This document shows positions 1 through 37,697 of a stretch of DNA of 37,697 nt, one piece after another. The DNA lies in IMG/VR virus record IMGVR_UViG_3300025380_000072, positions 1-37,697 of that record; one strand, 5' to 3'. The notes beneath the pieces are model-generated. The model was not told the DNA's origin, ran no database searches, and saw only the letters and a list, made by a program, of their open reading frames with translations. This DNA is from a virus. How positions within the stretch are numbered: the first letter of the stretch is position 1; the number at the start of each line of letters is the position of its first letter. A program made the translations under genes and the position numbers.

Positions 1-1
1 A

Positions 2-262
2 GTATTCTTAGATATGAAAATAGAAGCGCTGTACCACAGTTTATCAGATGCTGAAGTTAATTTATGGAAGTTAGTAAGTAATATAGAAGCTATATTAAGG
101 TATAATAGAGTGCTGTGGAAGTATAGCAGCGGCGGCTTCAAGGTAGAACATATACTACCTAAGAGTACAAATTTTGTTGCCAAGTTTAAAGGAGAATCAT
201 CCGTATTTCAGATGGCAGCTAATATTAATTTGGAAGTTAAAGGTTTGTTGAAAAGCATTTAA
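2..262 (+). CDS. Hypothetical protein, C-terminal part, cut by left edge
   Basis: The reading frame is open from the first bases of the window and stops at 262. An ATG lies at 14, but there is no room for a ribosome binding site before it and the frame continues upstream, so this is probably the end of a longer gene. The visible 82 to 87 residues are mixed helix and strand, with no membrane segment or recognisable motif. It sits just before the tail genes on the same strand, so a head-tail connector or tail completion role is possible from position alone. I do not recognise the family. Confidence 0.55.
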   Translation, partial: VFLDMKIEALYHSLSDAEVNLWKLVSNIEAILRYNRVLWKYSSGGFKVEHILPKSTNFVAKFKGESSVFQMAANINLEVKGLLKSI

Positions 263-282
263 AAAGAAGAGGAGCTCGGAAA

Positions 283-1167
283 ATGCAATTACTAAGTAAG
301 TCAGAAATAGAATCCCAATCGAACCACGCCTATGAGAGGTGGCACGACCTATGGCATGTAAATGCTTCAAAGAATGCTGCCTTTGCAGAGAAAGCAGATG
401 ATATAGCAGGAATAGGTCAAAACAAGAAAGCTATCATATTCAGTTTCGGAACATCGTTGAAAGAGAATATCAGAGATATAAAGAGTAGCAAACTTCATTA
501 TGAGTGTGATGTTATCTGTATAGATAAAGCATTAAAGACATGTCTTGTAATGGGAATAATTCCCAAGTACTGTGTGATAAGTGATGCACAAGTCAGTTTT
601 GAAGAATATGGGGATATAGCTCCTGAAGTTTGTGCTCGCATTACCTTACTCAGTGCTTCGACTGCTAATTATAAATGGGCAGAGCATTGGAATAAGAGTA
701 AAGGTAAAGTATATTTTTACTTAAACAAAGACAGTATTAGGACGCATCGTATTTTTGGTAAATATTTTAAAGACAAAGCTACTTACTTAATTCCGGCTGG
801 AAGCAACGTAGGAAATGCTGCTTACGCGTTGACTGCCTTAATCTTAGGATATAGAGCAATTTATTTAGCTGCTTATAATTATAGTTTTCCACTATTGGGG
901 GATTATTATGGGGAGCAGAGCGAAGAGCCTATAGATTTTAATTTAAAAATTAAAAAGAAGAGTTTATACAACCACTACACTATGATTGATTTAGCGGGTA
1001 ATATAGTGCAATGTAGCCACAACATGCAGTTCAGCGCTAAATGGTTACTAGGGTTTGTGGCTCAGATGCATAAAAAAGGAATAGATACTGTTAATATAAC
1101 AGGGTCTGGAATCCTAAAGATACAGAAGCAAGCAAGAATAAGAAAGGAGGTAATGACAAATGGTTAA
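283..1167 (+). CDS. MptE-like / DUF115 (MAF-type) domain protein
   Basis: This 294-residue protein resembles the DUF115/MptE-like fold, which includes 6-hydroxymethylpterin pyrophosphokinase MptE and the flagellin glycosyltransferases called motility associated factors (MAF). Seen: a nucleotide-binding-like strand-loop AIIFSFGTSL (about residues 50-59), a following DKALKTCLVMGIIPKYCVISD segment split around residues 84-105 that matches the family pattern of 'K.L...GI.P....D', and a later GSNVGNAAYALTALILGY stretch (about 172-189). A GAGGAG site precedes the ATG. It overlaps the next gene by 8 bases and lies three genes before the tape measure. Function in a tail operon is unknown; transfer of a sugar to a virion protein is inference from MAF relatives. 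It could also be a structural protein that reuses the fold. Confidence 0.65.
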   Translation: MQLLSKSEIESQSNHAYERWHDLWHVNASKNAAFAEKADDIAGIGQNKKAIIFSFGTSLKENIRDIKSSKLHYECDVICIDKALKTCLVMGIIPKYCVISDAQVSFEEYGDIAPEVCARITLLSASTANYKWAEHWNKSKGKVYFYLNKDSIRTHRIFGKYFKDKATYLIPAGSNVGNAAYALTALILGYRAIYLAAYNYSFPLLGDYYGEQSEEPIDFNLKIKKKSLYNHYTMIDLAGNIVQCSHNMQFSAKWLLGFVAQMHKKGIDTVNITGSGILKIQKQARIRKEVMTNG

Positions 1168-1417
1168 AGTACAGTTTATAAAGAAGTACGGGTTGGAAAT
1201 ACCAACATTAAAGAATCGCCCAATGGGTGTTACTTTTCCATTATTAAATTACAGTACTATGGCGCCTCTCCCTGAGGAGGAGCAAGTCATGGAAGTTACT
1301 GATAAGGAAGCCCACGATTTAGTAGGGCAGGGCCATTTTAAGGTGGTAAAAGAAAAGAAAGCAGCAAAGAAAGTAGAAAAAAAGGAGGTAGATGACAATG
1401 GCGAAGATAGGGTATAA
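1160..1417 (+). CDS. Small hypothetical protein before tail tube
   Basis: An 85-residue protein starting inside the end of the MptE-like gene, with AAAGGAGG about 7 bases before the ATG. The first 60 residues look folded. The last 25 are a highly charged lysine and glutamate tail, rich in KKAAKKVEKKE, that is probably disordered. Its end overlaps the tail tube start by about 20 bases, so the two are probably translationally coupled. Small proteins at this place in siphoviruses are often tail completion or terminator accessories, but no motif shows that here. Confidence 0.7.
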   Translation: MVKVQFIKKYGLEIPTLKNRPMGVTFPLLNYSTMAPLPEEEQVMEVTDKEAHDLVGQGHFKVVKEKKAAKKVEKKEVDDNGEDRV

Positions 1418-2378
1418 GAGTCATATAGGTTATGCTGAGGAAACAACATTTGGAACAGCAGTTACACCTACAGGTTTTGTTGAGTATAATACAGAGGGTT
1501 TTAAAAAAGACATTACTGAGAAATTAGTTGATGCAATAAATGGGACGCAGCACTACAAAAAAAGAGTTACTCTTGACAGCAGCGCAGGAGGTTCATTAAC
1601 TTTTCCACTTGTTCCAGGAACAGTACTTCGTTTTTTGAAGAACGCAATAGGAGATTCGTATTCTATGACCACTTTGACAGCAGGAGTATATCAGTATAAG
1701 TTTATCGCAGGGATTAATAGCTTTACTTCTATGACATTCAGAGCGTGTAGAGATACAAGTGATACAAGTACATCATTCAACTATACTGGAAGCGCTTTTA
1801 ATTCAATTAAATTCAGCTGTGGTGTTAATGATATTCTTAAGTGTGATGTAGATATTCTTGCCAAAGATGAAGCAGCAGCGGCTACTATCGGAACAGCCAG
1901 CTACAGAACGTTGAATCCTTATACATTCGTCGGCGGCTCAGTCAAAATAGGAGATGCTAGCGCATCAGCAACAGCACCCGTAGTTGATTCTTGGTCATGT
2001 TCGCTTAGTAATAACTTTGTAGAATCAAGAGGAATTGGAAGTGCATCTTTACAGGGACTTACTCCCGGAATGCAAGATGTTACATACGATGTTAGTGCTC
2101 AGTTTGATGACACAACTCTATATAATAGATTCTTAAATGGAACAACAAGTTATGTATACGCCTTATTTGATAGTGGTGACACGATTGCAAGTACACACAC
2201 ACATTCAATTCAATTTGAATCGTTTAACTGTTATTTTAATGGAACTACCGCTAATGTTGGAGGGCCTTCAGAGTTAATCAAAGCATCCTACCCTATTAGA
2301 AGTATTTTTAGCGATGCCAGTACCACTACAATGTTGATTACAGTAGTTACCGACGCGAATACTATTGGTACTTATTAA
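1398..2378 (+). CDS. Major tail tube protein
   Basis: The beta-rich 326-residue protein looks like the phage tail tube family (Phage_tube_2-like): the N-terminal GYAEETTFGTAVTP and a later GSLTFPLVPGTVLRFL segment fit it, and the rest is serine and threonine rich as in tube and Ig-like tail proteins. It would polymerise into the tail tube. I chose the ATG at 1398 over the ATG at 1392 because AAAGGAGG at 1381-1388 lies about 9 bases from 1398 but only 3 from 1392. Position directly before the chaperone pair and tape measure supports the call. A GGxVKIGD-like stretch in the middle may mark a two-domain tube subunit. No signal or membrane segment. Confidence 0.82.
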   Translation: MAKIGYKSHIGYAEETTFGTAVTPTGFVEYNTEGFKKDITEKLVDAINGTQHYKKRVTLDSSAGGSLTFPLVPGTVLRFLKNAIGDSYSMTTLTAGVYQYKFIAGINSFTSMTFRACRDTSDTSTSFNYTGSAFNSIKFSCGVNDILKCDVDILAKDEAAAATIGTASYRTLNPYTFVGGSVKIGDASASATAPVVDSWSCSLSNNFVESRGIGSASLQGLTPGMQDVTYDVSAQFDDTTLYNRFLNGTTSYVYALFDSGDTIASTHTHSIQFESFNCYFNGTTANVGGPSELIKASYPIRSIFSDASTTTMLITVVTDANTIGTY

Positions 2379-2380
2379 TT

Positions 2381-2977
2381 ATGTTGATACTTATAGGTAG
2401 TTTATTAGTTGTACTGTTTTGCTTTTCAGTTTTTTTCGGAGGAAGCGCGGTACGTAGAGCCTTTTTTAAGTTGCGGAAACGTAAGATTAAAAAAAGAGAT
2501 TTACAAATAAGAGACTACCTACAAGGTTTCAAAGAAGATGATAAACTGTCTATTATTGATGAAACTCCCCGCGAAGTGTTCGTAGGGGATAGATTCTATT
2601 TATTAAAACCGCTCAAATATAGACAGTACACAAGATTATGTATTTTATTTTCAAAGATGCTCCAGAAGCTATCCGAAAATGGAATGCAGTTCGACGACAT
2701 GTCTTCTGCCATCGGAGACTCAATGGAGGTTCTAGAGGATGAGTATTTCAAAGCTATTGCGCTGATTCTATACTTTAGTAATCACTCCGCCGAGGAAACA
2801 GAGGTAAAGCAGTATGAAGGCACTCATAAGGAATACGAGTACCTTAGGAAACACGCCACCTTAGACCAAATAACGAGAGTATTAGAAGTAATACAGATTC
2901 AAAACGACATCGATAGAGCGTTAAAAGCATTCGGATTATTAGGGGGTAAAAAAAAAATAGCTCAGTCCAAAAAATAG
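2381..2977 (+). CDS. Tail assembly chaperone (G-like), with N-terminal membrane segment
   Basis: This 198-residue protein sits between tail tube and tape measure, the usual place of the G protein that coats the tape measure during tail assembly. Residues 1-20 are strongly hydrophobic and are followed by a basic stretch (RKRKIKKRD), a membrane anchor unusual for this family. The folded part (about 60-190) shares FYLLKPLKYRQ and ITRVLEVIQIQNDID with the protein at 3156-3623. No good ribosome binding site precedes the ATG, only 2 bases after the tube stop, so re-initiation is likely. A run of ten A close to the stop allows a -1 shift into the next frame, making a longer GT-like product. Chaperone function is inferred from position and the frameshift. 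Confidence 0.75.
   Translation: MLILIGSLLVVLFCFSVFFGGSAVRRAFFKLRKRKIKKRDLQIRDYLQGFKEDDKLSIIDETPREVFVGDRFYLLKPLKYRQYTRLCILFSKMLQKLSENGMQFDDMSSAIGDSMEVLEDEYFKAIALILYFSNHSAEETEVKQYEGTHKEYEYLRKHATLDQITRVLEVIQIQNDIDRALKAFGLLGGKKKIAQSKK
2941..2957 (+). promoter_or_regulatory. Programmed -1 ribosomal frameshift site
   Basis: A run of ten A (2948-2957) contains the heptamer A AAA AAA in the correct register at 2950-2956. It is preceded by AGGGGGT at 2941-2947, which looks like an internal Shine-Dalgarno sequence of the kind that stimulates -1 shifting. The zero frame stops at 2975-2977, while the -1 frame stays open to 3159. Frameshifting at exactly this gene position, just before the tape measure, is conserved in long-tailed phages. 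No downstream pseudoknot was established by eye. Confidence 0.8.
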
Positions 2978-3159
2978 AAGAGCATATGTTTTATACATGG
3001 CTTGATATATTTGGAAAAGAATACAGCTGGACACTGGCCGAGATAAGAGAAATGACAGTACTGCAGGTTAATTTGTACCTCCAGTTAATAGAAAATAGAT
3101 ATACTCGGGAACAAGAAGCAAATGACAAAATAACAAAGGGAGCAGGTAATTTAAGATGA
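2956..3159 (+). CDS. Tail assembly chaperone T-like extension (-1 frame)
   Basis: Read in the -1 frame after the slip at 2950-2956, the frame adds about 67 residues to roughly 192 of the upstream protein, giving a fusion near 259 residues. The segment contains WTLAEIREMTVLQVNLYL, the sort of helix found in T-domains of tail chaperones, then a charged end. It stops at TGA 3157-3159, overlapping the next ATG at 3156. It fills an otherwise unexplained 178-base gap. An independent start at ATG 2986, with a weak AGAAGAG site, would give a 57-residue protein instead and cannot be excluded. Confidence 0.75.
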   Translation, partial: NSSVQKIEEHMFYTWLDIFGKEYSWTLAEIREMTVLQVNLYLQLIENRYTREQEANDKITKGAGNLR

Positions 3160-3623
3160 TATTAAATATTTTAGGGAGCATTTTCATAGGAGTAGGAATA
3201 TTTGTTATCTGGTTTATACTCAGACTTAAGTATCTTATAAAAAGAACAGATAAAATTGTAAAAGAAAACTTTAAAGCCGAAGAACTGACTACTGCAGAGA
3301 AATATACAAAGCCGCTAATAGCGATAGCTGGAGAGCGCGTATATACGCTAAGGCCTTTGCGACATTGGCAAATAAGTAAGATGATGCAGCTTATACTTTT
3401 AAATAAAGATGCCGTTACGCTGGATGAGATGATAAAACAGGAGAGCTTCTACCCCGCCCTTACTTACCTTTTCCTAAGACCAGGTGAGGACATAGTAGTA
3501 CTTATGGAGTATCTTAAAAAGACAATTACTTACAAACAGATACTCAGAATCTTACAAATAGTATTGCTGCAGAATGATATAGAAACATTCAAACAAATAT
3601 ATAAGGAATTAAACAGTGTCTGA
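3156..3623 (+). CDS. Second membrane-anchored tail chaperone-like protein
   Basis: A 155-residue relative of the upstream chaperone. Residues 1-24 are a hydrophobic segment followed by basic residues. The body shares the same order of motifs: VYTLRPLRHWQISKMM corresponds to FYLLKPLKYRQYTRLC, and ILRILQIVLLQNDIE to ITRVLEVIQIQNDID. It ends soon after the second motif, and its 3' end has no slippery run and no -1 extension. The ATG overlaps the stop of the frameshift extension, and its 3' end overlaps the tape measure start by 8 bases. Its role is probably tape measure protection or tail assembly at a membrane, by inference only. Confidence 0.7.
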   Translation: MILNILGSIFIGVGIFVIWFILRLKYLIKRTDKIVKENFKAEELTTAEKYTKPLIAIAGERVYTLRPLRHWQISKMMQLILLNKDAVTLDEMIKQESFYPALTYLFLRPGEDIVVLMEYLKKTITYKQILRILQIVLLQNDIETFKQIYKELNSV

Positions 3624-5988
3624 TATACAATACGGAATAGAAATATCAGCCGAAGATAAATATACCGCGACATTAGGTAAGGTAGTCGATGTTACTAACA
3701 CATTTGATAAGACAGTTAATAACTTAAATAAGACGACCAAGAAATTAGATGAAGGTACTAAGAGTGTCAATAAGCTTTCGGGTGCGTTTAAGAAACTCGG
3801 TAAAGCAGGCATCATACCAGTAGTAGACGCGATAGGAGCCATGCGCCTAGCCATAGAGTTACTTAAAAAAGCAATAGCAGGTACAGTAGGCATCGCGGCT
3901 AAGTTTGAACAATGGAGTTTATCTTTCGAGGTCATGCTTGGCAGCGCCGAAAGAGCCAGAGACGCAGTTAAGGACCTAGTTGACTTTGCAGCTAAAACAC
4001 CTTTCCAAATCCCAGGGATTATGGCATCTGCAAAACAGCTACTTGCTGTTGGATTTGAAGCAGACCAACTAATACCTACTTTGAAAGCAGTAGGTGATGT
4101 CGCCTCAGGTCTATCAGTCCCAGTTGAGCGATTAATTCTTAACTTAGGCCAGGTAAAAACACAAACATATTTAACCGGAAGGGAATTAAGGGATTTTAAT
4201 ATAGCAGGGGTACCTATGACGAAAGCTCTTGCGTCAGCTCTTAATAAAACCGAAGCTGAGATTAAGAAGATGGTTGAACGCGGTGAAATAGGCTTCGGGT
4301 CTGTAATGGAAGCATTTAAAGGCATGTCTGAAGAAGGCGGCCGTTTCTATAATATGATGGACCGTCAAAACAAAACCTTCCTTGGGCAATGGTCCGAGTT
4401 AAAAGATAACGTTTTAATTATAGGTGCTACTTTAGGAGATAATTTACTTTGGATTCTGAGTCCAGCTATGTCTATGTTAAATAAACTAATAGGTACTGCT
4501 CGAGCAGCCATGACTGAATTTAAACGAACCAAAGAAGATATTTTACCAGCTCTCAAGTCGAGAGCTTTGAGTAGAGGTTCTGGAGAAAGTGCCGATGATG
4601 CTTACGCACGTGCTATGTCGCAAACTGGAGGAACTGATTTATTAATGCTGAAGCAATTAGACATAACAGCTTCGGTAAGCGGAACAGGTGTAAAACCAGG
4701 GACAGCTCTTAGAATATGGGAAGCTGAGATAAAGAAAAGAGGCGGTGAAGCAGCAATCCTAGCCCAAGTCGCTGAGGATGAGGCTAAGAAGCAACAAGAT
4801 GCGATGGAAAAAATGCTGAAGCTAGCTTCTGCTAAATCCGGAAGAGGTAAAGTAACTCCTATTGATATTATGCAGGAGAAGATGGCGGCATTAGCGGGTG
4901 AGGGCTCCGCCAGGGTATTAGCAGAGCAAGCATTGATAGTAGAGCTGCTAGGTGCTGAAAAGATGTCTCGGAAAGAATTATTAGATTTAAAAATAGTAGA
5001 TGGGCTGACCGAGAAACAAGTCAGTGATTTAAAAGTTAAGTATCTCGGTAAAGAAAAAGGATATAGAGACGCTCGCATAAAAGAAATCAAAGATGATATG
5101 CGCGCCGAGCTAACGGAGGTAGGCGATAACGCAGATAAAAAAATTGCAATATACGATAAGTATATGGGGAACCTTGAGCTCTATGATGATGATAGGGCGG
5201 ATATACTTAATCAGAAGCGTAAGTTAGAAATAAAAAGAGAAAAAGAGTTCTATGATATAATAGGCGACATAGCAGTAGATAGTCTCGAAGCATACATGGA
5301 CGTAGTGCAAGGTAAAATAGATATAGATAAAGAAGCTAAGGAAATGCGTGAGGATATGGAGACAGACCTCGCCCGGGCGCGTGAAGATATTGACCGAGAT
5401 TACGCCCAAGCAGAAGTTGGCACCCTAACCCAAAGAATATCAGCTAACAAAAGATATCAGGAAAGTATAGAAGCTTTGGAAATAAAAAAGCAAAGGATGA
5501 TAGAAGATAACGATGCTAAAACAAGAAAGGCTAAGGAAGAGGACGCTGAGATAATGAAGAACCTGTACAAGAAGATGGCTACCGACTATCTATTGGCAGA
5601 AGCTGCTAAGTCGGCTGCATGGTTCGCAGGCCAAATAGCAAAGGCAATAGGCTCAAAGAATTATCTTGGAGCAGCAGTGCTTGGAGTACAGGCGGGTGTT
5701 TCAGCCGCTGCGTTTACTACCGGGATATCGACTATTCAGGGATTAGAGACAGGCGGAATCGTCGCAGGTGAAGGTATCTATAGAATGGGTGAAAAGAACA
5801 AGAAAGAGGCGGTTATCCCTCTTGAGAACGAAAGCTCAAAGGACCTACTGAGAGAGGCGCTCGGCAGCGGGATTGGTGGAGAGACTGTCATCCATAACAC
5901 GATGGTAATTGAAGGCGACCAATTCGACTTAATGACGCAGAAGTTCGAAAATAATAAAGAGAAGCTAAGAAAGCAGGGAAGACTATGA
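3616..5988 (+). CDS. Tail tape measure protein
   Basis: The longest helical protein of the tail module (790 residues), starting at a GTG with AAGGAA nine bases before. Residues about 90-290 form the tape-measure N-terminal domain, with AAKTPFQIPGI near residue 125 and TYLTGRELRDFNIAGVP further on. The middle is charged coiled coil (about 380-650). A hydrophobic and alanine/glycine-rich stretch follows near 655-715, as in tape measures that insert into the host membrane. By the usual 1.5 angstrom per residue rule the tail would be about 115-120 nm, which is inference. The stop overlaps the next ATG. Confidence 0.92.
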   Translation: MSDIQYGIEISAEDKYTATLGKVVDVTNTFDKTVNNLNKTTKKLDEGTKSVNKLSGAFKKLGKAGIIPVVDAIGAMRLAIELLKKAIAGTVGIAAKFEQWSLSFEVMLGSAERARDAVKDLVDFAAKTPFQIPGIMASAKQLLAVGFEADQLIPTLKAVGDVASGLSVPVERLILNLGQVKTQTYLTGRELRDFNIAGVPMTKALASALNKTEAEIKKMVERGEIGFGSVMEAFKGMSEEGGRFYNMMDRQNKTFLGQWSELKDNVLIIGATLGDNLLWILSPAMSMLNKLIGTARAAMTEFKRTKEDILPALKSRALSRGSGESADDAYARAMSQTGGTDLLMLKQLDITASVSGTGVKPGTALRIWEAEIKKRGGEAAILAQVAEDEAKKQQDAMEKMLKLASAKSGRGKVTPIDIMQEKMAALAGEGSARVLAEQALIVELLGAEKMSRKELLDLKIVDGLTEKQVSDLKVKYLGKEKGYRDARIKEIKDDMRAELTEVGDNADKKIAIYDKYMGNLELYDDDRADILNQKRKLEIKREKEFYDIIGDIAVDSLEAYMDVVQGKIDIDKEAKEMREDMETDLARAREDIDRDYAQAEVGTLTQRISANKRYQESIEALEIKKQRMIEDNDAKTRKAKEEDAEIMKNLYKKMATDYLLAEAAKSAAWFAGQIAKAIGSKNYLGAAVLGVQAGVSAAAFTTGISTIQGLETGGIVAGEGIYRMGEKNKKEAVIPLENESSKDLLREALGSGIGGETVIHNTMVIEGDQFDLMTQKFENNKEKLRKQGRL

Positions 5989-6767
5989 CACTAAATAATA
6001 TGATGTTTTTTGATATTAATTACTTGGAGTATTACTCTAGTTATACAGGTACTTCGGTATTGTCTGCAACCGTTGGCAATGTTATTGATAACAGAGCGGT
6101 TCCTACTATGGATTTTTCGGCGGCTGTCGGAGCTATGTATCTTACTACTACTGATTACTATACTTGCTCTAATTTCTTTATATGTGAGCATAACCTGAGC
6201 AACTTCAGCATAGTTTTAAACACAGGGACTACGTGGTATACAAGTACTACGTACACTAATAATACGCTGAGCACTACGTATAGTGCTTTATCTAGTACAG
6301 TAGATTGCTACGGTATGGGTGTCACTTTCGATGGCACCCAAGATAATGATGTAGCATATATCGGTGAGATGATAATGACAAAGGAGAAATTCACCCTTAA
6401 TTATAATCCAAGCAAATATGTACCAGCTATGGTAGACCTTAGTAATTTTAAAAGACTGTACGGAGGTAGGTCAGTTTATTCAACTTCAGGTAATTACTTC
6501 ACAGCAAAGATAGCTTGGGACCATTTAATTGGAGACGTCGACCCTGCGGTGAGTACTGATTTAAAGTTCGTAAGTGAACTTGCGCGCAGAAAGACGTCTT
6601 TTTTGTTCTGGCCCAATGCTAATGGGTCTGACGTCAATATGTATACTTGGTTACCGCAACATGTGTTTAAGTGTAAAATTACTACGCCTGAAACCGTGTA
6701 TGAGTTCTCGAGTAGAAATTTAACTAATATTATAAAGGTACAGTATACAATCGAAGAGATGCAATAA
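5985..6767 (+). CDS. Distal tail (tip) protein
   Basis: A 260-residue, beta-rich protein that begins within the tape measure stop (ATGA overlap). Place and size fit a distal tail (Dit-like) or minor tail protein joining tube to hub. The first 130 residues are rich in S, T and Y as in jelly-roll domains. The second half has NFKRLYGGRSVYSTSG and RRKTSFLFWPNANGSD, patterns seen in minor tail proteins after the tape measure in environmental siphoviruses. No catalytic motif is visible. A carbohydrate-binding role for the N-terminal half is possible but not shown. Confidence 0.65.
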   Translation: MTLNNMMFFDINYLEYYSSYTGTSVLSATVGNVIDNRAVPTMDFSAAVGAMYLTTTDYYTCSNFFICEHNLSNFSIVLNTGTTWYTSTTYTNNTLSTTYSALSSTVDCYGMGVTFDGTQDNDVAYIGEMIMTKEKFTLNYNPSKYVPAMVDLSNFKRLYGGRSVYSTSGNYFTAKIAWDHLIGDVDPAVSTDLKFVSELARRKTSFLFWPNANGSDVNMYTWLPQHVFKCKITTPETVYEFSSRNLTNIIKVQYTIEEMQ

Positions 6768-6783
6768 ATAGAGGAGGGGAAAA

Positions 6784-9417
6784 ATGGCACATTTAGCACA
6801 GAATGGGCTTCCAGATATAGATAATCAATACCCCGATTTCGGAGCGAGCGGGACATTAGATAAAGCAACTTTTCTTTCATTAATGAAAGTAGAAGGAATT
6901 ATACCCACCGCTATGGTTGAGCTGAAGAGACGTTACGTAGTTGCAGGAGTTAATACATACGATGCGGATTGGCAAGACATAACTGAGTATCTTACCTTAG
7001 ACGGCATAGGTGATTTATCAGCCGGAGTAGATGACACAGAGTATCTAAGCGGAGTGGTCAGGTCAGATTATATAAGTCTTACTTTTGATAATAGTAGTAG
7101 AAAATTTAATAGAAGAGACAGCGCGCAATCGCTTTGGTACGATGCAGCTACGGAATATTATATAGATGAATCTAAAATAAAAATATCTTTCGGGTTTAAG
7201 TTAGACGGAAATACGTACTATAGAGAAGACCCTAACTTCACAGGCAAAATCATAGGGGATAATATGCGCTACAACGTGAACAGCAATGGCGCTGTTGTAG
7301 GAGTTAGGAGTTTCATAGAAGATTTAAAAGAAGTTCTTGTCAGTGAATACTTACCCAACTCTGTTGTAGCTGTGACTGATTACCTCAGTATTTCAAATAC
7401 ACTGATTAAAGCGTCCGGGCTAGACTGTAAATATAACGCCCCAAGATATAACCCCTACCTAGTAGACACCAACGCACAAACTAGTAACCTGTACGACATC
7501 ATGGAGCAAGTAGCTAACGATACTGACAGCTTATTCGGTATGAGTAGAAATGGCAGTATATTTATGACTTATTTTGACAGTCCTTATGTAACAGATACTT
7601 CTTCATCTATATTAATACCAACCGCAGGAGCTATAAATTATTACAATTTCGATGAGAACACTACCACTTCGAACATAATCGACGCGATGGGAGCTACTGA
7701 TATTAGCATAGCATATTCAGGAACAACTACTGTACCAAACACCCTCTGTAGCGGGCTGTCTTCAGACAATAGTAGAAAGTTCTATTCGGATAAAGATAAC
7801 ATTTTTGATATAGCTTTAACGACATCGCAGAAGAATTTTGAGATGGTATTTAAAATAAACAACATATCGGCGTTTCCGGCCTATTACTACAAAGAGCGGG
7901 GTTCTATCGGACTAGTTTTATCATTACCTGCTTCTGTTTATAATAGCCAGGCGACTGTAGAAATAACGTCTTCAACTATTCTTAGGCAAAATTTTGGGGC
8001 AGATACAGCTCTATTTAGTATGTATAATAAAACCACGGCAGGCGATAATCATTTTATAAATTTAACAAGAGACGGTTTTGGCTATTACGATTTAAACGGC
8101 ATTATTGGAGCTGATCCCCCCTTCGGCTTTGGCGCCACCAGTGATATATTAACCAGCAGTGTGTACGATACAGAGTTCCCTTTATATTTGAGAACAGGAT
8201 TAACCTATTATTTTGCGAGTGAATTTGATTCAGCAGAGAATAAAAGAAGATTCATATTAAATGGAAAATATGTTTCAGATTGGACTTATGTTTCGGATGA
8301 ATATCCTGGTTCCGTCCTCAATAATGCTTTAGCTACAGCAGGCCTTAAATTATTTTCTACTTTCAATAATATAGATATAGAATTTGATACATTAAAAATA
8401 TCAAGTCCAACCATCGGAGCTATCGCGGATTATAAAGATATAGCGTACCGGCTCAGCAATAATATAGAATATGAGCCCTACGGAACGCATAATTTTTATA
8501 ATTACGGCAGCAACAATAATATCCTAGCTATAACAAGCTACGACGATGGCATATCCAAAGTCAGAAACAGAGTTACTTATAGTAATATTACCCTGACCGC
8601 CTACAGTTTATATAAATCGAGTTTTGCCTTCACATATCCAAGCGACACCACTATGTACAGTTATGTTGGGTTTTATAATGATAATACGATGTTAGACAAT
8701 ACTATACATGGATTCCGGAACGATACGGAGTTAGCTACATTATTTGATACACAGCCGTTCTTAACATATACGATAGACGCTACAGGCACCACTAGCTACA
8801 TAGATGTGAGCGCACAATTAAACACAGAAGAGCTGTCAGGATACGCGCTGGGCTTCTTCAGCCTAAGACACACCACAGCTGCTACCTTGACTTTGTTCTC
8901 GTTAACATCGTTAGAAAAATATAAAGGATATTTCGGCACCCAAGATTTCGCTATACCTATACCCGCGCAAGTGATGCAGGAGACTGTACAGCACGTCAAC
9001 TTCGAACTATCAACCAATACTCTAGTTTATAACTACTTGGTACGCGAGGATACTTCGTCGGCTTATGAGTATGGTAAAAAGACATACTCGCTTAATACGA
9101 CACCATACCTCCAAGATGATATAGACTATATCTACGATATAGCGGACGCATTTCTCGAAGAAAAAGCCCAACCTAAGGAGCGCATATCTATAAAAACAGA
9201 ATTTCTAGAAGGAGATTTAGAATTATTTGATAAGGTAACTATCAATTGGCGTCCTGATTCGGATAATCCAGCAGTATATGAAGGAACAGACTACGACAGT
9301 GACGACGTAGGCAGCAGTATAGGTAATATAGACTGGGATTCTAAAGATTTCTGGGTAATAGCATATAGGCATTCCTGGAGAGACCAGAGCACGCAGTATA
9401 CGTTAAGAGAAGTATAG
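6784..9417 (+). CDS. Tail hub / receptor-binding protein with inserted LamG-like domain
   Basis: 877 residues. The N-terminal third has repeated hub-like elements: a 'DWQDITEYLTLDGIG' strand pair, FDNSSRKFNRRDSAQSLW, then FTGKIIGD, as in proteins that form the trimeric hub under the tail tube. The middle (about 285-540) reads as a concanavalin/LamG-like insertion: NYYNFDENTTTSNIIDAMGA at its start and FEMVFKIN inside. Another beta domain follows. The last 80 residues (ISIKTEFLEGDLELFDKVTI to the end, closing with TQYTLREV) resemble the final hub domain again. This suggests a hub split by host-range insertions. A GAGGAGGGG site precedes the ATG. Confidence 0.72.
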   Translation: MAHLAQNGLPDIDNQYPDFGASGTLDKATFLSLMKVEGIIPTAMVELKRRYVVAGVNTYDADWQDITEYLTLDGIGDLSAGVDDTEYLSGVVRSDYISLTFDNSSRKFNRRDSAQSLWYDAATEYYIDESKIKISFGFKLDGNTYYREDPNFTGKIIGDNMRYNVNSNGAVVGVRSFIEDLKEVLVSEYLPNSVVAVTDYLSISNTLIKASGLDCKYNAPRYNPYLVDTNAQTSNLYDIMEQVANDTDSLFGMSRNGSIFMTYFDSPYVTDTSSSILIPTAGAINYYNFDENTTTSNIIDAMGATDISIAYSGTTTVPNTLCSGLSSDNSRKFYSDKDNIFDIALTTSQKNFEMVFKINNISAFPAYYYKERGSIGLVLSLPASVYNSQATVEITSSTILRQNFGADTALFSMYNKTTAGDNHFINLTRDGFGYYDLNGIIGADPPFGFGATSDILTSSVYDTEFPLYLRTGLTYYFASEFDSAENKRRFILNGKYVSDWTYVSDEYPGSVLNNALATAGLKLFSTFNNIDIEFDTLKISSPTIGAIADYKDIAYRLSNNIEYEPYGTHNFYNYGSNNNILAITSYDDGISKVRNRVTYSNITLTAYSLYKSSFAFTYPSDTTMYSYVGFYNDNTMLDNTIHGFRNDTELATLFDTQPFLTYTIDATGTTSYIDVSAQLNTEELSGYALGFFSLRHTTAATLTLFSLTSLEKYKGYFGTQDFAIPIPAQVMQETVQHVNFELSTNTLVYNYLVREDTSSAYEYGKKTYSLNTTPYLQDDIDYIYDIADAFLEEKAQPKERISIKTEFLEGDLELFDKVTINWRPDSDNPAVYEGTDYDSDDVGSSIGNIDWDSKDFWVIAYRHSWRDQSTQYTLREV

Positions 9418-9432
9418 AGGAGGTATAGTAAA

Positions 9433-9501
9433 ATGGCATGGTACGATTTAAGAGATGATACTTTTATAAGAAAAAATAAAATAATGGCGAACTTCGAGGC
9501 T
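9433..9501 (+). repeat. Direct repeat copy 1 (fibre N-terminal module)
   Basis: The first 69 bases of this gene and the first 69 of the gene at 9847 match at about 58 of 69 positions by eye, and most mismatches are synonymous or conservative. The match stops abruptly afterwards, as expected of a duplicated docking module joined to different ends. Confidence 0.8.
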
Positions 9502-9825
9502 ATGGTAGAGGGTACGCAGCCCTTCACAGGACCTGTGTATCATACGCTTATTAGCGGAACTCCAACACCAGCGGCTAATCTAGTAGTCCTACCTATTGCA
9601 GATATGACTATTGGTGAAATTTATCAAGTAAATGTCGTGTCTAGCGCCGGTGCAACATGGCATGTTTTTGGGTTTGCGTATTTAAGAACAGCGGGTGATG
9701 TTGAGACGTATACAACAGTTAGTGGGGGCTCTTGGACCATAGTAGCGTCAAGCGCTGTAGGAATAGAAATTGCCAGCGCTTCTGTTTCTCACCCAGCGCT
9801 TGGTTCAATACTGAGAATACGTTAA
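9433..9825 (+). CDS. Short tail fibre-like protein A
   Basis: A 130-residue protein beginning LRDDTFIRKNKIMANFEA, nearly the same N-terminus as the next gene, then an unrelated beta-rich C-terminus with many S, T, V and A residues. The shared start probably docks to the hub, and the variable part probably points outward. A GAGGAGG site precedes the ATG at a normal distance, 15 bases after the hub stop. It is too short for a full fibre, so it is either a tip decoration or one part of a multi-protein fibre. Adhesin function is inferred from position and modularity. Confidence 0.6.
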   Translation: MAWYDLRDDTFIRKNKIMANFEAMVEGTQPFTGPVYHTLISGTPTPAANLVVLPIADMTIGEIYQVNVVSSAGATWHVFGFAYLRTAGDVETYTTVSGGSWTIVASSAVGIEIASASVSHPALGSILRIR

Positions 9826-9846
9826 CGAAAGGAGCATTAGTAGAAA

Positions 9847-9915
9847 ATGACATGGCATGAATTAAGAAACGATACTTTTATAGGTAAGAATAAGATAATG
9901 GAGAACTTCGAGGCT
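9847..9915 (+). repeat. Direct repeat copy 2 (fibre N-terminal module)
   Basis: Second copy of the module at 9433-9501, 414 bases downstream. It encodes LRNDTFIGKNKIMENFEA. A repeat this long and close could let the fibre genes recombine. Confidence 0.8.
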
Positions 9916-10248
9916 TTACTTGACGGTACAGCATCGTGGACAAACTTGACATTGTCGGGTTTTTTAAACCTCGGAGGAAATTCTGCTACTGAGATATCGA
10001 CCGACGGTACATTAGCGGGGGATTCAGATGCTGCTTTACCAACTGAAAAAGCAGTAAAAACATACATAGACGCTATAGGTAGTGGTTCAATAGATGATAT
10101 ATTCTATGAAAACGCGCAGACCACACCCGGAAGCAGTTATACATATACTGTAGCTGCTACGCGAAACGCAATGACAGCAGGGCCATTCACGATAGCAACA
10201 GGTGATACAATAACAGTAGCTGTTGGCGCTACATGGGTAATAGTATAG
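9847..10248 (+). CDS. Short tail fibre-like protein B
   Basis: A 133-residue protein with the same N-terminal docking module as its neighbour, followed by LGGNSATEISTDGTLAGDSD and LPTEKAVKTYIDA, phrases typical of phage tail fibre and collar proteins. The C-terminal 45 residues are a threonine and alanine-rich beta segment. It is separated by about 21 bases from gene A, with an AAAGGAG site. Probably a fibre or fibre-adaptor subunit; receptor unknown. Confidence 0.65.
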   Translation: MTWHELRNDTFIGKNKIMENFEALLDGTASWTNLTLSGFLNLGGNSATEISTDGTLAGDSDAALPTEKAVKTYIDAIGSGSIDDIFYENAQTTPGSSYTYTVAATRNAMTAGPFTIATGDTITVAVGATWVIV

Positions 10249-10260
10249 GAGGAATGAATA

Positions 10261-10755
10261 ATGGTTAAAATTGCAGGAAGTTCAAAAATTATGGTAGGTA
10301 TAGAACAAACAGTATTAGATGACCCATCAACTTTTACATGCACTATTAACACGTGGACTGATGTTCCGGGATTTAGCGTAGCGTTAACTCCTCAAGATTC
10401 AACAAATAAAGTATTAATAACATGGGTTTTATGGATGCACACATCAACTTCTGCTTCAGTAGCATTTAGACTTGTAAGAGGGAGTACAACTGTTGGGGTA
10501 GGGATTCCAACTGGTAGCAGGATTGGCTTTTCTACTAGAGCAAACACAACTGGTGATGCGAATGTATCAGTAAGTAACTCGTTTGAATTTTTAGATGCTC
10601 CAGCAACAAGTTCATCAGTAACATATAAAGTCCAATATATAAGTCAAGCTACAAACATATATTTAAATAGAACCCAAAATTATACTGATAGTATTGCTAT
10701 TTATAATGGTGTACCTATATCAACACTTACGGCAAAAGAAATAACTGGATATTAA
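10261..10755 (+). CDS. Jelly-roll tail fibre protein
   Basis: 164 residues, beta-rich, with VAFRLVRGSTTVGVG, NSFEFLDAPATSSSVTYKV and NLNRT-like phrases that recur in small fibre head proteins of environmental phages. The N-terminal 20 residues may be the docking part. TAGGAGG lies before the ATG. It is most likely a receptor-binding head made as a separate chain. No enzyme motif is visible. Confidence 0.65.
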   Translation: MVKIAGSSKIMVGIEQTVLDDPSTFTCTINTWTDVPGFSVALTPQDSTNKVLITWVLWMHTSTSASVAFRLVRGSTTVGVGIPTGSRIGFSTRANTTGDANVSVSNSFEFLDAPATSSSVTYKVQYISQATNIYLNRTQNYTDSIAIYNGVPISTLTAKEITGY

Positions 10756-10765
10756 AGGAGAAATA

Positions 10766-11149
10766 ATGAGTCAATTAAATGTAAACACTTTAAATAATGC
10801 AGCCGATAGCGGTAGTGATATATCTGTTTCTAACTTGGGGTCTTCGCAATGCAGAGCCTGGGCCAGTTTTACAATAACGGCAGGAACCCCTGCTATTGAT
10901 GATGAGTTTAACGTATCAAGTATTACAGACGATGGTAATGGATTATATACAGTAAATTTTACAAGTAACATGAACGATGCAGATTATTGTGTTGTAGGTA
11001 CTTCAAAACCCACTAGTTCATACTTAAATAATATAATGCTTAGATGGAACGTAGCACAGACTACATCAGCATTTGCATTGTTTGCAGGTAGTTACAATAC
11101 CATTCCTGCTGATTGCCTTGAAGCACACGTAGCAGTATTTGGAAGTTAA
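10766..11149 (+). CDS. CRAW-motif fibre protein, copy 1
   Basis: A 127-residue beta protein with CRAWASFTI near residue 30, followed by FNVSSITDDGNGLYTVNFTS and a DADYCVVG turn, a fold common in fibre tips of environmental phages. It is related to the protein at 11588-11980, which has CRAWINFKA, FNCSSLIDNATGSFSFSF and DAEYLIAG in the same order. The two copies flank the gene at 11163-11588. Probably an alternative or accessory receptor-binding tip. Confidence 0.65.
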   Translation: MSQLNVNTLNNAADSGSDISVSNLGSSQCRAWASFTITAGTPAIDDEFNVSSITDDGNGLYTVNFTSNMNDADYCVVGTSKPTSSYLNNIMLRWNVAQTTSAFALFAGSYNTIPADCLEAHVAVFGS

Positions 11150-11162
11150 AAAGGAGGAAAAA

Positions 11163-11588
11163 ATGCAAAGAGTAATATTTGAAAATGATGAAGGTGGGGT
11201 AAGTGTATTAATACCATCACCTAACTGTAAGTTAAGTATAGAAGAAATAGCAAAGAAAGACGTTCCTTTAGGGAAAGCGTTTGAGATAGTTGATACATCA
11301 ATAATACCAAATGATAGAATCTTCAGAAACGCTTGGAAGAAAGACGGTAAAACGGTAGGAATTGATTTAGATAAAGCAAAGGAACATACTCATGTTTTAA
11401 GACGAGTTGCAAGAGCTAAGGAGTTTGAACCGTTAGATGAGCAAATAATGAAGAAACTACCAGGTACTGATGAAGTAGCTGTAGAAGCTGGAAGAGTTTT
11501 AGTAAGAGCTAAATACGATTTGTTTCAAACAGATATAGATGGTGCTGCGGATGTACATGAATTGAAAGCAATTATTGAGGAGATGTAA
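11163..11588 (+). CDS. Conserved fibre-cluster protein, possible fibre accessory
   Basis: 141 residues from the ATG at 11163, chosen because AAGGAGG lies 5 to 6 bases before it; the upstream TTG at 11139 lies within the previous gene and lacks a site. The N-terminal part reads FENDEGGVSVLIPSP, then EEIAKKDVPLGKAFEIVD, IIPNDRIFRNAW, a pattern I associate with small conserved proteins in fibre clusters. The C-terminal half is helical and charged. It may help fold or attach fibres, but that is inferred from position. Its stop shares bases with the next ATG (TAATG). Confidence 0.6.
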   Translation: MQRVIFENDEGGVSVLIPSPNCKLSIEEIAKKDVPLGKAFEIVDTSIIPNDRIFRNAWKKDGKTVGIDLDKAKEHTHVLRRVARAKEFEPLDEQIMKKLPGTDEVAVEAGRVLVRAKYDLFQTDIDGAADVHELKAIIEEM

Positions 11589-11980
11589 TGGGTGGAGTAA
11601 AAGCTGAAGCAATATCTAACGTAGCCGGAACAAAAACAATAGACACTGGTGATTTAGTTGATGGAGCTTGTAGAGCTTGGATTAATTTTAAAGCAACTGC
11701 CACAGCTGAAATAATTGATGATTTCAACTGTAGTTCACTTATTGACAATGCTACCGGGAGCTTTTCTTTTTCATTTGATACAGATATGACTGACGCTGAA
11801 TATCTAATTGCAGGTGGTGGAGTTTATGATTTAGCAACTGACGCGGCAAATAGTGATATTAATATAAATCCATATAGGAACGCGGCATATAAAACGACAT
11901 CTTCATTTAGAACATCGGTTACTAGTAATGGAGGAGCTTATGGCGCAGCAAGAGTATATATCTTGTTTTTTGGAAATTAA
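11588..11980 (+). CDS. CRAW-motif fibre protein, copy 2
   Basis: A 130-residue paralogue of the protein at 10766-11149, with CRAWINFKA near residue 33 and a shared 'D.F..SS' and 'DAEY' layout. The C-terminal halves diverge, as expected if receptor specificity differs. It is translationally coupled to the gene before it. It starts MGGVKAEAISN, different from copy 1, so docking may also differ. Confidence 0.65.
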   Translation: MGGVKAEAISNVAGTKTIDTGDLVDGACRAWINFKATATAEIIDDFNCSSLIDNATGSFSFSFDTDMTDAEYLIAGGGVYDLATDAANSDININPYRNAAYKTTSSFRTSVTSNGGAYGAARVYILFFGN

Positions 11981-12022
11981 GATGATATTGATAAAAAAAA
12001 ATAACCAAAGGGGGAAATAACA

Positions 12023-12508
12023 ATGGTACCATTGCCAACATTGCTACAAGTAGAAAGAGATAAACTTAAAGGAGCTGTCTTGAAATTTTTATCTGATAAG
12101 GTTCCTGAAAAGGAACTTAGATTAGAGATAGAAATATTTTTGGATGAGCTGATTGGGATTCAGCAGAGTATTGTAGACGGTATTTATTTCGACCTGAAAC
12201 AAATAAAAAAGAAATGTGATGCTTGTACGTATACACACGCACCTCCAAAAACAGGGACTTTTTTTGATAAATCAGACTTCTATTTAAAAGAGCGCTCTAA
12301 ATGGGCTAAAATAATGTGGGGGCTTGTTGGCACTTTATGCACCGTGATTCTTACAGGTTATTTGTTCTGGTTTATGCAGGTAGCTACAACAGTATTCGAG
12401 ATTAAAGATATCGTTATTAAAAATGAAGCGAAAATCGAGATGAATCAAGATGATATCGACGCGTTAGAGCGTGTAATGTTTCGCTCAGACTCAGGAATAA
12501 GGGAGTAA
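12023..12508 (+). CDS. Single-pass membrane protein, lysis candidate
   Basis: 161 residues with a helical N-terminal domain (1-65), two close cysteines (CDAC near 65-68), one clear membrane segment at about 96-118 (IMWGLVGTLCTVILTGYLFW) and a charged helical end. It lies just before the M15 peptidase, so a holin-like or anchoring role is plausible. The layout also resembles XhlA-like helper proteins, but the membrane segment is not at the very end. GGGGGAAA precedes the ATG. Confidence 0.55.
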   Translation: MVPLPTLLQVERDKLKGAVLKFLSDKVPEKELRLEIEIFLDELIGIQQSIVDGIYFDLKQIKKKCDACTYTHAPPKTGTFFDKSDFYLKERSKWAKIMWGLVGTLCTVILTGYLFWFMQVATTVFEIKDIVIKNEAKIEMNQDDIDALERVMFRSDSGIRE

Positions 12509-12512
12509 TTAG

Positions 12513-13049
12513 ATGTACGGAAAAAGATTTACGCCAGATGGGTTTGGGATAAAGGAATGGGTAGATAAAGAAACATATGATTTTCTAGGAGAGGAAGCGT
12601 GGAAGCTCTTCGATATTAGAATACTGCTTACTATGGATACCTTAAAGAAATTAACAGGTTGGACTATTATAGCTAACACGTGGGGTTTCAGAAGCGGTAA
12701 GTTTGGCAGATGGAGTCAAAGAGGATATAGACTATCTACCTCTACTACTGGTGCTAAGCAAGGGGCTCATTATAAAGGCATGGCTCTAGATTTCGATTGC
12801 TATAAGGATGGTAAAATGATTCCGGCGGCTGAGGTAAGGCAATTCATAATAGATAATATTAATAAGTTTGAACACATTAAATGTCTTGAGATAGATATCA
12901 ACTGGGTGCACCTGGACGTCATGGACGATATCGATAATCCAACCAAGAGAGGAGCAGTAACTTCAGGTAAGATATTACTATATAGCCCTAAAACGGGCGT
13001 GAAAGTAGTTGATATAAATGAGTTACAAGATAGTTATAACGAAAGATGA
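12513..13049 (+). CDS. M15-family peptidase, probable endolysin
   Basis: A 178-residue zinc peptidase of the VanY/M15 type. Seen: HYKGMALD at residues 86-93 gives the H-x3-G-x3-D zinc motif, and WVHLDV supplies H133 and D135, with E126 a possible catalytic acid. It would cut the peptide cross-links of the cell wall and free progeny. There is no separate wall-binding domain; the last 40 residues are short strands that could serve. No signal peptide, so it would need a holin. The ATG follows GGGAG. Confidence 0.85.
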   Translation: MYGKRFTPDGFGIKEWVDKETYDFLGEEAWKLFDIRILLTMDTLKKLTGWTIIANTWGFRSGKFGRWSQRGYRLSTSTTGAKQGAHYKGMALDFDCYKDGKMIPAAEVRQFIIDNINKFEHIKCLEIDINWVHLDVMDDIDNPTKRGAVTSGKILLYSPKTGVKVVDINELQDSYNER

Positions 13050-13062
13050 CCGAGAGTGGTTT

Positions 13063-13197
13063 ATGCGAGAAAACGGAAAAGATGTAGAGTACTGCGTGTG
13101 GAAAGAGGCGCAGCAGTTTCTAGGCTCTATGCAAGATTTGATGAGATATTATTTTGGTTTTGAGATGTATGTAAAGGAGATAAAAAATGACAGCTAA
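13063..13197 (+). CDS. Small hypothetical protein (44 aa)
   Basis: A 44-residue frame between the peptidase and the next small gene: helical, with one cysteine and a WKEAQQFLGSMQDLM core, no membrane segment. It overlaps the next gene, whose AAAGGAGA site lies within it. A start at 13046 is ruled out because that frame ends after 13 codons. Support is coding-like order and coupling only. Confidence 0.45.
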   Translation: MRENGKDVEYCVWKEAQQFLGSMQDLMRYYFGFEMYVKEIKNDS

Positions 13198-13285
13198 AAA
13201 AGGAAGTTGTGGTGGAACGCCACGAGTCGGAAAAAAAGGTGACTCTAAGCCTATACGGGGCGCTAGCCAAGGAAGAAGGAGGTAA
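13187..13285 (+). CDS. Tiny basic glycine-rich protein (32 aa)
   Basis: A 32-residue protein, rich in K, R and G, with a CGGTPR phrase. AAAGGAGA lies 6 bases before the ATG, a strong start. Short proteins with a GGTPR phrase occur near lysis genes in other phages, to my memory; their role is unknown. Its end holds the AAGGAGG site of the next gene. Confidence 0.6.
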   Translation: MTAKKGSCGGTPRVGKKGDSKPIRGASQGRRR

Positions 13286-13288
13286 AAA

Positions 13289-13585
13289 ATGGAAATTTTC
13301 ATGAATTTAATAGGTAACGAAATGGTAACTACTATAGGAGCAAGCATAATCGGTTTGTTTACAGGAGGTATATGGGTATGGCTATGGATTAAGTCTGGAA
13401 TAAGTAAAGCAATTCAAGAAGGTGGAGCACCAGTAGGTAACAAGCTAGGTTTATTCGTGTATTATAATATGTTAAAAAAAATTAAAGATATTAAGTTAAG
13501 GAATAAGATAGCAACAGATTTAAATGTTGCTGGGGATGATTTCGATAAGGGCTGGGATAAAGGGCTAAAAGGAATCAAACTTTAA
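13289..13585 (+). CDS. Small membrane protein, holin-like
   Basis: 98 residues with one hydrophobic segment at about 14-35 (IGASIIGLFTGGIWVWLWI), then a charged, helical cytoplasmic-like half. It is the last gene of the late arm, after the M15 peptidase. A single membrane segment and a charged tail fit a small holin or holin partner, though holin families are too varied to name it. The ATG follows GAAGGAGG. Confidence 0.55.
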   Translation: MEIFMNLIGNEMVTTIGASIIGLFTGGIWVWLWIKSGISKAIQEGGAPVGNKLGLFVYYNMLKKIKDIKLRNKIATDLNVAGDDFDKGWDKGLKGIKL

Positions 13586-13602
13586 ATAATCACTTTTACT
13601 AC

Positions 13603-13648
13603 ATATCCCCAGAGGCTCTACTCCTCTTGACTCTGGGGATATCTTTTT
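13603..13648. terminator. Convergent (bidirectional) terminator
   Basis: Perfect 12-bp inverted repeat: ATATCCCCAGAG at 13603-13614 pairs with CTCTGGGGATAT at 13631-13642, with a 16-base loop, and CTTTTT follows on the plus strand. It lies between the last rightward gene (stop 13585) and the last leftward gene (stop 13654), so it can end both transcripts. On the minus strand the T tract is weaker (TAGTAAAAG). Confidence 0.85.
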
Positions 13649-13653
13649 ACTCT

Positions 13654-14379
13654 CTAGTATTTAGCGTCTGAATCAATAGTAGCAGTTGCTTCAGGTATTG
13701 CCTTAGAGGCCTCTGAGCCTCCACCAAGTAATACGTTAAAATTGATAGCAGAAATTTCTTTATGATAACCTCTTAACTTAGTATACAGCTCAACATCAGT
13801 TACTTTTTCTACGAACTTAGCAGATGCAAAAGTAGACCATTTACCACTGGCGTTCTTTTCTTCCACAGTCCTAATTGAATAGATGCCTCCGAAAGTAGGG
13901 ATATTCTCAGTAGTCATCTTATCAGATAATAAGATTCTAAATTCCTGACCTTGTTTTACATTCGTACGTGTGAACGATAGTATCATAGGTATTGTCGGGT
14001 CAGCCGCATTTAGAACTACGAAGTTCAAACTTTCTTGAGCTGTTGGCGGAACTCTGTCGTGCCATGCTAATTCTTCGTCTGTAAAATCTGCCTTATTTAA
14101 TGACCTTTTAATAAGCGTAAATTTCTTTTTGTCCCATATACTGTAATCCTTGAAATAGTATAGTGGAATGAATTTAAACACATCTCCCTCTTCAGCTAAT
14201 GTCTGTTTTGTAGCTCCATTGATTAAGGAACCTACTCCTTTTCCTAAATCAAACTCCTTTGATAGTTTTTGAACTATCTTAATGAATCCGATTCTATTTT
14301 CTTCTGCTGGGTCGTATGCTTCAAGTCCCAGGCCTGCGTCTTCTTTCATGATATCTTCTAATGTTTTTTCTTTTGCCAT
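13654..14379 (-). CDS. SSB-like phage DNA-binding protein
   Basis: 241 residues. The N-terminal half has RIGFIKIVQKLSKEF, then EGDVFKFIPLYYFKDYSIW, the layout of a phage family often annotated as single-stranded DNA-binding protein ('P/FIKILQ.LS' then 'IP.YY...Y..W'). The C-terminus is glycine, serine and alanine rich and ends with acidic residues, as SSB tails do. It is the last gene before the shared terminator, with a strong AAGGAGG start. It likely coats replicating DNA; the family call is from pattern memory. Confidence 0.55.
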   Translation of the reverse strand: MAKEKTLEDIMKEDAGLGLEAYDPAEENRIGFIKIVQKLSKEFDLGKGVGSLINGATKQTLAEEGDVFKFIPLYYFKDYSIWDKKKFTLIKRSLNKADFTDEELAWHDRVPPTAQESLNFVVLNAADPTIPMILSFTRTNVKQGQEFRILLSDKMTTENIPTFGGIYSIRTVEEKNASGKWSTFASAKFVEKVTDVELYTKLRGYHKEISAINFNVLLGGGSEASKAIPEATATIDSDAKY

Positions 14380-14391
14380 TTTCTTTCCTCC

Positions 14392-14775
14392 TTATTTTCT
14401 GATTGATACTTGCATCTTACTATAAACACCTAAGCCTATTGCTGCAGCTACAGGTTTCTCTTCTTGGCCATTCCACCATCCTCTTAAAGTTTGAGAGTGG
14501 ACTGTCTCTTTGATAATATCGCCTTGCTTCGTATCCCTTAGATACTTATAGAAGACGCTCACATCCTCGATTGATGGATAGTCTGATTTTGATAGGAATA
14601 TAGTACCAACTCCTACTAAATTAAAACTCTGTAGATTGTTGTTAAGCATATCTTGAATCATGCGTTCTTGAGTTTCCTCTATCTGAGTATCTATCGCGTC
14701 TGCCGTAGCTTTAGCTTTTTCCTTACGCAAGCGTAGCTTAGCTAATTTTTCTGCGAGTCTTGTCATTTTCCTCAT
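14392..14775 (-). CDS. Hypothetical coiled-coil protein
   Basis: 127 residues. Residues 1-45 are a charged helix rich in K, R and E (LAEKLAKLRLRKEKAKATAD). A compact second half follows, with FNLVGVGTIFLSKSDYPSIE. Such helix-plus-small-domain proteins are common beside phage SSB genes, but I do not recognise this one. AGGAGGTGA before the ATG decides the start. A promoter lies just upstream, so this gene and the SSB-like gene may form a short separately driven operon. Confidence 0.6.
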   Translation of the reverse strand: MRKMTRLAEKLAKLRLRKEKAKATADAIDTQIEETQERMIQDMLNNNLQSFNLVGVGTIFLSKSDYPSIEDVSVFYKYLRDTKQGDIIKETVHSQTLRGWWNGQEEKPVAAAIGLGVYSKMQVSIRK

Positions 14776-14802
14776 TTTCTCACCTCCTCATGTTATATTA
14801 TA

Positions 14803-14831
14803 ATAATATAGCAAATACATAAGAATATCAA
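14803..14831 (-). promoter_or_regulatory. Sigma-70-type promoter for 14775-13654
   Basis: On the minus strand TTGATA (14831-14826), 17 bases, then TATTAT (14808-14803). It lies in the 88-base gap between the SNF2 helicase stop and the gene starting at 14775, in very AT-rich DNA. The initiation point would fall near 14795, about 20 bases before the start codon. Confidence 0.5.
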
Positions 14832-14863
14832 GATATATATATATTTCGATTTTTTAATGGATA

Positions 14864-16255
14864 TCACAGAATCTCAGGAAGTCTTTCAATTATCGTTTTT
14901 GCGAGGTTCTCTTTACTTTTCAATGCTTTTAAAATAACCTCGTCAACTGAGCCTGCGCTCACTAAATCGATGTAAGTTATTTTTTCGTGGATTTCTGAGC
15001 CTCCTCTGTGATTTCTATCTTCACTCTGTAATCTGTGCTCTAGGTTAAAGCTATGGCTGAAATAAATAGTATAATCAGCTTCTACGAGATTAATTGCAAG
15101 GCCCGCAGATTGAGGATTAGCTATACATATTCTGCACGTTGGGTCTTTCCTAAATTTATCTTGCTCAGCAACTTTATCCTTTGTGTCTCCGTATATAACT
15201 GATGGATTATATTCTTGCAGCGCCTTTTCTAAGGCTTTAATATTGTTTCTAAATATCGCCCAGATGATAACTTTATGGTCTTGTGCTATATCTGCCAGTA
15301 TTTCTTTTAAGGCTTCTATCTTAGGATTACGTTTAAAAGCTATCTCGCCTGCATTTTCGGAACCTACGTACCCTGATGCAATCTGGTTCAAGCGCACTAG
15401 TTTGACTACAGCCGTAGACGCAGTTACTGGGTGTTCTTGGAAGAAAGTAATCAGTTCTTTCTTCATCTCATTATACGCCTTCTGCTGCTCAGGCTCCATA
15501 GGGATTTGTAATGTTTGATAAACCTTTGGTGGTAAATCTAGGCATTCCTCTTTTTTACGCCTATCCGCCTTCTGCATTATAAGTTTATTTAATAATTTAG
15601 TAGTATCTGGTTTCGGTGCAAAGTTAGGAAAGTAATATCTTGTACCAGCTCTTCCTGCGTTCTTATCTTCGAAGTATTTATTCCGGAACGCATAAAAACT
15701 CGACCCAAAGATTTCACCTCTATCAAGTATTAAGTATTGGCTAAATATATCTAACGAATTGTTAAGGACCGGTGTTCCAGACAATAAGTACCTGATATCT
15801 ATCTTCTTCGACATATGAGTCAATATCCTAGTTCTAATAGCCTTGCTATTCTTAACGCGTTGGCTCTCATCTATAACTAGGCAGTCGAATGGCGTCGCGG
15901 ATAACTCTTTTTGTATAGTTTTTAGTCCCTCGTAATTTATTACTTTAATAGAGAAGTCTTCATTTGCCAAGTTGCGGAGTCGCTTAGCTTTAGTGCCTTG
16001 CAATACTATTCCCTTTAGTTTGCTGTGCATCTCAATTTCATTAACCCAGTTTTGTAGCGCAATATTAGGGGCCACTACCAGGGCTCTGCAAGGGTGTCCG
16101 AGACCGTATGACTTATATCGCATAAGGTCTATAGTAGCTTTGGTCTTACCTGTTCCCATTTCCCAGAATAAGGCTAAAGAATCTCTGTCTTTGTAGAGCT
16201 CAAGCGCCTCAGCCTGATGCTTATATGGCTCCGTAATATAAGTGAAATCAGCCAT
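14864..16255 (-). CDS. SNF2-type DEAD/DEAH helicase
   Basis: A 463-residue superfamily 2 ATPase. Walker A is EMGTGKTK (about residues 32-39), motif II is VIDESQRVKN, motif III is LLSGTPVLNN, and later motifs include HRLQSEDRNHR (motif VI, arginine finger). This is the short SNF2-like form frequent in phages, thought to act in replication or recombination. I chose the ATG at 16255, one base after the previous stop, over an upstream TTG at 16351 whose extra 32 codons lie inside the methyltransferase gene. The ribosome binding site is weak, which suggests coupling. Confidence 0.88.
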   Translation of the reverse strand: MADFTYITEPYKHQAEALELYKDRDSLALFWEMGTGKTKATIDLMRYKSYGLGHPCRALVVAPNIALQNWVNEIEMHSKLKGIVLQGTKAKRLRNLANEDFSIKVINYEGLKTIQKELSATPFDCLVIDESQRVKNSKAIRTRILTHMSKKIDIRYLLSGTPVLNNSLDIFSQYLILDRGEIFGSSFYAFRNKYFEDKNAGRAGTRYYFPNFAPKPDTTKLLNKLIMQKADRRKKEECLDLPPKVYQTLQIPMEPEQQKAYNEMKKELITFFQEHPVTASTAVVKLVRLNQIASGYVGSENAGEIAFKRNPKIEALKEILADIAQDHKVIIWAIFRNNIKALEKALQEYNPSVIYGDTKDKVAEQDKFRKDPTCRICIANPQSAGLAINLVEADYTIYFSHSFNLEHRLQSEDRNHRGGSEIHEKITYIDLVSAGSVDEVILKALKSKENLAKTIIERLPEIL

Positions 16256-16256
16256 A

Positions 16257-17558
16257 TTACATTTTAGCCAATATAGTAGCAAGCAATTCAAAAGCACTTT
16301 GATTGTAAGGTTCCATTTTCCAGCATTCCCGTAGATACTCGATAGCTCCAATAAAATCTTTTTGATAATACTTTATTTGACCCAGGTGAATCAGGCACAT
16401 AGCATTTTTCCCCTTTAGCTCGGTAGCTTTTAAGAGTGATTCTTCCGCTTTATCAAAATTACCTTCTCTAAATAAGCTGAGCCCGAGAGCTGTGTGGAGC
16501 TCCCAGAAGTGAGGTTTGAATTTAATATACTCTTCAAGAATGTCTTGTTCATCGATAGCGTCATTTAAGCTGGAATACTTAATAATCAATTCTGGAAAGT
16601 TGTTGTAATTCTTCAATGCTTCGACTAAATTCTTTTTTGTACCTCCGACATCACCTGTAGCTGTACACTTATCTGCTCTATCTCTTAACGTATAACAGGC
16701 GTTTATGCGGTCAAGTAACTCAATATTTTCATCGTAGCAGGACATTTTAGGTGCTTTTGTTTTTGTTTTCTTAAATATAATAGCGGTGCCATATAAATAA
16801 TTATTTTCAAATACAGATTCAAAGCCATTTACTGCTAAAAAATATCGAAGGGTGTTGTCTGAAAACATGTTAATATGCTCATCTTTGAATAAATCATAGC
16901 GCGTAGTGTAATCTAGTCTATCTATAGTAGGCAATCCTATGTATAGAATCCCCGTATCCGACAGAATTCTGTTGAATTCCTTGAGAAGTAAATCTGGCTG
17001 TTGGATATGCTCAAGTACATGGTAACACACGATTAAATCGAAGCTACCGTCCTTATACACAGAGGTATCATCACTGGATGAGATATCTAAATCATAAATA
17101 TGCCTTGCCCAGTTGGCATGTCCCGGGTTAAGTTCTATTCCTTTTGCTGTTTTTATTAAATTTTCGTCACGTAGATACTTCAATAGATAACCATCACTGC
17201 ATCCGAAATCTAATGCGTTATTATAGGTATTGCCTTTATCTATATTATCAGCCATATAAGCACCTATCATTTTCTTATGCATCTCAAGTTTACTAAATTT
17301 AGTATTAAGAAAAGCCAGGTCTTGGGAGCGTACCTCTTTGTTATACCACTCTTGAATATCTTTCAGCTGTGGATTATAACTAATGAACCCGCAATTTCTG
17401 CAAATACATAGATGATTATCTACTATTGGTTTTCTGATATGGTCTAGGAACTCCCACTCCTCTTTGTGACATAAGGGACATTCTATTTCTACTCTGCTTT
17501 TATCGTACATCATAGTAACTTCTATCGTTTTATTAATTGGCTCTAATTTGTTTAACAT
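16257..17558 (-). CDS. SAM-dependent methyltransferase with Zn finger and TPR tail
   Basis: 433 residues in three parts. A zinc finger has C27, C30, C53 and C56 (C51 is close by). A class I methyltransferase core has LDFGCSDGYLLK near 117-128 and CYHVLEHIQQP further on. A C-terminal set of TPR helices (about 300-430) includes LGLSLFREGNFDKAEESLL. The finger-plus-core layout matches sugar C-methyltransferases and related surface-glycan enzymes. It is next to the DAHP-synthase-like gene, so an acidic sugar or glycan is the likely substrate, by inference. A protein or DNA substrate cannot be excluded. AAGGAG precedes the ATG. Confidence 0.75.
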   Translation of the reverse strand: MLNKLEPINKTIEVTMMYDKSRVEIECPLCHKEEWEFLDHIRKPIVDNHLCICRNCGFISYNPQLKDIQEWYNKEVRSQDLAFLNTKFSKLEMHKKMIGAYMADNIDKGNTYNNALDFGCSDGYLLKYLRDENLIKTAKGIELNPGHANWARHIYDLDISSSDDTSVYKDGSFDLIVCYHVLEHIQQPDLLLKEFNRILSDTGILYIGLPTIDRLDYTTRYDLFKDEHINMFSDNTLRYFLAVNGFESVFENNYLYGTAIIFKKTKTKAPKMSCYDENIELLDRINACYTLRDRADKCTATGDVGGTKKNLVEALKNYNNFPELIIKYSSLNDAIDEQDILEEYIKFKPHFWELHTALGLSLFREGNFDKAEESLLKATELKGKNAMCLIHLGQIKYYQKDFIGAIEYLRECWKMEPYNQSAFELLATILAKM

Positions 17559-17560
17559 AT

Positions 17561-18328
17561 TTACTCCTTCTTATTTGTTTCGAAAAGACCTTCGTTAACC
17601 CAAGACTCAAAGGTCGCGAAATTTATTTGTTGCTGAGCATCTGATAGCGCTTTCTTCGGACGATTGTGTACTTCAATCATTAGGTAATCAGGTTCATAAA
17701 CTTTAGCGCATTTGATTAAATTCTTAACGTATTTACTATCGCACGCAGAATGACTTACGTCGTAGCATATTTTATGTTTTAATTTAATATCTTTTACTTT
17801 TAAAACATCTACGCGCTTATTAAAAAGCCCTCTTTGGTGCATTAATTCTCTTAGTCTGGCGATGTCTGTAACGTCAGGCATAAAGCGCTGCTCTTGGGGC
17901 CATAACCCCATTATACCTCTGAGACACAATATTACTTCTGACTCATCTAAATAAGAAGCGTGGTCAAGAAAAGAACTTATACTAGATGCATAATGTCGTT
18001 TTAATAGTATCGGTTTATCAATTCCGTTTAATCCTTTTAAAAGATGAGTATTCATTTGATTTCTGCTACCTACCTGTATCATATCAACATCTTGTCTATA
18101 ATCGGATTCAGAATCATACATTTCATTAACAAATTCAAAGTAATATTCCTTTTTTAAATCTGCAATCCACCTATATACAGCTGGCGTACCTTGATAATCT
18201 TTCGGCATAGACCTGTACTTTAGAGCCCCTCCCCTTATGTATTTTATACCTAGTTCTGTTAAAAATTTTACTGTATCTTTTGTTTGTTTATACGATTCAA
18301 AACTACACGGACCTGCTATAATTTCCAT
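17561..18328 (-). CDS. DAHP synthase-like PEP-condensing aldolase
   Basis: A 255-residue TIM-barrel enzyme of the DAHP/KDO-8-P synthase superfamily, close to type I-beta DAHP synthases. Seen: GPCS (C8), RGGALKYR (32-39), GSRNQMN (87-93), PILLKRH (106-112), CLRGI (135-139), DVSH (H193), EVH (E219) and SDAQQQ (D230). C8, H193, E219 and D230 are the four expected metal ligands. The sugar-phosphate motif KPR reads KYR, and CERG reads CLRG, so the substrate may differ from erythrose 4-phosphate. It probably joins phosphoenolpyruvate to an aldose phosphate to make a ulosonic acid. It lacks the SAF domain of NeuB. Confidence 0.85.
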   Translation of the reverse strand: MEIIAGPCSFESYKQTKDTVKFLTELGIKYIRGGALKYRSMPKDYQGTPAVYRWIADLKKEYYFEFVNEMYDSESDYRQDVDMIQVGSRNQMNTHLLKGLNGIDKPILLKRHYASSISSFLDHASYLDESEVILCLRGIMGLWPQEQRFMPDVTDIARLRELMHQRGLFNKRVDVLKVKDIKLKHKICYDVSHSACDSKYVKNLIKCAKVYEPDYLMIEVHNRPKKALSDAQQQINFATFESWVNEGLFETNKKE

Positions 18329-18507
18329 TGATTACCCTCCACTTTCATAAATACTATATTGTCGTTTTCTTCTATTTCCTTCGTCATGTCTGAGTCATGT
18401 GAGCATCTCATTAACTCGCCGAGGGATACAAAAAAATTCTCAGTCAGCATTGCCGCGGTAAGTGTATTATTTTCCTCACCGCTTGATAATATTTTAAGCA
18501 ATGCCAT
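18316..18507 (-). CDS. Small hypothetical protein (63 aa)
   Basis: A short acidic protein with a hydrophobic centre (LTENFFVSLGELM), no known motif. Its end overlaps the aldolase start by 13 bases, and the aldolase ribosome binding site (GGAGGG) is inside it. AAGGAT precedes its ATG. It may be a partner of the aldolase, as small genes in such cassettes sometimes are, but nothing shows this. Confidence 0.55.
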   Translation of the reverse strand: MALLKILSSGEENNTLTAAMLTENFFVSLGELMRCSHDSDMTKEIEENDNIVFMKVEGNQWKL

Positions 18508-18508
18508 T

Positions 18509-18895
18509 TTATAGAAAATCCTTTGTCAGCATCGCATCTGGGATTTCACTTTTACGAAGCTGGGCCACTGCATAACTGTATAGCCTTAATAAAGTTCTGG
18601 TATAGTAGCTGTCTATTATAGTAGCGTCGTTTTTCATTAACTGTTGTATCATTTGTGCAAAGTCAACGATTTGACCCAGTGAGTCTTTGGATACTCTTCT
18701 CTTAAAATCGTCGATGAAACATTTACTGTACTGAAATATCTGAGTTTTATCAAATTGATTCGAGGGCACATAGTCATTTATAACTAGGAAGTCGTGTTTA
18801 AACAGCTCCAGCATCTCTACATTAGTCATGGCGCTTAGGCGCAATCCTGTTAAATCTAAATCCGCCATCAGTATATCTATTATTTTATTTGTCAT
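18509..18895 (-). CDS. Hypothetical helical protein (128 aa)
   Basis: Mostly helical 128-residue protein, no membrane segment, no motif I recognise. It starts 10 bases inside the end of the cytidylyltransferase gene without a clear ribosome binding site, which points to coupled translation. Function unknown. Confidence 0.6.
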   Translation of the reverse strand: MTNKIIDILMADLDLTGLRLSAMTNVEMLELFKHDFLVINDYVPSNQFDKTQIFQYSKCFIDDFKRRVSKDSLGQIVDFAQMIQQLMKNDATIIDSYYTRTLLRLYSYAVAQLRKSEIPDAMLTKDFL

Positions 18896-20231
18896 TTATT
18901 GCGGCATCCGTTTCTTTTATTAGCCCGCGGCGACTGGGGTCGTGCGTTAAACTTCTGTCGTGTACTCTGTAAATAAACAAAGGCTCCGCTAGATATCCTG
19001 TTTTAAATCCGTATTCTTTGAAACTTTTAAGTAAAGTAGTCCCATCTCTGAAAGACTGTGTTTCTTTAAATTTAACGAAACTGTACTTTTTTTTCTCGAT
19101 AAGAGCACAAGACATAATGTTGTCTTTATCACCAGGTACATTGTGTATGAGCAGTTTATCTGTTAAAGCGTCGAAATTCGGGATAACAGCGCTGTAGAAA
19201 TTGTGCTCCGTCAGGTAGTTAACCATCTTCTCTAAAGCATCCGGCATTAACATATCGTCGGCATCCAACCTAAGAATATACTTACCTCTCGCTTTCTTTA
19301 TAGCTAGGTTGATGCTGTCTATGAAGTTCAGCTCATCGGTAAAAAAGGTTCTTACTTTTTCTTCGTTATTTACTTCTTTTAAATACTGGTGTATCTGCTT
19401 GCTACCATAATCGATTAGTATAAATTCGTAATCAGTAAATGTTTGTTCTTGCAAACTCGCAATAGCATTTTGAAGCCACTTAATAGGGTAATCCTTAAAA
19501 ACAGTATACACAGTCACCAAGGGCACTTTATTCATATCTGTTATAAATGAGTTGCGTGTAATAAATTCTACTATATCCCATGTATTGAAGCAATAGTTAA
19601 TGACAGATAGTTTTTTCCAGACCAACTGTACTACTTTCCAATCGTCCTCCGTATCCAGTGTTAAATTGATACTTGGATTTTTGTATGAGCCTGGAACCTT
19701 GAATACTTTTGAGGTATCGGTATTTTTAAATAGAAATTCTATGCTCTCGACATCAGCCATGTCGTATTCCCCTAAGGCTTTTACAAGAGAATCTCTTTTA
19801 AATACATCACTGTCGCAACCTCTTATGAGATTTTCAGGATAAGTATAAGACGCATCTGCCAACACCGCCTCTACCGCCATTGAATCTAGAATAGCTGTAT
19901 CAACGAAAAAATCATCACCTGTAACTCTTATAATGTAATCGTACCCTTTAGAAGCATCGTACAACCTCCTAGCTATATTCTTTTCATCACCACGAAAGCA
20001 TCCGAGTAAGTACTTATATTTACCTTTTAGACGTAAGTACGCGTCGAAAATAGGCGAATCTGCATCTCTATCCGTAGTAGCTATTATACAATTATAGGAT
20101 GTTTTCCCAAGTCTTTGAATTAAATACTCCAAGCATGAAAGACCCGGTTTTAATTCTCTCAGTATTTTACCAGGTGCTCTTTTGCTGTCGTATCTGCATT
20201 GAATTAATATAATTGCTTTAGGGTGTATCAT
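18885..20231 (-). CDS. SpsF-like cytidylyltransferase fused to GT2 glycosyltransferase
   Basis: 448 residues, two domains. Residues 1 to about 230 resemble the SpsF/CMP-sugar transferase family: IILIQCRYDSKRAPGKILREL matches 'I.QAR..S.RLPGKVL..L' (the first ~25 residues), followed by LGCFRGDEKNIARRLYDA and RVTGDDFFVD. Residues about 235-445 form a GT2 fold: VPLVTVYTVFKDYPIKWL, SLQEQTFTDYEFILIDYGS and the metal motif LDADDM. It would activate a sugar as its CMP form and transfer it or another sugar. The R of QAR is kept as R13, while T in STR reads K. It overlaps the radical SAM gene in ATGA. A fusion of activation and transfer in one chain is unusual. Confidence 0.85.
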   Translation of the reverse strand: MIHPKAIILIQCRYDSKRAPGKILRELKPGLSCLEYLIQRLGKTSYNCIIATTDRDADSPIFDAYLRLKGKYKYLLGCFRGDEKNIARRLYDASKGYDYIIRVTGDDFFVDTAILDSMAVEAVLADASYTYPENLIRGCDSDVFKRDSLVKALGEYDMADVESIEFLFKNTDTSKVFKVPGSYKNPSINLTLDTEDDWKVVQLVWKKLSVINYCFNTWDIVEFITRNSFITDMNKVPLVTVYTVFKDYPIKWLQNAIASLQEQTFTDYEFILIDYGSKQIHQYLKEVNNEEKVRTFFTDELNFIDSINLAIKKARGKYILRLDADDMLMPDALEKMVNYLTEHNFYSAVIPNFDALTDKLLIHNVPGDKDNIMSCALIEKKKYSFVKFKETQSFRDGTTLLKSFKEYGFKTGYLAEPLFIYRVHDRSLTHDPSRRGLIKETDAAINDK

Positions 20232-21172
20232 AAGTTACTCCACTTGTAAGATTCTGAACTATCGCAATTTTTACACATTTTAGGCAATACATCGAATCTA
20301 AGAAATTTGAGATTATCTCGTATACACAATAAGCTCGGATGATTCCAATAATCTAATAGCTTTACTTCTTTACTATCAATACTGAACGGTAGATAGCTTG
20401 GTTTATGCCAAAGTAAGCAGCAATATCCTACTTTAAAATCATGAGTAACAACAAGCCTTCTCCTCGGCATTAAACAATCTTTTCTCCCTACAGCAACCTT
20501 ATCTCCTAATTTTTTTATTTTACCTTTTTTAGTAATTTGCTCCTTTAGGGTTACTCTATCCATTGCTGCTCTTATATTAAATTTTACTTTATGATATCGA
20601 GCGGCCCAAAGCATACGAAACTTTGCGATTTCTACATACTCATGACTGGATGTATATACATATGATAAGGTCAGCTTAGCCCTGTGTTGGTAGCCACCTA
20701 CCATTCTTATAGTATCTAGTATATTATTCTCGAGCAGTTGAAAATCACCACCACGTTTTTCTTTATACGTATCTTTATAAAAAGCATCTACACTAAAGCT
20801 TATGTCAGTACAATACTGAGCCATCCACAACGACACAGCCTTATTTCTATACTGTCCATTAGTATTAATTCTTATATCTATAAATTTCTTATGTGCATAT
20901 TTAAGGAATAAATCGAAATCGGGATGTAATGTTGATTCTCCTCTTAGATTGAATTTAATACTGGGTACTTTACCTGCTATCTCATCTATTATTTGTTTGT
21001 ATCTATCAAAATCCATGAAGCCTTTTTTAAAGTCCTGTATATGTTCGCTGTGTGGGCAAAAGCTACAGGATAAATTACAATGCGTACTTAATTCAAAATC
21101 AACATGCAATGGATACTCCCAAGTTATGTACTTTGCTAAATGCCATTTTAATCTATACAACCAATATTTCAT
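20228..21172 (-). CDS. Radical SAM enzyme with SPASM/Twitch-like C-terminus
   Basis: 314 residues from the ATG at 21172 (AGGAGA six bases before). THCNLSCSFCPHS carries the CxxxCxxC cluster motif at about residues 31-38. Downstream, FNLRGESTLHPDF is the 'GGEP'-like element with RGES in place of GGEP. C-terminal cysteines (KDCLMP, GYCCLL, KMCKNC) suit an auxiliary Fe-S cluster domain. Such enzymes modify peptides or sugars. Context is a glycan cassette, so a sugar or anchor peptide substrate is inferred. An upstream in-frame start at 21232 would read over the small gene at 21169-21318 and is less likely. Confidence 0.82.
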   Translation of the reverse strand: MKYWLYRLKWHLAKYITWEYPLHVDFELSTHCNLSCSFCPHSEHIQDFKKGFMDFDRYKQIIDEIAGKVPSIKFNLRGESTLHPDFDLFLKYAHKKFIDIRINTNGQYRNKAVSLWMAQYCTDISFSVDAFYKDTYKEKRGGDFQLLENNILDTIRMVGGYQHRAKLTLSYVYTSSHEYVEIAKFRMLWAARYHKVKFNIRAAMDRVTLKEQITKKGKIKKLGDKVAVGRKDCLMPRRRLVVTHDFKVGYCCLLWHKPSYLPFSIDSKEVKLLDYWNHPSLLCIRDNLKFLRFDVLPKMCKNCDSSESYKWSNL

Positions 21173-21318
21173 TTTATTTCTCCTAACAATTTTAATCTCC
21201 CATAAACAGATATCTTCATATCCTTTGGACACTCTGCTTCTACCTTATCATACTGCTCTGTTGTTAAAGCAATCGAAAGAATCTTAGCTTTAGGACTTAA
21301 CATTTTTTTTCTACCCAT
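21169..21318 (-). CDS. Small ribbon-helix-helix-like protein (49 aa)
   Basis: A 49-residue frame ending in the ATGA overlap with the radical SAM start. The sequence AKILSIALTTEQYDKVEAEC resembles the strand and first helix of a ribbon-helix-helix DNA-binding protein, but it is shorter than most. The ATG lies only 6 bases after the -10 box of the promoter at 21325-21353, so the message may be leaderless, or translation may begin at the second ATG at 21303. It could regulate the cassette it heads. Confidence 0.5.
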   Translation of the reverse strand: MGRKKMLSPKAKILSIALTTEQYDKVEAECPKDMKISVYGRLKLLGEIK

Positions 21319-21324
21319 AATATA

Positions 21325-21353
21325 ATTATATATGATTACTCGTCATAAGGCAA
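21325..21353 (-). promoter_or_regulatory. Promoter for the radical SAM / sugar cassette
   Basis: Minus-strand TTGCCT (21353-21348), 17 bases, TATAAT (21330-21325). The -10 box is perfect, and the -35 hexamer equals that at 32213-32208. It overlaps the end of the gene at 21336-21623. Predicted start of transcription is about 21318, at the ATG. Confidence 0.65.
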
Positions 21354-21623
21354 GTTTTCACTTATATTTATTATTTCTCTAAAAACTCTGTCGATAGCGG
21401 TTCTATGAACAGCACGTAGCTCAACATTTTTTCTAGACATTTTCTCAGTATGATAAAGATAAGCTTTTTCTTGGTCTGTGAACTCTTCAAATGCTTTCTT
21501 ACAAAGTGAATTTCTTCTATTATCCCAAACCCCTGTGAGGTAATTAGCCTCAGATAGCCGTATTATTGCATTAAAAAATACCAGAGCGTGGCCTTTGGCT
21601 TGAGCTTTCTTCATAAACCTCAT
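21336..21623 (-). CDS. Hypothetical basic helical protein (95 aa)
   Basis: 95 residues, basic, helical, with two cysteine-free halves apart from one C near 41. No family recognised. It overlaps the next gene upstream by 4 bases and follows GAGGA. Its end contains the -35 and spacer of the downstream promoter. Function unknown. Confidence 0.6.
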   Translation of the reverse strand: MRFMKKAQAKGHALVFFNAIIRLSEANYLTGVWDNRRNSLCKKAFEEFTDQEKAYLYHTEKMSRKNVELRAVHRTAIDRVFREIINISENLPYDE

Positions 21624-21880
21624 TTAAACGTCCTCGTTTCTTCTATGTATTCGTACTCACCTAGATACCATGCCTTTATACAAAAGTCGATAAAAGCTCT
21701 TTGCAAGCTCTTTAAAGCTTTCTTCTGCATATGTATCTTATCCTTATAATTCACTTTTTCTTCCTCTTGCTTCAGTTCAAAAATAGTCTTCTTCACTTGT
21801 TCAATAACCATTCTGTCTATGAGACATGACAACGTATTGAAATTAGGAATCTTTTCTCTCTCTAGTGGACGTCTAACCAT
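21620..21880 (-). CDS. Hypothetical helical protein (86 aa)
   Basis: 86 residues, mostly charged helix, ending with a tryptophan and tyrosine-rich segment (CIKAWYLGEYEYIEETR). Starts 8 bases inside the GT9-like gene with AAAGGGGT before its ATG. No motif known. Coupling suggests it belongs to the same operon as the transferase. Confidence 0.6.
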   Translation of the reverse strand: MVRRPLEREKIPNFNTLSCLIDRMVIEQVKKTIFELKQEEEKVNYKDKIHMQKKALKSLQRAFIDFCIKAWYLGEYEYIEETRTFK

Positions 21881-23207
21881 GATTCAATACCCCTTTTACT
21901 TCTTTCATTATGTTCTCAATCGGTTCATATTCTACTCTTACGCGCTGTGGGTTATTCTGAGTTGGGATTAATTCAACACCGTCTTTGCCCAGCATTTTCA
22001 CATAGAATATCTTCTTAACCTGCTTACTTATAGGCTCGTAACTAAGTTTAGCAATGTTTTCGGTTTCCATATCTGTAGTAGTCTCCTGTGCCGTATAATT
22101 TATACAGATTATAGGTGTGTCTGAACAAGCTACCGCAAGCATCTGTGGTGCTGAATGACAGCCGATAAATAATTCGGACTGCTGTATCTGTTCCATCTGA
22201 GCTCTCACCGATAAATCAGCGTGGCTAGCATTGTAACAATTGTTTAGAAAAGTCATTGAAGAATCTCCAAGCCTAACTATTTCATAATCAGGATACTCTT
22301 TTGCCAAAGCATCTATTAAATCTTGGCTGTAGTTAGGATTAATGTCTCTACCCTCAGAGTCCCCATATTTACCTTCTCTGAAGTGAACGGTTATTTTCTT
22401 AAGAGGCTCAGCTGCAGGAGTAGGTACTATCTTAGGGAGCGTTATACCTAGTGAGTACAGTCTGGCTCTTTCTTCCCATATTCGAAGGCCTGTCTGTATT
22501 TTAGGATTGTTTTCCATTCCAAATAGATAAGGCAGATATCTATATTTAAAAATAGCAGCCTTCGGAAGAGCTCTTAACATCCTAGTGATAATGTATTCTT
22601 GTATAGCTACGTTTAGGAATCCTGTTGGGTGTTTTAATGTGAGGGAGATTTGCCTGTTCTTTTCTTCTTCCATAAGAGTAATATCAATTACCCCATCTAA
22701 CCAAGTACACGTCTCGAAAAGTTCTCTTAAATCGTCCCTATTAGTAGGACATATTGCCAGAACCGTACAGCCTTTAAGTTTCTCAAGCATCATATATTGA
22801 AGCATTACTATCGAATCACCGAAAGCTACTGGCCAGATGTAAGGAAATATAACCAGTTTCTTGGTAGCTTGGAATTCCTTGGCTTTCTTTACAAAAGTAT
22901 CTGCTAATTTTTTTAAATCCTTATTTCGAGGAATCATAGGAGTACTGGCCAGTGTACTTATTCCTACCTGTGCTACATTGTCTTGGACGGCGGCTGCGTG
23001 GAAGGCCTTTTGAACCTCTTCGTCTTTCGTAAAAAACACAGCCTGCATCATGCTTAAAGTAGTGTGTACAGCTTCTGCCGTGCGGTTACCTCTCACTTGG
23101 CATCGTTTTATCCACTGCATGCCCTCAACCATATCTATTTCTTTTTCATTTATTAATTCCGTTATCTGAGCATCATATTCTCCATTTACATATTTATCTA
23201 GATTCAT
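21873..23207 (-). CDS. GT9 (heptosyltransferase)-like glycosyltransferase
   Basis: 444 residues from ATG 23207, chosen because the upstream 28 codons would lie within the nuclease gene and AAGGGGT sits before this ATG. Residues 1-115 are a helical leader of unknown role. Then VIFPYIWPVAFGDSIVMLQY matches the 'R...GDVL...P' start of GT9 N-domains, and the second half has the ADP-sugar-binding type fold: ITVHFREGKYG, YPDYEIVRLGDSS and FIGCHSAPQMLAVACSDTPI (the 'G.DSG..H.A' region, here GCHSAPQMLA). It would transfer a sugar from a nucleotide donor. Donor and acceptor are unknown. Confidence 0.7.
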   Translation of the reverse strand: MNLDKYVNGEYDAQITELINEKEIDMVEGMQWIKRCQVRGNRTAEAVHTTLSMMQAVFFTKDEEVQKAFHAAAVQDNVAQVGISTLASTPMIPRNKDLKKLADTFVKKAKEFQATKKLVIFPYIWPVAFGDSIVMLQYMMLEKLKGCTVLAICPTNRDDLRELFETCTWLDGVIDITLMEEEKNRQISLTLKHPTGFLNVAIQEYIITRMLRALPKAAIFKYRYLPYLFGMENNPKIQTGLRIWEERARLYSLGITLPKIVPTPAAEPLKKITVHFREGKYGDSEGRDINPNYSQDLIDALAKEYPDYEIVRLGDSSMTFLNNCYNASHADLSVRAQMEQIQQSELFIGCHSAPQMLAVACSDTPIICINYTAQETTTDMETENIAKLSYEPISKQVKKIFYVKMLGKDGVELIPTQNNPQRVRVEYEPIENIMKEVKGVLNHG

Positions 23208-23895
23208 TATTACATACCCCTTCATAGACACACCAAGGGCACAGCCTGCCTTTTTTCTTTTCAAATATTTCTTTACTATTAACTTCGTCATCGCATTTTT
23301 TTACTAGTAGCTTAGCTTCTTCAATCTGTTTAAGTGTCCTTGTATCCCACAGATTTTGAACACCGCTATAATCTTTTATAATAACCTGATACCCTACTTT
23401 CTTAGGCAACTTATTAAATAAATTGTAATAAACGCCCGCGTATAAAGACAATTGAAGCGACTCCTCTACTTGATGCGTATAATACGGTTTTTTCGATGTT
23501 TTATAGTCAACTACTCTCCCATCTTTAGTTATAATATCAATAACTCCGTGAAGAGGTACTCCGAAGCAGTCTAATTTAAACTTATGCTCTATGAAGTCTT
23601 CGCCCATAGGTTCAAGCCATTTATCTGCTTGAAAATACGATTGAACCAGTAGTGTATGACTTTTCGCCCATTCTTCTTTAAATTTGAGCACTGAATCTGC
23701 TTGACTCAACCTCTTTCCTGTCCGGGCAAACTCGATAGCGTTGCATTCAAGCATATAATGCAGTGCTGTTCCTATTTTAAATACATCTTTACTTTCTCTA
23801 GGTGCTTTCTCTACATATGTCTTGTACCAGGCCCAAGGACATCTCAAGTATTGCGCTATTGATGAATAAGACCAATGGTCTACTAATTGTGTCAT
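23194..23895 (-). CDS. RecB/Cas4-like PD-(D/E)XK nuclease with Fe-S cluster
   Basis: 233 residues. SYSSIAQYLRCPWAWY is the usual start of this family and gives C19; GVIDIITKDGRVVDYKTSK holds the PD-(D/E)XK core (D in GVID, D-x-K in VDYKTSK); CPWCVYEGVC near the end supplies C219, C222 and C228. The four cysteines fit a 4Fe-4S cluster as in AddB and Cas4. It likely degrades or trims DNA ends in recombination. It follows a 59-residue zinc protein and overlaps it by one base. A CRISPR link is not suggested, as no array or other cas gene is present. Confidence 0.85.
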   Translation of the reverse strand: MTQLVDHWSYSSIAQYLRCPWAWYKTYVEKAPRESKDVFKIGTALHYMLECNAIEFARTGKRLSQADSVLKFKEEWAKSHTLLVQSYFQADKWLEPMGEDFIEHKFKLDCFGVPLHGVIDIITKDGRVVDYKTSKKPYYTHQVEESLQLSLYAGVYYNLFNKLPKKVGYQVIIKDYSGVQNLWDTRTLKQIEEAKLLVKKCDDEVNSKEIFEKKKGRLCPWCVYEGVCNNESR

Positions 23896-24074
23896 TAAAT
23901 TCCCTCCACTCTGAATTGTTTACCGCAACTATTGCAGGTAGCTACGAAATAAGCATCTGCTTCTGCCTCAATGCCACTTTCGTTAGGACAATACGGACAC
24001 TCTGGCTTCCAGAGCCCGTGTCTTTCTACATCTCCAAAGTACTCAGCCTCATCTGTTAAACTCACTATTTTCAT
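23895..24074 (-). CDS. Zinc-ribbon small protein (59 aa)
   Basis: 59 residues with two cysteine pairs, CPYC and CNSC, 18 residues apart, which form a zinc ribbon. AGGAGGA lies before the ATG. Stop and next start share a base (TAATG). It may aid the neighbouring nuclease or bind nucleic acid, but there is no direct evidence. The pairing with a nuclease makes a DNA role likely. Confidence 0.7.
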   Translation of the reverse strand: MKIVSLTDEAEYFGDVERHGLWKPECPYCPNESGIEAEADAYFVATCNSCGKQFRVEGI

Positions 24075-24098
24075 TTTTATCCTCCTCTTATAGTTTAA

Positions 24099-24413
24099 TT
24101 ATATATCTTGAACGTGGTAAAATCCAGGGCACTTCGCATTTATTGTTTCTAATGTTTTCTTATAATCTGTAAACTGGTCGACTACGAAATATAGAGCTCC
24201 TGCGTTGAGTAATAAGGTACGTTCATACTCTTGTTTCATAGACAGTTTATTAGGGTGTATCTTAAATTCAATTGCAACAGCTCTCCCTTTATAAATCAAA
24301 ATAGCGTCAGGAGCACCTGCCTTATTTGTAACAGTCGCTTTCATAATCCAACAGTTCCTTAAATCTTTCTTCAACTTGGCTATCCATTTAGATTGTAGTT
24401 TAATCTCAAGCAC
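24099..24413 (-). CDS. VRR-NUC domain nuclease
   Basis: 104 residues, a standalone VRR-NUC type PD-(D/E)XK domain. GAPDAILIYKGRAVAIEFK shows the core: D36, E49 and K51, with S58 and Q61 (KLSMKQ) after, then AGALYFVV. In phages it is often found beside polymerase and helicase and may cut branched DNA. GTG start with AGGAGG seven bases before, overlapping the polymerase by 8 bases. Confidence 0.85.
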   Translation of the reverse strand: MLEIKLQSKWIAKLKKDLRNCWIMKATVTNKAGAPDAILIYKGRAVAIEFKIHPNKLSMKQEYERTLLLNAGALYFVVDQFTDYKKTLETINAKCPGFYHVQDI

Positions 24414-26208
24414 TGGTTGCCTCCTGTAATTTCTTATCTCCCCAATGGGTATTTGAATACTCTATATCTACCTCTAGTGGGACATCGAACATATGACCCC
24501 AATTGGTTAAATGATGTACTACTTTTTCTAAAAGATATTCCTCACCATCTCTTATTTCAACCCAAACCTCATCGTGAATCATAAGGATTAGATTCGACTG
24601 AGTGCCCTCTAAGTCTTTACCAATGCTTACCATTGAGTGCTTAACTACGTCGGCGCAGCATCCTTGACAAAGTGCGTTTACTGCTTTGTATGCTTTATCT
24701 TTTTCGAGTCTACGTCTTCGCTTGAATTTATTAAATATAAATCCTCTTTCTTGAACGGTCTTTTTAATATTTCTTATGAAAGGGTCTACTGTTTTGAACC
24801 TACTGAAATAAGCATCTTTTATTTTCTTAGCTTTGCCATACTTGATAAATACTTCAGGTGTGTTCGCAAAAGGCTCTCTTTTAAAGCGCTTCATATACCA
24901 GTTGTAGTAGCCTTGCGCCTCTTCTAGTAACAGTGGATTCTTCAATTCTTCAGGGGTTACTACTAACTCTAACTTCTCCATTAGGGTAGGTACTCCCATA
25001 CCATATATAAGACCGAAGTTTAGATTCTTAGCCTGCACTCTGTTTAAGTTCAACTGTTGTGCTACTACATCGTGGAAATCGGCTCCATTTTTTATTTCGT
25101 TGATAAGCCATTCGTCCTGAGCGTACTCAGCAAACATACGATACTCCATCTGTTTATAATCAATATAGTAAGTGGTGTATCCTTCTCTACTTAGAAAAGA
25201 ACGTCGTATCCTAGGGTCTTTCTTAGGGATATTCTGTAGGTTCGGAGAAAAAGAACTGAAGCGCCCTGTACGAGCTCCTATTTGATGTAAATCGCAATGT
25301 ACTACTCCGTCTTTCTGCGCCTCAAGTAAACCTACTACATATGTCTTATAAATCTTGTAGAGGTGTCTGTAGTTGAGGATTAACTGAGCTATAGGGTGAC
25401 CTAGCTTTTGTAGGGCGTCTTTGGCTGCGTTTGGATTTCCTTTAGCTGTTAGCGTAAGTTGAATACCTAATTTACGCTTTAGAATCTCTCCCAGCTGTTT
25501 GTTAGATGCGATATCAAATTCTTCTTGGACCATCTCAAATACTTTTTGAGCAGCTTCTTCTAAATCTGGTTCTAATTCTTTTTTAAATTGCTCAAGATAT
25601 TCTATGTCTACTTCTACTCCTCTGTATTCTACCTCGGTCAGTACTTGCATAAGAGCGCATTCGTTCATAAACAAGGGCCATAAATCCATATCCTCTATTC
25701 GCTCTTTGAAAAAGAAGAACAATTTATAAGTCAATTCAGTATCTTTGATACCATACGGAATCATAATCTCGTCAGGAACCAATTCGTAAAAGGACCTATC
25801 CTCCTCTTTCATACGTTTGTCCGTATACTTATTAGCTTTACGCCATGCTGTAACGGTGTCTGCTGTTTTTTCATCATCTAGGAATGTGGTGGATAGGTAC
25901 GCTAGGCTCTTTGAGGCTAGGTTTTCATTAAAGAGGTGTGCCATAACCATAGTATCATAACATTGGCCTTTGACCTCTATTCCTATGCTCTTTAACATTT
26001 TTAAATCAAACTTCAGGTTATGTCCTATTTTTGTAATAGTTTCATCTTCTAGAAAATATCGAGCTTCTTCTATGTTCTTAAAAGCGTATCCTTTTTTACC
26101 GTCCCAGGCCGTTAACAGGAAAGGATACTGGCCATCATAATATCGAAAGCCCGTAGTTTCAGTATCTATCGCTATTAGTTTAGACGTGATTTGAGCTTCC
26201 ATATCCAT
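24406..26208 (-). CDS. Family A DNA polymerase with 3'-5' exonuclease
   Basis: 600 residues. Exonuclease domain: AIDTETTG (D15, E17), GHNLKFDLKML and a later IKDTELTYKL. Polymerase: DYKQMEYRMFA (motif A, D and E kept), RVQAKNLNFGLIYG (motif B, with K, F and Y in the usual places) and LMIHDEVWVEI (motif C). No 5'-3' exonuclease domain, as in most phage Pol A proteins. It replicates the phage genome. The motif B phenylalanine predicts discrimination against dideoxynucleotides, known for E. coli Pol I. The start overlaps the dUTPase by 29 bases; GAGGGGAA precedes the ATG. Confidence 0.95.
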   Translation of the reverse strand: MDMEAQITSKLIAIDTETTGFRYYDGQYPFLLTAWDGKKGYAFKNIEEARYFLEDETITKIGHNLKFDLKMLKSIGIEVKGQCYDTMVMAHLFNENLASKSLAYLSTTFLDDEKTADTVTAWRKANKYTDKRMKEEDRSFYELVPDEIMIPYGIKDTELTYKLFFFFKERIEDMDLWPLFMNECALMQVLTEVEYRGVEVDIEYLEQFKKELEPDLEEAAQKVFEMVQEEFDIASNKQLGEILKRKLGIQLTLTAKGNPNAAKDALQKLGHPIAQLILNYRHLYKIYKTYVVGLLEAQKDGVVHCDLHQIGARTGRFSSFSPNLQNIPKKDPRIRRSFLSREGYTTYYIDYKQMEYRMFAEYAQDEWLINEIKNGADFHDVVAQQLNLNRVQAKNLNFGLIYGMGVPTLMEKLELVVTPEELKNPLLLEEAQGYYNWYMKRFKREPFANTPEVFIKYGKAKKIKDAYFSRFKTVDPFIRNIKKTVQERGFIFNKFKRRRRLEKDKAYKAVNALCQGCCADVVKHSMVSIGKDLEGTQSNLILMIHDEVWVEIRDGEEYLLEKVVHHLTNWGHMFDVPLEVDIEYSNTHWGDKKLQEATSA

Positions 26209-26590
26209 TTTCCCCTCTCTCGTGCACTATTTGAGGCGCTACCCCGTCGTCGTATACTTTATGAAGTATAAGCTGGCAGACTTTATCTCCTTTGACAACA
26301 GCAAATCTTTTGTCACCGTGATTGAACGTAAATAGGGATAATTCGCCTTTAAAACCAGAATCAACAACACCTCCGTGCATCTGAACGCCGCGCCTCGCTA
26401 TTGAAGACCTTGTCTGGATATGAACCCAATACCCCTCAGGGATATCCAGCGAGATACCTAGTTTAATTTCAGCGCGCCCGCCTGGTGCTATCGCAATCTC
26501 CTCAGATGCATAGCAGTCAAGTCCTACGTCTCCTTTATAAGCTCTTGTTGGTTTCTTTGCGTCTTTATTAGTTAAATTTATTTTTAGCAT
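26180..26590 (-). CDS. dut: dUTP diphosphatase
   Basis: 136 residues, complete trimeric dUTPase. All five motifs are present: GDVGLDCYA (I), TRSSIARRG (II), GGVVDSGFKGEL (III), GDKVCQLIL (IV) and RGENGYGSS (V). It removes dUTP and supplies dUMP for dTMP synthesis, keeping uracil out of the new DNA. It overlaps the DpdA-like gene by 23 bases and the polymerase by 29 bases, so the three are one translational unit. AAGGGAG lies before the start. Confidence 0.96.
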   Translation of the reverse strand: MLKINLTNKDAKKPTRAYKGDVGLDCYASEEIAIAPGGRAEIKLGISLDIPEGYWVHIQTRSSIARRGVQMHGGVVDSGFKGELSLFTFNHGDKRFAVVKGDKVCQLILHKVYDDGVAPQIVHERGENGYGSSNHV

Positions 26591-27350
26591 GATTTTGTAA
26601 CTCCCTTATATTATGGGCTGCCAGAGATTGTACGTTGTCTAGAGAAGAAGTAAAATATTCATCTCCGAAATCAGGCTTTTCACCAATACCTGACCCCAGT
26701 ATTAAATCGTGTACCAGCGTCATTTTAAAAGGTAGGCTAGTATCACAGCTCCGGATAGTATCGTTGTGGTATGACAATTCTAAAGGTTGATATAATCCCA
26801 GCAAGTGCACCGGCTTAGTAATATAAACTGTCTTCGTAAACCAGAGGCGACTTAAAGCGTTACGCTGTGTTTTGTTTATTGCTTCAGGAACATTAAAATC
26901 ACTGAAGAAGTCTAATCCTGCAAACGGTAAGCTTATTACCTCAATGCGTCCATCTGCCTCAAAAGTATCTAATGTACATAGGGCGTCTTCTAGTGTAGCT
27001 CCTTGAACTACTGCGTTAACTGCTATGTTATGCTCTGCTAGTTCGTCGTAGTGTTCGTCTAAAAATTGTTCAGTAGCGCCTCTCGTTTTTTGACCATCGT
27101 GCAGATAATCTGGAGCTATAACCTCATGTGGCTTTAGAGCTAGTGCCCATTGCATTTGCTCTTTTCCGGTGAGCAACTTTCCTTCAGCTGCGCCATTATC
27201 CATCATAACATACTTACCTTCTCTTGCTTTTTGAACAAAGAACTCAAAATAAGCTGGGTCCTCGAGAAAAGGAGCCAGGCACATGAATAAATCACTTTCG
27301 TCTTGATACGTTTTTAAATACTTATGTGGCGGTATTAGTGCTAATTGCAT
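26568..27350 (-). CDS. dpdA: DpdA-like DNA transglycosylase (7-deazaguanine insertion)
   Basis: 260 residues with a tRNA-guanine transglycosylase-like barrel. Seen: MMDNGAAE (D51), EVIAPDYLHDG (D81), AVVQGATLED (VVQG as in TGT 'QG'), ISLPFAGLD, HLLGL (as the TGT 'MGVG') and SCDTSLPF (D203, at the nucleophile position). This is the pattern of phage DpdA proteins, which swap guanine in DNA for preQ0 or a relative. The enzyme is shorter than bacterial TGT and lacks the zinc site. FolE, QueD, QueE and QueC next door supply its base. A tRNA substrate cannot be excluded by eye. Confidence 0.82.
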   Translation of the reverse strand: MQLALIPPHKYLKTYQDESDLFMCLAPFLEDPAYFEFFVQKAREGKYVMMDNGAAEGKLLTGKEQMQWALALKPHEVIAPDYLHDGQKTRGATEQFLDEHYDELAEHNIAVNAVVQGATLEDALCTLDTFEADGRIEVISLPFAGLDFFSDFNVPEAINKTQRNALSRLWFTKTVYITKPVHLLGLYQPLELSYHNDTIRSCDTSLPFKMTLVHDLILGSGIGEKPDFGDEYFTSSLDNVQSLAAHNIRELQNHAKNKFN

Positions 27351-27642
27351 TTCTTATCCTCGCTTTCTCTCTTTGAATATACCATTCTGCTTTGTCTAAG
27401 TCTTCTAACTCATCGTACTTAGAGCCTGCTCTCGTTGTATATTTAACTACGTTACCTCTGTTGAAATTTAACTTTTTTGCTTCGATAAAATCAATCGTTT
27501 CTACGCCTCCTTTACGATAGTGCGATGGATTTATTGCTTCTTTGAAACCGTCATCCACTTTCGTATGGTCATTTGGCCAACGGCTTGTTCTGTACGGCGG
27601 TATTACTGATTTAGGCTTCTCATGGTCACCTAACCAACTCAT
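27322..27642 (-). CDS. DUF3310 protein
   Basis: 106 residues. The DUF3310 core is clear: NPSHYRKGGVETIDFIEA, then FNRGNVVKYTTRAG and EDLDKAEWYIQREK. This domain is widespread in phages next to nucleotide metabolism genes; its function is not established. Overlaps both neighbours (ATGA with the gene before, 29 bases with the DpdA-like gene). Confidence 0.9.
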   Translation of the reverse strand: MSWLGDHEKPKSVIPPYRTSRWPNDHTKVDDGFKEAINPSHYRKGGVETIDFIEAKKLNFNRGNVVKYTTRAGSKYDELEDLDKAEWYIQREKARIRNAISTNTAT

Positions 27643-28568
27643 TCTGAATCACCTCCGTTGAAAAGCTCGTAAGTAACATCTTCTTGGAGTTCTTCTAAAG
27701 TATATTCTGTAAGTAAATACGATATGATAGCTTCTTTCCGAGTGATTTCACCAGTACCAAAGCGTTTCAACTGTTCTTTGTTATAGTTGATAGTTTTAAA
27801 ACCAGGGGTTCTTAATCCGGGATGTCCCAACAGCACTACTTTTGAACGATGCTTCACAGGTATCCTATTTATATTTATCAAACCTAGATACTTTTTACCT
27901 AGACAGAGTACTACTAGGGAGGCTTGGATGTGCTCCAGTAGCATTGTGAAATTTTCTGTAACTTTGAGAGCTTCATCTACTTGTCTGTAATCTCCCGGTT
28001 TCAACATTTTGAAAGTATTGTCATAGGGCTTAATGCGAGTTTCACCGTGCACCAGTCCATATCCGGCTGATAGTATATAGTGGGAGATGCTCGGGGTTTT
28101 ACCGAGGCGCTGTTCTAGAAGTTCTTTTATAAGGAGAGCTCCCTTCCCCAAGTACATATCCTGTGCAGGACATTCTTTTTTTTCTTTAGAAGCGCTGCAC
28201 TGTGTAATTAATAATATAGTGGGATTGCTTGTATCTACTTTCAGTTCTTTGGGGGGATTTACGTTGTTTAAGAACCGCGCTACTCGTTCTACAGAAGTAC
28301 CTTCTGTCAAAGCTCCAAAATAGTCGCCGGAATACTCTTCTTTATTGTACGCAAACAACTTCCCGTCTCGTTGATAGAAAAAGTCACCACTTACTCCAAC
28401 AAAAGGGCGCCCTGAGTTATTAACAACTAATTTGGGTAATAATAATTTCAAATAATTCGGTTTATAAGTACCTCCGCTTTTTTCCGTTACGTATCGGACT
28501 ATGTCCTTCGAGAGCCAGGGCTCTGCAATGTCCGCTGTGTATTGTAATATGTAATCTTTTGCCTTCAT
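27639..28568 (-). CDS. CSxSK-motif (DUF6884-like) protein
   Basis: 309 residues. Residues 1-85 look like a winged helix with a strand-rich extension. The second half has ITQCSASKEKKECPAQDMYL (C124, K128), YILSAGYGLVHGETRI and PYDNTF, the CSxSK, 'LSA.YGLV' and 'PYD.T' signature of DUF6884-type proteins, distantly like the YaaA family to which the dADG enzyme DpdC belongs. Lying between DpdA-like and FolE genes, it is a candidate for finishing the modified base, by position only. AGGAGG before ATG. The N-terminal domain may bind DNA. Confidence 0.6.
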   Translation of the reverse strand: MKAKDYILQYTADIAEPWLSKDIVRYVTEKSGGTYKPNYLKLLLPKLVVNNSGRPFVGVSGDFFYQRDGKLFAYNKEEYSGDYFGALTEGTSVERVARFLNNVNPPKELKVDTSNPTILLITQCSASKEKKECPAQDMYLGKGALLIKELLEQRLGKTPSISHYILSAGYGLVHGETRIKPYDNTFKMLKPGDYRQVDEALKVTENFTMLLEHIQASLVVLCLGKKYLGLININRIPVKHRSKVVLLGHPGLRTPGFKTINYNKEQLKRFGTGEITRKEAIISYLLTEYTLEELQEDVTYELFNGGDSE

Positions 28569-28648
28569 TTTATTAATCCTCCTCGTTTTAATGCGTATAC
28601 ATAATTAGTCACTTGTATCTTTGACCTTTCACTGTTATCACTGTCAAC

Positions 28649-29206
28649 TCATTTTGCTATCGCCGCCATAAATTCCATACGAGCGTTATTATCTTTTTCT
28701 AGAAACACACCACGCATAGCTGACGTAACTGTTGTAGCTCCAGGTGCTCTCACACCTCTAATTGTCATACAAGTATGTTCTGCTTCCATATAAACTGCCA
28801 CACCAACTGGGGCTAATAATTTCTGCAACTCATCAACCACCTGCATAGTTAAACGTTCTTGAATCTGAAGCCGTTTGGCGAATACTCTAGCAATCCTTAC
28901 GAGCTTACTTATTCCTATAACTTTACCATTCGGAATATATCCGATATGCATAACTCCTTGGAATAGGGCTATGTGGTGTTCGCAGAAGCTGTAGATAGGT
29001 ATATTTTTTACGATTACCATATCAGTGCTGTCGCTCTCAAACATACGAACATGTTGTTCTGTATCTTCATCGTATCCGGTTAATACTGCTTCATACATGC
29101 GGGCTACTCGGTCAGGGGTGGCGAGTAGCCCGTCTCTGGTAATGTCTTCGCCAAGACCTTCTAGCAATAATGTTATTGCGTTTTTAACTTTCTCTTTATT
29201 GAACAT
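28649..29206 (-). CDS. folE: GTP cyclohydrolase I
   Basis: 185 residues, first enzyme of 7-deazaguanine (and folate) synthesis: GTP to 7,8-dihydroneopterin triphosphate. Zinc ligands C75 and H78 (SFCEHH) and C146 (EHTCMTIRG) are present. ISKLVRIARVFAKRLQIQE and TVTSAMRG are the expected active-site segments. Normal length. The 80-base gap after its stop separates it from the DUF6884-like gene. GAGAT lies before the ATG. Confidence 0.95.
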   Translation of the reverse strand: MFNKEKVKNAITLLLEGLGEDITRDGLLATPDRVARMYEAVLTGYDEDTEQHVRMFESDSTDMVIVKNIPIYSFCEHHIALFQGVMHIGYIPNGKVIGISKLVRIARVFAKRLQIQERLTMQVVDELQKLLAPVGVAVYMEAEHTCMTIRGVRAPGATTVTSAMRGVFLEKDNNARMEFMAAIAK

Positions 29207-29370
29207 AATATCTCCTTTTCTTTTTTATCTAAATGCACAGACATCCTAACGCCGCGCCTACCAAATTCTAATTCAAGCTCGTCTGCTTTTACAAGATTGT
29301 ACCGTCTGCGTAGATACTTCTTGAAAAACTCCGGCTTTAACTTAGCATGAAACTTAGGTTTTGTTCTCAC
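29173..29370 (-). CDS. Small basic hypothetical protein (65 aa)
   Basis: 65 residues, rich in K and R (LKPEFFKKYLRRRYNL), starting at a GTG at 29370 with AAGGGA before it, one base after the queC stop; an upstream ATG at 29391 overlaps queC with no site. It overlaps folE by 34 bases, a long overlap for unrelated genes, so it may be a real coupled gene. Function unknown. Confidence 0.5.
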   Translation of the reverse strand: MRTKPKFHAKLKPEFFKKYLRRRYNLVKADELELEFGRRGVRMSVHLDKKEKEILCSIKRKLKTQ

Positions 29371-29371
29371 G

Positions 29372-30040
29372 CTACAGTCCCTTGTACACAACAGGGTCTA
29401 TTAGCCCTGCTTTTTTGAATCCTTCTAATCGCTCCGTACAAGAACCGCACTTACCACACGCCTCAGGTCCTGCGTTATAACAAGTGTGAGTAAGGCTATA
29501 ATCTACACCGAGGTGTGTACCTATCATTACTATGTCGCCCTTATCTATGGCCCAGTAAGGCGCCTCTAGTCGGAGTAGACTCCAATCACAAAGTAGAAAT
29601 GCTACTTTCATCGCATCAATAAACTCTGCTCTACAGTCTGGATAAATAGCATGGTCTCCAGCATGAGCCCCGTAATATAATTTAGTCGCCTTATTGCTTA
29701 TTGCATAAGCTCCTGCCAAACTTAACATAATCATATTCCTGTTAGCAACCACTGTCTCTTTCATATTATCTGCTTTATAGTGCCCTGTCGGTACTTCCCA
29801 ATCATCTCTTGTTAGAGCTGAGGGCGCAATATCATTCAGTATTGATAAGTCTAATATTTTATGAGATACTCCCAACTTCTTACAAGTTGCGACTGCACAT
29901 TCTAATTCTCTTCTGTGCTTCTGATTATAGTCAAACGATAATGCGAATACTTTATATCCTCTATCTATAATATCGTATAACAGGGTCGTCGAATCCATAC
30001 CTCCACTAATTATTACTACTGCTGTCTTTTCATCATCCAT
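29372..30040 (-). CDS. queC: 7-cyano-7-deazaguanine synthase
   Basis: 222 residues. ATP-pyrophosphatase loop SGGMDST (12-18), DYNQKH, VANRNMIMLS and the C-terminal zinc site with C187, C195, C198 and C201 (CYNAGPEACGKCGSC). It makes preQ0 from 7-carboxy-7-deazaguanine, ATP and ammonia. No glutamine amidotransferase extension of the Gat-QueC kind is present, so this enzyme alone makes preQ0 and not the formamidino form. Overlaps the Zn-ribbon gene by 8 bases. Confidence 0.95.
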   Translation of the reverse strand: MDDEKTAVVIISGGMDSTTLLYDIIDRGYKVFALSFDYNQKHRRELECAVATCKKLGVSHKILDLSILNDIAPSALTRDDWEVPTGHYKADNMKETVVANRNMIMLSLAGAYAISNKATKLYYGAHAGDHAIYPDCRAEFIDAMKVAFLLCDWSLLRLEAPYWAIDKGDIVMIGTHLGVDYSLTHTCYNAGPEACGKCGSCTERLEGFKKAGLIDPVVYKGL

Positions 30041-30521
30041 GCTTTTTCTCCTTTCTTTTTAAGTTGTAACGTTGTGTGCGCACTGTGTTCATACTAGGAG
30101 ATTGCGCAGATAACTCCTTTAAAATTTCTTCGTCAGTCTTCCCTTTATTTATCAAATCTCTTATCTGCTCACAAATTCCTTTTCCCTTTTGTGCTGTCTT
30201 TTTCAAAATGAGCCTTTCATATTCTGAGATGGTAGCTTTAATAGTACTGTCTTTAACACTAAGTACTGTTGCTTGTATCTCTTCAAAGGTTTTACCTTGT
30301 TTATATAATCTGAGTATCTCCCCCTGAGAACCACCTTCGCAGTCCGAAGTTGATATTAGTTCTAGTCTGTCTTTTTTACGTTTCAACGATTCCTCTTTTG
30401 TCTTTTCTAATTTATCTCGAAAGACTTGGTCCATGTCTGATGTGTCACCACATGTAAGACAAGGTGTTACCTTTATAAAATCACTATCTCTATGTCTACC
30501 ACACTTTTTACATTTTACCAT
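30033..30521 (-). CDS. Zn-ribbon protein with two helix-turn-helix-like repeats
   Basis: 162 residues from ATG 30521 (GGAGG six bases before). The N-terminus has CKKC and CLTC pairs (zinc ribbon). Two similar helical units follow: GEILRLYKQGKTFEEIQATV and CEQIRDLINKGKTDEEILKEL, each with 'I..L...GKT.EEI', ending with a further helix. This looks like a DNA-binding repeat protein, perhaps a regulator of the preQ0 operon, since a promoter with the motif AAGTGTTATATAAT lies just upstream. Target unknown. Confidence 0.6.
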   Translation of the reverse strand: MVKCKKCGRHRDSDFIKVTPCLTCGDTSDMDQVFRDKLEKTKEESLKRKKDRLELISTSDCEGGSQGEILRLYKQGKTFEEIQATVLSVKDSTIKATISEYERLILKKTAQKGKGICEQIRDLINKGKTDEEILKELSAQSPSMNTVRTQRYNLKRKEKKHG

Positions 30522-30548
30522 TTCATACCTCCCGAATGTTATATTAAT

Positions 30549-30577
30549 ATTATATAACACTTATCTAAGAAAGTCAC
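30549..30577 (-). promoter_or_regulatory. Promoter for Zn-ribbon/queC/folE operon
   Basis: Minus-strand GTGACT (30577-30572), 17 bases, TATAAT (30554-30549). The last 14 bases, AAGTGTTATATAAT, are identical to those of the promoter at 35798-35826. It sits in the short gap before the 30521 start. Confidence 0.6.
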
Positions 30578-30584
30578 CCGTTAT

Positions 30585-31043
30585 TTAAAGAACGCCTGAA
30601 ATCATACCTGGATAAATTCCTTCACTTTCACCAATAGCGCCCTCGCTGCGTACGGTACTGGTGCCTGCTTCTTCGTACGGATACACAACCCATGCTTCTG
30701 TTGCATAAATATATAAATCAGGTTTAGGTATCCCCCAAGGTTTGCAAATCAAAGTAGCTTTAAAATTATTTGGATAAGCGGATAATTGTGCTCCGGTATC
30801 AACTAAATCATCTACTATCAATGTCTCCGGCTCGATGTTCTCTTTCGAAGTAACAAAAGGTATTCCCAAGAAATGAGACAACGCTACTGCTATTATAGAG
30901 CCTCCGCGCGGCAGTCCATATACCCCACTAAAAGTGCGTCCATGCTTGAGTAACTCAACCCCCAATAATCTAATGAGAGCGCCGTAAGTTTCCCAATCTA
31001 TGAAATGTTTATCATCTTGTGCAGTTGTACCGATAGTTTCCAC
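30585..31043 (-). CDS. Phosphoribosyltransferase-like protein
   Basis: 152 residues. A PRPP-binding loop TLIVDDLVDTGAQ (74-86) and GVYGLPRGGSIIAVALSH show a type I phosphoribosyltransferase. The GTG start lies inside queE (46-base overlap). The last 40 residues are acidic and glycine-rich with no known family. It could salvage a purine for the pathway, or make a nucleotide of the deazaguanine base; both are inference. It is the only such gene in the block. Confidence 0.75.
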   Translation of the reverse strand: METIGTTAQDDKHFIDWETYGALIRLLGVELLKHGRTFSGVYGLPRGGSIIAVALSHFLGIPFVTSKENIEPETLIVDDLVDTGAQLSAYPNNFKATLICKPWGIPKPDLYIYATEAWVVYPYEEAGTSTVRSEGAIGESEGIYPGMISGVL

Positions 31044-31603
31044 ATTCCTTCTCTTTCTTCAATAATCTGAATTACTTCTTCTAAGTTATCTTTTCCAAAA
31101 CAAGGTTGTAAATAAAGGGCACGTACATGGTGTTCTGCTGCCCACAATTCATATAAATCTAATCTCTCCTTAGTAACCTTCGGCCCACTGTCCCATACTA
31201 CTTTTAACTCATCTACCTCGCTAATTTTTGGCATTTCTCCGTTCTTTGGCGAACACGTAATCCAATCAATCAGATTCGCTTGATTCTTAAATGAATTCAA
31301 AGTACCATTTGTTTCGACATAGCAATTTAACTCATACATTTGGATAAATGTATATATTTCAGCGTACTGTAACATAGGCTCTCCACCTGTAAATACTATA
31401 GGTACGTGTCTGTATGCTGGGAACTTATCGCTCAAGTAGTTATTAAGAGTAACCGGATTCAAATCAAAGTATACAGTGTCGTGGTATTTAGTATCACACC
31501 ACTCGCAACTTAAATTACATCCACTCAATCTAATGAATATAACAGGAGTTCCTACGTGAGTTCCTTCACCTTGAATTGAATAAAATATTTCATTTATCTT
31601 CAT
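30998..31603 (-). CDS. queE: 7-carboxy-7-deazaguanine synthase
   Basis: 201 residues. SIQGEGTHVGTPVIFIRLSG is a QueE start, followed by CNLSCEWCD (C29, C33, C36, the radical SAM cluster), FTGGEP and YVETNGT. It converts carboxytetrahydropterin to 7-carboxy-7-deazaguanine. Length is usual for the family. It overlaps queD in ATGA, so both are translated together. Confidence 0.95.
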   Translation of the reverse strand: MKINEIFYSIQGEGTHVGTPVIFIRLSGCNLSCEWCDTKYHDTVYFDLNPVTLNNYLSDKFPAYRHVPIVFTGGEPMLQYAEIYTFIQMYELNCYVETNGTLNSFKNQANLIDWITCSPKNGEMPKISEVDELKVVWDSGPKVTKERLDLYELWAAEHHVRALYLQPCFGKDNLEEVIQIIEEREGMWKLSVQLHKMINIS

Positions 31604-31935
31604 GCGTCATCCCTCACGTAAGTAGCAACGTTATTCTTAGTTTCTTCTACATCTACTTTGTAACAAGACGGGACTCTAGCGCAAATCCATTCTGCTAATA
31701 GCTCTGCAGTAGGATTAAAAGTAACATGGTCGTTAATGTGTTCGTGGTCTAGGGCGAAAACTACTTTTTTAATTTTAGAGAAATCAACAATCATGCCGTT
31801 TTCATCTAATTTATCGCTTTTACAATAAACTGTAACCATCCAATTATGGCCGTGTACTCTTGAGCAAGGGCTATCATAATTTAGTTTCAGCTTATGTGAG
31901 CCGCTTATTTCCATTGTCTTTTGCAAATAAAACAT
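31600..31935 (-). CDS. queD: 6-carboxytetrahydropterin synthase
   Basis: 111 residues. SGSHKL (H14), CSRVHGHNW (C24, H28, H30), LDHEHIND and NPTAELLAEWI are the QueD pattern; the catalytic cysteine, zinc histidines and the aspartate-histidine pair are present. It turns dihydroneopterin triphosphate into carboxytetrahydropterin. AAGGAGA precedes the ATG. Confidence 0.95.
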   Translation of the reverse strand: MFYLQKTMEISGSHKLKLNYDSPCSRVHGHNWMVTVYCKSDKLDENGMIVDFSKIKKVVFALDHEHINDHVTFNPTAELLAEWICARVPSCYKVDVEETKNNVATYVRDDA

Positions 31936-31948
31936 CTATCTCTCCTTC

Positions 31949-32161
31949 TTATCTAAATTTTCCTTCAATGTATACAAAAAACGAAGGGTCTTTTTTCATA
32001 CCACCGTTTTCCCACTCATGCTTACTCTCACCAATTAACTGACGCAGAAACTCATTTGCTGAAACATAAAACGGATATTTTTCAGTCATGTCATTTATCC
32101 ATTTAACGTCGCCTTTATCAACCCACAAATTAAATTGTACTCTATTATCTTTATCTACCAT
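31949..32161 (-). CDS. Small RHH-like regulator candidate (70 aa)
   Basis: 70 residues from ATG 32161 with AGGAGGTGA before it. RVQFNLWVDKGDVKWINDM and PFYVSANEFLRQLI fit a beta-strand and two helices of a ribbon-helix-helix-like DNA-binding protein. It heads the queD operon just after the promoter at 32185-32213, an apt position for an autoregulator. Not certain. Confidence 0.55.
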   Translation of the reverse strand: MVDKDNRVQFNLWVDKGDVKWINDMTEKYPFYVSANEFLRQLIGESKHEWENGGMKKDPSFFVYIEGKFR

Positions 32162-32184
32162 ATTACTCACCTCCTTCATTTTTA

Positions 32185-32213
32185 ATTATATAGTATCTAT
32201 ATACAATAGGCAA
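32185..32213 (-). promoter_or_regulatory. Promoter for small regulator and queD/queE
   Basis: Minus-strand TTGCCT (32213-32208), 17 bases, TATAAT (32190-32185). It shares its -35 hexamer with the promoter at 21325-21353. It lies between the primase-helicase stop and the start at 32161. Start of transcription is expected near 32178. Confidence 0.7.
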
Positions 32214-32235
32214 CCCTTCTACATACTCAATATCG

Positions 32236-34446
32236 TCAATACATATCAGCATCTCTAAGAGTTATGCCTACATATGTAGCAACATTGCTCATGTACTTGC
32301 GTTGTATATTTTCTAGCTTTGCTAATTCAATACCTACTTTCTTTATTGAAAATGCTCTTAAATTGCTCTCTTTGCAGAACTGCACATATTCACTAAAGAA
32401 TCTCCTCGATGTTACTTTTCCATGTAAATCAAAGACACATAGCTCTTCGACAAACTGTAGGAGACTGTTATTCTCCAGCTTATACTCATCGAGCCTTAGC
32501 TTTGATTTAACTGGTTTAGTAAAACTGCTTTCTTTTGTCAAGCGTTGTAATCCTGTAAACGCCCAATTAAAAACCCCGCTCATCTCCTTACTTAGCTTCA
32601 TGCCTATGTTCCTATCTATGTTGCCTTTCTCTTCAGAAAACGTTTGCTCAAAAGGTATAATGATTAATCTACTAAAGAACCCATGGCTCCTATCTCGGAT
32701 ACTCGGCAACTCATTCGCTGCATATATTAACTTGCAAAAGAATCGAGCTCTATAACTGTTTTTAAACTTACGCTCTATCTCAACTGGGTCTCCTCCAACA
32801 ATTGCTTTAAAAATAGATGTGTTCGCGATATGTTCGCTACTTATCTCAGGGTCGTAGTTTATCAATTTATTTTCCATATCTTGAAGTCCAAACCGATTAC
32901 TGAGTGAATGGAAGCTGACCGATGATACGTTTTCTTCGCCTAAAGTCTTAGCTAATACTTCCATAAACGTCGACTTCCCGTTTCTTCCACCACCATCTAA
33001 AAAGAAAGCTACGTGGTGTACTGTTGAAGTAGTCAAACAATATCCGAACATTTCCTGAACTAGTCTTTGGCTTTCGTTATCAGGCAGTACTTCGTTTAAG
33101 AATTTATTCCATATTGGCGACTTTTGCTGAGGCTTGTACTCATACGGCAACAGAATAGTACTATAATATTGAGGTGAAAACGGCAGGACTTTGGGTTTTA
33201 GCGGGTTACTTATGTCTAAGACTGCGTTCTTAAAAGTCAGTATATCTTTGTTTACATTGAAATGTATATCTTTTTCGAAGAAATGGTCTAAGGCTAGATT
33301 ATGGATATCTGTTACTTTTCCATTGGTCGGGTCTATTCTATTATCTAGACATATTTTGTGTATAATCTTGCGCACGAACGAATCTTCTTGGTGTTTCCAT
33401 ATATGTTCTTTTTTATCGTATATGAATACTTCTCCCTTGTACGCTATTAGCTCTTTGTTTTTAGTTAGTTGTAACATGAGTTTATAGTTAGTGGGTTTAG
33501 ATGCTTCTATTTTTAATGTATCCTTAGCAATATGAGCAATCTGTGCATAAGTATGACCATACCATTGAAGCCATTGAATTATAGTAGGGCCTCCTTTATC
33601 ACTGCTTCCTATCTTATTTTCTAAATCGATAAAGCATGATGTGGGTTTTTTGTTTGCTATTATCTGCGTTGTTTTGTTGCTATTCTGTGAGAATGTGAAT
33701 TTATCTCCGCCAACACAGGTTCTGCCTGAAAGAACACTGAGGCAATCTCTTACTGGTCTTGATATTAAGTCGTCCCAAAAGATATTATAATTAGGCGTTA
33801 TTTCGCTCTCAAAAGCTCCATTTTCTGTCCTCTCTTCGATTAAAGCGAAGTTGTTCTTTAACTCATCGAACGTATACAGGCAGTTTGTCTCCGCAGATAC
33901 TGTTATCGTAAATGGTTCGTTTACTTGCTTTCTATGCTCGTATCCAGGTACTCTCAGTACTCGACAAACATCCTTAGCATTGTTATCTGCACCTACTGCT
34001 TTATTGTTTCGAAGCAATAAATTGCCAGTTCTGTCATCTCTGTACTGGAAGTGGGGCAATATATGCGCCATAACCACGTTAAATTCAGCCAGTATTGCAT
34101 TTCTAGTGTGTTCGGTCACCATAATCGGTCTTATGTAGAAATAAACGTGAAATCCGTTTTTAGTCTCCACTACAAGCGATGGTAATAGTGGGGATGTATC
34201 TATCAACGACTCCAATTCTTCTTTAGTACCGTTATCTAGGTCTAGTGCTACTGTCCGTATTTGCGTCAGTTTAGTCTTAATTCTTCTATCGTCTTGGAAT
34301 TTCTGTAAAGCAAAAAAGACACCGTGGTTTCCTTTATTAAACTGCGCTGCCTCTTCTGGCGCTACTCTCTTGGCCCCCTCGGCTGAAGGGGTTACCTCAT
34401 TTATTACATAATATGATGTATTCTCAGAAGGACTGTATATTTGCAT
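32236..34446 (-). CDS. Primase-helicase (AEP-like N-terminus, SF3 helicase)
   Basis: 736 residues. The N-terminal third looks like an archaeo-eukaryotic primase: VALDLDNG (D-x-D, about 66-73) and NGFHVYFYI. The C-terminal part has a D5-type helicase: an N-domain, then DGGGRNGKST (Walker A, near 485), NYDPEISSE (Walker B-like), IYAANELPSI and FFSRLIIIPF. It would prime and unwind DNA. A GAGGAG site precedes the ATG, 2 bases after the previous stop. Confidence 0.88.
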   Translation of the reverse strand: MQIYSPSENTSYYVINEVTPSAEGAKRVAPEEAAQFNKGNHGVFFALQKFQDDRRIKTKLTQIRTVALDLDNGTKEELESLIDTSPLLPSLVVETKNGFHVYFYIRPIMVTEHTRNAILAEFNVVMAHILPHFQYRDDRTGNLLLRNNKAVGADNNAKDVCRVLRVPGYEHRKQVNEPFTITVSAETNCLYTFDELKNNFALIEERTENGAFESEITPNYNIFWDDLISRPVRDCLSVLSGRTCVGGDKFTFSQNSNKTTQIIANKKPTSCFIDLENKIGSSDKGGPTIIQWLQWYGHTYAQIAHIAKDTLKIEASKPTNYKLMLQLTKNKELIAYKGEVFIYDKKEHIWKHQEDSFVRKIIHKICLDNRIDPTNGKVTDIHNLALDHFFEKDIHFNVNKDILTFKNAVLDISNPLKPKVLPFSPQYYSTILLPYEYKPQQKSPIWNKFLNEVLPDNESQRLVQEMFGYCLTTSTVHHVAFFLDGGGRNGKSTFMEVLAKTLGEENVSSVSFHSLSNRFGLQDMENKLINYDPEISSEHIANTSIFKAIVGGDPVEIERKFKNSYRARFFCKLIYAANELPSIRDRSHGFFSRLIIIPFEQTFSEEKGNIDRNIGMKLSKEMSGVFNWAFTGLQRLTKESSFTKPVKSKLRLDEYKLENNSLLQFVEELCVFDLHGKVTSRRFFSEYVQFCKESNLRAFSIKKVGIELAKLENIQRKYMSNVATYVGITLRDADMY

Positions 34447-34448
34447 AA

Positions 34449-34682
34449 TTACTCCTCTTTCCGTAAGTTCGAGGGATATGGCCTTCTATGAAGTTTCGAA
34501 TCCGGATTAAATCTTAAGATAACACCTTTGTCTTGTTTATGTCTGGGAAATATTTTTATACTATTTTCATAAAATATTATATTCTCAATTGAGAATACGT
34601 CCCCAATTGTAATTAGTGCTTGGAGCACTTCTTCTCTGGAATGTGGTTTTTTCATGTCTGAAGTCAGGTAATACTGCCTCAT
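34449..34682 (-). CDS. Hypothetical protein (77 aa)
   Basis: 77 residues, mixed helix and strand, with a FSIENIIFYENSIKIFPR core. It overlaps the dehydrogenase gene at its start (ATGA-like overlap of 4 bases) and ends just before the primase-helicase. No motif recognised; it may be a primase partner. Confidence 0.6.
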   Translation of the reverse strand: MRQYYLTSDMKKPHSREEVLQALITIGDVFSIENIIFYENSIKIFPRHKQDKGVILRFNPDSKLHRRPYPSNLRKEE

Positions 34683-35455
34683 GTTTTGTGTCTCTTATTA
34701 TTGAAAACGAGGTCCGCTAGAAACAGGGGATTATATCCTTCGCTCATGCTCTCCTCTATTATGGCTCTAACATCTTTAGGCAAACAATGGCCTCCCCAGC
34801 CTCGGTTATCTTTATAAATGTTTGTCCACCAAGTATTCATTCTAGGGTCTAAATCAAATACCCCTTCTTTCACTACATCGTAATCTACTCCCGTCGCCTC
34901 ACAAATATTGTAAAGCTCATTGCAGAATGTTACCTTAGTAGCTATGAAACAATTCTCTGCATATTTGATAACACTGGCAGTCTGCATATCCGTTTCCAGT
35001 ATCCGAGTGGTTGGAGGATACACAGTTTCGTATAATCTTCTTACTTTCTTAACACTTACTTTATCACCACCCAGTACTATAAATGGATGTTTCTTGATAT
35101 CGTCCATAGGCGCAGGATAAGGACTGGAGCTGGCAACGTATTCAGGCTGGAAGACAACATGAGCACCATACTCCATTCTAAGCTTATCAAGCGCAGACGG
35201 GGGCATTGTAGACCTAATAATAAAGACTTCTGCTGATACCTTAGATACAATATCTTCTATTGCGCTAAAGTTACAGGAGCCATCTTCGTTCATTGGTGTA
35301 GATGCACAAACCATACAATATTCATAATCGAACATTTCAATATTTATATCTAGTCCTGTGATATAAGGGTCGTACACATCAACGTTCTTAAATAGCTTAT
35401 GTACTGCTTTCCCAACGTAACCGTAGCCTGCTATTAGTATCTGTTTATCTCTCAT
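34679..35455 (-). CDS. UDP-glucose/GDP-mannose dehydrogenase family protein, short form
   Basis: 258 residues. NAD motif GYGYVG (10-15), STMPP (82-86), KYAENCFIATKVTFCNE (164-180) and GWGGHCLPKD with C224 and K227 as catalytic residues. Typical family members have about 400 residues and a third, sugar-binding domain; this protein stops after the central domain. It could still oxidise a nucleotide sugar, perhaps as part of a larger complex, or have lost activity. The sugar cassette lies elsewhere in the leftward arm. AAGGGG precedes the ATG. Confidence 0.82.
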   Translation of the reverse strand: MRDKQILIAGYGYVGKAVHKLFKNVDVYDPYITGLDINIEMFDYEYCMVCASTPMNEDGSCNFSAIEDIVSKVSAEVFIIRSTMPPSALDKLRMEYGAHVVFQPEYVASSSPYPAPMDDIKKHPFIVLGGDKVSVKKVRRLYETVYPPTTRILETDMQTASVIKYAENCFIATKVTFCNELYNICEATGVDYDVVKEGVFDLDPRMNTWWTNIYKDNRGWGGHCLPKDVRAIIEESMSEGYNPLFLADLVFNNKRHKT

Positions 35456-35457
35456 AT

Positions 35458-35568
35458 TTACCCCTTATTTAGTAAGTCGTAGTCTATTTCGTCATCGTCT
35501 CCATCGCTCATTTCTAACGCTTCTTGTGCTATTTCCCATTCGCTGCTACTTGGTTCCCATATATCCAT
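35458..35568 (-). CDS. Tiny acidic protein (36 aa)
   Basis: 36 residues, rich in D and E (SDGDDDEIDYDLL). Starts 1 base after the previous stop and ends 2 bases before the dehydrogenase gene, the stop overlapping its ribosome binding site area. No family. The acidic, DNA-mimic-like composition is of interest, but only suggestive. Confidence 0.5.
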   Translation of the reverse strand: MDIWEPSSSEWEIAQEALEMSDGDDDEIDYDLLNKG

Positions 35569-35569
35569 C

Positions 35570-35764
35570 TTAAGCACCGTACCTTTCTAAGTAGTTATGC
35601 ACTTTTTTTCTAAAATCGCTGTAAAACTCTATTTCGTAAAATACTGAATCACTATTAACTGTAGTATTGACGAGCTTAATCTTTGCAATCTTTCCAAATT
35701 CCAATAAATCATTTATATCAAATTTATCAAAACAATTATAAATTCTAAATCCTAAGTTACCCAT
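35570..35764 (-). CDS. Hypothetical protein (64 aa)
   Basis: 64 residues from ATG 35764 with AAAGGAGA before it, downstream of a promoter. Alternating strand and helix (FGKIAKIKLVNTT, VFYEIEFYSDFRKKV). No family recognised. First gene after the promoter at 35798-35826. Confidence 0.65.
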   Translation of the reverse strand: MGNLGFRIYNCFDKFDINDLLEFGKIAKIKLVNTTVNSDSVFYEIEFYSDFRKKVHNYLERYGA

Positions 35765-35797
35765 AATGGCCGTCTCCTTTATTTTTTCTATACTTAT

Positions 35798-35826
35798 ATT
35801 ATATAACACTTATATAGAAACAACAA
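35798..35826 (-). promoter_or_regulatory. Promoter for 35764 and following genes
   Basis: Minus-strand TTGTTG (35826-35821), 17 bases, TATAAT (35803-35798). Shares AAGTGTTATATAAT with the promoter at 30549-30577. An inverted repeat overlaps its -35 box. Confidence 0.6.
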
Positions 35827-35837
35827 ATTCGTTGTTT
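35818..35837. repeat. Inverted repeat over the -35 box (operator candidate)
   Basis: AAACAAC at 35818-35824 pairs with GTTGTTT at 35831-35837, 6-base centre. It lies at the -35 box of the promoter at 35798-35826. It may be an operator, or a weak terminator for the gene ending at 35843; no strong T tract follows on the minus strand. Confidence 0.45.
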
Positions 35838-35842
35838 GTAAT

Positions 35843-36181
35843 CTATTCGCTTTTTGAAACTTCGTACTCGTATCCTATATAGTCGCCTGTCCTGGAGGTG
35901 GTGCTTATCGCGTCTAAATTATGGACGCAATAATGCCTATACGAAGCTCCTTTATAGTGGAGCTTCAAATGATACTCTATCTCTTTCGGTGAAAAACCAA
36001 CGCCTTTAGGTGCTTTGCCGAGTCCTGTACTTTTCGTATCTGATTCAATATAAGCGTCTCCTCCTATATTTATTTTAACAGTTACTCCAGCCATTAGCTT
36101 CCCATCATCTCCTTGACCTAGGTAGATGTAGCTCTCTGCTGATGCTAGGTTGAGTAGTAAAATTAATAAAATAATTCTCAT
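35843..36181 (-). CDS. Secreted hypothetical protein
   Basis: 112 residues from ATG 36181. MRIILLILLLNLASAES is a classical signal peptide with likely cut after ASA. The mature part is beta-rich with one cysteine near 87. Starts 1 base after the previous stop. Secreted phage proteins can block superinfection or modify the host surface; the role here is not shown. Confidence 0.65.
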   Translation of the reverse strand: MRIILLILLLNLASAESYIYLGQGDDGKLMAGVTVKINIGGDAYIESDTKSTGLGKAPKGVGFSPKEIEYHLKLHYKGASYRHYCVHNLDAISTTSRTGDYIGYEYEVSKSE

Positions 36182-36182
36182 A

Positions 36183-36368
36183 TTACCAATCACCGCCACC
36201 CCAACCTCCGCCTTTGCGTATAATTATAGGGGCGCTTTTCTTTTTCGCCCGGGTATGCTCCGATTCATTTTTACATTCCAAACATTTGAATGTGCTCTTA
36301 TCATATATATTTATAATGAAGCCTCTCGTCTTCTTCTTACAATATTTACAATAGTGTTCTGTGCTCAT
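36183..36368 (-). CDS. Zinc-ribbon protein (61 aa)
   Basis: 61 residues with CKYC and CLEC pairs, then a basic linker and a C-terminal GGGWGGGDW tail. The zinc ribbon is clear; the tryptophan-glycine tail is unusual. The start overlaps the stop of the small gene before it. Function unknown, likely nucleic acid or protein binding. Confidence 0.65.
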   Translation of the reverse strand: MSTEHYCKYCKKKTRGFIINIYDKSTFKCLECKNESEHTRAKKKSAPIIIRKGGGWGGGDW

Positions 36369-36460
36369 GCCTTAGCCTTCTTAGCCTTGCCCATAACCTC
36401 TACTTTACGCTTAGATATCGGATAGTCTCTGCGATAAATAAAATGTGTCGGATTTATCAT
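36365..36460 (-). CDS. Tiny basic protein (31 aa)
   Basis: 31 residues, strongly basic (SKRKVEVMGKAKKAKA). The ATG overlaps the previous stop in ATGA, and its TGA overlaps the next start. Tight coupling on both sides is the main support. Function unknown. Confidence 0.5.
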   Translation of the reverse strand: MINPTHFIYRRDYPISKRKVEVMGKAKKAKA

Positions 36461-36738
36461 GACCATTGGGGCACCACTGCTTTCTTAAACCATTCCTTTG
36501 GAAGGCAGAAGTTGCCCGTCTCTATTACATAACAGGTATCTTCTTCTCGTACTATATCGACTCCTTCTGATATCAAAGCTCTAAGAGTCCCTCTTGATAT
36601 GCCATACACGTTGATAATCTGATTGCTTCCATCTTTTTTTACGATACTTTCAGAGGCTGTTCTCTTTATAAGATTATCCCAACAAAACAACTGTGATTTT
36701 CCTTCTTCTATTGAACTGAACTTTTTTGCTCTGCCCAT
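36457..36738 (-). CDS. Hypothetical protein, possible DNA-binding
   Basis: 93 residues. IINVYGISRGTLRALISEG reads as a helix-turn-helix-like stretch, and the C-terminus as a short beta part (CYVIETGNFCLPKEW). AAGGAGA lies before the ATG. It may be an early regulator, on weak evidence. Confidence 0.6.
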   Translation of the reverse strand: MGRAKKFSSIEEGKSQLFCWDNLIKRTASESIVKKDGSNQIINVYGISRGTLRALISEGVDIVREEDTCYVIETGNFCLPKEWFKKAVVPQWS

Positions 36739-36739
36739 T

Positions 36740-36991
36740 TTATCTCATCTCCTTCATAATATATTTAAACTCTTCGAATGCCGTATCAAAATCTTCAAAC
36801 CTTATCTGAGTATGCTTTACCGCCTCATCTTCTGTGTAATAGATGTACAAACTCTCACCCGACACTCCCATATTAACAATAGTGTTTGTATCAAAGGTGT
36901 CCGCTGTGTCAACGTGGTTGGACACGGTGATTAGCTTTGAAAAGCTTGTGCTCACTAACATCAAGAAGATTATGAGCAGTCTAATCTTCAT
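36740..36991 (-). CDS. Secreted hypothetical protein (83 aa)
   Basis: 83 residues with an N-terminal signal peptide (MKIRLLIIFLMLVSTSFS), then a small acidic beta-helix domain with no cysteine. It overlaps the end of the membrane protein gene by 11 bases. Second secreted protein of this early cluster. Function unknown. Confidence 0.65.
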   Translation of the reverse strand: MKIRLLIIFLMLVSTSFSKLITVSNHVDTADTFDTNTIVNMGVSGESLYIYYTEDEAVKHTQIRFEDFDTAFEEFKYIMKEMR

Positions 36992-37202
36992 CTCCCATAA
37001 ACCCTATACCTAACTCAATCATCTTAATTTTTCTATCAAGCTCCGCCTTACGCAACCCCAGCTCATATCCTTCTCGATATATAGTATTGCCTGCATCTTC
37101 TCTCATTACTTTATCGTAGTATATCTGGTGTTGTACTCCGGTATCGAACCCTATGCTACTCGCCAATACCCATGTTATTAAAAAAGCTATCAAGCCCTCC
37201 AT
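36981..37202 (-). CDS. Small membrane protein (73 aa), coupled to a leader ORF
   Basis: 73 residues from ATG 37202. MEGLIAFLITWVLASSIGF is one membrane segment, followed by a charged helical end. The ATG overlaps the stop of an 18-codon leader (TAATG) that has its own strong ribosome binding site, so re-initiation is likely. A longer frame open upstream to 37331 lacks a site and overlaps the gene before. Could be an early membrane or superinfection-exclusion protein, not shown. Confidence 0.55.
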   Translation of the reverse strand: MEGLIAFLITWVLASSIGFDTGVQHQIYYDKVMREDAGNTIYREGYELGLRKAELDRKIKMIELGIGFMGDED

Positions 37203-37258
37203 TAGAATACATACCAAAGATGAAACATTATTACAAAAAACCAAAACACACTGTTCAT
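37202..37258 (-). CDS. 18-residue hydrophobic leader peptide
   Basis: An 18-codon frame, nearly all hydrophobic and aromatic (MNSVFWFFVIMFHLWYVF), with AAGGAGAT five bases before the ATG, better than the site of the following gene. Start overlaps the stop of the previous gene and its stop overlaps the next start. It may be a real membrane miniprotein or a translational coupler. Confidence 0.5.
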   Translation of the reverse strand: MNSVFWFFVIMFHLWYVF

Positions 37259-37697
37259 TACTTATCTCCTTTCTTATACTTTGCTTTAAGTCCTTTGCCA
37301 GCCTTCCAAGACATATCTTTATCTTCTGCATACTTTGCTTTAAGTTTTAACATGTTTGCATGAGTTATACCCCACTTGCCACCATCTAAATTGCTTATAC
37401 CTATAACATCTTCAATAAACTTATGGCCGTATTCCTCTACAGCTTTCTTCTTCTCTGCTTCTAGTAGGGACTTGATGAAGTCTAAATACGAACAACATTG
37501 GAAAGCAGGTGTTTTAATGCTACCTCTAAAATCACATTTACAAGTACATAAGTTGCAAAAGTCTTCCCAACTCTCTTGCTTATCTTTGGTACCGAAATCT
37601 GCTTCGCTACCAGAATCTTCTACCTTTAATTCCTCTTTCTCCCACTTATCCCATATTGATTCAGGGCATTTGCTATCTTCTATCTTTTCAGCTTGTG
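37258..37697 (-). CDS. Cysteine-containing hypothetical protein, cut by right edge
   Basis: A frame open from the right edge to TAA 37260-37258, about 146 residues, with no start in the window. It has a cysteine cluster (CNLCTCKC, then CC about 15 residues on), an acidic first half and a lysine-rich end in which LKAKY occurs twice. Metal binding is possible. No family recognised. The stop overlaps the leader peptide start. Confidence 0.6.
   Translation of the reverse strand, partial: QAEKIEDSKCPESIWDKWEKEELKVEDSGSEADFGTKDKQESWEDFCNLCTCKCDFRGSIKTPAFQCCSYLDFIKSLLEAEKKKAVEEYGHKFIEDVIGISNLDGGKWGITHANMLKLKAKYAEDKDMSWKAGKGLKAKYKKGDK
37277..37344. repeat. Short direct repeat in the right-edge gene
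   Basis: TACTTTGCTTTAAG occurs at 37277-37290 and 37331-37344, 54 bases (18 codons) apart, in frame, giving the repeated LKAKY element of the right-edge protein. Confidence 0.7.

Follow-up and report, generated by a model that had tools for sequence, protein, structure and literature searches.

The window analysed here (the whole stretch of 37,697 nucleotides, IMG/VR record IMGVR_UViG_3300025380_000072) comes from an uncultured phage and carries a run of genes that raises two questions: what these genes would make together, and where the product would be placed. The initial annotation, made from the sequence alone, had read the region as a cassette for making, modifying and attaching an unusual acidic sugar, with the virion, the host surface or a modified DNA base as possible targets. 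The whole cassette (window 16257-23207) lies uninterrupted on the minus strand, and adjacent genes are spaced by -13 to +2 nt, except that a 103-nt gap precedes the radical SAM gene, whose likely start is an ATG at 21172. Pfam searches confirmed four of the enzymes that had been proposed, namely the methyltransferase-TPR protein, the DAHP-synthase-like aldolase, the SpsF-like cytidylyltransferase fused to GT2 and the radical SAM/SPASM enzyme (Table 1).

Table 1. Window coordinates of the cassette genes and of the other features discussed in the text.
Feature	Position	Strand	Evidence or remark
Methyltransferase with TPR	16257..17558	-	Pfam Methyltransf_23, E 3e-19; Pfam TPR, E 2e-8
DAHPS-superfamily (type I-beta-like) PEP-dependent aldolase	17561..18328	-	Pfam DAHP_synth_1, E 7e-28
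63-aa ORF	18316..18507	-	no family; not seen in relatives
U128, small protein of 128 aa	18509..18895	-	found at this position in L156 and in the L226 contig
SpsF/KdsB-type cytidylyltransferase (N-terminal) fused to GT2 (C-terminal)	18885..20231	-	Pfam CTP_transf_3, E 6e-10; Pfam GT2, E 6e-19
Radical SAM enzyme with Twitch/SPASM auxiliary-cluster domain	20228..21232	-	Pfam, E 4e-11
Small protein of 95 aa	21336..21623	-	conserved in the L226 contig
Small protein of 86 aa	21620..21880	-	conserved in the L226 contig
Protein without Pfam family (earlier called GT9-like)	21873..23207	-	41-42% conserved in L156 and the L226 contig
DUF115/MptE-like, Maf-type candidate protein glycosyltransferase	283..1167	+	PF01973; in late operon
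Tail tube protein (Phage_tube_2), candidate acceptor	1392..2378	+	directly after DUF115
UDP-glucose/GDP-mannose dehydrogenase-like protein	34679..35455	-	homologues in or near cassettes of L156, L175 and L188

The minor components of that annotation fared less well. A GT9 (heptosyltransferase) identity for the last cassette protein of Table 1, the ORF of which opens at 23291, is unproven: no Pfam match was obtained, a single 31-residue match to NCBIfam RfaQ had an E value of 0.02, and a three-sequence profile matched nothing in the PDB. A supposed RHH-like protein gave no Pfam match, and the promoter that had been judged good falls at chance level, with 45 promoter-like sites where chance predicts 43.3 +/- 6.4. 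None of the four small ORFs belongs to a Pfam or PHROG family. Those of 128, 95 and 86 aa recur at matching positions in relatives and are therefore real genes, whereas the 63-aa ORF is doubtful as a member of the module. U128 is the positional counterpart of a helical protein, F6, found in other cassettes, and homology between the two was not detected; the F6 model is a confident helical bundle (pLDDT 91) with no solved-structure match and one viral model match only.

Searching for the same gene set in other phages had been proposed as a test of the sugar reading. While single-sequence scans recovered nothing beyond copies of this virus from other assemblies, scans of IMG/VR with a profile of the radical SAM protein revealed a family of 31 distinct lineages, defined as 90% clusters. 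An SpsF-type cytidylyltransferase with GT2 occurs in 30 of these 31 clusters, the exception ending at a contig edge, and is followed in 29 of 31 by a PEP-dependent sugar-acid synthase (aldolase or NeuB), the arrangement expected of a CMP-ulosonic acid pathway. Both clusters without a synthase also stop at a contig edge, and all clusters with enough sequence have the set; the methyltransferase family is present in 27 of the 28 clusters that could be evaluated. The relatives establish that this co-occurrence goes beyond chance, and the gene set is a real, conserved phage module whose order is kept across some 30 very different lineages. Most of the relatives carry it within tail or virion operons, and in group B it is placed after tape measure, tail and Gly_rich_2 genes. 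A bacterial origin of the cassette found no backing in 687 bacterial genomes of two phyla, which yielded only single-domain matches (the best few candidates per genome being scored), and the cassette was likewise absent beside 80 bacterial DAHP synthases. Among phage isolates, neither megablast of the region nor tblastn with the aldolase, SpsF-GT2, DUF115 and GT9-like proteins returned anything useful; unannotated aldolase matches of at most 33% identity, in phages whose names suggest Listeria, Staphylococcus and Enterococcus, were read as host-type DAHPS. No earlier description of the gene set was found within the literature and phage records searched, in line with the initial view, and the system seems to be undescribed so far.

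The nature of the product is best approached through the synthase slot. Based on its Pfam score (97.8 bits for DAHP_synth_1, cut-off 25.5) and its AF2 model (pLDDT 82), for which the best PDB folds are DAHPS and then KDO8PS (Foldseek E 1e-20 for 1zco), the window aldolase belongs to the DAHPS superfamily; it fails both the DAHP synthase equivalog TIGR01361 (162 bits, cut-off 267.75) and the KDO-8-phosphate synthase equivalog TIGR01362 (32 bits, cut-off 314). The metal ligands C8, H193, E219 and D230 and the PEP residues R32, R89, K110 and R137 are kept, and these positions were invariant across the cassette aldolases examined in that residue comparison; the aldolase of the L226 contig seems to be without the metal-binding Glu, which counts against the model preferred below. 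Across the family, the slot is filled by a DAHPS-like aldolase in 21 clusters, by NeuB, a member of the sialic-acid-synthase family, in six and by both in two. In eight loci the NeuB score exceeds its Pfam cut-off; the aldolase was absent from seven NeuB contigs checked whole, and NeuB was not found in 19 aldolase records. L168 holds both synthases, its NeuB being without both metal histidines. That two unrelated PEP-condensing enzymes replace each other at a single position next to a CMP-sugar synthetase argues strongly for a CMP-ulosonic-acid pathway and, together with the 31 lineages, supports the acidic sugar originally proposed. Chemistry of this kind, with PEP condensation followed by CMP activation, is likely.

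It could be argued that the aldolase serves metabolism as an auxiliary DAHP synthase that boosts the shikimate pathway, and that its gene merely lies beside sugar genes. Its closest characterised relatives are indeed DAHP synthases, and the window and L156 aldolases keep the Arg of the erythrose-4-phosphate motif KPRT, which reads KYRS in the window and KPRS in L156. The motif is KPRT or KPRS in 16 of 16 bacterial DAHPS, yet it is lost in groups A-C, where it has become [RSVI][AY]GT. Moreover, NeuB occupies the slot in other lineages, no shikimate genes lie nearby, and an SpsF gene was found at 0 of the 80 bacterial DAHPS loci, making a shikimate role very improbable. Three observations speak against the ulosonic acid model as preferred here: the window and L156 aldolases fall outside the grouping of the other cassette aldolases, no sugar phosphatase, which a phosphorylated aldose would require, is encoded, and none of the identified genes was assigned to synthesis of the aldose precursor.

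In the pathway as we envisage it, the aldolase, or NeuB in other lineages, would join PEP to an aldose, giving a 3-deoxy-2-ulosonic acid, which the SpsF-type domain, whose solved relatives include KdsB, would activate with CTP. The radical SAM protein has BtrN as its nearest solved relative (E 5e-19), with the same order of radical SAM and Twitch domains; the CxxxCxxC motif is CNLSCSFC, and the Twitch-type auxiliary cysteines C230, C248, C297 and C300 (A3 numbering) are conserved. BtrN is a dehydrogenase acting on an aminocyclitol antibiotic intermediate, in contrast to the sugar hydroxyl that the phage enzyme might oxidise. A viperin (pVip) identity was considered and rejected, the match being at superfamily level only. 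The methyltransferase, whose N-terminal part has two CxxC pairs and whose C-terminal part has TPR repeats, probably modifies the sugar or the glycosylated protein, either before or after the oxidation, and the GT2 domain could add or supply a further sugar.

As to where the sugar goes, a gene overlooked in the initial annotation is informative. The DUF115 gene, located on the other strand, belongs to the system: its product scores 65 bits against PF01973 (cut-off 34.6), and DUF115 was detected in 13 of 14 further cassette contigs and in none of three aldolase contigs without the cassette. A tail-tube gene lies directly downstream of DUF115 in 12 of 12 cases, and in 70 of 72 loci of a further count; the window has one 85-aa ORF between them. 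The best PDB match of the DUF115 profile is 5mu5, which we take to be a Maf structure (E 7e-7 over about 54 residues), ahead of MptE 8sd5 (E 0.003). As Maf proteins transfer CMP-activated sugars to flagellin and DUF115 adjoins the tube gene, tail glycosylation is the best model: the DUF115/Maf-like protein would transfer the CMP-sugar to Ser/Thr residues in a tail protein, the neighbouring tail tube (24% Ser+Thr in the window) being the likeliest, for the benefit of stability, shielding or adsorption. Virion glycosylation encoded by the phage, with a CMP-activated ulosonic acid and a tail protein, most likely the tube, as acceptor, is on balance the probable function, and the tail as such is marginally favoured as the target. 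Several facts weigh against this model. The window cassette lies on the strand opposite to the tail genes, with replication genes adjoining; the DUF115 protein, at 294 aa, is much shorter than Maf; a high Ser+Thr content is shared by several tail proteins; L178 is a cassette contig without DUF115, and the incomplete L296 (33.7 kb) has DUF115 and no SpsF domain.

Among the three targets first considered, the virion is thus favoured, because the DUF115/Maf gene adjoins the tube gene and the cassette sits in tail or virion operons in most relatives, and the DNA base is disfavoured. The window does carry FolE, QueC, QueD, QueE and a DpdA-like gene, together with a partial DpdC match, and the cassette might feed DNA hypermodification along with these preQ0/7-deazaguanine genes. 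FolE, QueC, QueD, QueE and DpdA were nevertheless found in 0 of seven near-complete cassette phages (tblastn E<1e-4); the cassette and preQ0 modules are therefore independent, and this destination is extremely improbable.

Delivery to LPS, capsule or teichoic acid at the host surface would use the same CMP-ulosonic-acid pathway, with GT2 as the transferase, a late superinfection block or receptor change as the outcome, and DUF115 as an incidental or precursor-building enzyme. Consistent with this, GT2 and the CTP-transferase form one fused protein, some cassettes have UGD, epimerase and GLF genes close by, recalling polysaccharide loci, and phage genes acting on nonulosonic acids are known from the Acinetobacter prophage enzymes epaA/epaB, which modify capsule pseudaminic acid (PMC12053666). 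Those enzymes differ in altering a host-made sugar on the host capsule, with neither synthesis nor a virion target, and the surface-conversion cases known so far come from prophages. The cassettes sit instead in virion or lysis operons, and are therefore probably expressed late; the annotated genes include no lipid-carrier transferase, flippase or O-antigen ligase, and DUF115 is tied to the tail-tube gene. A surface target is thus unlikely. Slightly better placed, if still rather unlikely, is transfer to tail fibre or appendage proteins (F7, Gly_rich_2) or another structural protein instead of the tube, by GT2 with TPR-guided recognition. In group B, almost every cassette has an F7 gene immediately ahead of the one for the radical SAM enzyme, the mean Ser+Thr of F7 (23%) is the highest of the families compared, and the Gly_rich_2 domain fits as well; but neither the window nor group A showed F7 beside the cassette, and DUF115 stays with the tube gene even where the cassette is elsewhere in the contig.

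The preferred tail model has parallels in bacteria and phages. In Aeromonas caviae, the motility associated factor Maf1 and CMP-pseudaminic acid serve flagellin O-glycosylation (PMC4065374). Shared features are a PEP-dependent acid-sugar synthase (NeuB in some cassettes), CMP activation, a DUF115/Maf-type protein and, in the cassette phages, a DUF115 gene adjoining that of a polymerising tubular protein. The candidate system, known from its genes, differs in being phage-borne, in having a tail tube instead of flagellin and usually a DAHPS-like aldolase, in its additional radical SAM, methyltransferase and GT2 functions, and in its shorter DUF115 protein. Caulobacter FlmG glycosylates flagellin with a NeuB-made acid sugar under the guidance of a TPR domain that recognises the filament protein (PMC7591256); there TPR is fused to the transferase, whereas in the phage cassette it is fused to the methyltransferase.

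For mycobacteriophage virion glycosylation, we know of no pathway by which the phage itself would synthesise a CMP-ulosonic acid. In the account of Freeman et al. 2023 given in PMC12619734, capsid and tail-tube subunits of these phages are reported to bear glycans that phage-encoded transferases add. Going by that account, tail-tube subunits are glycosylated there, as proposed for the tube here, with glycans at C-termini and gene sets that differ from the cassette.

Tentatively, the family may represent a widespread phage system in which a minimal Maf-like transferase glycosylates the tail tube with a CMP-ulosonic acid of the virus's own making, the synthase in many lineages being a repurposed DAHP synthase that no longer uses erythrose 4-phosphate. 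Such a system would parallel flagellin sialylation on the viral side, and it might involve a new sugar oxidised by radical SAM chemistry. If so, many lineages of tailed phages synthesise nonulosonic-type sugars themselves and place them on the virion, why phages glycosylate tails becomes directly testable, and genes that are commonly taken for stray auxiliary metabolic genes are accounted for. New CMP-sugar enzymes would include a naturally occurring series of DAHPS-like synthases whose acceptor motifs have changed, together with a BtrN-like oxidase of sugars and a shortened Maf, and the aldolase/NeuB exchange in one operon slot would be a useful natural experiment on the aldose used by the pathway. 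The dehydrogenase-like protein encoded outside the cassette (Table 1) is a possible accessory of the system.

Pfam searches bore out the enzymes proposed for the cassette in the initial annotation, namely a methyltransferase (Methyltransf_23 with TPRs), a DAHP synthase (DAHPS)-like aldolase (DAHP_synth_1), an SpsF-like cytidylyltransferase fused to a GT2 glycosyltransferase (CTP_transf_3 and GT2; SpsF::GT2), and a radical SAM enzyme (Radical_SAM and SPASM). These genes nearly abut or overlap, the one larger gap, of 103 nt, preceding the radical SAM gene. Other elements did not hold: no RHH protein was found in the cassette stretch, promoter-like sites occur in the window at chance level where a good promoter had been proposed, and the sole backing for the GT9 label was an NCBIfam match over 31 residues (E 0.02). 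The "GT9-like" protein, of unknown family, is nevertheless conserved, together with a 128-aa protein, in the nearest relatives of the window, locus L156 and the contig of locus L226, the latter also sharing the 95- and 86-aa proteins.

The gene set recurs in divergent IMG/VR phages, as the initial annotation had proposed to check. A DAHPS profile scan of IMG/VR returned 43 further contigs, in about half of which radical SAM, SpsF, GT2, and methyltransferase genes adjoin an aldolase of low identity (23-30%), and a radical SAM profile scan returned 42 loci. Pooled, the two scans gave 52 radical SAM loci, which fall into 31 clusters when grouped at 90% identity; the clusters comprise IMG/VR contigs only and are not phylogenetically independent counts. 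SpsF and GT2 occur in 30 of the 31 clusters and an aldolase or NeuB in 29, all missing cases lying at contig ends, and the methyltransferase in 27 of the 28 evaluable clusters. In the siphovirus-like group B, the genes run from tail tube and tape measure through two tail genes, F7 (the Gly_rich_2 tail fibre/appendage family), radical SAM, SpsF::GT2, and a 120-aa helical protein to the aldolase or NeuB and, last, the methyltransferase; in group A, the set is flanked by portal/head genes on one side and an internal-virion/amidase-like gene on the other. An endolysin-like gene, as read from the sequence, lies within the set of locus L139. In bacteria, the 80 best DAHPS loci all lacked the SpsF gene, and a search of 687 genomes of two phyla yielded single-domain matches only, at no more than 125 bits versus 310-698 bits for the phage proteins. 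Consistent with the claim that no such phage system had been described, the set was found neither in any phage isolate searched nor in the literature retrieved, a search largely confined to non-subscription papers. While its principles are known (flagellin-type sugar transfer and virion glycosylation), the combination is new.

The helical-bundle proteins between SpsF::GT2 and the synthase (A6 family, ca. 120 aa) always end in Tyr or Phe and matched neither a known family nor a known fold; in other cassette groups, this place is taken by a small protein that looks unrelated, its C-terminal residue usually aromatic too. Sugar genes beside or inside the cassettes of L156 (UDP-galactopyranose mutase) and L175 (UDP-sugar dehydrogenase and an epimerase-like gene) hint at variable accessory sugars.

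In six loci (L162, L175, L183, L184, L188, and L192), a NeuB-family protein of 222-240 aa replaces the aldolase in the slot that follows the small protein and precedes the methyltransferase, and the L252 contig has NeuB as well. No aldolase was found on these seven contigs as a whole, and no NeuB in 19 aldolase-bearing records. Both synthases occur in two clusters; in one of these cases (L168), neither metal-binding histidine of NeuB is retained (GYKDKT, EKNIT). NeuB enzymes make sialic-acid-type sugars by condensing PEP with a hexose (PMC7591256). The best evidence that the aldolase would also make an ulosonic acid is this swap, since two PEP-condensing enzymes interchange beside a CMP-sugar synthetase.

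Among characterised enzymes, the window aldolase is most closely related to type I-beta DAHP synthases (33-37% identity), yet it scores 100 bits below the curated DAHPS cut-off and is far from KDO8PS; the best structural match of its AF2 model (pLDDT 82) is DAHPS, followed by KDO8PS. All four metal ligands and all four PEP residues are conserved in the window enzyme and in those group A-C aldolases that were examined, and the L226-contig enzyme has Asp in place of the expected metal-binding Glu. The KPRT motif of DAHPS binds erythrose 4-phosphate, and KPRT or KPRS was present in all 16 bacterial DAHPS controls; at this place, groups A-C have [RSVI][AY]GT, the window KYRS, and L156 KPRS. Loss of the phosphate-binding Arg suggests that the group A-C aldolases use a non-phosphorylated aldose, like NeuB, which would account for the lack of a phosphatase gene. 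These aldolases grouped together (SH-aLRT 90), and those of the window and L156 fell on separate long branches among DAHPS in a quick tree whose placement is unsure, so that the window aldolase may represent an independent recruitment.

Among the partner enzymes, the solved relatives of the CTP-transferase domain include KdsB, and BtrN (E 5e-19), an alcohol-oxidising Twitch enzyme, is the nearest relative of the radical SAM family. Because the TPR domain of Caulobacter FlmG recognises flagellin (PMC7591256), a protein-guided role is plausible for the TPR-bearing methyltransferase.

The window comprises 37,697 bases of an IMG/VR virus record. The same virus was found in four more IMG/VR records (99.8-100% identity to the window), one of which adds ca. 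7 kb at the left end, including head-tail genes and a candidate gene for the major capsid protein. The plus-strand block of the window includes tail genes; the minus-strand block comprises Pam3-like genes, a helicase, the cassette, a nuclease, PolA, and a preQ0 module. The similarity to Pam3, a cyanophage, is the sole, weak hint on relatives or host.

Coordinates of features in the window and in other IMG/VR loci
Record	Feature	Positions	Strand	Remark
Window	Plus-strand block	283-13,585	+	
Window	DUF115/MptE-like	283-1167	+	Pfam 65 bits, cut-off 34.6
Window	Tail tube	1392-2378	+	Phage_tube_2
Window	Tape measure	3616-5988	+	
Window	Pam3 gp34-like and gp33-like proteins	13654-14775	-	
Window	Putative sugar cassette	16257-23207	-	
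Window	preQ0/7-deazaguanine module	26568-31935	-	DpdA-like, DUF6884, FolE, QueC, QueE, QueD
L141	A6 family protein	9538-9894		
L156	UDP-galactopyranose mutase	8697-9983		
L175	UDP-sugar dehydrogenase and epimerase-like gene	11013-12715		
L117	Aldolase (KPCT) and CTP-transferase-like genes	9340-16607		
L128	Aldolase (KPCT) and CTP-transferase-like genes	5594-11346		

The virion, the host surface, and the modified DNA base had been proposed as targets of the sugar. The plus-strand DUF115 gene encodes a candidate protein glycosyltransferase, the family profile of which best matched PDB entry 5mu5 (E 7e-7), which we take to be a Maf structure. Of 14 further cassette contigs, 13 have DUF115, in some cases at a long distance from the cassette; three aldolase contigs lacking the cassette have no DUF115. 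The tail-tube gene directly follows DUF115 in 12 of 12 of those cassette contigs, and in 70 of 72 loci of an independent DUF115 scan, selected by conserved motifs. Conversely, among six newly retrieved DUF115 contigs with a length of 30 kb or more, five encode an SpsF-type domain (fused to GT2 in four) and three a radical SAM enzyme, which is thus the more dispensable part of the system. In one contig (L213, that of L194), the DUF115 match contains one in-frame TAG.

Maf1 is needed in the cytoplasm for pseudaminic acid transfer from CMP-Pse to flagellin (PMC4065374), and mycobacteriophage tail tubes and capsids are glycosylated, according to a passage of PMC12619734 citing Freeman et al. 2023. 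Given these precedents and the DUF115-tube adjacency, we favour the tail, most likely its tube, as the putative acceptor. Transfer to a DNA base, for which the window has a preQ0 module, is unlikely because seven near-complete cassette phages are devoid of preQ0 genes; the host surface is a possible target. Within the preQ0 module, the DpdA-like gene was read from the sequence, with no Pfam match, and DUF6884 showed a weak DpdC match.

Finally, in four large, marine-looking phages (L117, L128, L123, and L124), a DAHPS-like aldolase with the motif KPCT adjoins a CTP-transferase-like gene. A second DAHP_synth_1 gene was observed in L117 and L128, neither of which has DUF115, and a radical SAM-like gene in L117; the set of these four phages is a different sugar cassette.

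Follow-up and report, generated by a model that had tools for sequence, protein, structure and literature searches.

The closest described relatives of the protein analyzed here are the DpdC enzymes of bacterial dpd islands. DpdC has been reported to hydrolyze dPreQ0 to dADG (PMC12839542). According to a genome-mining study that gives DUF6884 as the DpdC domain, Salmonella Montevideo needs DpdC for dADG (PMC11888242). The Pfam group ascribes to DUF6884 a YaaA-like fold, CxxxK and LSAxxG motifs, and a putative active site; one family member, from B. subtilis, has been described as a DNA-lesion binder (PMC11701544). For phages, a 2019 survey ascribed dADG formation to an unidentified protein (PMC6884629), and a 2021 paper on phage MED16 stated that most of the final steps were still awaiting elucidation (PMC8306585).

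A DUF6884 gene within a preQ0 and DpdA cassette

The window, which is the whole stretch of DNA that we analyzed, corresponds to a virus record 37,697 bases in length. An open reading frame of 309 aa occupies positions 28568–27639 on its minus strand, where the plus strand is crowded with stop codons. A reading of this DNA from sequence only had placed a gene at 27639–28568 between a DUF3310/DpdA pair and folE, had noted a CSxSK, LSAxYGLV, PYDxT core, and had singled out C124. The gene is real and the placement correct, the core is present as CSASK, LSAGYGLV, and PYDNT, and C124 proved invariant in 75 diverse relatives. The features of the locus, in reading direction, are as follows.

31600–31935, minus strand: QueD, 6-carboxytetrahydropterin synthase (Pfam PTPS, 1.4e-26; TIGR03367, 2.1e-23)
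30998–31603, minus strand: QueE-like radical SAM protein, 7-carboxy-7-deazaguanine synthase (TIGR04508, 7.4e-30, below its cut-off; phrog_2076, 4.2e-36)
30585–31043, minus strand: phosphoribosyltransferase-like protein, a recurrent cassette passenger (phrog_8995, 6.9e-7)
29372–30040, minus strand: QueC, 7-cyano-7-deazaguanine synthase without a Gat domain, 222 aa (Pfam, 1.3e-66; TIGR00364, above cut-off)
28649–29206, minus strand: FolE, GTP cyclohydrolase I (Pfam, 3.6e-68)
27639–28568, minus strand: DUF6884/DpdC-family protein, 309 aa, with an N-terminal extension (aa 1–112), a core (aa about 115–245), and a C-terminal tail (aa 246–309) (Pfam DUF6884; PADLOC DpdC; AF2 model matching YaaA; trees with DpdC)
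28185–28199, minus strand: CSASK motif (C124-x3-K128), proposed active-site Cys and Lys, both invariant in 75 relatives
28050–28073, minus strand: LSAGYGLV motif (aa 166–173)
28014–28028, minus strand: PYDNT motif (aa 181–185)
27322–27642, minus strand: DUF3310 protein, 106 aa, overlapping both neighbors (Pfam DUF3310, 3.1e-17)
26568–27350, minus strand: DpdA-type putative DNA-guanine transglycosylase, 260 aa, phrog_20335 (AF2 model matching the TGT barrel)

The full cassette runs QueD, QueE, phosphoribosyltransferase-like protein, a 175-aa protein, QueC, FolE, DUF6884, DUF3310, DpdA, dUTPase, and PolA. From the DUF6884 gene through PolA, successive genes all overlap by 4 to 29 nt each (4 nt for DUF6884/DUF3310, 29 nt for DUF3310/DpdA), so these genes are probably co-translated. 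We found no QueF in the window using the QueF of phage immuto as query, and QueC lacks a fused amidotransferase domain; the pathway encoded here should therefore stop at preQ0.

Two further genes of the cassette are described here as side observations. The 175-aa protein (30033–30560), which lies between QueC and the phosphoribosyltransferase, has a zinc-ribbon-like start and no confident family, and none of 80 DpdA loci contained a homolog. Homologs of the phosphoribosyltransferase (30585–31043 in the window) recur in 24 DpdA loci (L004:5840-6235, L111, and L136 among them); conjecturally, this protein might salvage the guanine released by DpdA.

The DpdA-like protein gave no match in Pfam. 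Its homologs include the annotated DNA-guanine transglycosylase of Flavobacterium phage immuto and a protein encoded by Cellulophaga phage phiST. Its AlphaFold model, based on 52 aligned sequences (pLDDT 87), aligned with tRNA-guanine transglycosylase over 231 residues (VIA-align, Z 17.9), and Foldseek matched the model to TGTs including the solved DpdA 7ui4 (E 2e-6). D203 is invariant and falls inside the stretch that aligns with the segment carrying the nucleophilic Asp of TGTs (DCVMPTR). Judged by its modeled fold, this neighbor is a transglycosylase, and its family points to DNA as the substrate.

Relation to DpdC, YaaA, and ArcS

Residues C124, K128, Y139, L166, S167, Y170, G171, L172, Y182, and Y227 were invariant in the 75 diverse relatives, which argues that the conserved core of the window protein is not due to chance. 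Pfam DUF6884 (PF21818) matched aa 123–231 with an E-value of 2.3e-12 (47.7 bits against a curated cut-off of 30), and both hallmarks of the family given in PMC11701544, CxxxK and LSAxxG, are present (C124-x3-K128 and LSAGYG). The sequence-only reading had described the N-terminus as winged-helix-like. The first 112 residues matched no family and, when searched alone against the other open reading frames, recovered only themselves; in the AlphaFold model, aa 3–74 form a helix-helix-helix-strands arrangement at a pLDDT of only about 33–63. As a single direct query, the window protein matched no phage record (tblastn) and no viral contig.

The likeness to DpdC that had been noted in the sequence-only reading holds. 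PADLOC DpdC profiles matched the window protein over part of their length (PDLC02815, 1e-8; PDLC02818, 3.8e-7), and the DpdC and DUF6884 profiles matched each other at 99.5% (E 1.9e-22, 114 columns). The window protein scored 69.6 bits against our own DpdC profile versus 54.9 bits against a profile of compact phage DUF6884 proteins. In a dpd island of Enterobacter, the gene lying upstream of dpdA encodes DpdC (PADLOC, 6e-142) with a weak DUF6884 match, and the domain is also found in Sinorhizobium DpdC. Once their starts are corrected, DpdC proteins carry the CxxxK motif as TTCTNGK or TTCTNRK, with TTCTNGK appearing in the Enterobacter protein when its start is extended upstream. In the DpdA proteins of Paenibacillus and Picosynechococcus, DUF6884 is fused ahead of the transglycosylase. 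Using tblastn, we found the same kind of DpdC-DpdA fusion in Nostoc, Allocoleopsis, and Deinococcus; Halobaculum has the fusion in reversed order, and Nitrospira encodes a DUF6884-DpdA fusion. With BLAST, the window protein matched best to the DpdC portions of fusions of this kind (Nostoc, 1e-12; Halobaculum, 5e-12; Picosynechococcus, 4e-11).

Trees of 136 and 42 sequences grouped the window protein with DpdC (support 96/78 and 83/99), with long branches and a node that was not starred, and the alternative topology that sets DpdC apart from the window protein was not rejected (AU p 0.44); the placement with DpdC is thus probable, with moderate support. The window protein shares with the DpdC of bacterial dpd islands (PDLC02815/02818) its domain, the CxxxK, SA-x-GL, and PY motifs, DpdA and preQ0 genes as partners, and its position in the tree. 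It differs in being encoded by a phage genome, in having an N-terminal extension of ~112 aa, in lacking the insertion that canonical DpdC has between its CxxxK and AxDxY motifs, and in being only about 25–32% identical to any DpdC. Its similarity to DpdC stops near aa 243, leaving the C-terminal region of full-length DpdC unmatched, and, unlike in bacterial dpd islands, we saw no DpdB or restriction genes nearby. Because the DpdC insertion is missing and the reaction is only predicted, we class the protein as a DpdC-like member of DUF6884 and not as a proven DpdC.

Two other groups invite comparison. The DpdC-DpdA fusions of Paenibacillus, cyanobacteria, Deinococcus, and Halobaculum, which supply the best BLAST partners, likewise pair the domain with a transglycosylase, but the window has two genes and its DpdA is of a distinct short phage type. 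The compact phage DUF6884 proteins encoded beside a phrog_887 DpdA, such as that of Fusobacterium phage phiFN37, share the Pfam domain and the logic of the cassette, but they are about 140 aa long without the extension and are paired with another DpdA subfamily.

The AlphaFold model of the DUF6884 protein is good in the core and poor at the N-terminus. VIA-align ranked YaaA (5caj) first, with a Z of 9.1 over aa 116–291, and 2q07 second, with a Z of 7.3; Foldseek gave no match at an E-value of 0.001. YaaA (DUF328) resembles the window protein in fold and in the LSxxYG...PY segment, but it has no link to deazaguanines, its sequence match is weak (E 0.036), and the YaaA family PF03883 gave no match to the window protein at E-values up to 1. 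The second structure, 2q07, is an ArcS homologue, as archaeal ArcS matches it at 5.7e-45. The ArcS core (DUF5591) has its PCxxxK, LTSPxG, and YD motifs in the same order as the DUF6884 protein, and ArcS acts on the preQ0 nitrile; it differs in that its substrate is tRNA and in that it transfers lysine to preQ0 (PMC11298593). Homology between ArcS and DUF6884 was not significant at the sequence level (hhalign 5–14% between the DUF5591 and DUF6884 profiles), and Pfam DUF5591 did not match the window protein. The resemblance is therefore one of fold and motifs rather than demonstrated homology, and, since a Z below 8 can reflect a common arrangement, we treat 2q07 as a lead only.

Linkage of DUF6884 with dpdA in viral genomes

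We collected viral DUF6884 loci by two motif-based scans, which favored the LSA[KF]YGL form and possibly biased the counts, clustered them at 70% identity, and used as controls 50 viral contigs chosen by an unrelated helicase motif. The phage transglycosylase family phrog_887 occurred in 29 of 49 viral DUF6884 records versus 0 of 50 controls (Fisher p 3e-12, at the level of records). At the level of clusters, dpdA was in the locus in 25/37 cases, on the same strand in 24 of them and within 60 bp in 12, and all but one of these 25 clusters (24) also carried preQ0 genes or homologs of preQ0 transporters. Neither QueF nor an immuto-type formyltransferase was detected in the 25. When we checked ten neighboring transglycosylases against PHROGs, nine were phrog_887 and one (L046) was of the window's DpdA type. 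In the sequenced isolate phiFN37, genes for a ParB-like protein, DpdA, DUF6884, and a queuosine-precursor transporter are consecutive. The remaining 12 of the 37 clusters, including a cyanophage-like group and prohead-protease-like fusions, had no dpdA in the stretch examined, so DUF6884 is not confined to the deazaguanine pathway; the domain also occurs fused to a GIY-YIG nuclease.

Co-occurrence with dpdA, which the sequence-only reading had named as its check, was thus seen for the family as a whole, in the clusters above and in the fusions, but not for the window's own type of DpdA. A general pairing of that type with DUF6884 was rejected, as the domain was present in 1 of 80 contigs. Among contigs with the window's DpdA type, the window and L046 were the only ones to carry DUF6884, and both have QueC and lack QueF; the domain was present in 2/6 loci with QueC and without QueF versus 0/75 others (p 0.005, from small numbers, loci cut at 10 kb, and a post hoc grouping). 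QueF was found in 25 loci of this set, usually alongside a formyltransferase.

Several arrangements were seen in passing. The window's DpdA type often accompanies QueF plus a formyltransferase (about 25 loci; L034, L050, L071, L085, and others), which fits a formyl-preQ1 route, and many further loci with this DpdA have FolE, QueD, and QueE, with QueC not detected. L046 and L061 share a similar order of queC, queD, queE, folE, dpdA, and a UDG-like/polymerase gene, with DUF6884 beside the polymerase gene only in L046. Four loci (L117, L121, L145, and L154) combine a viral DpdA, DUF6884, QueC, and a preQ0-transporter homolog, with no FolE, QueD, or QueE in the stretch examined; QueC is kept here even though preQ0 may be imported. 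Four others (L006, L012, L021, and L025) have DUF6884 within long proteins whose other parts resemble phage head-maturation proteins, and no dpdA was detected there. Finally, loci from Aquificota, Thermococcaceae, and Gracilibacteria (L164, L168, L176, L178, and L183) have consecutive genes for DUF6884, a NurA-like nuclease, a HerA helicase, and a DpdA-type transglycosylase (families tested with Pfam for L164 and L178), and L172 has a related layout with a TGT-DUF6884 fusion. HerA systems with a TGT have been described, with no DpdC found in them (PMC12839542); given the resemblance of these islands, DUF6884 may be the missing DpdC.

We also checked 12 phage records, among which dADG has been measured in MED16, Salmonella phage 7-11, and CP220, and dPreQ0 in CAjan (PMC6884629, PMC8306585). 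None of the 12 carried DUF6884. For MED16, 7-11, CP220, nt-1, and HVTV-1, we rejected the idea that the domain accompanies known dADG, and dADG in MED16, 7-11, and CP220 thus arises by another route.

The predicted reaction and its alternatives

We propose, as a reading that we hold to be fairly probable, that the window protein is a phage DpdC-type enzyme that turns inserted dPreQ0 into dADG, its predicted product. FolE, QueD, QueE, and QueC would make preQ0, DpdA would exchange guanine in phage DNA for preQ0, and the DUF6884 protein would hydrate the dPreQ0 nitrile while the base is in DNA, yielding the amide dADG. In nitrilases and QueF, attack of a Cys on a nitrile forms a thioimidate. By its conservation, C124 is the putative catalytic residue: its attack on the nitrile would produce a thioimidate that water would then convert to the amide, and K128, S167, Y182, and D183, also conserved, may assist. 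The N-terminal domain, for which the model is poor, may hold the DNA. A DpdC-family protein in a complete preQ0 and DpdA cassette makes action on inserted preQ0 the best reading, and the base-finishing role put forward in the sequence-only reading is well supported. The novelty it suggested for this step was not supported, since DpdC, the closest characterized relative, already has a reported dPreQ0 to dADG reaction. Most likely, the phage protein would carry out this DpdC reaction and no novel chemistry.

An unlikely alternative is a non-catalytic role, in which the protein would bind DNA, flip bases, and either recruit DpdA to the DNA or recognize bases that are modified or damaged; such a role has been proposed for YaaA and for YfjM of B. 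subtilis. YaaA is indeed the top structural match (Z 9.1), a description of DUF6884 reports a positively charged cleft and predicts a flipped base (PMC11701544), and the domain is also found without dpdA, including in GIY-YIG fusions. Against such a role, the complete or near-complete invariance of the CxxxK, SA, and YD residues suggests catalysis; a member of this family, DpdC, is reportedly needed for dADG (PMC11888242); and the commonest viral context of DUF6884 is preQ0 supply plus DpdA.

Catalysis could also take other forms, each of which we consider improbable. In an ArcS-like transfer, an amine rather than water would be added to the dPreQ0 nitrile, and the product would be an amidine-type adduct or a dG+ precursor. 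The rank of the ArcS homologue 2q07 as second structural match (Z 7.3), the same order of CxxxK, L(S/T)(A/S)xxG, and YD in ArcS, and the transfer of lysine to preQ0 by that enzyme (PMC11298593) are consistent with this; it is disfavored by the DUF6884 and ArcS profiles, which are not significantly joined (5–14% probability), by DpdC being the nearest characterized relative, and by the examined part of the cassette showing no radical-SAM protein but QueE. There is a similarly slim chance that a DpdC/ArcS-type pocket attaches an amine, an amino acid, or another non-water group to the nitrile, which would create an undescribed 7-deazaguanine DNA base. More doubtful still is action on free preQ0 or a nucleotide before insertion, such that DpdA would insert ADG and not preQ0. 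In its favor, ADG is an intermediate of QueC, and the neighboring genes are for soluble biosynthesis. DpdC, however, is described as acting on dPreQ0 (PMC12839542), and the fusions join the domain to a DNA transglycosylase, not to QueC.

The recurrent phage DpdA-DpdC cassette appears to be new, as we found no description of it in the literature searched, although this is uncertain with respect to several papers on DpdC and on later phage deazaguanines. Our analysis provides a concrete phage candidate family for dADG formation, the DpdC domain DUF6884, which is linked to dpdA and a source of preQ0 in most viral clusters. The analysis further points to a common fold and motif order for DpdC, YaaA, and the tRNA enzyme ArcS, which offers a lead on how the preQ0 nitrile is attacked. 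The last step of phage DNA modification thereby becomes testable, with phiFN37 as a sequenced isolate that carries DUF6884.
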